Source: a virus. Taken from it: DNA of 36,951 bases. The position numbers were made by a program, and so were the translations under genes. The stretch is taken from IMG/VR virus record IMGVR_UViG_3300017967_000078, positions 1 to 36,951 of that record. One strand, 5' to 3'. Position 1 is the stretch's first letter; every line of letters starts with the position of its first letter. The notes under the pieces are model-generated. The model made no database searches. It was not told where the DNA came from and was given only the letters and a program-made list of their open reading frames with translations. Below are positions 1 to 36,951 of this stretch, piece by piece.

Positions 1-1
1 G

Positions 2-85
2 CCTACAGGCGGATTAACAAAGGTCTGGTGGATTGAGAGGCAAATAGGGAGAGAATCTTTAGATTCTGCACAAAAACGGGACTGA
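2..85 (+). CDS. 3' end of an upstream gene (partial, unidentified)
   Basis: Frame 2 is open from the window edge and ends at TGA (83-85), giving 27 residues that end SLDSAQKRD. The other two forward frames stop by positions 17 and 36. The stop lies two bases before the stem of a strong terminator, where the last gene of a transcription unit would end. The fragment is too short to assign a family; the WWIERQIGRE stretch is not diagnostic. It could also be a chance open frame. Confidence 0.35.
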   Translation, partial: PTGGLTKVWWIERQIGRESLDSAQKRD

Positions 86-87
86 TC

Positions 88-113
88 AGCGACCCTTATG
101 GGTCGCTTTTTTT
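88..113 (+). terminator. Rho-independent terminator
   Basis: A perfect 8-bp stem, AGCGACCC (88-95) and GGGTCGCT (100-107), closes a TTAT loop and runs into seven T residues (107-113). This is a classical intrinsic terminator on the + strand. It separates the transcription unit upstream of the window from the accessory cluster that begins at about 471. Confidence 0.88.
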
Positions 114-139
114 GTGCCCTGTAGTGTGACGTTTTATGT

Positions 140-322
140 CAGTTTTCGTCAGCATTTCAGAGTGGACAGTTCGCAAACTGGATTGTAAACGGTTGTAACT
201 GCAAAATGGCAGTTCGTGGATTGGCACAGTCGCTGAGATCCGTTGCGGCGCAAGGGGTTTGGGGGTGTGTGCCAGTTATTCGTGCGGCACACATCGATTG
301 ATCAGCAGTCGTTATGGCAGTT
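140..322. repeat. Dispersed short CAGTT-CG repeats
   Basis: CAGTT followed within 0-3 bases by CG occurs at 140, 167, 210 and 273, with a variant CAGTCGTT at 306. Inverted copies (AACTG) at 176 and 197 pair with neighbours to form hairpins: CAGTT-cgca-AACTG (167-180) and AACTGC-aaaatg-GCAGTT (197-214). The nonamer ATGGCAGTT is repeated exactly at 206-214 and 314-322. Clustering in one non-coding gap suggests a protein-binding or structured element, but the units are short and chance is not excluded. Confidence 0.4.
266..293. other. 8-bp hairpin without a U tract
   Basis: TGTGTGCC (266-273) is perfectly complementary to GGCACACA (286-293) across a 12-nt loop. No T run follows, so it does not look like an intrinsic terminator. 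It may be a structured RNA element or a palindromic operator. Confidence 0.4.
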
Positions 323-470
323 GATTCCATTGATAAGATATACTAATGTGCGCCCCTGCGCCCCCCGTATATAAAATCGATCACTACCCTAACCTACAGA
401 GGTGACAATTCGAGTGAGTGATTTCGAGTTCATTAAAAAAAATTCGCCAAAAATTTTTTGCCTCATAAGG

Positions 471-479
471 TGTTATAAT
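471..479 (+). promoter_or_regulatory. Extended -10 promoter upstream of the oxygenase gene
   Basis: TGTTATAAT matches the extended -10 consensus TGnTATAAT exactly. No good -35 hexamer stands 17 bp upstream, but an A/T inverted repeat at 437-459 is close by and could act like an UP element. A start site near 486 would leave a leader of about 16 nt before the GTG at 502. The string TATAATAAGGT recurs at 1151-1161. Confidence 0.6.
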
Positions 480-501
480 AAGGTTACTATAAAAAATTTC
501 C

Positions 502-1155
502 GTGGATCATTTAGAGTTCCCAAACCTTGGTGTCATAAAAGGTGAGATTGATGATAATATCCGAGAGTATCTGAATTCTATAATTGATTCCGTGTTGCCT
601 CCGAATTTTCCCGAGGTAGATTTAGAGTATAACCAATTTCCTATACGGGATGATGAGGGTAAGTTGGCGGCGTTTATGGTGCCGTATGTGAACAAATACT
701 TTACGGATTTTTACTACCCTGGCGAGCCGCACACGACCCATGAGCATTCGCTAGAGATTAGCAGGTTATGGGTGAGGGTAAATCATCCAGGGGATTATGT
801 AGAGCCACACAAACATAAATCGGTGCTTTCTTTTGTAATTTGGATGAATATCCCCACAAATTGGAGAGAGGAGCAGAGTGGGAACTGTCATGCTCGCCAT
901 CCATCTGCCACAGACTTTATTTTATTTTACTCTGATCTTCTTGGATTAATTCAGACGTATAATGTAAAACTCGACAAGAGTTCTGAGGGAACGCTCTTGC
1001 TTTTTCCTGGGATGATGGATCATATGGTTATGCCAGGGTATACCTCAGATGATTATAGAATTTGTATTGCGGGAGATATAACACAATCTCCGAATGTTAT
1101 CGACACACCCCATGTTGCCTCAAACACCCCACAAAAGGTAGATCCTCTGGTATAA
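502..1155 (+). CDS. 2OG-Fe(II) oxygenase-like protein
   Basis: A 217-residue protein resembling the small 2-oxoglutarate/Fe(II)-dependent dioxygenases that are common in T4-like cyanophages. Visible support: a His pair in PHKHK (H103, H105) after a GDYVEP stretch, a beta strand SFVIWMNIP, then GTLLLFPGMMDH with H174 as the likely distal metal ligand and R186 about 12 residues later as a candidate 2-oxoglutarate anchor. Family members hydroxylate protein or small-molecule substrates; the substrate here is unknown, and a purely structural double-stranded beta-helix role is possible. The start is GTG; an in-frame stop at 490-492 rules out a longer form. No Shine-Dalgarno is seen at normal spacing. 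It lies downstream of an extended -10 promoter and next to a glycosyltransferase cluster. Confidence 0.72.
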   Translation: MDHLEFPNLGVIKGEIDDNIREYLNSIIDSVLPPNFPEVDLEYNQFPIRDDEGKLAAFMVPYVNKYFTDFYYPGEPHTTHEHSLEISRLWVRVNHPGDYVEPHKHKSVLSFVIWMNIPTNWREEQSGNCHARHPSATDFILFYSDLLGLIQTYNVKLDKSSEGTLLLFPGMMDHMVMPGYTSDDYRICIAGDITQSPNVIDTPHVASNTPQKVDPLV

Positions 1156-1156
1156 T
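1148..1156 (+). promoter_or_regulatory. Extended -10 promoter overlapping the oxygenase stop
   Basis: TGGTATAAT is an exact TGnTATAAT element; TATAATAAGGT is identical to the sequence at 474-484. It overlaps the last codons of the oxygenase gene. A start near 1163 would give a leader of about 17 nt before the ATG at 1180. Confidence 0.55.
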
Positions 1157-1179
1157 AAGGTCAATGAGAATTCTCCGTG

Positions 1180-1311
1180 ATGCGCCGACGACCACCCTAT
1201 TGGAACATGTGGAGAGTTATCCTCACTTATTGGATTGCTCGACACCCTAAGGTCGTATTTGCCGTACTGGGTATTCTCATTATAGGGATATATAATTCTG
1301 TAGCGAATTAG
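1180..1311 (+). CDS. Small membrane protein (43 aa)
   Basis: An ATG-started ORF of 43 residues with a basic, aromatic N terminus (MRRRPPYWNMWR) and a hydrophobic segment at about residues 25-38 (VVFAVLGILIIGIY), so probably a single-pass inner-membrane protein. Tiny membrane proteins of this shape are common in cyanophage accessory regions; no specific function can be given. The start sits 24 nt after the end of an extended -10 element, the same spacing as for the neighbouring genes. A competing frame (ATG at 1164, 28 residues) lacks any recognisable character. Real but unassigned is the most likely reading. Confidence 0.55.
   Translation: MRRRPPYWNMWRVILTYWIARHPKVVFAVLGILIIGIYNSVAN
1291..1296 (+). 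promoter_or_regulatory. Possible -10 element
   Basis: A perfect TATAAT ends 21 nt before the ATG at 1317, similar to the spacing at the two neighbouring starts. It lacks the TGn extension and a clear -35 and lies inside the coding region of the small membrane protein, so it is weaker than the others. Confidence 0.3.
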
Positions 1312-1316
1312 ACAGT

Positions 1317-1484
1317 ATGACATACTCGAAGATCTATCACATATACTCAAAAGAGAACCAATGTGTTGAATCCGTACTTACAGAGGAGGAATTCAAACAG
1401 AAGTGGGCAGTATTGGATAAGACTAAGTATGAATACGAGGAACTGACAGTCGATAATAAGGCAGTCGCAGAATCCTCTTATTGA
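1317..1484 (+). CDS. Small acidic phage protein (55 aa)
   Basis: An ATG-started 55-residue ORF beginning MTYSKIYHIYSKENQC, with a central LTEEEFKQKWAVLD segment and an acidic, tyrosine-rich C-terminal half. The pattern of a short beta hairpin followed by an SxEEFxxxW-like helix resembles small uncharacterised cyanophage proteins that I recall, but I cannot name a family. It starts five bases after the preceding stop, and its end overlaps the -35 hexamer of the next gene's promoter. The function is unknown; early host-takeover proteins are often of this size, but that is only a guess. Confidence 0.65.
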   Translation: MTYSKIYHIYSKENQCVESVLTEEEFKQKWAVLDKTKYEYEELTVDNKAVAESSY

Positions 1485-1509
1485 CACCATATAGATACAC
1501 TGTTAGAAT
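1481..1509 (+). promoter_or_regulatory. Sigma-70 type promoter of the glycosyltransferase gene
   Basis: TTGACA (1481-1486) is a perfect -35; after a 17-bp spacer comes TAGAAT (1504-1509), a one-mismatch -10, preceded by TGt (1501-1503) as an extended -10. A start near 1516 gives a leader of about 17 nt before the ATG at 1533. It is the best host-type promoter in the window and implies expression before the late phase. Confidence 0.75.
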
Positions 1510-1532
1510 TGAACTGAAGAAACTTTAAACAC

Positions 1533-2318
1533 ATGGCAAAAGGATTCACTGTAAAAGCATCTGCTCCTACTCAACCTAAAGAAGAGTGGGATTACGATGC
1601 AATCAAAGCACGTATGCGAGGGAAGAGCATTGTGTTCTGTCTTCCTGGACGTAATTGCTCTTATACATTCCTCAAATCTTTTGTGCAAATGGCATTTGAC
1701 CTTGTACAAAATGGTATGAGTATCCAAATCTCTCAGGATTATTCGTCGATGGTTAACTTTGCACGTTGCAAGGTTCTTGGAGCGAATGTTCTGCGCGGAC
1801 CCAAGCAGATTCCCTGGGATGGTAAACTGAACTACGATTATCAACTCTGGATTGATAATGATATTGTGTTCAATACTGAGAAGTTCTGGCAACTGTGCGA
1901 TCTCGCAGTCCCTGGTCCAGACAAAGACGGAAACGAGCAATCCGAGCGAGAGATCGCATGTGGTTGGTATGCCACCGAAGATGGGATGACTACCAGCGTT
2001 GCTCACTGGTTGGAAGAAGATGACTTCCGTAAGAACGGTGGCGTTATGAACCATGAGACCGTAGAGTCCATGGCAAAGCGTCGTAAACCCTTTACCGTTG
2101 ACTACACTGGATTCGGTTGGGTTATGATTCGTAAGGGTGTCTTTGAGCGTCTTGAGTATCCTTGGTTCGCTCCTAAGATGCAAGTCTTTGAATCTGGTAA
2201 CGTTCAAGATATGTGCGGAGAAGACGTATCGTTCTGTCTTGATGCCAAAGAAGCAGGCGTTGAGACCTGGTGCGATCCTCGTATCCGCGTTGGTCACGAA
2301 AAAATTCGTATCATCTGA
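1533..2318 (+). CDS. GT-A fold glycosyltransferase-like protein
   Basis: A 261-residue protein resembling phage GT-A glycosyltransferases. After a basic N-terminal stretch, the segment GKSIVFCLPGRNCSYTFLKS looks like the first Rossmann-type strand. WIDNDIVF supplies a DxD-type motif (D108, D110) expected to bind the metal and nucleotide-sugar. FGWVMIRKGVFE and CGEDVSFC (E230, D231) match the acceptor-side acidic motif of this fold. Such enzymes transfer a sugar from an activated donor to DNA, protein or surface glycan; donor and acceptor are not predictable here. Transcription probably starts from the promoter at 1481-1509. The gene ends by overlapping the next start by one base (TGATG), suggesting translational coupling. 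Confidence 0.8.
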   Translation: MAKGFTVKASAPTQPKEEWDYDAIKARMRGKSIVFCLPGRNCSYTFLKSFVQMAFDLVQNGMSIQISQDYSSMVNFARCKVLGANVLRGPKQIPWDGKLNYDYQLWIDNDIVFNTEKFWQLCDLAVPGPDKDGNEQSEREIACGWYATEDGMTTSVAHWLEEDDFRKNGGVMNHETVESMAKRRKPFTVDYTGFGWVMIRKGVFERLEYPWFAPKMQVFESGNVQDMCGEDVSFCLDAKEAGVETWCDPRIRVGHEKIRII

Positions 2319-2488
2319 TGAAAGAAAAACTCTATAATCTCTGCTATAATGGCAGAGCATTATATCAGAACCTCACTATTGAAGATGCCTCTGAGGTACT
2401 TCAAGAAATCTCTGAAAAATACTATGAGGGGGAGGACATTGATCCCTCCCTCATTTACCTCGATCCACTTTTTGAAACTTCTGAATAA
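2318..2488 (+). CDS. Conserved small phage protein (56 aa)
   Basis: The chosen ATG at 2318 overlaps the glycosyltransferase stop (TGATG) and gives MKEKLYNLCYNGRALYQNLT as the N terminus; a longer reading upstream would only translate part of the previous gene in another frame. The rest is a short acidic helix pair (EDASEVLQEISEKYYEG) and an acidic tail ending in DPLFETSE. It resembles small cytoplasmic cyanophage proteins of unknown role. An in-gene TGCTATAAT (2342-2350) matches an extended -10 but has no suitable start downstream. Confidence 0.7.
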   Translation: MKEKLYNLCYNGRALYQNLTIEDASEVLQEISEKYYEGEDIDPSLIYLDPLFETSE

Positions 2489-2490
2489 TT

Positions 2491-2640
2491 ATGGCACGTC
2501 TCAAATCTTCTCTGACTAATAAAAAAATCATCGAGTCCAAACCCAAAAAAACTCGGCAAGGAGCAGGACAGCATACCAAATATAGCGCAAGCTCTCGGAA
2601 TGCTAAGCGTAAACGTTATCGCGGTCAAGGTAAAGGTTAA
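2491..2640 (+). CDS. Small very basic phage protein (49 aa)
   Basis: A 49-residue ORF starting MARLKSSLTNKKIIESKPKK, with a Gly/Gln/His stretch (GAGQHTKY) and an RNA-binding-like tail (RNAKRKRYRGQGKG). About a third of the residues are Lys or Arg. The organisation recalls nucleic-acid-binding tails such as those of small ribosomal proteins. I recall near-identical small proteins in T4-like cyanophages, always uncharacterised. Spacing is two bases from the previous stop and two bases to the next gene, so it is embedded in an operon. Codon phase and context argue for a real gene. Confidence 0.75.
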   Translation: MARLKSSLTNKKIIESKPKKTRQGAGQHTKYSASSRNAKRKRYRGQGKG

Positions 2641-2642
2641 AC

Positions 2643-3347
2643 ATGAGTCAATTAGTCACCAATCTTCCATCCCAAAAAGTATGGGTACGTAAAGAATATC
2701 TAAGAGACTTTCAAGATGGATTTGGTGAATTTGTAGAGGGCGTCTGGGTATCGGCAAAGTCCATACCTGGACGCGCTTTTTATTTTGAGACATATTTACC
2801 AGAATATGGTGCCATGTATGATAAACTACCTATCAGCGCGTTTCTCTCGGCACAGACGCTTCCAGACCCCGATCTGGACCTTCCTAACCTACAGTTCTGG
2901 AACTGTATGGACTATGGAATACGTTGCATTCAGAAGCAATTTATCAGTACAATGCAATTTGAGGTGTTTACTCGCAACCATGGATTCTTAAAAGGTCAAT
3001 ATCTGTTTACTTTGGACAACTTCCATGCAGATATAGATATTATAGACACTAATGTTAGTGAGAAACCAGACGAACATAAGTCACATAATTGTATTCTATT
3101 GGAAAATGGGCAGTTTGGACTCTATCCAAACAATAGAATGAGGATGTATGACCTCTCTATTACACCAGAAACTCCAAAAACTCCTGATTTTAAGGTATCT
3201 ACACACATTTTTCAGGTTGAAAATGGAATTTCTTGGGGAAGACTTGGCGATACTGACGAATATTTTTGGAAAACCGAAAAAGAACATAAAATTTGCGAAA
3301 ATTGTGGTATGAATCCATGCGATCCTCGGTGCATTAACGCTGAATAG
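2643..3347 (+). CDS. Conserved phage protein with C-terminal Cys cluster
   Basis: A 234-residue protein with no family I can name. The N-terminal half is rich in aromatic residues (KVWVRKEYLRDFQDGFGEFV, RAFYFETYLPEYG), suggesting a compact beta fold. The C terminus carries four cysteines in CENCGMNPCDPRC (C218, C221, C226, C230), spaced like a small zinc-binding knuckle. The segment ENGISWGRLGDTDEYFW precedes it. It starts two bases after the preceding stop. A regulatory or scaffold role is possible, but nothing in the sequence fixes it. Confidence 0.75.
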   Translation: MSQLVTNLPSQKVWVRKEYLRDFQDGFGEFVEGVWVSAKSIPGRAFYFETYLPEYGAMYDKLPISAFLSAQTLPDPDLDLPNLQFWNCMDYGIRCIQKQFISTMQFEVFTRNHGFLKGQYLFTLDNFHADIDIIDTNVSEKPDEHKSHNCILLENGQFGLYPNNRMRMYDLSITPETPKTPDFKVSTHIFQVENGISWGRLGDTDEYFWKTEKEHKICENCGMNPCDPRCINAE

Positions 3348-3368
3348 GGATAGCAACCCCTCTAAAAG

Positions 3369-3390
3369 TTCTGATCTAACAAATCAGGAG
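3369..3390 (+). promoter_or_regulatory. Ribosome-binding site inside a small hairpin
   Basis: TTCTGAT (3369-3375) can pair with ATCAGGA (3383-3389, one G-U pair) around a 7-nt loop, and the downstream arm contains most of the AGGAG Shine-Dalgarno (3386-3390) of the gene at 3398. The stem could modulate ribosome access. It is short, so the effect is uncertain. Confidence 0.35.
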
Positions 3391-3397
3391 CAAAAAA

Positions 3398-3616
3398 ATG
3401 GGAAATCACTTTGAAGTTGATAAATCAACTGACTTTATTGAAGAGGGAATGACCCTCATCACTGAAACTGATAGTGATAGACTCTTAAATATGGCATCAA
3501 AACGCAATCGTAACAAAAGAAAAGAAGAACTTTACCCAGTTCCAGAAGATCGTATGGCACGTCCCTGTGGAGGTGCTGGTGGATTCGATGATTTTGTTGA
3601 GCGTTGGCATCAATAA
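3398..3616 (+). CDS. Small phage protein, last gene before the late operon
   Basis: A 72-residue protein with a good Shine-Dalgarno (AGGAG, 3386-3390) seven bases before ATG. The N-terminal half is acidic (DKSTDFIEEGMTLITETDSD), followed by a basic patch (SKRNRNKRKEE) and a Gly-rich segment (RPCGGAGGFDDFVERWHQ). No family recognised. It is followed by a cyanophage-type late promoter, so it probably ends the non-late cluster. Confidence 0.65.
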   Translation: MGNHFEVDKSTDFIEEGMTLITETDSDRLLNMASKRNRNKRKEELYPVPEDRMARPCGGAGGFDDFVERWHQ

Positions 3617-3630
3617 CTCAAAATAATTGT

Positions 3631-3638
3631 GATAAATA
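3631..3638 (+). promoter_or_regulatory. T4-type late promoter for the gp25 operon
   Basis: GATAAATA matches the NATAAATA late-promoter octamer of T4-like cyanophages (T4 itself: TATAAATA), recognised by the gp55-type sigma. Initiation about six bases downstream (near 3644) would leave a 24-nt leader before the gp25 ATG. It lies in the only sizable gap between the accessory cluster and the structural operon. A second GATAAATA at 3658-3665 is too close to the ATG to serve gp25. Confidence 0.7.
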
Positions 3639-3667
3639 AGTCATAAGGTAAACTTTTGATAAATATC

Positions 3668-4069
3668 ATGCCTTTAGAGCGTGTCAGTAAGGGGTTTAAA
3701 GATATAAGTCTTTCGTTAAGGTCTAACCCCTTGACAAAAGATTTGGTCATATTAAAGAATGAATATGCTATTGCACGCTCTGTTCAAAATTTAGTTTTGA
3801 CTGTTCGTGGTGAAAGATTTTTTAATCCAAGTCTTGGAAGTGACGTAAATAGATTATTATTTGAAAATATTGACTTTTTTGCTGCTAGTTCATTAAAAGA
3901 TGAAATAATAAATGTTATAAAAAACAATGAACCTAGAGTTGACCTAAAAGAAGTTATTGTTACTCCAAAAGAAGATGAGAATCTAATGGAAGTAACTATA
4001 AAATACTATATTGTGGGTATTGACGCTCAACCCCAACAGTTGCAATTTGTATTACTACCAACTCGATAA
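3668..4069 (+). CDS. 25: gp25 baseplate wedge subunit
   Basis: A GPW/gp25-family baseplate protein of 133 residues, essentially the T4 length (132). The family signature is clear: SNPLTKDLVILKNEYAIARS, then LVLTVRGERFFNPSLGSDV and RLLFENID, followed by a VTIKYYI strand. In T4, gp25 bridges the wedge gp6/gp53 ring and primes sheath polymerisation at the tube. I chose ATG 3668 over an in-frame TTG at 3656 because MPLERV matches the family N terminus and length, although AAGG at 3645-3648 is better spaced for the TTG. The stop is directly followed by the gp6 ATG, so the two are translated together. Confidence 0.93.
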   Translation: MPLERVSKGFKDISLSLRSNPLTKDLVILKNEYAIARSVQNLVLTVRGERFFNPSLGSDVNRLLFENIDFFAASSLKDEIINVIKNNEPRVDLKEVIVTPKEDENLMEVTIKYYIVGIDAQPQQLQFVLLPTR

Positions 4070-5980
4070 ATGTCAATAGTCAACGTAGCAAGTCTAGATT
4101 TTGCAGAAATCAAAGAGTCAATTAAAAGTTACCTAAGAGCCGATGGTAACTTTACTGACTATGATTTTGAGGGGTCAAATTTTTCTGTTCTTTTAGACAC
4201 GTTAGCATATAACACTTACATAAGTGCTTATAATGCCAACATGTTGACCAATGAGGTGTTTCTTGATGGAGCAACTCTCAGAGAGAATGTAGTATCATTA
4301 GCAAGGAATCTTGGATATCTCCCTCGTTCAGTAACTGCATCTAGGGCAAAAGTTCAGTTTGCATTAAATTTAACTGATCTATCAGCAAATATAGTCTCAG
4401 TTACCTTAAAAAAGGGCATTGTTGCTACCACAGCAGCAAGTTATGGTGGACTTAGTTACGTCTATTCAATACCAGATGACGTTACTGTTCCAGTATCAAA
4501 TTCTACTGCAGTTTTTGAAGAGTTAGAAATTTTTGAAGGTGGGTACATTCAAAATACATTTACTGTTGATAGCAACAAAAAGAATCAAAGATTCATATTG
4601 CAGAATCCAAGAATTGATACAAGTCTGATTAGAGTTGAAGTAAGAGAGAGTAAGAATAGTAATGTTACTCGTTACTATAGACAGGCATCTAATTTAACAA
4701 ATGTATCTAGAACCGATGATGTATTTTTCATTAATGAAATAGATGACCAAAGATATGAATTAATTTTTGGTGATGGTACATTTGGTAGTAAGCTTAAGAA
4801 TGATAATTTTATTATCGTAACTTATGTTGTAACAAACGCAGAAAATGGGAATGGAATAGACAAGTTTAGATTTACGGGAAGATTTGTTGATAACAATGGA
4901 AGTTTATTAAAGATAACCTCTCCTTTGGTTAGTGTTGTAGAATCTGCTGGTTATGGATCCCCAATTGAATCTGTAGAGTCGATTAAGAAGTTGGCTCCTA
5001 GAGTCTATGCATCACAAAATAGAGCAGTTACTGCAGGGGACTATGAGGCACTGATTCCATCTCTATACCCAGAAACAGATTCAGTATCAGTTTATGGTGG
5101 TGAAGAATTGACTCCACCAAAATATGGAAAAGTATTCATATCTATCAAACCAAAAAATGGTGATTACGTTCCAAACATTGTAAAAGATAATATAAAGACA
5201 TTACTTAGAAAATATTCTGTTGCTGGAATTATACCAGAGTTTATTGATTTAAAATATCTTTATATTGAGTATGATTCTAATGTTTATTACAACCAAAATC
5301 TTGGTTCCGCATCTCAAATAAAGGAAGAGGTTAAGAAAAATATTGAATTATTTGCTTCTTCTGATGAGTTAAATAGATATGGTTCTAGATTCAAATACAG
5401 TAAGTTCTTAAAACTTATTGATGATTCTGCTGCAGCAATCACATCAAACATTACTACTATATTTTTGAGAAGAGATGTGAAAGTATCTCCTCCTGGTATT
5501 TTTGCTGAATATGAAATTTGTTTTGGAAATAGAGTTCACATTAAATCATTGAATGGATACAATATTAAAACCAGTGGTTTGCAAGTATCAGGAATTACTG
5601 GTACGGTTTATTTTAGTGATTTACCAAATACAGATCAAGAGACTGGATCAATTTTCTTATTCAAATTAGATGCAAAAAACGAACCAGTAATCATTAGAAA
5701 GGATTTTGGTACAATTGATTATTTGAGAGGTGAGATTCGTGTAAACGCAGTTAACATTATCTCCACTTCAAAGAAAAAACTTGGCGATAATATTGTCGAA
5801 GTATCAATGATACCTCAATCAAATGATGTTATTGGTTTACAGGATTTATACCTGCAGTTAGATACTTCAAAATCTAGCGTTGATATGATAGCAGACACTA
5901 TAGCTTCTGGAATAGACCTCTCTGGAACTCAATATATAGTATCATCTAGTTACTTAAACGGAGAATACGTAAGGTTATAA
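4070..5980 (+). CDS. 6: gp6 baseplate wedge subunit
   Basis: A 636-residue protein in the T4 gp6 position and close to its length (660). The N-terminal part includes FAEIKESIKSYLRADG and SNFSVLLDTLAYNTYISAYN, typical of gp6/baseplate J-like proteins. The middle contains YELIFGDGTFGSKL, the hallmark of the family, and YASQNRAVTAGDYEALIPSL, also a J-like motif. In the virion, gp6 dimers form the continuous ring that joins the six wedges. The start ATG abuts the gp25 stop with no gap; the stop is three bases before the giant gene. No sign of disruption. Confidence 0.92.
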   Translation: MSIVNVASLDFAEIKESIKSYLRADGNFTDYDFEGSNFSVLLDTLAYNTYISAYNANMLTNEVFLDGATLRENVVSLARNLGYLPRSVTASRAKVQFALNLTDLSANIVSVTLKKGIVATTAASYGGLSYVYSIPDDVTVPVSNSTAVFEELEIFEGGYIQNTFTVDSNKKNQRFILQNPRIDTSLIRVEVRESKNSNVTRYYRQASNLTNVSRTDDVFFINEIDDQRYELIFGDGTFGSKLKNDNFIIVTYVVTNAENGNGIDKFRFTGRFVDNNGSLLKITSPLVSVVESAGYGSPIESVESIKKLAPRVYASQNRAVTAGDYEALIPSLYPETDSVSVYGGEELTPPKYGKVFISIKPKNGDYVPNIVKDNIKTLLRKYSVAGIIPEFIDLKYLYIEYDSNVYYNQNLGSASQIKEEVKKNIELFASSDELNRYGSRFKYSKFLKLIDDSAAAITSNITTIFLRRDVKVSPPGIFAEYEICFGNRVHIKSLNGYNIKTSGLQVSGITGTVYFSDLPNTDQETGSIFLFKLDAKNEPVIIRKDFGTIDYLRGEIRVNAVNIISTSKKKLGDNIVEVSMIPQSNDVIGLQDLYLQLDTSKSSVDMIADTIASGIDLSGTQYIVSSSYLNGEYVRL

Positions 5981-5983
5981 AAT

Positions 5984-8900
5984 ATGGATAATAGAGTAAA
6001 AATACAAAACTTAGTTCAAGATCAAGTTCCTGATTTTGTTTCAGATTCTTATCCAGAATTTGTAGAATTCTTACGTGCATATTATAAAGACTTAGAAAGT
6101 CCTGGATCTCCATTAGATATTGTTAATAATATTGATCAATATACTCAATTAAATAATGTTTCTGAAATTGTATATTCAACAGAATTGACATCTAGCGTTG
6201 GATATTCAACAAAATCCATAGAGGTAACAAGCACCGAAGGGTTTCCACCTAGAGATGGATTGGTTCAAATTGGAAATGAAATTATTAGGTATGATACAAA
6301 AACCTTAACATCTTTTGATGGATGTGTGAGAGGATTTGTTGGTTTTACCTCATACGTTGACAATATTGACAAGTTTCCAACATTTCTTGATTCAAACAAA
6401 GAACCACATTCTCCTGGGGATACTGTATTTAATTTAAATTCTCTTTTTATAGCAGAAATCTATAAAAAATATAAGAGAATGTATGCTCCTGGATTTGATA
6501 ATGTCCAGTTTTATGAAGAAGTTAATGAAAAAAATGCTGTTGCAAGATTAAAGGATTTTTATGCATCCAAGGGTGCAAACTCTTCATTTGATCTATTGTT
6601 TAGACTGATTTGGGGAGTTGATGTTAAGGTAGTAAAACCAAGAGACTTCCTCATTCAACCATCTGATGCCGATTATAGAATTACAAGAGATCTAGTTGTA
6701 AAACCACTTCTTGGAGATCCACAAGATCTGGTAAATAGAACTCTTTTCCAAGATGAAACAACTACAATTCAAAATGCATCGGGCACAATCACCGATGTAG
6801 AACAAATTTTTCGTAGTAATGAAGTTTATTATAAAATGAGTCTGGATTATAACCCAGACCTAGAAACCTTTGTATTCTCAGTACACCCAAAAACTAAAAT
6901 TACCAATCCAGTTGGAGCGGGACAAACCTATCTTGATGTAGATTCAACATTAAGTTTTGAAAATGAAGGAACATTGGTATTTTATGATAATGATGTAGAG
7001 TATCAAATTCAATACAGTGGCAAGAACACGACTCAATTTTTTGGATTACAATCACCAATAGCAATCCCATTAAATGCAGATATAACAACTCCAGACTATG
7101 CTTATGCTACTGACGACGATGGTAACGAAATTCGCGTTAAAGTAACAGGTGTTTTGGGTGAACTGGTATATGATAGAGAAAAATCATATTATTATCAAGT
7201 AGGCGATCAAATTCAAATCGTCTCACTGGGTTCAGATAGTGAAGATCAAAATGTAACTTCTTGGGTACTTAATTCTACACCAGAATATGAGATAGAACAA
7301 CTGACACAAGTAGCATTAAAATTAAATGGTGCTGCTCAGTATAGAGTAAGAACTTACGATCCACATATTTTTACTCTTGGTGATATTGGAACAGTAAAGG
7401 GAAGTGATGGAAATCAATATGACGTTTTTGTTATTGCAGTTTCTGATAGGTACGAATTTGATATTAACTTAACAACACAAGTAAATACAACTAGTGTTAA
7501 GTATAACATTAGAAAGGGTATATCAAAAGCAAACTCTGTAAATAATCCAGAACTCAACATATTCTCATCAAATGTAAGCAATGTTTATATTAAAGATAAT
7601 GATAGGTATGTTACTTCAAACTCTCTTCCAGATTATTATAACACTCCAATAACAATTGAAGATTTATCTGTGACCTTTAGTGGTCAGTTTGATGGATTTG
7701 ATATTAATATTGGTACAAATGGTTTTATTACTGGAGATGCCATTTATTATAACTACAACAATAATATTGGTCTAGATATTCAAGAAGGTCAGTATTTTGT
7801 ATATAAAGCCAATGCATCTACAATAAGATTAGCAACAAGTAGATCTAATATTAGAAGTGGCATTTTTATTAGAGTATTTGGAACAGTATTTAATAATAAG
7901 TTTGAACTTCTTAAATTTAAAGACAGGATTATCAAATCCCAATCTTTAATCAGAAAATTCTCACACCCAATACCATATGATAATTATGAAGAAACCATTA
8001 CCTCTCCAGGTAATACGGGAATGTTTCTTAATGGAGTTGAGTTATTAAATTACAAATCTTCGGATACTTTATATTACGGTAAAATAGAAGAGATTGTAGT
8101 TTCTTCTCCTGGAGATAAAAACTATGATATTATAAACCCACCCGTTCTCTCAATTGATGACAACATTGGTGTAGGAAGTTCTATTTTTGGATCTGGGGCA
8201 GAGGGAGTATGTAACGTAAGAGGATCTCTTACAAAGATCGACATTATTGATAAGGGATTTGATTATGTTGAAGAACCAAAAGTAACTATTTCTGGTGGAA
8301 ATGGTATTGGTGCAGAAGCAAAATGTAAATTATCCAAGATAACACATTCAGTATCATTTAATGCTGGAAGTTTGTATGAGAATGTAAATCTTTCTAATAA
8401 TACAATTGGATTCTCCACCTTCCATAAATTTAGAGATTATGAAAAAGTTTTATACTCTTCACAATCACAAACTGAAATTGGTGGATTAGTCAATGACTCC
8501 ATCTATTTTGTTAAAGATTTGGATGGTAAGACTATTAAACTTTACAACACTGCAGATGATGCTATTGTTGGTGTTAATACAATCAACTTTACTGCATATG
8601 GAGATGGATTGCAGAAGATTTCTGCGTTTGAAAAGAAAAATGTAATATCATCTATAGAAGTAATTTCTGGTGGATCTGGATATACAAATAAAACACTATA
8701 CTTTAATGAGGACCATGTAGACATTTATTCAAATACTATTGTATACCCAAATCATGGATATACAAATAGGGAAATTGTTAGAATTTCTACAGATGATACT
8801 CTTCCTGTAGGTTTAAATTCAACATCAGAATATTATGTTAATGTTGTTGATAGTAACAGATTCAAAGTCGCAGAATACATTACTGTTGGTATTGGATCAA

Positions 8901-11900
8901 CTCTTCAATCAGATTTTAACTATGTAAATAAAAGATTTGTTAATTTTGGTGATGGGGGCACTGGAACACACAATATCACCTACAGACCAATTGAAGTAAA
9001 ACTGGAAGCTCCTATTGGTGTAACAACAACATCGGGGCAGAATTTTGCAGCTAAAATTAGTCCAATATTTACGGGAGAAATTATCTCAATATCATTAAAG
9101 ACAAATGGCAACAACTATGGTGATGCTAGTATCTTAAATTATAACAGACAACCAAATATTCAACTTAACAGTGGAGTAAATGCACAATTAACACCGATTG
9201 TATCCGCTGCTGGTAGAATAATTGGTGTTATTGTCAATAATGTTGGTAGTGGGTATAATTCTCCACCAAACATTGAAATCTTAGGTTCTGGAGATGGTGC
9301 AGTATTGACTCCAGTAATTGAAGATGGTAAATTGACAGAAGTCAAAATTATTGAAAGTGGTTTTGGTTATAAACAAGTAGATACGATATTAAACGTAATT
9401 CCAACTGGTTCTGGAGCAACATTTACTGCCAAAATAAAATCTTGGTCTATAAACCTTGTTGAAAGAATTATACAAGCACAAAAAATTAATCCAGACGATG
9501 GTATTATTACATCAGCAATAACATCTGATGCTGGTTTACAATACACCCATGGTTATCTTGGTAGAGAACTGAGAAGAAAATTACTTTCAACTTCTCTTGA
9601 TAATGATGGTAATACAATTTATAGAGATGATATTGATAATGATACCAATTCCACATTATATCACTCACCTATTGTTGGTTGGTCTTATGATGGTCATCCA
9701 ATTTATGGACCATACGGATACGCCGATAAAGAAGGTGGAGCAATAAAAAGACTTAATAGTGGTTATAGTCTGATTTTGCCAGCAAATAGACCATCTACTG
9801 GAGATTTCCCAGCAGGCATATTCGTAGAAGATTATCAATTTGTTGGAGATGGTGATTTAGATATACACAATGGTAGATATTGTAAAACTCCAGAATATCC
9901 AAATGGCGTATATGCATATTTTTCTACTATAAATTCTACCCCAGAAGCAAGTGGACCATTAAATGGTTACTTAAAACCAGTTTTCCCATATGTTATTGGA
10001 GATAGTTATAAATCAAAACCTGTAGAATTTAATTTTAGTCAATTCTCCAGTTTAGACTACATTAATATAAATGATTCTGGTTGGACTAGGTATACTGGTA
10101 AATTAGGTCTTTTAAGTAATAGAACATCTTATTCTGGATTCTTACAACCAGATCAATTTGCAGAAGGGTTTACAGAAATAAGAAGTGTAACGCCTGGATC
10201 AGTTACTAAGTTAAATTTGGTTGCTCCTGGAGATAATTATTCTCTTGCGGATAGTGTTTTCTTTGATAACGTTGATACAAGTGGTTCTGGTGCATATGCA
10301 CGTATATCTGAACTTGCAGGAAAAACCGTTGATAGTGTTTCTTATGAGTTTGATTTACTTAAATCTGTTCAATTTGTACCATCAATATCTGACGGTAGAT
10401 TTATTGGAATTGGATCAACAGATCATAATTTAAAGAATGGTGATATTGTATCGATACAAAATTTAAACATATTATCAACAGAGTTTTCCAAATCATACAA
10501 CGTAGGAATATCTACAAATAACCTAACGTTATCAACAAATGTAGGAGACTCTGCTTCAAGTGGTATTGTAACTTACTTCAATGTAAGTGGTAACTTAGTA
10601 TTTCCAGCATTGTCGGTTAATGATCTTTATCTTATTGGAGATGAGACTGTAAAAGTATTAAACGTATATCAAGATGATTCTCGAATAAAAGTACAAAGAG
10701 CAATTAATGGAACAAGTGATCCACACTTTGCTGGATCAAACTTGAAGGAAAAAACTAGAAAATTAATTGTAAATACTGGATTTACAACATCTACAGAATA
10801 TCAATTAGATACTGAATATTATTTTGATCCTAGAGAATCTGTGATTATTCCATCAGAAAATCTTATTTTATATTCAAATCCAGTTCCGCCAGAATTAGTA
10901 TCTGCATGGGATTACTATACTGTCGGTGTTGGTACTGGAACGGTATCTTATTATTCTGCAACCGCTCCAGATGGTAGCAATGATGTTGCAAAGGTTTCTT
11001 TTGCATCAACAACGGGCACAGGAGACGGTTTTGGAATTGAGTATTCTTCAACATCTCTTTCAGCAACAAATCATACAATATCAGTATTTTTAAAGGGAAA
11101 TGCTGGTGGTGAAGAAGTTTATATTATAGTTGATGATGGATTGGCATATTATAGTTCAAAAGTTACCCTAACAAGATTTTGGAGAAGATATTCTTTCCAA
11201 GCATTTACTGGTTCTGGTAGTCACACATTAAAAATTGGTACATACGGTCCACAAACACTGACATCAAATACATCACCAACATTCTATGTTTGGGGTGCTC
11301 AAATAGAAACTGGAACTTTAAGATCAACTCTTTATGAGACTAATGGTTCTGCATTGTCAAGATCTGCGGATGTATCTGGATTATTGTCTTTGAGTAATCC
11401 TGGAGTGACTCAAAAAGAACTTATAAAATCAACAATTCATTCATTCTATTTACCATCTCATGGATTCAAAACAGGTGATTTATTAACTTACAATGTTGGA
11501 TCTGGATTTACTGGGGTAAAAGTATCCACAGGGACCACACAATTCCCCTTGGAAGATGGTACAAAGTTATATGCTGCAGTATATGATGCTGATTTTATTG
11601 GAATCTCAACTCAACAAGTTGGAGTTGGAAGCACTGGACAGTTTGTTGGCGTTGGATCAGAAGGATTACTGATCTATGATCTAGTTGACTATGGAACTGG
11701 TGAAATACATAGTTTTAATACTAACAAAACTTCAACTATTGTTGGCGATGTTTATAAAAAGTATGCTAAGGTTACTACCAAAATAAATCATGGATTAACA
11801 GAAGGTGATCAGATCGTATTTAATGCTGTTAGTGGAATTCAAACAACTGTTACTGTTGCTTATGATGATTTGAACAGAAGAATGGTTATAAACCAAAAAT

Positions 11901-14900
11901 CATTTATTGATTCTGATGTTGACATTGATAGAAATTCAATTACAATTCCAAACCACGGATTTAAAAATGGTGCAAAAGTAATCTATAATTCACCATCACC
12001 ATCTGTTGGTTTAACCAATGCACAGATTTACTATGTTATTGTTTTAGATGACAATACAATTTCTTTATCGGATTATTATTATGATGTAATTACCTCTAAT
12101 GAGAGTGTTCAAATAATCGATATCGAAACTCAATCTTTAGGATTTATTAGTGAAGTAAATCCTGAAATATTCTGCTATAGAAATTCTACCGTCATATTTG
12201 ATTTATCGGATCAAACATTAGCAGCAAATTCCTTGCCAGCATTTAACTTCTTCCTTTATACTGATGAAAACTTTAGTGATGAATTTTTTACTACAGAAGA
12301 AAATACTGGAGATTTTAACGTAAAAACAAGCGGAACTATTGGAGAACCAGGAGCAAAGTTAGAATTAATTATTGATGAGAACGTCCCAACTACATTGTAT
12401 TATAACTTAGAACCAATTAGATATAATGGTGCAGCAGCATCAAAACTAGAAATTATATCGGATAATTTTAATATAAAGAATCCAAATAAATTGAGTGTTT
12501 CTTACAGTAAATTTAATCTCAAAGCAAATGTAACTGGAGTAACTAGCGCAACATTTAATTATCCACTCTTAGATACTCCAGAGAAAATTTTATATCCAAA
12601 TAATGAAGCATTGTTGTCATATACAACAACATCTTTAAGTGCAATTGGACCAGTTGCAAAAGTTTCTCTGGATTCTATAGGAAGAAATTACAGAAAACTT
12701 CCAAACATTGCTGAAATTGTCAGTATTGGTGGAACAGGAGCAATTTTCTTACCAGCAAGTACCAATCTTGGTCAAGTTGATGAGGTAGTGTTAACTGATA
12801 TTGGTTTTGACTATCCCTCAGACAAAACGTTAAATCCAGCAGCACAGTTCCCATACACATACAAGATTGAACCACTTTCTAAATTTAGTCAAATTAAAAT
12901 TGTAAACCCTGGTATCAATTATTTTGTTCCACCACAATTAGTTGTTCTTGATGGTTTTACTGGAAGAGTTAACACCGAAGCATCTCTCAAATATGATATT
13001 GGAGATACTGAAGTAACCATTGTAAGAAATACAACAGGTTTGTATAACATTACTCCAAAAATTCTACCAATCAATAATCCAAATGGTATAAGAATTGATG
13101 ATATTACATACGATCCTGGTAACTATAATGTTACTATTGGATTTGCCGTCACATTCACAACAGCAGAAGATTATCCATTCAAAGTTGGTGATAAGGTTAT
13201 TGTAGAGAACACCAATATTGACGCAACTGTCAATGGAACTGGATACAACTCATCAGACTTTGGATATGCATTATTTACTTTGACCGCCATAGATCCAAAT
13301 ATTGGTGGGGAGACTCCAACTATTACGTATAACTTACAGGATTATTTAAAACCAGGTCAAGTTCCAGGTAATTTTGATAGTTTTGATTCATTTGGAACAG
13401 TTACACCAGAATCATACTTCCCACAATTTGATATTGATCTTGCAAAAGACTCATTTAGATCTGGAGAAATTATTGTTGCTCAAGATGATAATAGAGGAGT
13501 AGTTCAGTTCTATGATTTTAGAAACGAATATTTGAGAGTTAGATCTAAAATTCCATTTAAGGTTGATGATCTCATCATTGGACAATCATCACAGAACCAA
13601 GGATTAATTTCTAGTGTTGATGGAATATCTGGAAAATATTTGATATCGTCCAATAGTATTACTAAAAAAGGTTTCTTAAGAGATACTGGAAAACTTAATT
13701 ATGCATTCCAAAGAGTTCATGATAATGATTATTATCAGTACTTCTCTTATTCAATAAGATCCTCAATAGATTATAAGGATTGGAATCCTCTGGTAAGTGC
13801 TTTAACACATACTTCTGGATTCAAAAAATTTAGTGAATTGGTTATTGATTCATATGATCCCTCAATCGTTGGTATAACAACAGCACAAGATCTCAATGTT
13901 CTGATTGCAATCTCAGATTTGACTCAAGTTGTTGATTTAAATACAGTCAGAGACTTTGATATTGGTAGAGAAAAGAGTATTGATGTTAGTGGAGATTTGG
14001 TATCCAATGAAATCTTGTTTAATTTACCATTCCTTGCACAATACCAAGAATTTATAGGCAACAGAGTTCTTGCTGTTGATGACTTTAGTGATCAGTTTAA
14101 TGGTGAAAAGAGAGATTTTGAATTATTCTCAGACGGCAACAAAGTTTTTGAGATTGAATTTTCTGGTAATGATGCAACTAAAATATCAGTTGGTGAGGGA
14201 ACCATTGATATAACAAATCATTATTTTGTTAGTGGAGAATTGGTACAATATATCCCACCAAATAATGATTTTGCCAATGCAATTCAGATTACCCCAACAG
14301 ATTTTGGACCAGGAATTGGTACTACATCATTACTTCCATCACAATTCTATATTATCAAACAAGACAACCAAAAAGTCAGAGTTGCAACTTCAGCAACAAA
14401 TGCGTTGTTGTTTAACCCAATAGGTGTTGGATTAACTGGAGTTGGAATTGGATCTACTCATATATTCAGAGCAATTGAACCAAATAATAGAATGTTAATT
14501 ACAATCAATGGAACTATTCAGTCTCCAATGGTTGGAACCGCATATACAGTTGCTCTTGCATCCACAGCGGGCATTGGTTCTACTGTAATCGATATGGTTG
14601 GAGTAACATCTGTATTTGGTGGTGATCTTGTAAGGTTTGAAGATGAGGTTGTCTTAATTGCTGCGGTCGATAATGTAGCAAATACATTAACAGTGAGAAG
14701 AGGATGGATGGGAACTGCTGAAGTATCTCATTCCGCTGGTGTTGTTGGAACAAAGCAAGTTGGTAACTTTAATGTAGTTAACAATGATCTTCATCTAATT
14801 GAAGGTCCTTGGGGCAATATTCCAGTTGGACTTGGAACAACTGCGCTAAATTCTGGAGAGGTTGATTACACAGGACTTACAACAAGTTCTAGATTTAGTG

Positions 14901-17900
14901 GAAGAATCTTCTTAAGATCTGCATTAAACCAGGCATTTACAACAAGCTTCTTACCAGCATATGATAATAACTATGTTTATGATGATATTTCTGATCAATT
15001 TAATGGAATCAACACTTCATTCTATTTAAAATATAATGGAAATGACATTGATAATATTTCAGCACAAAATACAATTGTCTTAATTGATGATATATTCCAA
15101 GGTCCACAGAGACTTGGCAATGTATTAACAAATATTGAAGGAGATTACAAACTTGAAGGTGGTGGTGGTCAACTTCTCTTAGGATTTAATGGAGAAGTTA
15201 CAGATCCAAATAACCATAATGATATTAATGTAAATAGAGTTCCTAGAGGAGGTGTTATTGTTAGCGTTGCTTCAAAGGCGGGTTATGGTTATCAACCTTT
15301 AGTATCTGCTGGAGGAACAGCAGTTGTATCTGCCGCTGGAACAATAACAGCGATTGCAATAGGTAATACTGGATCTGGTTATAGATCTGGATTGCAAACA
15401 GTATCTGTTGGAATTGAGACTGCAAGTTATGGCGCTGCAAATATAACTGCAGTTGGTGTTGCTACTGTTGTTGATGGACATGTAATTGGAGTTGCTATTA
15501 CAAATCCACAAGTATTTTATGCACCTAGAGAAGTTGCAAATATTGGTTATAGTTCAGTAACTGGAATCACAACAGTAACAACATCCACTCCACATAATTT
15601 GTCTCTTGGCGATGAAGTTCAAGTGGTTGGTGCAGCATTCACATGTGATTACTATCCACCAGTAAATGTAACAAATGCTCTTTATGATAATGTAACTGGC
15701 ATTATGACAGTTACTGTTGGTGGTGCATCAACGCTTACAGTTAATGGATTCTTCTATGATAATGTTACTGGATTGGCGACTGTTACGACGGTAGAACCGC
15801 ATAAGTTCGTTCCTCAAACTGCTATAGGAAGAAGTTTCAGTCTTGCAGGATTGGCACTTACTTGCGTTGGGTATGGTCAAACATTTGGAGTATATGATTT
15901 TACTTATGACAATATAACTGGTTTAGCAACAGTCTTCACTATTGGGGATCATGGATTATCCAATGGTGAAACATTCAAGATGCGCGAATTGGCGTTTAAT
16001 TGTCCAGTTGGAGGACCTACAGGATATGGCCAAACGTTCACGATTACGCAGTTCCAGTATGACAATGTTACTGGTCTTTCTACAGTTACTACTTCTAGTT
16101 CTTTTATTGGCGTAATTGGAATTGGTAGTGATATTAGACTGGATAACCTTGAATTTACTTGCCCAGGTGGGTCTGGTATCACAACAACTATCTTCCCAGA
16201 TGGAACTCAAGGATACACATTTACTGTAACTAATATCATTGCATCCGATCAATTTGAGATTAATGTTGGACCATCAACAATTAGTCATACTTATGTTGAG
16301 AATGATGCTGGACAAGTTACTGCTGGACTTACTACATCAATATTCCCAGATGGAACTCAAGGTTATTTCTTTGATGTTGTTACAGTAGGGACCACAACAT
16401 CGTTTACAGTTAATGTTGGACCTTCAACTATTAGTCATACTTATGCATCTGGCGGCGTAATTCAAGTAGGTATTAATACTAACATATTCCCAGGCAACTC
16501 TGTAGTATCACCTCTTGGAGATATATTTGGAGTTCTCTCAGCACCAGATTCATACACACTTACATTTAATGCTGGAATTTCTACTATTCGCCATGAATAT
16601 GTGAGTGGTGGTTCACTAACAGTTGGACATAAATTAAAAGTTGGCACAGATGTAATTCTTACTGGTCTTGCATTTACATGCTCTTATGATGGCGGTGTTG
16701 GAATTCTTACTCACCCAAGAATAACAGACCCAACATATTGTGGAACACAAGTTACTAGAATGAATAGTCTTTATGACTTTGAAATTAATGTTGGTGTTAC
16801 CACTGCAGAATCTTTCTATAACTCTGGAGGAATTGTAGAGGAGATTATTCTTGCTCCTAGACAAATTAACAACTCACCAACAGGGCAAGATCCTGGTGCA
16901 AATGGAACTGCAATTACAAAAATTGTAGATGACTACACGTTTATTATCAACTCTGGTCCATCCCCATATACACACGCATACAAGCGTTGTGGAGAGGTCA
17001 GAAGACCCCTTGATGTTGTATTTGATGCCCCATTAACATATTACAACATTCCTTTAGTTTACCATCCAGGAGAGTCTGGATTTGGAACAGGGGCAACAGT
17101 AGACTTAGTTCCAAGTAATGATAGCACAATTCTCAATTTTGAAATTAATAATTTTGGATATGGTTATGGTTCTGGGGAACGCTTGACAGTAGCAATTGGT
17201 GGTACAGTTGGCATTCCAACGTTTGCAACCATAACATCAAATGCCGTTACACCTGTATTTGATGGAGCAAATTACTACTCAGTAACTGATGCAACATATG
17301 ATCCTGTAAGTGGCAATTCAACACTCACTATTGGTATTCATACATTAACTACAGCAGATACGGTTAGAATTGCAAATAAATCACTTCTCTTCAGATGTGC
17401 AAGTGATGATTATAGTGCAATTCTTGCTTACCCACGTCCTGGAATCGATAGCAACATTGCAAACCAAGATGTTGGAATTACATCATATACATCAACAACA
17501 ATTACAGTATTTGCTGGATCATCCCCAGTTGGAAAGCAGTTCCCACATACATTTGTTGGACTTGCAACATATCTCCCATTTGAATTAACTATTGATAGAA
17601 CCTTCCAGTCTAAGTTCTCTGGATGGAACGTTGGTGAATTTATTGTTCTTGATGAAATTGATCCATTCTTTAACGGCGCAAGAAGATTGTTCCCGCTGTC
17701 AGTTAATGGTGAAAGTATTTCATTCTTTGCAAAAGCAAACTCTGGAATCAACTTACAATCAAACTTACTTGTATTTGTTAATGACATTCTTCAGACACCA
17801 GGAGAGGGTTATCAGTTTAATGGTGGTAGTACATTAAGATTTACAGAAGCACCCAAAGGTGGCGTTAGTGGATTTAGTACCACAGGAGATAAAGCAAAAA

Positions 17901-19492
17901 TCTTTATGTATACTGGAACTCAAACAATTGACGTTCGTACTGTAGATGTTCTCCCCTCTGTTGAAGTTGGTGATGAAGTTCAACTTTATAGTAATGTTGA
18001 CACCACATTTACACAAGATCCAAGACTTGTAATGGATATTAAAGCAGCAGATAAGGTTATCACAAATAACTATGCTGGGCAAGGTGTAACTCTGAATGAA
18101 TTGTTTGAGAGACCATTATCTTGGACAAAACAAACAGTTGATAAGATTATTGACAACAACTACATTGGTAAGGATCGTGTTTATTATGAACCAATAATCA
18201 ATCCATCAACAAATATAATATCAAATGTTGGATTGGCAGATAGTTCTGTTTATGTTTATTCCATAAGACCATTATTTGATAATCCTTTTGAGGGTATTTC
18301 TGTTCAAGATAGATCAGTAATTGAAATTATATCTGGAGATGAATTAGTACCAGCAACTGTAGATGCAGTTCTTGGAGTTGGTGGATCAGTATCAAATCTT
18401 CTTATAACAAATCCTGGTTATGGTTACACATCAACTCCAGATGTTACCATACAAAAACCATATGATAATGGAACTCAAGCAATAGGTGGTCTTACTATTG
18501 GTGCTGGAGGATCAGTCACAACAGCAACAGTAAGCACTGGTGGAACTAATTATTACTATGGACCACTTAAGGCAATGAGCCTCCAGCAACAAGGTTCTGG
18601 ATTCCCACCAGTAGATACAAATACAAACTTCTTTAGATCAGCAAGATTAAAAACAGAAAGTGGTATCGGATTTGGTGCAGTTGCTGATATCGAAATCAGC
18701 ACAATAAACTTTAATGTTGCTTCGTTCAGTGTTCTTGAAGGTGGTACTAATTATCAAGTTGGTGATACTCTATTTGTTGATACATATGATAATGTTGGAC
18801 TAGCAACTACATCAAGAAAATGGGCATTGGGAGCACCAATCAAGTTTAAAGTTATTGAAATAGAACCACCAGAGGTGTTAGTCGCTCCACCAAAGAGAGC
18901 AGTGGAAGAGTGTCAATTCATAACATTTGAAGGAGATTATGGAATAATTGTTGGTGTCGGAACTACGACCATTGGTGCTGGAACAAGTTTAGGTGTTGCT
19001 TTAGACCTCTTTATTCCATTTAATTCCGAGATTAGGGAAGGTTTATCTATAACTTTACCAGGAATTACTACTGGTGATCTCTTTAACATAACTAAAACCA
19101 ACTTTATTGGGGCAGCACAAACTTCTCTTGGTGCAGATGGGTCTATTGTTGGTGTATCAACTATACATGCAGACATGATGTGTGAGTGTATTGATTACTA
19201 TACAAAACAGTCCGTAGTTCCAGCAGGAATAAATGGTCTTGGAACGACAGTTGGATTTGGAACAACCGTTACTACAGTAATTATCTCACTTCAGAGTGCT
19301 GGTGCTAATAATGTAGTTGGATTGGGAACTACTGCATACTATGGTGAATATACATGGGGCAAAATTGGACTTCCAGTTAGAACAACTAACCAAGTATGGA
19401 ACTCTAATCATGGAGTATCTCAAGCTGGAATCGTAACAAATCCAGTGATAAGGAGAAAGAATCCTCTTAAATATCTTGGTTATTTGAACTAA
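5984..19492 (+). CDS. Giant gp7-position baseplate/tail protein (4502 aa)
   Basis: One uninterrupted 13.5-kb frame between gp6 and gp8, the T4 gp7 slot. Residues about 1-240 resemble the C-terminal part of T4 gp7: FVEFLRAYYKDLE near the start, then IAEIYKKYKRMY and KNAVARLKDFYASKG (from 183). The rest is a beta-rich mosaic: GxGY modules near 896, 1088, 1125, 2232-2307, 3129, 3724, 4144; a YHYH motif with GWSYDGHPIYGPYGY at 1226-1245; a jelly-roll or CBM-like domain at about 1625-1796 (ends FYVWGAQIETG); RGxxGT modules near 90, 1545, 2880; DQFNG modules near 2700, 3000, 3890; and YDN(V/I)TG and IFPDGTQGY tandem repeats at about 3180-3550. It probably anchors in the wedge and extends outward as a host-contact structure. 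AAGG precedes the ATG at good spacing. Anchor role: inference from the recalled gp7 similarity and synteny. Confidence 0.85.
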   Translation: MDNRVKIQNLVQDQVPDFVSDSYPEFVEFLRAYYKDLESPGSPLDIVNNIDQYTQLNNVSEIVYSTELTSSVGYSTKSIEVTSTEGFPPRDGLVQIGNEIIRYDTKTLTSFDGCVRGFVGFTSYVDNIDKFPTFLDSNKEPHSPGDTVFNLNSLFIAEIYKKYKRMYAPGFDNVQFYEEVNEKNAVARLKDFYASKGANSSFDLLFRLIWGVDVKVVKPRDFLIQPSDADYRITRDLVVKPLLGDPQDLVNRTLFQDETTTIQNASGTITDVEQIFRSNEVYYKMSLDYNPDLETFVFSVHPKTKITNPVGAGQTYLDVDSTLSFENEGTLVFYDNDVEYQIQYSGKNTTQFFGLQSPIAIPLNADITTPDYAYATDDDGNEIRVKVTGVLGELVYDREKSYYYQVGDQIQIVSLGSDSEDQNVTSWVLNSTPEYEIEQLTQVALKLNGAAQYRVRTYDPHIFTLGDIGTVKGSDGNQYDVFVIAVSDRYEFDINLTTQVNTTSVKYNIRKGISKANSVNNPELNIFSSNVSNVYIKDNDRYVTSNSLPDYYNTPITIEDLSVTFSGQFDGFDINIGTNGFITGDAIYYNYNNNIGLDIQEGQYFVYKANASTIRLATSRSNIRSGIFIRVFGTVFNNKFELLKFKDRIIKSQSLIRKFSHPIPYDNYEETITSPGNTGMFLNGVELLNYKSSDTLYYGKIEEIVVSSPGDKNYDIINPPVLSIDDNIGVGSSIFGSGAEGVCNVRGSLTKIDIIDKGFDYVEEPKVTISGGNGIGAEAKCKLSKITHSVSFNAGSLYENVNLSNNTIGFSTFHKFRDYEKVLYSSQSQTEIGGLVNDSIYFVKDLDGKTIKLYNTADDAIVGVNTINFTAYGDGLQKISAFEKKNVISSIEVISGGSGYTNKTLYFNEDHVDIYSNTIVYPNHGYTNREIVRISTDDTLPVGLNSTSEYYVNVVDSNRFKVAEYITVGIGSTLQSDFNYVNKRFVNFGDGGTGTHNITYRPIEVKLEAPIGVTTTSGQNFAAKISPIFTGEIISISLKTNGNNYGDASILNYNRQPNIQLNSGVNAQLTPIVSAAGRIIGVIVNNVGSGYNSPPNIEILGSGDGAVLTPVIEDGKLTEVKIIESGFGYKQVDTILNVIPTGSGATFTAKIKSWSINLVERIIQAQKINPDDGIITSAITSDAGLQYTHGYLGRELRRKLLSTSLDNDGNTIYRDDIDNDTNSTLYHSPIVGWSYDGHPIYGPYGYADKEGGAIKRLNSGYSLILPANRPSTGDFPAGIFVEDYQFVGDGDLDIHNGRYCKTPEYPNGVYAYFSTINSTPEASGPLNGYLKPVFPYVIGDSYKSKPVEFNFSQFSSLDYININDSGWTRYTGKLGLLSNRTSYSGFLQPDQFAEGFTEIRSVTPGSVTKLNLVAPGDNYSLADSVFFDNVDTSGSGAYARISELAGKTVDSVSYEFDLLKSVQFVPSISDGRFIGIGSTDHNLKNGDIVSIQNLNILSTEFSKSYNVGISTNNLTLSTNVGDSASSGIVTYFNVSGNLVFPALSVNDLYLIGDETVKVLNVYQDDSRIKVQRAINGTSDPHFAGSNLKEKTRKLIVNTGFTTSTEYQLDTEYYFDPRESVIIPSENLILYSNPVPPELVSAWDYYTVGVGTGTVSYYSATAPDGSNDVAKVSFASTTGTGDGFGIEYSSTSLSATNHTISVFLKGNAGGEEVYIIVDDGLAYYSSKVTLTRFWRRYSFQAFTGSGSHTLKIGTYGPQTLTSNTSPTFYVWGAQIETGTLRSTLYETNGSALSRSADVSGLLSLSNPGVTQKELIKSTIHSFYLPSHGFKTGDLLTYNVGSGFTGVKVSTGTTQFPLEDGTKLYAAVYDADFIGISTQQVGVGSTGQFVGVGSEGLLIYDLVDYGTGEIHSFNTNKTSTIVGDVYKKYAKVTTKINHGLTEGDQIVFNAVSGIQTTVTVAYDDLNRRMVINQKSFIDSDVDIDRNSITIPNHGFKNGAKVIYNSPSPSVGLTNAQIYYVIVLDDNTISLSDYYYDVITSNESVQIIDIETQSLGFISEVNPEIFCYRNSTVIFDLSDQTLAANSLPAFNFFLYTDENFSDEFFTTEENTGDFNVKTSGTIGEPGAKLELIIDENVPTTLYYNLEPIRYNGAAASKLEIISDNFNIKNPNKLSVSYSKFNLKANVTGVTSATFNYPLLDTPEKILYPNNEALLSYTTTSLSAIGPVAKVSLDSIGRNYRKLPNIAEIVSIGGTGAIFLPASTNLGQVDEVVLTDIGFDYPSDKTLNPAAQFPYTYKIEPLSKFSQIKIVNPGINYFVPPQLVVLDGFTGRVNTEASLKYDIGDTEVTIVRNTTGLYNITPKILPINNPNGIRIDDITYDPGNYNVTIGFAVTFTTAEDYPFKVGDKVIVENTNIDATVNGTGYNSSDFGYALFTLTAIDPNIGGETPTITYNLQDYLKPGQVPGNFDSFDSFGTVTPESYFPQFDIDLAKDSFRSGEIIVAQDDNRGVVQFYDFRNEYLRVRSKIPFKVDDLIIGQSSQNQGLISSVDGISGKYLISSNSITKKGFLRDTGKLNYAFQRVHDNDYYQYFSYSIRSSIDYKDWNPLVSALTHTSGFKKFSELVIDSYDPSIVGITTAQDLNVLIAISDLTQVVDLNTVRDFDIGREKSIDVSGDLVSNEILFNLPFLAQYQEFIGNRVLAVDDFSDQFNGEKRDFELFSDGNKVFEIEFSGNDATKISVGEGTIDITNHYFVSGELVQYIPPNNDFANAIQITPTDFGPGIGTTSLLPSQFYIIKQDNQKVRVATSATNALLFNPIGVGLTGVGIGSTHIFRAIEPNNRMLITINGTIQSPMVGTAYTVALASTAGIGSTVIDMVGVTSVFGGDLVRFEDEVVLIAAVDNVANTLTVRRGWMGTAEVSHSAGVVGTKQVGNFNVVNNDLHLIEGPWGNIPVGLGTTALNSGEVDYTGLTTSSRFSGRIFLRSALNQAFTTSFLPAYDNNYVYDDISDQFNGINTSFYLKYNGNDIDNISAQNTIVLIDDIFQGPQRLGNVLTNIEGDYKLEGGGGQLLLGFNGEVTDPNNHNDINVNRVPRGGVIVSVASKAGYGYQPLVSAGGTAVVSAAGTITAIAIGNTGSGYRSGLQTVSVGIETASYGAANITAVGVATVVDGHVIGVAITNPQVFYAPREVANIGYSSVTGITTVTTSTPHNLSLGDEVQVVGAAFTCDYYPPVNVTNALYDNVTGIMTVTVGGASTLTVNGFFYDNVTGLATVTTVEPHKFVPQTAIGRSFSLAGLALTCVGYGQTFGVYDFTYDNITGLATVFTIGDHGLSNGETFKMRELAFNCPVGGPTGYGQTFTITQFQYDNVTGLSTVTTSSSFIGVIGIGSDIRLDNLEFTCPGGSGITTTIFPDGTQGYTFTVTNIIASDQFEINVGPSTISHTYVENDAGQVTAGLTTSIFPDGTQGYFFDVVTVGTTTSFTVNVGPSTISHTYASGGVIQVGINTNIFPGNSVVSPLGDIFGVLSAPDSYTLTFNAGISTIRHEYVSGGSLTVGHKLKVGTDVILTGLAFTCSYDGGVGILTHPRITDPTYCGTQVTRMNSLYDFEINVGVTTAESFYNSGGIVEEIILAPRQINNSPTGQDPGANGTAITKIVDDYTFIINSGPSPYTHAYKRCGEVRRPLDVVFDAPLTYYNIPLVYHPGESGFGTGATVDLVPSNDSTILNFEINNFGYGYGSGERLTVAIGGTVGIPTFATITSNAVTPVFDGANYYSVTDATYDPVSGNSTLTIGIHTLTTADTVRIANKSLLFRCASDDYSAILAYPRPGIDSNIANQDVGITSYTSTTITVFAGSSPVGKQFPHTFVGLATYLPFELTIDRTFQSKFSGWNVGEFIVLDEIDPFFNGARRLFPLSVNGESISFFAKANSGINLQSNLLVFVNDILQTPGEGYQFNGGSTLRFTEAPKGGVSGFSTTGDKAKIFMYTGTQTIDVRTVDVLPSVEVGDEVQLYSNVDTTFTQDPRLVMDIKAADKVITNNYAGQGVTLNELFERPLSWTKQTVDKIIDNNYIGKDRVYYEPIINPSTNIISNVGLADSSVYVYSIRPLFDNPFEGISVQDRSVIEIISGDELVPATVDAVLGVGGSVSNLLITNPGYGYTSTPDVTIQKPYDNGTQAIGGLTIGAGGSVTTATVSTGGTNYYYGPLKAMSLQQQGSGFPPVDTNTNFFRSARLKTESGIGFGAVADIEISTINFNVASFSVLEGGTNYQVGDTLFVDTYDNVGLATTSRKWALGAPIKFKVIEIEPPEVLVAPPKRAVEECQFITFEGDYGIIVGVGTTTIGAGTSLGVALDLFIPFNSEIREGLSITLPGITTGDLFNITKTNFIGAAQTSLGADGSIVGVSTIHADMMCECIDYYTKQSVVPAGINGLGTTVGFGTTVTTVIISLQSAGANNVVGLGTTAYYGEYTWGKIGLPVRTTNQVWNSNHGVSQAGIVTNPVIRRKNPLKYLGYLN
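15680..16450 (+). repeat. Tandem repeats within the giant gene
   Basis: YDN(V/I)TG followed by a T/V strand recurs four times (near 15688, 15752, 15904 and 16057). Then a 150-bp unit is present twice with high identity: ATNTTCCCAGATGGAACT at 16190 and 16340, and GTTGGACC(A/T)TCAAC at 16264 and 16414, both offset exactly 150 bases (50 residues). A diverged third copy follows (IFPGNS near 16483, GISTIRHEYVSGG). It indicates in-gene duplication of a beta-strand module. Confidence 0.8.
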
Positions 19493-19498
19493 TAAATA
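19491..19498 (+). promoter_or_regulatory. T4-type late promoter for gp8
   Basis: AATAAATA fits the NATAAATA late-promoter octamer and overlaps the stop codon of the giant gene. Initiation near 19504 would give a leader of about 21 nt before the gp8 ATG at 19525. The leader has no clear Shine-Dalgarno. Confidence 0.65.
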
Positions 19499-19524
19499 GA
19501 ACATAGAAAAAGTTTGTTTCCGAA

Positions 19525-21108
19525 ATGGCTGCTATTATAACTGACTTGTTGAGAGTTAAAAACGCCAGATCCTTTATTGAAAAAATTAGGGATCCGAATA
19601 AATCATACTATACATTCATCGGTCTGCCGAATGCAACAGAGGTAACAAGTAGTTGGAATGTATCTCCGCCATCTCCCAGAGATTGTTTTGATGATTCCAA
19701 TACTTATTGGGATACAATGATTGCCTTGAAAAAAATTGCTGCTGATGATGTCAGACCAGTTGTAAGAAAGGTCTCTTGGGCATCGGCAACAATTTATGAT
19801 ATGTATCGCCATGATGTTAATAGAAATAATCTTTCAAAACCATCAAATAAAACAAGTTTATATGCATCCAATTATTATATTGTAAATAGCGAATTCCGTG
19901 TGTACATCTGCTTAAACAATGGAATTGACCCAGAGAACCCTAATGGTAGACCATCTCTTGATGAACCAAAATTCACAGATTTAGAACCAAGGGCAGCTGG
20001 TACTAGTGGTGATGGATATATTTGGAAATATCTTTATACTATTAGTCCAAGTGATGTGATCAAATTTGACTCTCTCAACTTTGTTCCAGTTCCTGTAGAC
20101 TGGGAAACTAATTCGGATTATCAAACAGTTAGAACTAATGCTTCTACTAGCGGTCAGTTAAAAACAATACTTATTAGAGATAGGGGATTCTTAGTTGGTC
20201 CCCCAAATGTTACATATTCAAGAGTTCCTATTAGGGGTGATGGGTCTGGTGGTGAGTGTACCATTGTTGTTAACAATGACTCTAAAATAGAATCAATAAC
20301 TGTTTCTAATGGTGGTTCTGGATATACTTATGGTACGGTTGATTTAATTGGAGGAAACGTTCCTACTGGATCAAATACTCCCGTTTTTGATGTCATCATA
20401 CCACCACCAGGTGGTCATGGTGCAGACATTTATTCAGAACTAGGATCAACAAACGTTCTGATTTATTCTAGAATCGAAAATGATGATCAAAATCCAGATT
20501 TTGTAACAGGAACGTCTGTCGCTAGAATTGGAATTGTGGAAGATCCAAAAGGATATCAGTCAAACACAATTCTTACAGAAGATAGATTAAGTTCTTTGAG
20601 AGGTTTAGTTCTTAAGGGTCTTTCTCCAAATCAAGATGATTATAGATCAACCTCATTTGAACAAAATGCAATTATAACTCAAACTGTAGGTACTGGTATC
20701 ACTGCTGTTGGAAGAGTTGTTGCATATGATGCACAAACTGGTGTTTTACGTTACTGGCAAGATAGATCTCTTGTTGGATTTAATACGGATGGAACTCAAA
20801 AGTCTAGCGCCACATACGGATTCCAATTGAATGATTTTTCTGCAACTCTACAGAGTGGAGGATCTTTAAAAATTGTAGGTGGCAGTAAGGACTTATATAT
20901 AGATGAAGGATTCGGAACTGATACAAATCCAGGTATTAGTACCGTCATAAATAATAAGACATACTACCTAGGTCAAACATTTATTAAGGGTGTAGCAGAT
21001 CCAGAAGTAGAAAAATATTCTGGAACTATTCTTTATGTTGACAATAGACCATCTATTACTAGGTCAGTAAATCAAAGAGAAGATATCAAAGTTATTTTGC
21101 AATTTTAA
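19525..21108 (+). CDS. 8: gp8 baseplate wedge subunit (enlarged)
   Basis: A 527-residue gp8 homologue; T4 gp8 is 334. Matches to the T4 family as I recall it: PPSPRDCFDDSNTYWDTMIA near the N terminus, GDGYIWKYLYTISP in the middle (T4: GDGYVWEYLFEIPP), and the C terminus SGTILYVDNRPSITR with REDIKVILQF (T4: IYMENRPPI with EEINILFTF). In T4, gp8 dimers bind gp7 and gp10 on the outer wedge. The extra length includes a GxGY module (NGGSGYTYGTVDL, about residues 262-275), the same module seen in the giant protein and gp14. A late promoter lies 27 bases upstream. The next gene follows after six bases. Confidence 0.9.
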   Translation: MAAIITDLLRVKNARSFIEKIRDPNKSYYTFIGLPNATEVTSSWNVSPPSPRDCFDDSNTYWDTMIALKKIAADDVRPVVRKVSWASATIYDMYRHDVNRNNLSKPSNKTSLYASNYYIVNSEFRVYICLNNGIDPENPNGRPSLDEPKFTDLEPRAAGTSGDGYIWKYLYTISPSDVIKFDSLNFVPVPVDWETNSDYQTVRTNASTSGQLKTILIRDRGFLVGPPNVTYSRVPIRGDGSGGECTIVVNNDSKIESITVSNGGSGYTYGTVDLIGGNVPTGSNTPVFDVIIPPPGGHGADIYSELGSTNVLIYSRIENDDQNPDFVTGTSVARIGIVEDPKGYQSNTILTEDRLSSLRGLVLKGLSPNQDDYRSTSFEQNAIITQTVGTGITAVGRVVAYDAQTGVLRYWQDRSLVGFNTDGTQKSSATYGFQLNDFSATLQSGGSLKIVGGSKDLYIDEGFGTDTNPGISTVINNKTYYLGQTFIKGVADPEVEKYSGTILYVDNRPSITRSVNQREDIKVILQF

Positions 21109-21114
21109 AGGATT

Positions 21115-24100
21115 ATGCCACAAGAAACTAATCTCAACGTATCACCTTATTTTGATGACTTTGATCCGCAAAAAAATTATTATAAAGTATTATTTAAACC
21201 TGGACTCCCAGTTCAAGCAAGGGAATTAACTACTCTTCAATCAACACTTCAAGATCAGATTGAGCAAGTAGGAACTCATCTTTTTAAAGAGGGTTCAGTA
21301 GTTATTCCTGGACAAATTAACTATAACAATGCATTATATTCTGTTGAAGTTGAGCCAGAGTATCTTGGCATTGCTATAGACAACTATGCTGACGATCTTG
21401 TCAATGTATTTGTCAGAGGACAACGATCAAATGTCAGAGCTAAGATTGTATTTTACGAAGGAACTTCAGCATCAGAAAGAGGATACTATACCTTCTTTGT
21501 AAATTATGTTAGTTCTGGAAATGATGGTAAGCAAGTATTTGATGATAATGAGACTCTTTTATTGGAGAGTAATTTATCCACAACGGTTATAAATTTCCAA
21601 GCAGGACAAGGATTTGCAAATACAGCACCTGTTAATGCAATTTCAAATGGTTCGGCAATCTTTTTATCCGAAGGTGTATACTTCTTAAGAGGAACTTTTG
21701 TAAAAGTTCCTGGACAAACTTTAGTTCTTGATGCCCACGATCCAAATCCATCATATAGAGTTGGATTAGAAATCTATGAAGAAATTGTTTCATCAGGAAA
21801 AGATTCTAGTCTTACCGATAATGCAAAGGGATTTAATAACTATGCAGCACCAGGTGCAGATAGATTAAAAATTACTGCAGTTCTTGCAAAAAGATCATTA
21901 GAGTCAACAAAGAACGAAAATTTTGTTGAGTTAATGATCATTAGAAATGGTTTTGTTCAGCATATAGAAGATAGAGCAGATTATAACTTACTTGCAGATG
22001 AACTTGCAAGAAGGACTTACGATCAATCAGGTGATTTTTATGTAAAACCATTTTCTATTCATGCAAAAGAATCTCTCAATGATAGAAAGGGAAATAATGG
22101 CGTATTTACTAAAGATCAATTAACATACAATAATAATGTTCCTAGTGATGATCTTGGAACTTACAAAATATCTCCAGGAAAAGCATTTATTAAAGGTTAT
22201 GAAGTTGACTCTCGTACAGTACAGTACTTAGACTTCCCAAAAACAAGAACAACCAAAACATTAAAAAATCAAGGAATAAATTATTTTACTGGACCCACAT
22301 TAACTCTCAATAGAGTCATTGGTGCTCCTAGAATTGGATTTAGTACTTCATCTGTTATAAGTTTAAGAGATTCTAGAATAGGTGTTACTAGTACAACAGC
22401 AGCAGGAAAGGAGATTGGTGTTGCAAGAGTATATGATTATGCATTAGAGTCTGGATCATATTCTTCAACTGTTGGTGACTTAAACGAGTGGGACATCACT
22501 CTATATGATATTCAACCATACACTGAAATGACTCTAAACCAGTCAGTAACTCTAAGTGTTCCTACATTTGTTGAAGGAAAGTCTAGTGGTGCAACTGGAC
22601 ACCTAAGATTTGATACCAATACTGGAATTGTAACAACATATAATACTAAAGGAGCATTCCTCAAAGGAGAAAAGTTAATATTTAATGGTATTGATAATGG
22701 TAGAATTTCTACAGCAGTAACAGCATTTAGTGTTAGTGATGTAAAATCACTTTACAGTTCTGTTGGTGTTGGACAAACATTTAATGGTGATACAAAGGCA
22801 TATCCAACTCTCAGATTCCCATCAGTAGTAATTTCACCAAAAAGTGGTTCTGCTCCTGGAATTTCAACAGTCACATCTGTAGATTCTGAATTTCCCAATA
22901 CAATAAAACCAGGTGATTTAGTATCATTTACAAATAGTCAATTAGGAACGACTAATGTAAAAACCTATGCGAAAGTTACAAGTATTATTGACGATTACAG
23001 TATTACTATTGTTGGCATTACTACAGTTGCAAATATTAATGACGGTGGTCTTCCAACAACAACGATCAATCCTTCAGATTTTGCAATTGCAAAAGCAAGA
23101 TTCCAATCATCATCAGACAACACATTATATACACCATTACCAAAAGAGTTTGTCTCAAGTGTAGATATAACTTCATCAAAGTTATCAATTAGAAAAGAAT
23201 ATAACGTAACTATTACCGCAAATGCTACCAATACCATTCAAGCAGGTGAGAATGAAACCTTTTTACCATTTGATGAAGAGCGTTATGTTTTAATTAATAG
23301 TGAGGGTGGATTTGAAGAACTTACTCAAGATAAGTTTAGATTTACCAATGGAAATAGAGAATTAAGAATCTTTGGTCTTTCGGTATCTGGATCTGGAAGA
23401 TTGATTACAACACTTGAAAAAAATAGTGTAGTCAACAAAGTAAAAAATTCTAAAAAGACAAACTCTATTATCGTCAATAAGTCCAAGTTAACATCATCTG
23501 GTATTGGTTCAACAACATTAAATGATGGATTGACTTATGGTGCATATGGATATGGTCTCAGAGTTCAAGATAAAGATATTTGTTTATTAGAACCAGATGT
23601 CATAAAAGTATATGGTGTTTTTGAGTCGGATGATACAAATGATCCTGTTCTTCCACAAATCACACTGTTTAATATGAATGGTCCATCAGGTAAAACTGAT
23701 GATTTCATTATTGGTGAAGAGGTAGTTGGCAAAAATAGTGGTGCCATTGGACTCTTTATTGAAAGACCAAACTCATCTAAGATTTCAATTGTTTATTTAA
23801 ATGATTTAAGTTTTGAGATAAATGAGACTATAATTACACAAACAACAGGAATCACTGGAACTATTAGTGATTTTACTCCAGGAGATGACAATATTCTCAA
23901 TAGATATCTTTTAGACTCTGGTCAAAGAGATACTATTGTAGATTATGCAAGATTGGTAAGAAAACCAAATACAAAAGATCCTAGAGGAAAATTAAGAATC
24001 ATATTTGAATCTGCAGAATATTCAGATTCTACAGAAGGAGATATTACAACCGTATCTTCTTATGACCAATTTAACTATTGTGATCTTCCGTTTATCAAGA

Positions 24101-27100
24101 ACAAAATCAGACTTACGGATGTTCTTGACATTAGACCAAGAGTTCGTACATTTGATCCAAATTCAACAGCAAAATCACCTTTTGAATTTGACTCTCGCAG
24201 TTTTATAGATGCAACCAACTCTGCCAAAAATATTTTGGCATCTGATGAATCAATTACGCTAACATATTCACATTATCTGCCTAGAATTGACAAACTTTAT
24301 TTTAATCCAGATGGTGGATTCCAATTAATTAAGGGTGTTCCTTCAGAATCACCACTTCCACCACTTTCTATCGATAATGCATTAGAAGTTGCTACAATCA
24401 AACTTCCACCATATCTCTGCAATGCAAACAATGTTTCCATATCTCTGAAGTCTCACAAGAGATATAGAATGCAAGATATTGCACTTCTTGAGGATAGAAT
24501 TAAGAATCTGGAGTATTATACTGCATTATCTTTACTCGAAGCAAAAACTGAAGCATTAATTATTCCAGATAATAGTGGATTAACTAGATTTAAATCTGGT
24601 ATATTTGTAGATAACTTTACAACGACCAAAAATCAACTTAAAGCAGGTAAGATTACAAATAGTATTGATCCACTTAATTTAGAGTTAAGACCATCACACT
24701 TTACTACTGAGGTTGATCTTTTAATCGGATCTAAATCCCTTATTGGAATTGGAACCACTGCAAATCCAAACGTAAGTCCAGCATTTGCAACAGATATTGT
24801 TGGTTCAAACTTCAGAAGAACTGGTCAAGTTATTACAATTGATTACTTCTCTACTTTACAAATTGAGCAACCATTTGCAACTAGAATTGAAAATGTTGTT
24901 CCTTACCTTGTAACAACATATAATGGTAATATTGAACTATTCCCATCTTCTGATATCTGGATTGACCAAGTAAGATTGGCACCACAACAGATTGATGTTG
25001 ATGACTATACTCAAACTAGACTTCAGTTAGAATTTGATGGATATGATCCACAAACAGGTTTAGGTCCAGTTCGTTGGGGAGCATGGGCAGCAACTTGGAC
25101 AGGTTCATCATCAACCTCAACAAGCAATACAGTTGTAACATCAACTTCTACTACAAATAACGGTAGTGCCCTTGTAACAACAAGTCAGTTAGAAACTACT
25201 ACAACTACTACAACTACACAAACAGGTACAGAAACTAGAGCTGGTGATCAACTTAGACTTTCTGAACAAACTGAGACTATTAATGAGGGAGATAGGGTTG
25301 TAAGTTCTGACGTGATCGCGTTTATGAGATCACGTAACATCGAATTTACAGGAAGAAAGTTTAAACCACGTACAAGAGTATATGGTTTCTTTGATGGGGA
25401 AGATGTTAATAGTTACATCGTTCCAAAACTTGTTGAAATTAGAATGATTAGTGGATCGTTCAGTGTTGGTGAAACCATTACTGGCACTATGCCAACTAGT
25501 TCTACTCCTGTTGTTGGTGCATCAACACCATCAATTACATTTAAAGTTGCACAGTCTAATCACAAATATGGACCAATTGATAATCCAACTGATATCTTTA
25601 CATTAAGTCCATATGATGAAAATTATACAATCCCACAAAACTATTCTAGTTCATCCATTATTCTTAATGTAGATACTAGAACACTATCAGAAAGTAATCA
25701 ATCAGCATTTACTGGATTTATCAGAACTGGTATGAGACTCAGAGGTGTTACCGCTGAGGCAGAGGTTATTGATGTTAAATTGGTATCTGATGATGTTGGT
25801 ACTGTTATTGGAACATTCTTCATTCCAGATCCAAACGTACCTTCTAACCCATCATTTGAAGTTGGAACAAAAGTCTTTAGACTTACTAATAATTCTACAA
25901 ACAGCAGTCTTGGTGGATTGACTGGAACTTCTGGAGAGCAAGCATACTTTGCTTCTGGTACTTTAGATAATGTCCAAGAAACCATAAGATCAACAAGAAA
26001 ACCAAGGTTTGAAGTTGTCGCTGCAAGTGAAACTAGAGCTGCAACTGATGTTCAGGTAACAACTGTTGTAAGTAACAGCACACAAACATCAGTAACACCT
26101 CTACCACCTCCCCCTCCACCACCACCACCGCCACCACCACCACCAAGGCCAAGACCTTCGGCACCGAGACCTGCTCCGCCACCACCAAGGCCAGCACCTC
26201 CTCCGCCGCCACCACCACCGCCACCACCACCACCGCCACCGCCGCCACCACCAAGGCCAGCGCCTCCGCGTGGTAAGGATCCACTCGCACAATCATTTAC
26301 GATTTATGATGATCCAGGTGCATTTGTCACTGAGGTAGATATCTTCTTTAGAACGAAGGATCCACTTCTACCCGTTACTGTCCAATTAAGACCAATGATT
26401 GCGGGTGTCCCATCATCACAGGTATATCCTTTTGGTGAGGTTATTCTTGATGCTAAGGACGTTATTGAAACTTTTGATGCGACTGTTCCAACAAAAGTTA
26501 CGTTCCCTGCTCCAGTATACTTAAATGGAAACACAGATCACGCCGTTGTTCTGTTGTCGCAGTCTAATGAGTATACAGTATGGATTTCTAGAATGGGTGA
26601 AGTTGACATTAGTACACTTCTCCAACCAGAGTCTAGACAAGTAGTTGTATCAAATCAAGCTACATTTGGTTCACTGTTTAAGTCACAAAATGGCGCAACT
26701 TGGACACCAAGCCAGTATGAAGACCTTAAGTTCAACCTTTATGCAGCATCATTCTCAGAATCTGCCACAATATCATTCTTCAACCCAGAATTGAACAAAG
26801 GTAACCAACAAATTGCTACCTTACGTAAAGATGCTCTTGAATTTACATCAAGAAAACTTATCATTACTGCGAATGATATTATCGATACTAGTGGTTTTGT
26901 TGAGGGTAATACAATTATCCAACAAAATACCAGTGCAAGAGGAGATTATGTTGGTGCAGGTGGATCAGCAACTGGTAGTTTGACAATCGTAAATGCTGGA
27001 ATTGGATACACTCCATCGGATGGTAATCAATTCACATTTACAAATGTTACCCTGAAGACATTCTCTGGAAATGGAAGAAATGCAACAGCAGACATTACAA

Positions 27101-28758
27101 TTGGTGCTTCTGGTGCTGTAAGTGGAGTTGCAATTGCTGCCACCATCAATAATGGTGGATCTGGTTATCAAGTAGGTGATGTAGTTACTGTAGAAAGTAT
27201 TGGAAATGATCAATTAGGAAGAAATCTTCAATTATCCATTCCTACTGTAAATGGTATTAATGAACTAATTATTGATAATGTTCAGGGTGAATTTGAACTT
27301 AATGCATCTAAACCTTTACAATACATTAGTCCAACTGGTATTACTACAATGCCTTTGGTTGCTGGTGGAAATGCGACAATTGATGATTTTGAATTGGCAT
27401 CAGTTGCTGAAGATGGTTTACATATCAAGGTTAATCACAAAAACCATGGTATGCACTCAACAATTAACGTTGTAAAAATAGACAATGTTAATGGTGATTC
27501 TAAACCAACAACTCTTACTGCAGAGTATAAAAACTCAGATTCAACTGCTATTAGTATTGCAAGCACCGCTGGTTTTGCAACCTTTGAAAATGTTGCTGTG
27601 GGAGCAACCAATCCTGGTTATGCTCGTATTGACAATGAAATCGTCTCATATACTGGAGTTGCAAATGGTCAACTTACAGGTATTACAAGAGGTGTTGACA
27701 CCACAAGAACATTCACATATCCATCTAAAACAAATATTCAAAAATATGAAAATAATGGAATCTCTTTGAGACGCATTAATACAACTCACTATTTACAAGA
27801 TTCACTCGTATCTAGAGGAATTGGTCTTGATTACTATTACCTGAAGATTAATACTGCTACAAACGGTGTTGATAGAAGTACAGGATCTGGATTTGCTAAA
27901 TTGTACCAAACAATTTCCAAGTCTAGTGGTGGTGATAAGATTAATGCAACTCAAAACATTCAATATGAAGCAGTTCGTCCTATTGTTCAATCTTTGAATT
28001 TACCAGGAACTCAAACAACTGCAACAATTAAAGGTATTACTGCAACCAGTGTTGATGGTAATGAAATCTCATTCCAAGAGACAGAAGCAACTCCAATTAA
28101 CTTGAAGGAAGATACATATCTTCCAGAACCTCGTATGATTGCTTCTAGAGTCAATGAACTTGAGCAACTTGATAATCTTCCAGGCAACAAGTCAATGGAG
28201 GTAACCTTTACATTATCAACCGCAAATTCTGCAGTATCTCCAGTTATTGACTTGGATAGAGTTGGTATGGTTCTTATCACAAATAGAGTCAATGCTCCAA
28301 TCACAGATTATGCAAATGATCCAAGAACAGCATCTCTGAATGAAGATCCAACGGCATTTATCTATGCAAATAAGCCAGTTGAGTTGGAAAATGCAGCAAC
28401 TTCTATTAGAGTTCTTCTTTCTGGTTATGTAAATACATTTAGTGATATTAGAGTATTCTACTCTATTAGTAATGAACCCGAGAATAATCCATTGTATTAT
28501 CCATTCCCTGGATATAATAACTTGGATACAAATGGAAGAATTATTGATTTTGCCGCTTCTAACGGATTACCAAATAAGAGAGTTCCAAAATCGGACATTT
28601 TAGCATCCGATAGTGCGAATCTTCCATATAGAGATTATGAATTTAGTATTGATGATCTTCCAGAATTTAGATACTTCTCTATTAAACTTGTTGGAACGTC
28701 TACAAATCAGGCATATCCACCAAGATTTAAAGATCTCAGAGTAATTGCACTTGCATAA
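21115..28758 (+). CDS. DUF4815-type giant virion protein (2547 aa)
   Basis: The N-terminal 120 residues (SPYFDDFDPQKNYYKVLFKP, VQARELTTLQSTLQDQIEQV, FKEGSVVIPG) match the DUF4815 region found on large tail proteins of T4-like marine phages. The gene occupies the slot where T4 carries gp9 to wac, so it probably belongs to the outer baseplate or fibre-attachment apparatus. It has a Ser/Thr-rich stretch at about 1330-1375, proline runs of 14 (1664-1677) and 19 (1695-1713), then a new domain starting KDPLAQSFTIYDDPGAF. GxGY modules occur near 1959 and 2012 and an RGxxGT-like module at about 2162-2202. The C terminus (YPPRFKDLRVIALA) is typical of these proteins. AAGGA precedes the ATG. Role assignment is inference from position and family. 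Confidence 0.85.
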   Translation: MPQETNLNVSPYFDDFDPQKNYYKVLFKPGLPVQARELTTLQSTLQDQIEQVGTHLFKEGSVVIPGQINYNNALYSVEVEPEYLGIAIDNYADDLVNVFVRGQRSNVRAKIVFYEGTSASERGYYTFFVNYVSSGNDGKQVFDDNETLLLESNLSTTVINFQAGQGFANTAPVNAISNGSAIFLSEGVYFLRGTFVKVPGQTLVLDAHDPNPSYRVGLEIYEEIVSSGKDSSLTDNAKGFNNYAAPGADRLKITAVLAKRSLESTKNENFVELMIIRNGFVQHIEDRADYNLLADELARRTYDQSGDFYVKPFSIHAKESLNDRKGNNGVFTKDQLTYNNNVPSDDLGTYKISPGKAFIKGYEVDSRTVQYLDFPKTRTTKTLKNQGINYFTGPTLTLNRVIGAPRIGFSTSSVISLRDSRIGVTSTTAAGKEIGVARVYDYALESGSYSSTVGDLNEWDITLYDIQPYTEMTLNQSVTLSVPTFVEGKSSGATGHLRFDTNTGIVTTYNTKGAFLKGEKLIFNGIDNGRISTAVTAFSVSDVKSLYSSVGVGQTFNGDTKAYPTLRFPSVVISPKSGSAPGISTVTSVDSEFPNTIKPGDLVSFTNSQLGTTNVKTYAKVTSIIDDYSITIVGITTVANINDGGLPTTTINPSDFAIAKARFQSSSDNTLYTPLPKEFVSSVDITSSKLSIRKEYNVTITANATNTIQAGENETFLPFDEERYVLINSEGGFEELTQDKFRFTNGNRELRIFGLSVSGSGRLITTLEKNSVVNKVKNSKKTNSIIVNKSKLTSSGIGSTTLNDGLTYGAYGYGLRVQDKDICLLEPDVIKVYGVFESDDTNDPVLPQITLFNMNGPSGKTDDFIIGEEVVGKNSGAIGLFIERPNSSKISIVYLNDLSFEINETIITQTTGITGTISDFTPGDDNILNRYLLDSGQRDTIVDYARLVRKPNTKDPRGKLRIIFESAEYSDSTEGDITTVSSYDQFNYCDLPFIKNKIRLTDVLDIRPRVRTFDPNSTAKSPFEFDSRSFIDATNSAKNILASDESITLTYSHYLPRIDKLYFNPDGGFQLIKGVPSESPLPPLSIDNALEVATIKLPPYLCNANNVSISLKSHKRYRMQDIALLEDRIKNLEYYTALSLLEAKTEALIIPDNSGLTRFKSGIFVDNFTTTKNQLKAGKITNSIDPLNLELRPSHFTTEVDLLIGSKSLIGIGTTANPNVSPAFATDIVGSNFRRTGQVITIDYFSTLQIEQPFATRIENVVPYLVTTYNGNIELFPSSDIWIDQVRLAPQQIDVDDYTQTRLQLEFDGYDPQTGLGPVRWGAWAATWTGSSSTSTSNTVVTSTSTTNNGSALVTTSQLETTTTTTTTQTGTETRAGDQLRLSEQTETINEGDRVVSSDVIAFMRSRNIEFTGRKFKPRTRVYGFFDGEDVNSYIVPKLVEIRMISGSFSVGETITGTMPTSSTPVVGASTPSITFKVAQSNHKYGPIDNPTDIFTLSPYDENYTIPQNYSSSSIILNVDTRTLSESNQSAFTGFIRTGMRLRGVTAEAEVIDVKLVSDDVGTVIGTFFIPDPNVPSNPSFEVGTKVFRLTNNSTNSSLGGLTGTSGEQAYFASGTLDNVQETIRSTRKPRFEVVAASETRAATDVQVTTVVSNSTQTSVTPLPPPPPPPPPPPPPPRPRPSAPRPAPPPPRPAPPPPPPPPPPPPPPPPPPPRPAPPRGKDPLAQSFTIYDDPGAFVTEVDIFFRTKDPLLPVTVQLRPMIAGVPSSQVYPFGEVILDAKDVIETFDATVPTKVTFPAPVYLNGNTDHAVVLLSQSNEYTVWISRMGEVDISTLLQPESRQVVVSNQATFGSLFKSQNGATWTPSQYEDLKFNLYAASFSESATISFFNPELNKGNQQIATLRKDALEFTSRKLIITANDIIDTSGFVEGNTIIQQNTSARGDYVGAGGSATGSLTIVNAGIGYTPSDGNQFTFTNVTLKTFSGNGRNATADITIGASGAVSGVAIAATINNGGSGYQVGDVVTVESIGNDQLGRNLQLSIPTVNGINELIIDNVQGEFELNASKPLQYISPTGITTMPLVAGGNATIDDFELASVAEDGLHIKVNHKNHGMHSTINVVKIDNVNGDSKPTTLTAEYKNSDSTAISIASTAGFATFENVAVGATNPGYARIDNEIVSYTGVANGQLTGITRGVDTTRTFTYPSKTNIQKYENNGISLRRINTTHYLQDSLVSRGIGLDYYYLKINTATNGVDRSTGSGFAKLYQTISKSSGGDKINATQNIQYEAVRPIVQSLNLPGTQTTATIKGITATSVDGNEISFQETEATPINLKEDTYLPEPRMIASRVNELEQLDNLPGNKSMEVTFTLSTANSAVSPVIDLDRVGMVLITNRVNAPITDYANDPRTASLNEDPTAFIYANKPVELENAATSIRVLLSGYVNTFSDIRVFYSISNEPENNPLYYPFPGYNNLDTNGRIIDFAASNGLPNKRVPKSDILASDSANLPYRDYEFSIDDLPEFRYFSIKLVGTSTNQAYPPRFKDLRVIALA
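25099..25240 (+). repeat. Ser/Thr-rich low-complexity segment
   Basis: Codes for roughly 45 residues dominated by Ser and Thr, including a run of eight consecutive Thr. It is probably a flexible linker between beta domains of the DUF4815-type protein. Confidence 0.7.
26104..26253 (+). repeat. Polyproline tract (CCN repeats)
   Basis: Two uninterrupted proline runs, 14 codons (26104-26145) and 19 codons (26197-26253), are separated by Arg/Ala/Ser-Pro spacers. CCA dominates, interrupted by CCG, CCT and CCC. The tract is strongly C-rich against AT-rich surroundings, consistent with repeat expansion kept in frame. Confidence 0.95.
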
Positions 28759-28759
28759 C

Positions 28760-28972
28760 ATGGACAACAGATACCTAAAGGTAGAAGGTCACAGTTATTT
28801 GGTCAGAGATTCACGTAGCAATGCTATTGTGAATCTCGACACATCTGGTTATGACACATACAAAAACCTGAGACGAGCAAAAAGTAGAGAAAAAGAACGA
28901 CTTGAAAAATTAGAAAATGATGTAAGTGAAATTAAAGATCTCTTGAGGCAACTAATAGAGAAGGATCAGTAA
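28760..28972 (+). CDS. Small coiled-coil protein before gp13 (70 aa)
   Basis: Starting at ATG 28760, one base after the stop of the 2547-residue gene, this gives MDNRYLKVEGHSYLVRDSRS; the longer frame from TTG 28745 only overlaps the previous gene. Residues 1-35 look like a short beta hairpin (VRDSRSNAIVNLD), and residues about 36-70 form a charged helix with heptad-like Leu/Ile spacing (REKERLEKLENDVSEIKDLL). I recall similar small proteins just ahead of gp13 in cyanophages, without known function. It ends one base before the gp13 ATG. A neck or whisker accessory role is plausible from position only. Confidence 0.8.
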   Translation: MDNRYLKVEGHSYLVRDSRSNAIVNLDTSGYDTYKNLRRAKSREKERLEKLENDVSEIKDLLRQLIEKDQ

Positions 28973-28973
28973 A

Positions 28974-29813
28974 ATGGCAACACCAGCATCTAGACAGGAT
29001 TTAATTGACTATGCAAAAAGGCAACTGGGAGCTCCAGTTCTGGAGATTAACGTTGCCGATGAACAAATTGAAGACATCATAGACGACTCTCTACAATACT
29101 TTTATGAGAGGCATTTTGATGGTGTCATTCAAACATTCCTGAAATATGAAGTTACTCAAGAAGATATTGATAGAGCAAGAGCAACTTCTGGTGGCGTTGG
29201 TATAGCAAGTACATCTGCTACAGCAAATATTGCAGGATCTCAAAAGACCTTTAATTTTTTTGAGACTAGCAATTATATTCAAGTTCCTCCACAAATTTTA
29301 GGTATTAATAAAGTCTTTGCATTTGAAGGATCAAACAGTCTTTCGAGTGGAATGTTCAATATTAAGTACCAATTGTTCCTCAATGATGTTTATTACTGGG
29401 GATCCACAGAACTTTTAACATATTCTATGGTTAAAAGATACTTATCCGACATTGATTTCTTACTTACCACAGAGAAGCAGATAAGATTTAACCAAAGACA
29501 AGATAGACTTTACATGGATATGGACTGGGCTTCTCTGAATCCAGGACAATTTTTAATTATTGATTGTTACAGATTAATTGACCCAGCAGATTCACCAAGA
29601 GTTTGGAGCGACTCATTCCTCAAAAAGTATGTTACTGCAGCACTGAAGAAGCAATGGGGTCAAAATCTAATCAAATTCCAAGGTGTAAAACTTCCTGGTG
29701 GAACTGAATTAAATGGCAGACAAATTTACGACGACGGCGTAAATGAATTGAACGCCTTGATCGATAAGATGTCTTCTACATATGAACTTCCACCATTAGA
29801 CATGATCGGTTAG
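28974..29813 (+). CDS. 13: gp13 neck protein
   Basis: A 279-residue homologue of the T4 head-completion/neck protein gp13 (309). Typical features are the N-terminal helix SRQDLIDYAKRQLGAPVLEI, the acidic VADEQIEDIIDDSLQYFYER, a central QVPPQILGINKVFAF strand, and the C-terminal SFLKKYVTAALKKQWGQNL with FQGVKLPGGTELNG. In T4, gp13 and gp14 seal the filled head and form the docking site for the tail. The gene order gp13-gp14-gp15-gp16 is intact here. Residues 60-85 (Gly/Ser/Ala-rich) look like a variable loop. Confidence 0.92.
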   Translation: MATPASRQDLIDYAKRQLGAPVLEINVADEQIEDIIDDSLQYFYERHFDGVIQTFLKYEVTQEDIDRARATSGGVGIASTSATANIAGSQKTFNFFETSNYIQVPPQILGINKVFAFEGSNSLSSGMFNIKYQLFLNDVYYWGSTELLTYSMVKRYLSDIDFLLTTEKQIRFNQRQDRLYMDMDWASLNPGQFLIIDCYRLIDPADSPRVWSDSFLKKYVTAALKKQWGQNLIKFQGVKLPGGTELNGRQIYDDGVNELNALIDKMSSTYELPPLDMIG

Positions 29814-29817
29814 TAAT

Positions 29818-31218
29818 ATGGCACTAAATCCTTTCTTTTTACACGGATCTTCTGGAGAACAGAATCTAGTACAAGATCTGGTCAACGAACATATAAAAAT
29901 GTTCGGGGTAGAAGTATATTATATGCCAAGGATCTATGTAAATGAAAAAACGATCATGGAAGAAGTTTCCAGATCGGAATTTACTTCTGCTGTTCCTTTA
30001 GAGGCATATGTAGAAACATTCGATGGATTTAGTGGTGCTGGTACTCTGCTATCAAAGTTTGGGGTTCAAGAAATTGATGACCTTACTATCATAATATCAA
30101 AAGAACGATATGAAACTGTAGTTCAACAGCAAATAGCAACTATTGCCAATACAAAGTTAACAAATAGACCAAAAGAAGGTGATTTGGTTTACTTCCCATT
30201 GGGAGATAGATTATTTGAAATTAAATATGTAGAACATGAAAAACCATTTTGGCAACTTCAAAAAAATTATGTTTATGAATTGAGATTAGAACTCTTTGCA
30301 TACAATGATGAAGAAATTGATACTGGTATCAATCAAATTGACGACAATGTAATTGATGAAGGATATATTCAGACCTTTAATATGGTTGGTGTTGGATCTA
30401 CAGCAACTGCTATTACAAGTCTCAGAGATGGTGCAGTAAGAAATATTGTAGTATCTAGAAGAGGATCTGGTTATGATGAAGTACCAAGAGTTGCAATAAC
30501 ATCAGCACCAAGCGGTGGATTAACTGCCGTTGGAATTGCATCAATGATTGGTGGAATTGTAGATCTCTGCGAATCAAGTCCAGATAAACTGAGAGTACAG
30601 CGTGTTGATGTTGCTGATCCAGGATTTGGATACACAACTGCACCTAGGGTAACTTTCCATGGTGGTGGTGGAAGTGGTGCATATGCTACAGCAAATATTG
30701 CTGATAGAACAATTGGTATTGTAACAATTACAAGTGGTGGTAGTGGATATATTGGTATTCCAACAGTAACTGTTGTAAAACCAGGAATTGGAAGCACAAC
30801 AATTGACGCTAGGGTAACAGCGAGAATTTCTGGATTTGGTACAATCACAGAACTTATCATCGAGGATGCTGGTGGATATTATGAGGGAGTTCCTCAGATC
30901 ATTATTGCTGGTCCACAACAAAATGTAGGTTATGGTACATATTTACTGAATGAGGACGTTGTTGGTGCAGCAAGTAGTGCAACAGCAAGAGTAAAAGATT
31001 GGAATGCCACTACTCAGGTTCTGAAGTTGGGAGATATAATTGGAGAATTCCGAGGTGGAGAAGCAATTGTTGGTCAAGCAAGTGGAGCATCATATGCAAC
31101 AATCGCCATAAATAAATTTAATGTCCCAGAAGACAAGTTTGCACAGAATGATACTATTGAATTAGAGGCAGATCAAATCCTTGACTTCAGCGAATCTAAT
31201 CCATTTGGTATCCCATAA
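29818..31218 (+). CDS. 14: gp14 neck protein with inserted repeat domain
   Basis: A 466-residue gp14 homologue; T4 gp14 is 256. The N-terminal about 180 residues are canonical: MALNPFFLHGSSGEQNLVQD, FGVEVYYMPRIYVNEKTIME, and EGDLVYFPLGDRLFEIKYVE with HEKPFWQLQKNYVYELRLE. Residues about 204-365 are an insertion of four GxGY-type modules (near 217, 269, 309 and 352, each followed by PxVxI), giving a beta-rich knob. The C-terminal part returns to family sequence (APEDKFAQNDTIELEADQI-like, ending SNPFGIP). In the virion, gp14 joins gp13 below the portal, so the insertion probably decorates the neck. It starts four bases after gp13. Confidence 0.9.
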   Translation: MALNPFFLHGSSGEQNLVQDLVNEHIKMFGVEVYYMPRIYVNEKTIMEEVSRSEFTSAVPLEAYVETFDGFSGAGTLLSKFGVQEIDDLTIIISKERYETVVQQQIATIANTKLTNRPKEGDLVYFPLGDRLFEIKYVEHEKPFWQLQKNYVYELRLELFAYNDEEIDTGINQIDDNVIDEGYIQTFNMVGVGSTATAITSLRDGAVRNIVVSRRGSGYDEVPRVAITSAPSGGLTAVGIASMIGGIVDLCESSPDKLRVQRVDVADPGFGYTTAPRVTFHGGGGSGAYATANIADRTIGIVTITSGGSGYIGIPTVTVVKPGIGSTTIDARVTARISGFGTITELIIEDAGGYYEGVPQIIIAGPQQNVGYGTYLLNEDVVGAASSATARVKDWNATTQVLKLGDIIGEFRGGEAIVGQASGASYATIAINKFNVPEDKFAQNDTIELEADQILDFSESNPFGIP

Positions 31219-31230
31219 GGAGTTTACACA

Positions 31231-32211
31231 ATGTTTGATCATTTTTATCACCAAATCTTTAGAAGAACTGTAATTGGATTCGGTACTCTTTTCAATGGAC
31301 TTACCATCGTAAGAGATGGTGGAGAAATTATTAAAGTTCCATTGGCATATGGTCCAACTCAAAAGTTTTTAGCACGTCTTGAGCAGCAACCTGATTTGAA
31401 CAAACCAGTTCAGATTAGTTTACCAAGAATGTCATTTGAATTCACTGGAGTTCAGTATGACACAAGTAGAAAACTTGCTGCTACTCAAGCATATGCTGTA
31501 GCATCTAAAGATAATAGGAAAGACATTAAAAAAATGTACTTTCCAGTTCCATATAATATGAGTTTTGAATTGTCTATTATGACACTTCTTAATGATGATG
31601 CATTGCAAATAGTAGAGCAGATATTACCATATTTTCAACCAAATTTTAATTTGACAATAGATTTAGTAGAATCTATTGGTGAGAAAAGAGACATACCAAT
31701 AACATTAGAGAGCGTGTCTTTTGAAGATAATTACGATGGTGATTTTACAAATAGAAGAGTACTTTTATATACTTTAAAGTTTACAGCAAAAACATACCTA
31801 TTTGGACCTGTTCCAGAATCCAGCAAAGATGTTATTACAAGAGTTTCTGTTGGTCTTGCTGGTGGAGATCCAAGTATAGATGCAAGGAGAGATCTTATCT
31901 ATAAAACTCCAGTTGCAACAAAAGCATATAATGGAAATATAATTACTAATTTAGATTTGGATGTTACAAATAACACAACTATTATTAAAGTAAACGATTC
32001 AACAAATATACCAGAAAGACGTTATATTACTATTGATGATGAAACTTTATATGTTAAGAGCAAGAACAATAATGAATTGACTGTTACCCGTGGAATGTAT
32101 GGAACAAGTGCTTCCGAACATGTTGGTGGTGCAGGTGTTCTTCTTGTAACTGAGTCTGATAATGCATTGATTGAAGCTGGTGATGATTTTGGTTTTAGTG
32201 GGCGATCATAA
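31231..32211 (+). CDS. 15: gp15 tail-sheath terminator
   Basis: A 326-residue gp15 homologue; T4 gp15 is 272. The N terminus MFDHFYHQIFRRTVIGFGTL parallels T4 (MFGYFYNSSFRR), followed by VPLAYGPTQKFLARLEQQ and the ISLPRMSFEFTGVQYD segment. The middle (FPVPYNMSFELSIMT, DALQIVEQILPYFQPNFN) is typical of the family. In T4, gp15 forms the hexamer that caps the tail tube and sheath and docks to the neck. Residues about 254-307 form an extra C-terminal RGxxGT module (YITIDDETLYVKSK, then LTVTRGMYGTSASEH). AAGGAG stands at good distance before the ATG. Confidence 0.92.
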   Translation: MFDHFYHQIFRRTVIGFGTLFNGLTIVRDGGEIIKVPLAYGPTQKFLARLEQQPDLNKPVQISLPRMSFEFTGVQYDTSRKLAATQAYAVASKDNRKDIKKMYFPVPYNMSFELSIMTLLNDDALQIVEQILPYFQPNFNLTIDLVESIGEKRDIPITLESVSFEDNYDGDFTNRRVLLYTLKFTAKTYLFGPVPESSKDVITRVSVGLAGGDPSIDARRDLIYKTPVATKAYNGNIITNLDLDVTNNTTIIKVNDSTNIPERRYITIDDETLYVKSKNNNELTVTRGMYGTSASEHVGGAGVLLVTESDNALIEAGDDFGFSGRS

Positions 32212-32213
32212 TT

Positions 32214-32636
32214 ATGAAGGATAAATTTAGCGAGTTAAATGATACTTTTGAAGTGGAAGCAGAAATTGTGAAACCAGAAACTGAAAAGAAAGAACTAGTA
32301 AAACCATCACAAAAAGAAGATGTAACTAAAGATTATGAGTACACAAGGGGCAATCTTTATTCAATTATTGAGAAGGGACAAGAAGCATTAGATTGTGCAT
32401 TGGAACTTGCTCAAGATGGTGGTCAACCAAGACAATATGAGGTTGTTGGTCAGTTAATTAAAAATGTTGCAGATGCAACAGACAAGTTAATTGATTTGCA
32501 AAAAAAATTAAAAGATTTAGATGCAGAGCAAAAAGGTCCTACAAATGTGACTAATAATGCAATGTTCTTTGGATCTACTGCTGAGTTGTCTAAAATGATT
32601 AAGGCACAAACTAAAAACCTAAAGGAAGATAAATAG
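32214..32636 (+). CDS. 16: gp16 terminase small subunit
   Basis: A 140-residue homologue of the T4 DNA-packaging initiator gp16 (164). A disordered acidic N terminus is followed by a helical hairpin core: NLYSIIEKGQEALDCALELA, then PRQYEVVGQLIKNVADATDK and LIDLQKKLKDLD, the conserved central coiled coil. The C terminus (NNAMFFGSTAELSKMI) is typical of cyanophage gp16. It recognises phage DNA and stimulates the gp17 motor. It begins two bases after gp15. Its stop overlaps a late-promoter octamer, and gp17 does not follow within the window. Confidence 0.9.
   Translation: MKDKFSELNDTFEVEAEIVKPETEKKELVKPSQKEDVTKDYEYTRGNLYSIIEKGQEALDCALELAQDGGQPRQYEVVGQLIKNVADATDKLIDLQKKLKDLDAEQKGPTNVTNNAMFFGSTAELSKMIKAQTKNLKEDK
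32628..32635 (+). promoter_or_regulatory. T4-type late promoter for the post-gp16 block
   Basis: GATAAATA overlaps the gp16 stop codon. Initiation near 32641 gives a leader of about 16 nt before ATG 32657, similar to the promoter-to-start spacing at gp8 and gp25. It implies late co-expression of the following genes with the virion proteins. Confidence 0.65.
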
Positions 32637-32656
32637 AAAAAAAGTGTTTTATAGAG

Positions 32657-34831
32657 ATGTCCCGTAGTTTTGAGATAGACCCCCAAAAATTCAGAAGAGA
32701 CGCTCGTGCCGCAAAGGTGAGAAACCTTGTGAAGGGTGGTGCCACTGAAGGAGAAAGGATGGCAGCACAGAGAAAAACAACTGGACCTGCTTTGCCAAAA
32801 GGATCAATTAAAAAGGGAATGAATCCCAATGAAGAAGTTGTCCCTGGTCTTAAAATAGTTGACATCATTCTTGGTGAGCAAAAGTGTGGCAAAGGTATGT
32901 ACTACTGCTACACAGATAAGAAGTGCAAAAAGATACCTGAAGGTTTAAAAATGACCGCCAGATTTAGTGGTGGAGATAAAGAACCAGAGGAAGTTGGAAT
33001 TGATACTCCAACTCAAAATGGTGGAGACACTAATGGTAAAGGTGGTGATTTTGGTGAAGGACTTTCTATTGAAGATGCTTTTGGTAATAAGTTCATGGAA
33101 GTAATTGATCTGATCAAACCAGAAGATGTTGTTGAGAAGTGTTGGGCGGGTTATACCCAAAAGGGTCTTAAGAAAAAAGGTAAAAAGATGGTCCCTAACT
33201 GTGTTCCAGTTGGTGAAGAAAAAGATCATGAAGTATCCATGGCACAATCACAATTAGCAAGTGCTGCTAAGGATATTAAGTCACTCAAAAAGAGTCTTGG
33301 TAAAAAAGAAAAAAATCTCCCTGCATGGATGCAAGCAAAGATTACTGATACTGAGCACAACATGAACGCTGCAGCAGGTTACACTAACAAAGAGGAGACC
33401 GAAATGCAAGAAGCAAAAGTAGATGCTGGATTAACTGACAAAGAAAAAGCAAAAGTTAGAACTGCAAGACAGGGTTATGCAGGTGCAGAACTTCGTGTTG
33501 GTGGGAATGTAAGTTCTCATACTGGAAATGTTGCAAGAAGAGCAGCACATAGAAAAACAGATGATATGAATAAGGACAAGAAAGATGTCCGTAGAGGTAA
33601 GACTAGTGGACCTCAGTTCCAGGGAAAAACTGGAGCAGAGCGTCTCGCTAAGGTGAAATCGGAACTTGGTGAGGCAGTAAGACTTCCATCAGAATTTGGT
33701 CATATTATGGCAGTTGTTGTGATGTGGAGAGGTAGGTCTTACCATATCAGAATGTTCTTCCCCCAGGCAAAGATGCCAACTAAAAAGGAAGCACAACTAG
33801 AAATTGAAAAGGTATATCCTGGTGGAAAAGTTATTAGTGTAGTAAGAAGCGAACTCCCAAGTCAATCTGCTCCAATCAACTCACCTTTGTTTAAGGTGAC
33901 TAAGGAAGAGAAAGAAATGGGTTGTCCCAAATGTGCTGGTAAGTGTGGTAAAGGATGTGAATGTGAGTGCCATGGTGAAGAGAAAGAAGTTGATGAAGCA
34001 GCAGGTGAAAAAGATGCTTGCTACAAAAGGGTAAAATCTCGTTATAGTGTATGGCCAAGTGCATATGCATCAGGAGCATTATCTAAGTGTCGCAAAGTCG
34101 GTGCTGATAATTGGGGCAACTCTACCAAAGAAGAATTTGAGTATGAATTGAATGAAGGATGGGTGGCAAATACTGCTGCTCAGTATTTCATTGAGCAAGG
34201 TCTTAACGAAGAAGGTGTAGCAATCCTCACCGAAGAGATGGGTCTTGATGATTTTGTGGAGTTTGTATTTGATCTTGGTGAAGAGACCATGCTCACAGAA
34301 GCAAGAGCAGGTGGTGTTAGGGTTGAACCAGTTACCGCAAAGGGAAAACCTTTTGCTAAGGGCAAACCAACAGGTAAGTCTTTAGAGAGACTCCGCAAAC
34401 TAAAAGCAGAGAGAAGACAAAAAGAAGCAGACGCATCTGCAGCAAAACCTTCAGGAATGAAGGCAGCACTTCAAAGTCAGTCTAAGACTGCTAAAAAGAG
34501 AGATCAAGCAGTTAGAAGTGCCAAGAGTCAACAACCTAAGAAGAGAGGCATTCTTGATAAGGTTGCTAAGCAAGTTCTAAAGGGTATTGATCGCCATAAT
34601 GCTGCAGTGGCGAAAGCAAAGAGTGATATTAAGACTACTAAAAAACTTGCTGGAGAAACTGGTAAAACTATTGCGAAAGCAGCAGCAGTAACTCATGAGG
34701 CAGGTCGTCGTGCTGGCGAATCTAAAGTTGGACAAGCAGTTAAGAAGGTGGGTGGTGCTGCAATTAAAGCAGGTGTTGCAAAAGCTAAGAAAGATATTGA
34801 GTCTTTAAAAAATAAAAAAGGAGACAAGTAA
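32657..34831 (+). CDS. Mosaic, probably processed internal virion protein (724 aa)
   Basis: No single family covers it; it looks like joined micro-domains. In order: CGKGMYYCYTDKKC (C77, C84, C90); CWAGYTQKGLKKKGKKMVPNC (C162-C182), a motif frequent in T4-like phages; a helical Lys-rich segment; a domain at about 340-400 (HIMAVVVMWRGRSYHIR, YPGGKVISVV) paralogous to the 106-residue gene at 36006; a Cys knuckle (C423, C426, C430, C434, C436, C438); KDACYKRVKSRYSVWPSAYA (from about 453), another widespread phage motif; and a Lys/Arg/Ala-rich tail (550-724). gp21-like sites (M/L)xE before A occur at 252, 339 and 548, near domain borders. A DNA-associated head-interior protein is my inference; an assembly scaffold is an alternative. 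Confidence 0.75.
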   Translation: MSRSFEIDPQKFRRDARAAKVRNLVKGGATEGERMAAQRKTTGPALPKGSIKKGMNPNEEVVPGLKIVDIILGEQKCGKGMYYCYTDKKCKKIPEGLKMTARFSGGDKEPEEVGIDTPTQNGGDTNGKGGDFGEGLSIEDAFGNKFMEVIDLIKPEDVVEKCWAGYTQKGLKKKGKKMVPNCVPVGEEKDHEVSMAQSQLASAAKDIKSLKKSLGKKEKNLPAWMQAKITDTEHNMNAAAGYTNKEETEMQEAKVDAGLTDKEKAKVRTARQGYAGAELRVGGNVSSHTGNVARRAAHRKTDDMNKDKKDVRRGKTSGPQFQGKTGAERLAKVKSELGEAVRLPSEFGHIMAVVVMWRGRSYHIRMFFPQAKMPTKKEAQLEIEKVYPGGKVISVVRSELPSQSAPINSPLFKVTKEEKEMGCPKCAGKCGKGCECECHGEEKEVDEAAGEKDACYKRVKSRYSVWPSAYASGALSKCRKVGADNWGNSTKEEFEYELNEGWVANTAAQYFIEQGLNEEGVAILTEEMGLDDFVEFVFDLGEETMLTEARAGGVRVEPVTAKGKPFAKGKPTGKSLERLRKLKAERRQKEADASAAKPSGMKAALQSQSKTAKKRDQAVRSAKSQQPKKRGILDKVAKQVLKGIDRHNAAVAKAKSDIKTTKKLAGETGKTIAKAAAVTHEAGRRAGESKVGQAVKKVGGAAIKAGVAKAKKDIESLKNKKGDK

Positions 34832-35554
34832 ATGAAGACATTCTCCCAATTTATTACAGAAGCAACATCTAGAAAACCGTCTGTTCAAAGAGCTCCTGAT
34901 ATGTCTGCCCGTGCTAGGCAACAACGTCAAGCACGAGATGATAGAAGACAAGCAGCAAGAGACCGTGCCGATGACAGAGCAAGGGCAGGTATTGATGCAT
35001 TAATTGGTTCAGATGATGAGCGTGCTGCTGCAAAGCAAGCAAGGCAAAATCAAGCAGCAAACCAAAAGAAATTAAGACAAAAAGCAACTCGTGACCGCAT
35101 GGCAGCAGCGGCAGAAAGGCATGGACTTGGTGAGAAGATGAATCTCGCTAAAGCAGATATGGGTGATGTTATCAAAGACTTCAGAACGTCTGATGCTCCT
35201 CAATTTAAAGGTAAGTCAGACAAAAAAATCCGCCAAATGGCAATTGCCGCTAAATTGGAAGCAGAAAGAGGTGACCAAAAAGAAGATTGGCAAAAGGTCA
35301 ATCGTAAAGATAAAACAGATGGATTAAGTCAAAAGGCGGTCAATGCTTATCGTAAAGAGAACCCAGGTTCTAAATTGAAGACTGCTGTCACAACTAAACC
35401 TTCTAAACTTAAGAAGGGGTCCAAAGACGCTAAGCGTAGATCTTCATTCTGCTCCAGGATGAAGGGTATGAAGAAGAGACTGACCTCTGCAAAAACTGCA
35501 AGAGATCCAGACTCCAGAATCAATAAAGCACTTCGTCGTTGGAATTGCAACTGA
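34832..35554 (+). CDS. Basic protein with capsid-targeting-like leader
   Basis: A 240-residue protein with an AAGGAG ribosome site, starting right after the preceding stop. Residues 1-11, MKTFSQFITEA, closely match the T4 internal-protein capsid-targeting leader (MKTYQEFIAEA as I recall it), with ITE before A as a gp21-like cleavage site. Residues 20-100 form an Arg/Ala/Gln/Asp-rich helix, probably coiled coil. The C-terminal third has a phage-typical module: GLSQKAVNAYRKENPGSKL, KRRSSFCSRMKGMKKR and a final ALRRWNCN. The protein is strongly basic, consistent with contact with packaged DNA. Packaging into the prohead is inferred from the leader; a scaffold role is the alternative. Confidence 0.75.
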   Translation: MKTFSQFITEATSRKPSVQRAPDMSARARQQRQARDDRRQAARDRADDRARAGIDALIGSDDERAAAKQARQNQAANQKKLRQKATRDRMAAAAERHGLGEKMNLAKADMGDVIKDFRTSDAPQFKGKSDKKIRQMAIAAKLEAERGDQKEDWQKVNRKDKTDGLSQKAVNAYRKENPGSKLKTAVTTKPSKLKKGSKDAKRRSSFCSRMKGMKKRLTSAKTARDPDSRINKALRRWNCN

Positions 35555-36009
35555 TGAAAACATTTAACCAGTTTATCTCAGAAGCAAGTGAGGGTGGTTC
35601 TCCATATAGAGAATATAAACCCAAACCACAACCAAAACCTTCTCAACCTCCAGAAGGATTTGATGCTTTTAAGAAAAAATACTTGAAGAATAAAAATGAT
35701 GAAAAAATCGAAGAGGGGCGCAAAAGTGGTGATTATTCTTTGCGTGACTGGTTTGCTAAGAGTCGCTCTTCTGATGGCACCCCTGGTTGGGTTCAACTGG
35801 GTGGTAAATACGCAGGAAAACCCTGTGCAAAACAACCAGGACAAAAAACCAAACCAAAGTGTGGTTCTTCAAAAATGAAGCGCAACCTCTCTAAAAAAGA
35901 AGAGGAGAGTGCATTTAGAAGGAAGAACAAAAAAGACAAGAATCCAAATCGTAAAGGTAAACCAATTAACGTTGCTACTGAAGTTAAAAAGAAGAGGAAG
36001 AAAAAATGA
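35554..36009 (+). CDS. SLRDWF-module protein with capsid-targeting-like leader
   Basis: The start is ATG 35554, overlapping the previous stop by one base (TGATG); an upstream TTG at 35539 would add only five residues of the neighbour's sequence. 151 residues. The leader MKTFNQFISEA repeats the pattern of the gene before and gives ISE before A. After a Pro-rich linker (KPKPQPKPSQPPEG) comes SGDYSLRDWFAKSRSSDGTP (SLRDWF at 62-67) and GWVQLGGKYAGKPCAKQPG, then PKCGSS: a module seen in many T4-like phages and some large eukaryotic viruses (I recall a DUF5872-type label but am unsure). The tail is extremely basic, ending KKKRKKK. Probably a DNA-binding internal protein. Confidence 0.75.
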   Translation: MKTFNQFISEASEGGSPYREYKPKPQPKPSQPPEGFDAFKKKYLKNKNDEKIEEGRKSGDYSLRDWFAKSRSSDGTPGWVQLGGKYAGKPCAKQPGQKTKPKCGSSKMKRNLSKKEEESAFRRKNKKDKNPNRKGKPINVATEVKKKRKKK

Positions 36010-36326
36010 AAAACTTTAAACAGTTTATGTCAGAGTCAGTAAATATTTCTGGTGACTTTAATGGCAACCTTTATATCAACTCCCAACAAGAACAACCCCA
36101 AGAAGTTGGTGAGAGTTATGTTGCAGATGTAATGTGGAAAGGAAGTCTATATAGACTTGAGATGGTTACTAAAACTGGTCTACCATCAAAAAGAGAATTA
36201 GGTGAACAACTCCAGCAAGAATATCCAGGAGCTATTGTACATAACATTTATCCAGTAGAAGAAAAGAATTTTAATATTAAAAATGCACAGAGGTATCATC
36301 CCTCAAAACTAGAATGGATTGATTGA
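36006..36326 (+). CDS. Small protein with capsid-targeting-like leader (106 aa)
   Basis: The start overlaps the previous stop by four bases (ATGA), so the two are probably translationally coupled. Residues 1-11, MKNFKQFMSES, are a third version of the leader, with MSE before S as the possible cleavage site. A short beta stretch (NISGDFNGNLYINS) and a Gln-rich linker follow. Residues 38-88 (YVADVMWKGSLYRLEMV, then PSKRELGEQLQQEYPGAIVHNI) align with residues about 348-398 of the 724-residue protein upstream. Function unknown; shared leader and shared domain tie it to this cassette. Confidence 0.72.
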   Translation: MKNFKQFMSESVNISGDFNGNLYINSQQEQPQEVGESYVADVMWKGSLYRLEMVTKTGLPSKRELGEQLQQEYPGAIVHNIYPVEEKNFNIKNAQRYHPSKLEWID

Positions 36327-36329
36327 TTC

Positions 36330-36951
36330 ATGGCACAGTGGAATAAGAATACACAAGACTTTCTAAACCAAGAGAGAAGTCTCTTTGAGGTTTATAATAT
36401 TGCTGATCACTGGGGAAACCAGACAGACTGGAGACCTCAGTTTTCTGACAATAACAGACTAAAGGTTGCTCCCTTCCAAACAGTTTTCTTCAATACTTTC
36501 CAGTATGGTAAGGAGACTGATGTTTGGGATGAGAGTGTAGTTGGTGTTGGAACTGCTACTCATAATCCCAATTCCAGTAATGTGGTTATGGAAGTTGGTT
36601 CTACTGCTGGTAGTAAGGTTGTCAGGCAGACTAAACAGGTAATGAGATATATTCCTGGTAGACCAGCAACTCTCGCATTTGCAATTCGTCTAGAGACACC
36701 ACAAGTCGGTATTCGTAGAAGATTCGGATTGTTTAATGAGACCGATGGTGCTTACTTTGAGGATGATGGAGGCACATATTCTTATGTAATTCGCAGCAGT
36801 GCAACTGGTATCACTACAGAAACAAGAATAACCAGAGAAAACTGGAATGGTGAAAAGTTTGATGGTAATGGATACACTGGTGTAACTGCTGATGCTACAA
36901 AACAGCAGATGATTTCCATTAACTATGAATGGTATGGTGCAGGTGGTGTAA
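36330..36951 (+). CDS. Virion structural protein, 3'-truncated by the window
   Basis: The frame is open from ATG 36330 to the window end, 207 codons with no stop. It begins MAQWNKNTQDFLNQERSLFE and continues with QTVFFNTFQYGKETDVWDES, then RQTKQVMRYIPGRPATLAFA, GIRRRFGLFNETDGAYFEDD and NWNGEKFDGNGYTG. I recall this arrangement from T4-like marine phage proteins annotated as virion structural or fibre-like; the aromatic and Gly-rich beta pattern fits a jelly-roll or receptor-facing domain. It lacks the MKxFxQF leader of the three genes before it. It follows the preceding stop by three bases. It is not gp17, whose Walker motifs are absent from the visible part. Confidence 0.7.
   Translation, partial: MAQWNKNTQDFLNQERSLFEVYNIADHWGNQTDWRPQFSDNNRLKVAPFQTVFFNTFQYGKETDVWDESVVGVGTATHNPNSSNVVMEVGSTAGSKVVRQTKQVMRYIPGRPATLAFAIRLETPQVGIRRRFGLFNETDGAYFEDDGGTYSYVIRSSATGITTETRITRENWNGEKFDGNGYTGVTADATKQQMISINYEWYGAGGV

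Follow-up and report, generated by a model that had tools for sequence, protein, structure and literature searches.

Is the 724-residue protein encoded directly behind gp16 in this virus a precursor that the prohead protease cuts into small head proteins? The window, meaning the whole stretch of DNA that was analysed, is 36,951 bases long and makes up an entire IMG/VR virus record, apparently a fragment. Its packaging, neck and tail genes are of T4 type (gp8, gp14, gp15 and gp16, from Pfam and PHROG matches), and the source is a marine T4-like phage. The genes concerned are listed below, with an arrow for the cut in known and candidate sites.

32214-32636, + strand: gp16, terminase small subunit, directly before the 724-residue ORF (Pfam/PHROG)
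32657-34831, + strand: 724-residue mosaic ORF, putative polyprotein (PHROG 3477, PHROG 727)
34832-35554, + strand: 240-residue ORF with leader MKTFSQFITE↓A (Pfam DUF6321, E 1e-14)
35551-36009, + strand: 152-residue ORF with leader MKTFNQFISE↓A (PHROG 727)
36006-36326, + strand: 106-residue ORF (PHROG 1742) with leader MKNFKQFMSE↓S; a second, internal motif, VGE↓S, lies ahead of its domain

Profile searches matched the 724-residue protein to PHROG 3477 (E 2.2e-38) and PHROG 727 (E 2.1e-24), both catalogued as of unknown function. The Pfam search returned no family at E ≤ 1 and so no Pfam enzyme domain, and neither Pfam nor PHROG indicated scaffold homology. Relatives in named cyanophages occupy the same interval between gp16 and gp17. 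All three small ORFs downstream carry T4-type capsid-targeting leaders, while the 724-residue ORF, which begins MSRSFEIDPQKF, has no N-terminal leader of the form MK.[FY]..F.xE, as the preliminary description of this DNA had said.

In the 106-residue ORF, VGE↓S directly precedes the domain, and relatives have VGE↓N or VDE↓K there. Elsewhere in the window, the gp14 neck protein (29818-31218) has extra sequence within residues 191-377 that matches tail-fibre and structural-protein PHROGs, and the baseplate region contains a single ORF of 4502 residues (5984-19492).

Candidate cut sites in the 724-residue protein

T4 gp21 cuts after L/I-x-E (PMC9026906). The preliminary description had named three sites of this kind in the 724-residue protein, with the cut after residues 252 (MQE↓A), 339 (LGE↓A) and 548 (LTE↓A). 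All three are found there, but the list was incomplete; it lacked two further matches, at 447 (VDE↓A) and 500 (LNE↓G). The sites at 339, 548 and 500 have L or I at P3 and a small residue after the cut, while 447 has V and 252 has M at P3. Taken by itself, the motif excess in this protein is marginal: [LIM]xEA occurs three times against 0.80 in shuffles of the same protein (P = 0.044) and [LI]xE[AGS] four times against 1.46 (P = 0.059).

Conservation was counted over 24 deduplicated aligned rows from 33 aligned relatives, which came from an IMG/VR scan (61 loci); Φ stands for L, I, M or V.

33050-33061, + strand: possible site FGE↓G after 134, at the front of the SIEDAFGNKF module, with Glu in 20/21 rows
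33404-33415, + strand: claimed site MQE↓A after 252; ΦxE↓[AGS] in 6/17 rows, the weakest of the three claimed
33665-33676, + strand: site LGE↓A after 339; ΦxE↓[AGS] in 21/22 rows, the best supported
33989-34000, + strand: site VDE↓A after 447, absent from the preliminary description; ΦxE in 21/23 rows, ΦxE↓[AGS] in 16/23
34148-34159, + strand: possible site LNE↓G after 500, within a predicted helix; 4/7 rows
34292-34303, + strand: site LTE↓A after 548, at the border between module and basic tail; ΦxE↓[AGS] in 8/12 rows

The site at 339 is present although the upstream sequence of the relatives cannot be aligned. The site type at 548, L[TS]E↓AR, precedes two different basic tails. At residue 134 the P3 residue is hydrophobic in 10 of 21 rows and ΦxE↓[AGS] occurs in 5 of 21. 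On these comparisons the best-supported predicted cuts are those after 339, 447 and 548, with 500 plausible; of the sites first proposed, 339 and 548 hold, 252 is the least conserved and 447 has to be added.

A further match, IPE↓G after residue 95, was rejected, with Glu retained in just 8 of 23 rows. Shortly before the YYC Cys module, LGE↓Q at residue 74 (32876-32878) has Glu in 22/22 rows and ΦxE in 21, with A, G or S at P1′ in none of them; it is possibly a further, non-canonical border.

Could these be chance motifs in a protein rich in Glu and Ala? The 724-residue protein alone gives P values of just 0.03-0.06, and IPE↓G after 95 is such a chance match. Against this, ΦxE↓[AGS] at 339 and ΦxE at 447 are conserved in nearly all rows, and the enrichment described below was replicated in fresh loci. 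Chance is possible for 252 and already unlikely for 339, 447 and 548; as an account of the whole pattern it is extremely improbable.

Motif enrichment across the family

The discovery set comprised 109 non-redundant mosaic proteins (270 ORFs reduced by identity) from at least 153 loci and the window. In these proteins [LIMV]xE[AGS] occurred 300 times against 143.7 in shuffles (2.09-fold), compared with 203 against 220.0 (0.92-fold) in 190 ORFs taken from these loci as controls. Decoy motifs showed little of this: 0.68-fold with a non-hydrophobic P3, 0.89-fold with Asp replacing Glu and 1.08-fold for the reversed motif. With leaders excluded the counts were 278 against 139.6, and 77 of the 109 proteins lay over expectation and 27 under.

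A fresh set was drawn from the best 80 further loci; 39 of its 80 members overlapped the discovery set, 21 proteins were kept and the remaining members were dropped as redundant. The motif was again enriched in these 21 proteins (70 against 30.8, 2.27-fold), with decoys at 0.58-0.84 except [LIMV]xxE[AGS], which reached 1.49-fold.

Remnants of whole leaders, sought as F..F[LIMV]xE inside mosaic proteins, were not generally enriched (2 against 1.56 in the discovery set, 0 against 0.34 in the fresh set), and we rejected the idea that they record gene fusion in general. Single examples are found in L137 and in S-SZBM1_194 (L156), a 707-residue protein encoded between gp16 and gp17 whose internal TYREFIAE↓G resembles a whole T4 capsid-targeting leader.

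Two gp22 scaffolds showed an enrichment close to that of the family (21 against 8.6, 2.43-fold). This fits a core- or scaffold-like protein whose gp21 pieces, as with T4 gp22, gp67 and gp68, would be mostly waste that leaves the head rather than functional cargo; in T4, gp22 and other core proteins are broken down to multiple fragments, most of which are removed (PMC9026906). The position of the sites and the separate life of the modules bear on this reading and are taken up in the next two sections.

Position of the sites at module starts

The alignment starts of relatives cluster at about residues 187-189, 329-339 and 441-453 of the 724-residue protein, and no clusters of starts were seen among the relatives at 252, 500 or 548. 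The preliminary description had placed its three sites close to domain borders, which is borne out at 339 and finds no counterpart in a start cluster at 252 or 548. Family-wide, an alignment start is no more than two residues away for 141 of 268 ΦxE↓[AGS] sites, compared with 749 of 2259 other Glu residues (odds ratio 2.2). The other Glu residues are themselves raised near alignment starts (0.33 against 0.23 for D/K/Q/N) because the linkers are acidic.

Two modules were examined residue by residue, with counts that are not independent since the contexts share ancestry. For the module that begins at residue 340, 35 upstream 12-mers were reduced to 17 contexts, each less than half identical to the others. 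Glu stands at P1 and A, G or S at P1′ in 17/17, and L, I, M or V at P3 in 16/17, compared with 1/17 each at P2 and P4. Eight of nine fresh contexts (from the best 80 further loci) fit this pattern, the ninth being a false match of the search pattern. For the DUF6321 (DWQ) module, Glu occupies P1 in 30/30 contexts; its junctions are less canonical, as P1′ is Asp in 30/30 and P3 is L, I, M or V in 18/30 only. Judged by sequence comparison, the site pattern across the family is real, specific and located at module borders.

Acidic ΦxE↓A linkers might also be inherited joints of a domain-shuffling family that are never cut, or docking peptides for the scaffold. The linkers do resemble one another (EEVxVDE) and may spread with the modules through recombination, a small P1′ residue is missing at some junctions, and Glu in general is enriched near borders too. 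Inherited joints or docking peptides fit less well with the finding that the linker is fixed at positions −3, −1 and +1 alone and cannot be aligned elsewhere, and with the lack of enrichment for ExΦ, ΦxD and non-hydrophobic decoys. The sites moreover coincide with the leader cut sites of stand-alone genes, and we consider uncut joints or docking peptides quite unlikely.

Stand-alone genes and chained modules

The 240-residue ORF starts MKTFSQFITE↓ATSRKPS. In three related loci (L007, L014 and L017) its sequence is fused in frame downstream of a 724-residue-type protein, with the junction SDLDE↓ATPRPKA or SELDE↓ATPRPKA, and the alignment begins exactly at P1′. The leader cut site equals the internal linker site for at least four module types. 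The SLRDWF module has VYE↓S and INE↓S in leaders and SVDE↓S and others internally; the W(S/T)xKYK module has FQE↓ in its leader and MNE↓, MRE↓ and INE↓ internally; and the DWQ module has IHE↓D in its leader and xxE↓D internally. The module therefore has a cut-like N-terminal site both as a gene and in a chain.

Eight phages with small genomes (Pelagibacter, Prochlorococcus and Planktothrix phages) carry DUF6321 as a small gene of its own. No S77 protease was matched in any of the eight (8/8), and neither a targeting leader nor a Glu immediately preceding the domain is seen in any of the lone proteins (0/8). A lone DUF6321-type protein (Greip_gp45, L160, 301-552) is annotated 'Gp114 RecA-like recombination protein'.

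These observations tell against the core- or scaffold-like reading, which we regard as rather unlikely: the modules, which are conserved and either folded or Cys-rich, are also encoded separately behind leaders, the DUF6321 module stands alone in phages that gave no S77 match, and the sites are located at module borders.

Predicted fragments and structure

Cutting at the sites above would give the following fragments.

32657-33412, + strand: residues 1-252, 27.6 kDa, five Cys, YYC-type and CW-type Cys modules
33413-33673, + strand: residues 253-339, 9.3 kDa, pI 10.3
33674-33997, + strand: residues 340-447, 12.1 kDa, small β-β-α-β domain and a Cys cluster
33998-34156, + strand: residues 448-500, 6.0 kDa, DACY...VWPSAYASGAL module
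34157-34300, + strand: residues 501-548, 5.4 kDa, acidic helical module, net −12
34301-34828, + strand: residues 549-724, 18.5 kDa, pI 10.8, net +34, 46% K+R+A

Additional cuts after 134 and 187 may divide fragment 1-252. The proposal that a domain of residues 340-400 starts right after a site is borne out, as this domain begins directly after 339, and the Lys/Arg/Ala-rich tail likewise follows a site, with the net charge of +34 listed for the fragment after 548.

The full-length AlphaFold model has a mean pLDDT of 42.7 and is of little use for borders, because 533 of 724 residues fall below 50. In this poor model residue 500 lies inside a predicted helix and 548 close to a helix end. Modelled alone, the 340-module gave a β-β-α-β fold from residue 345 or so to 394 (block mean pLDDT 80-94). 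Just before this confidently predicted domain runs a low-confidence linker, which contains the site after 339. The linker placement for which the preliminary description had proposed a structural check is seen at 339, while 548 sits near the helix end. The first structure alignment contained 28 of 29 listed relatives, with the truncated L006 omitted.

The same description had called the 340-domain a paralogous small domain. It is a paralogue of the 106-residue ORF at 36006-36326 (hhalign probability 94.5%, E 8e-8, with a near-identical copy of that ORF left out of the alignment). Sequence searches with the family profile and with a lone DUF6321 protein matched no solved structure, and the fold search with the 340-domain found none among solved structures (best E 0.25); in the viral library its best match was the S-SCSM1 virion protein.

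Protease and virion evidence

A gp21-type S77 protease (PF03420) is encoded in seven of ten related contigs, including that of L004, which carries a 79% identical relative, and in all five T4-like isolates. The gp21 gene of the source virus is not in the 37-kb record, itself apparently a fragment. Read from sequence, the gp23 leaders of T4-like isolates appear to end in LxE↓ (ILNE↓T, ILME↓S and LLTE↓A), and the protease of the clade therefore looks T4-like.

Family members are reported from purified virions of two isolates. The record of S-SCSM1 ORF29, a 517-residue mosaic protein that includes IEE↓S and VSE↓G, bears the label 'virion protein'; we take the label as detection because 45 virion proteins of S-SCSM1 are reported from mass spectrometry (PMC9602691). 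Two S-CREM2 proteins whose genes sit between gp16 and gp17 were detected in virions, gp136 with eight unique peptides (24.1% coverage) and gp137, which has LEE↓AVRL and MNE↓DWQ, with four (4.1% coverage; PMC10665884). S-SZBM1_191, _192 and _194 are absent from the inspected parts of the S-SZBM1 virion protein list (PMC9146016). Low or zero coverage in two virion proteomes, as far as the inspected parts extend, is what a core protein lost from the head would also give.

Proposed processing

Taken together, the 724-residue protein is probably a head-cargo polyprotein cut by a gp21-type (S77) prohead protease at module borders. Comparison gives good support to the original idea that head-protease sites separate the modules, with 252 a weak member and 447 missing from its list. 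One chain of small modules would be made from the ORF and enter the prohead core, where the protease would cut after hydrophobic-x-Glu at the borders; the evidence is best for 339, 447 and 548, followed by 500, 252 and perhaps 134. The products would be small proteins of Cys-rich and basic type, including the β-β-α-β domain and the +34 tail. The freed fragments would remain with the DNA in the head or be partly expelled, and would probably be ejected along with the DNA. Cutting of the sites by gp21, retention of fragments in the head and their ejection are all three steps that we infer.

A bolder version, a serious possibility that we hold tentatively, is that each cargo module brings its own gp21 site at its N-terminus and may equally be a stand-alone gene with a leader or a link in a chain. 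One recruited precursor could then deliver many small proteins in a fixed ratio to the head and later the host, as part of a module-shuffling polyprotein system of marine T4-like phages.

If this is true, it would account for a large class of proteins that are called 'hypothetical' in abundant marine phages: PHROG 3477, PHROG 727 and DUF6321 proteins would serve as precursors, and the work would be done by their cut products instead of the whole chains. The role of gp21 processing would widen from leader trimming and scaffold shredding to the release of many cargo proteins per gene. Head cargo would be seen to evolve by shuffling, and in the module-shuffling system tailed phages would have a polyprotein processed by a capsid protease.

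Comparison with known systems

The closest proteins are the PHROG 3477, PHROG 727 and DUF6321 proteins of cyanophages, which belong to the same family by profile; among the open-access papers listed by the searches, none described their processing or presented this mosaic family as a polyprotein that a prohead protease cleaves. Polyvalent proteins of phages and conjugative elements are also multi-domain chains, thought to be packaged and sometimes processed. As characterized in the part of PMC5512222 consulted, however, they are enzymatic and often have peptidase domains of their own, whereas the 724-residue protein has no Pfam enzyme domain and its presumed protease is a separate S77 enzyme; the Pfam search at E ≤ 1 showed none of the multiple enzymatic or DNA-binding domains that mark a polyvalent protein.

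In phiKZ and SPN3US, inner-head and ejection proteins are likewise cargo cut after Glu by the head protease (gp175 and gp245), and SPN3US proteins lose long propeptides through multiple cuts (PMC10052503). The cuts ascribed to gp245 in the consulted part of that account, besides the one in its own propeptide, yield N-terminal propeptides, unlike the separate modules predicted here. T4 gp22, gp67 and gp68 share with the 724-residue protein several gp21-type sites per chain, and the motif enrichment is near that of gp22, but no scaffold homology was detected for the 724-residue protein and its sites border conserved, reshuffled modules.

The T4 internal proteins IPI-III and Alt offer the nearest parallel in the nature of the cargo. 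They have short leaders, and processing of IPIII is inhibited when position 10 of its leader is Asp (PMC9026906); both systems combine L/I-x-E before a small residue with small basic head proteins, T4-type leaders being carried here by the neighbouring ORFs. T4, however, makes one protein per gene with a terminal propeptide, whereas here a leaderless chain has its candidate sites between modules.

Follow-up and report, generated by a model that had tools for sequence, protein, structure and literature searches.

In phage T4, the first ten residues of the internal protein IPIII suffice for its incorporation into the head (review of L. W. Black's work, PMC9026906), and mutagenesis has traced targeting chiefly to residues 4 and 7 of this leader and processing to residues 8 and 10 (PMC9026906, section 2.6), the gp21 protease cutting after (L/I)xE. 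Fusions have further shown that the T4 leader packages foreign proteins, and IPI and Alt are known to be ejected (PMC3012670, PMC9026906). The T4 leader as given in the preliminary description of the locus studied here, MKTYQEFIAE, is indeed the exact start of both ipII and ipIII in the T4 record. A looser pattern run on that record recovers these two genes and gp61.1 (MKTFKEFIKE); the latter, an uncharacterised protein of 54 aa with a good leader match (NC_000866, 18966-19130, minus strand; locus L046), may be an unrecognised T4 internal protein.

Several papers on cyanophages have reported metabolic or regulatory enzymes in virions and left undecided whether these are cargo or contaminants. 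The cytidylyltransferase, a cyanophage core gene product, was detected in virions of S-SM1 and was not detected in those of S-PM2 (PMC3037559), and the virion cytidylyltransferase has been discussed as possible cargo or possible contamination with no targeting signal being invoked (PMC10665884). Kinases and an NMNAT were also found in the virion of S-CBWM1, a non-T4 cyanophage (PMC10665884).

The window, that is, the whole stretch of DNA analysed here, is a 36,951-bp IMG/VR fragment of a marine T4-like cyanophage; its nearest named relatives include the Synechococcus phages Sf-FS3, S-CAM9 and S-SCSM1. Inspection of the ORFs and synteny with S-SCSM1 place gp25-like, gp6-like and very large baseplate proteins at its start; these are followed by gp13/gp14-like neck proteins, gp15 (PF16724) and the gp16 small terminase (PF11053), and the fragment ends with a 724-aa ORF, three leader-bearing genes and a virion structural protein cut at the contig end. 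Given the location of the small terminase gene, we assign the cluster to the head-gene region after gp16. The features of this region are:

32214..32636, plus strand: small terminase (gp16; PF11053, E=6.7e-7; phrog_445)
32657..34831, plus strand: mosaic protein of 724 aa without an N-terminal leader
34831..35131, plus strand: extra segment of about 300 bp with the gene 1 leader and basic N-terminus, seen in the DNA alignment with the related loci L392 and L386
34832..35554, plus strand: gene 1, 240 aa; leader MKTFSQFITE/A (the slash follows residue 10), an N-terminal basic region (~90 aa) and, at the C-terminus, a DUF6321 module
34832..34861, plus strand: gene 1 leader with F4, F7, I8 and E10; predicted gp21-type cleavage E10/A11
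35554..36009, plus strand: gene 2, 151 aa; leader MKTFNQFISE/A, then a basic SLRDWF/Cys module (phrog_727, phrog_3477)
36006..36326, plus strand: gene 3, 106 aa; leader MKNFKQFMSE/S, then an acidic domain (phrog_1742)
36330..36950, plus strand: virion structural protein (phrog_1645, head and packaging), incomplete at the contig end

The product of the last of these shows 66% identity to gp190 of S-SZBM1, which was detected by mass spectrometry (MS). No gp21 prohead protease gene is present in this 37-kb fragment.

The preliminary description held that three consecutive genes share a T4-like leader, diverge completely thereafter and encode strongly basic proteins. The ORFs starting at 34832, 35554 and 36006 do begin with such a leader, and their mature parts are mutually unrelated. 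A degenerate leader pattern has exactly three matches in the window, all on the plus strand, and its reversed control has none there. Aromatic residues occupy positions 4 and 7 in all three leaders, and the (L/I)-x-E motif at residues 8-10 reads ITE in gene 1 and ISE in gene 2, but MSE in gene 3; the residues responsible for targeting and processing in T4 are thus kept, save for the methionine in place of L/I at position 8 of gene 3. The gene junctions are tight (TAA/ATG before gene 1, TGATG before gene 2 and ATGA before gene 3); for gene 2 the ORF list offers an earlier in-frame TTG at 35539, and the ATG at 35554 overlaps the preceding stop. As to charge, the mature parts of genes 1 and 2 are strongly basic as claimed (pI 10.9 and 10.2), whereas gene 3 has an acidic product (pI 5.1, net charge about -4), which rules out that all three proteins are basic.

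Gene 1 carries its DUF6321 domain at residues 159-237 (Pfam PF19846, E=1.2e-14), and this C-terminal module shows 64% identity to S-CREM2 gp137 and 52% to S-SCSM1 ORF29, both of which are MS-detected virion proteins. The 724-aa ORF and gene 1 lie in the same frame with a single stop codon between them, and in L386 and L392 a single ORF, of 832 and 944 aa respectively, covers the 724-aa protein together with the C-terminal portion of gene 1. At the DNA level these relatives have 27-33 bp in place of the ~300-bp segment of the window, at the edge of which lie the TAA/ATG junction and, just upstream, a ribosome site, AAGGAGA. Because leaderless forms are commoner (just 3/80 gene 1 homologues bear the leader, most homologues being parts of leaderless proteins), fission accompanied by gain of the leader would be the most economical origin of gene 1, the alternative being a fusion with loss of the leader in the relatives. 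We also considered, and did not adopt, a reading of the fused 832- and 944-aa relatives as polyproteins cut by gp21; several candidate (L/I)xE sites are present in the 724-aa protein (e.g. LTE/A at residues 546-548), and it is possible that the prohead protease cleaves this protein into fragments. The 724-aa ORF is itself a mosaic of Cys-rich and basic modules, and the same modules occur reordered in MS-detected virion proteins.

The gene 2 module is likewise found in the MS-detected virion proteins S-CREM2 gp160 (38% identity) and S-SCSM1 ORF29 (44%), such that the modules of genes 1 and 2 recur in shuffled arrangement among virion proteins detected by MS. Its homologues bear the leader in 18/80 cases and are mostly parts of leaderless proteins. 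Given that S-SCSM1 ORF29 and S-CREM2 gp137 are packaged without an N-terminal leader, and that most homologues of genes 1 and 2 are leaderless, the leader is not the sole route into the virion.

Gene 3 resembles a module inside the neighbouring 724-aa ORF. Among its viral-contig homologues 76/80 carry the leader by our rule, and the remaining four align over residues 1-106; in 75 homologues F/Y4 and F7 are each present in 75/75 and E10 is invariant, with position 8 being I, L or M (I or L in 62/75). One locus, L198, has the gene 3 domain with a different leader segment. The predicted structure shows a beta-beta-alpha-beta arrangement at residues 36-83 (mean pLDDT 61, core about 80), and its best PDB matches, YkzG (RNA polymerase epsilon) and T7 Gp2, are RNA polymerase-binding proteins, albeit with non-significant scores (E about 1, all >0.5). 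On this model gene 3 could bind host RNA polymerase; given those E-values and a moderate model, we treat the link as a lead only. The gene 3 homologues of S-SCSM1 and S-SZBM1 were not detected in either virion proteome.

The three starts are adjacent and alike at the DNA level, as might be expected if one gene start had recently been duplicated, with no targeting function attached to it. However, a strict leader pattern recovered at least 123 leaders from IMG/VR viral contigs, on about 30 unrelated families, against one match for a permuted control (same codons, ATG start) and none for the reversed pattern in the same contigs. Since the leader is also that of the T4 internal proteins, and leader proteins are enriched in virion proteomes (see below), a duplication lacking any function is scarcely credible, and in its simple form it is refuted by the wide recurrence. 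Among the matches listed, mature parts of sufficient length fall into 30 clusters without detected mutual similarity, with the NMNAT/cytidylyltransferase cluster contributing 68 members. Other leader proteins include a SAM lyase (L102; PF23780, E=5.8e-14), DUF6267 (E=7.5e-107), a DPBB lytic transglycosylase (E=4.2e-9), a GNAT-like protein of S-CRM01 and small basic proteins, along with homologues of genes 1, 2 and 3 (L079, L107, L120, L068, L091); ten matches lie on one 87-kb contig. The tagged set is therefore not limited to small internal proteins, many of its members being enzymes. For three leader proteins (L142, L156, L068) an ADP-ribosyltransferase identity was set aside as a lead only: the Pfam ART-PolyVal match (E=0.024) does not reach the cut-off, and the AlphaFold model is too poor to use (pLDDT 42).

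In the NMNAT-like family the rule recognises the leader at 77/80 loci; of the other three, two show it displaced by one residue (MKNLFQFLGEA) and one is truncated. A search of this protein against solved structures returned nothing at E up to 1, and the label 'NMNAT' therefore rests on published annotation and a Pfam CTP_transf_like match. The S-CAM9 homologue (L172, about 1411-2584) is an exception to the rule in that it keeps a DGHG-like module and has no obvious leader. A short DGHGxW-like module following the leader is common to NMNAT-like proteins, the S-CREM2 kinase gp14 and S-CREM2 gp12, and represents a second conserved header (L011:10579-12846, minus strand; L011:7704-10313, minus strand; L007:38819-40048). 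At L221:1501-2109 (plus strand) a leader-bearing protein retains the DGHG module and the C-terminal region of the NMNAT family but not its catalytic core. S-PM2 has no strict leader match; its cytidylyltransferase match (NC_006820, 104256-106752) is split over about 2.5 kb with internal stops, as if interrupted. S-CBWM1 shows neither a leader match nor a relative of the leader-bearing NMNAT, and hence its packaging must differ.

The conservation within these families bears on whether the leader is cut. An uncleaved N-terminal docking helix recruiting its bearers to some other virion or replication site would accommodate the departure of M8 and S11 in gene 3 from (L/I)xE/A, the short helix modelled at its residues 4-8 with low confidence, and internal leader-like motifs such as RFASFMAEA at residues 18-26 of S-CREM2 gp12 ('Cas9', found in the virion). 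In contrast, a set of 60 non-redundant NMNAT homologues, gathered by their catalytic core only, shows no variation at F4, F7, E10 or A11, has L at position 8 in 59/60 and leaves position 9 free; moreover, gp23 of the three phages with proteomes has FLAE/A, LLTE/A and ILTE/A near residue 55, i.e. the cleavage motif of the leader. The preliminary description had looked to co-occurrence with a gp21-type protease as a check, and gp21 (PF03420) is indeed found in 10/17 leader-bearing contigs, including 6/7 of those of at least 100 kb, with a prohead protease being annotated in S-CREM2, S-SCSM1 and S-SZBM1. We accordingly regard an uncleaved docking helix as quite improbable; cleavage after E10 is likely in genes 1 and 2, with less certainty in the case of gene 3. 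Regarding gp12 (L011:7704-10313, minus strand), its annotation as a CRISPR-Cas9 protein looks doubtful, as it has no Pfam match.

MS-defined virion sets were matched to the genomes of S-CREM2 (52 proteins; PMC10665884 Table 3), S-SCSM1 (45; PMC9602691) and S-SZBM1 (30; PMC9146016) using a leader rule derived from the T4 residue roles, in which the aromatic residue may stand at any of positions 3-5, a latitude introduced once part of the data was known. Ten annotated starts fit this rule: gp6, gp14, gp30, gp136 and gp154 of S-CREM2, gp140, gp191 and gp192 of S-SZBM1, and ORF30 and ORF91 of S-SCSM1. Their products are in the virion in 6/10 cases versus 127/719 (17.7%) of all proteins (P=0.003; 0.0045 when stratified by phage), with the rule partly widened post hoc; the DNA pattern fixed beforehand gives 4/7 (P=0.02). 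The leader thus holds up as a predictor of internal proteins, a use suggested in the preliminary description, and this enrichment supports the assignment of the leader type: the leader of the window genes is very probably a T4-type capsid-targeting sequence.

The proteins behind these counts include the three 'regulatory' virion enzymes of S-CREM2, namely the gp6 SAM hydrolase, the gp14 APH/ChoK-like kinase and the gp154 cytidylyltransferase, all MS-detected and all with the leader; looser forms are seen on the MS-detected gp13 and gp136 of the same phage. In the other phages the leader is present on the virion NMNAT of S-SCSM1 (ORF91; PMC9602691), on S-SZBM1 gp140 (MRFRQFIIEA), also in the virion (PMC9146016), and on the S-SM1 cytidylyltransferase (MKKFSAFLNEA). 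S-CREM2 gp156, a leaderless virion protein, shows 42% identity to the leader-bearing L214. S-SZBM1 gp192, a leader-bearing DUF6321 protein, was, like the gene 3 homologues, undetected in virions; the S-SZBM1 set has only 30 proteins, and Lys/Arg-rich or small proteins are easily missed. A small virion protein of S-SCSM1, ORF93 (L007:41626-41835), has a leader-like RTFKEFLEYIE at its C-terminus. A further reading is that the enzymes in virion preparations are lysate contaminants and the leader match a coincidence; contamination was raised as a concern by the S-CREM2 authors themselves (PMC10665884), and just a handful of leader proteins have been measured; nevertheless, the cytidylyltransferase is present in four independent virion proteomes with the leader each time, and the SAM hydrolase and kinase of S-CREM2 both bear it, which makes contamination very improbable.

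Taken as a whole, the best explanation, which we consider highly probable, is that genes 1-3 encode prohead-packaged proteins of a T4-like cyanophage that uses a portable capsid-targeting leader. The aromatic residues 4 and 7 would dock the newly made protein onto the scaffold core of the prohead, after which a gp21-type prohead protease would cut behind E10, so that the mature protein remains inside the DNA-filled head. The leader would act as a portable address on unrelated cargo, such as the NMNAT-like cytidylyltransferase, SAM lyase, kinases, nucleotidyltransferases, DUF6267 and small basic proteins; its occurrence on about 30 unrelated families is nature's equivalent of the T4 fusion experiments. 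Gene 1 may have arisen by the splitting off of the DUF6321 module of the neighbouring virion protein (or the relatives by fusion), the junction in the window carrying a stop codon, a ribosome site and a leader.

Many of the cargo proteins would probably be ejected with the DNA, and IPI and Alt provide an analogy that makes such delivery into the host plausible. A competing reading limits the leader to directing proteins into the prohead core for use in scaffolding or DNA condensation, the mature proteins staying in the head or being degraded with no delivery of effectors. The basic character of genes 1 and 2 and of 20/28 cargo families is what one expects of DNA-bound internal proteins, and we know of no effector role for T4 IPII and IPIII. 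Yet a scaffold role hardly accounts for the many folded enzymes that bear the tag (cytidylyltransferase, SAM lyase, GNAT, DPBB), and ejection is documented for T4 IPI and Alt (PMC9026906, PMC3012670); a purely scaffolding or condensing role is, in our estimate, somewhat unlikely.

Since the same tag is found on enzymes previously detected, and left unexplained, in purified cyanophage particles, the leader probably marks particle-carried cargo. We tentatively propose, as a possibility still short of an even chance, that in T4-like cyanophages and their marine relatives it is a general tag for a pre-made set of effectors, maybe including gene 3, that enters with the DNA and acts before phage gene expression, and that gain or loss of the leader converts virion-protein modules into proteins packaged on their own. 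If this is true, such a set would comprise a SAM lyase acting against restriction and an NMNAT acting against NAD+ depletion, plus kinases, ADP-ribosyltransferase-like proteins and nucleotidyltransferases; this suggests that enzymes of NAD+ synthesis and anti-restriction may arrive with the phage DNA. For abundant marine phages, in which the majority of such genes have a hypothetical annotation, the leader predicts which proteins are internal and probably ejected, and, being readable from sequence, it offers a simple criterion for telling cargo from contaminant. As in T4, it could also be exploited for loading reporters into the heads of cyanophages. While the tag itself is already known in T4, its broad use on enzyme cargo in cyanophages, accounting for the virion enzymes, appears to be new: an open-access literature search, which cannot by itself prove novelty, found nothing linking the leader to cyanophage enzyme cargo, and for cyanophages and capsid targeting together it found only a T4 review citing a cyanophage paper.

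Among known systems, the giant phages phiKZ, 201phi2-1 and SPN3US are alike in that a gp21-related prohead protease strips propeptides from many head and ejection proteins; unlike the leader described here, the cleavage motif in phiKZ is S/A-x-E, and we found no F4/F7 leader reported for giant phages. T4 Alt, an ADP-ribosyltransferase, and IPI, a restriction inhibitor, provide the precedent of a head-carried, ejected enzyme and anti-restriction protein, which is paralleled in cyanophages by the leader on a protein of the SAM lyase family and, with weaker support, on ADP-ribosyltransferase-like proteins; the Alt propeptide differs in having 7 residues. The cyanophage core cytidylyltransferase T4-GC190 (NMNAT-like) has the same leader in the same phage group and is MS-detected in S-SM1, S-SCSM1, S-CREM2 and S-SZBM1 virions; unlike genes 1-3, to which it is non-homologous, it is a catalytic enzyme, often with the DGHG module after the leader. 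Compared with T4 IPII and IPIII, the cyanophage system differs in the acidic nature of gene 3, in the presence of enzymes among the cargo of the group, and in that relatives carry the C-terminal part of gene 1 within a larger protein that has no leader; Pfam and PHROG searches (DUF6321, phrog_727/3477, phrog_1742) detected no homology of genes 1-3 to IPI, IPII or IPIII beyond the leader. What the window genes share with IPII and IPIII is a ten-residue N-terminal leader with F/Y4, F7, I/L8 (M8 in gene 3) and E10, borne by unrelated and mostly basic mature parts, and a gp21-type protease in the phage group.
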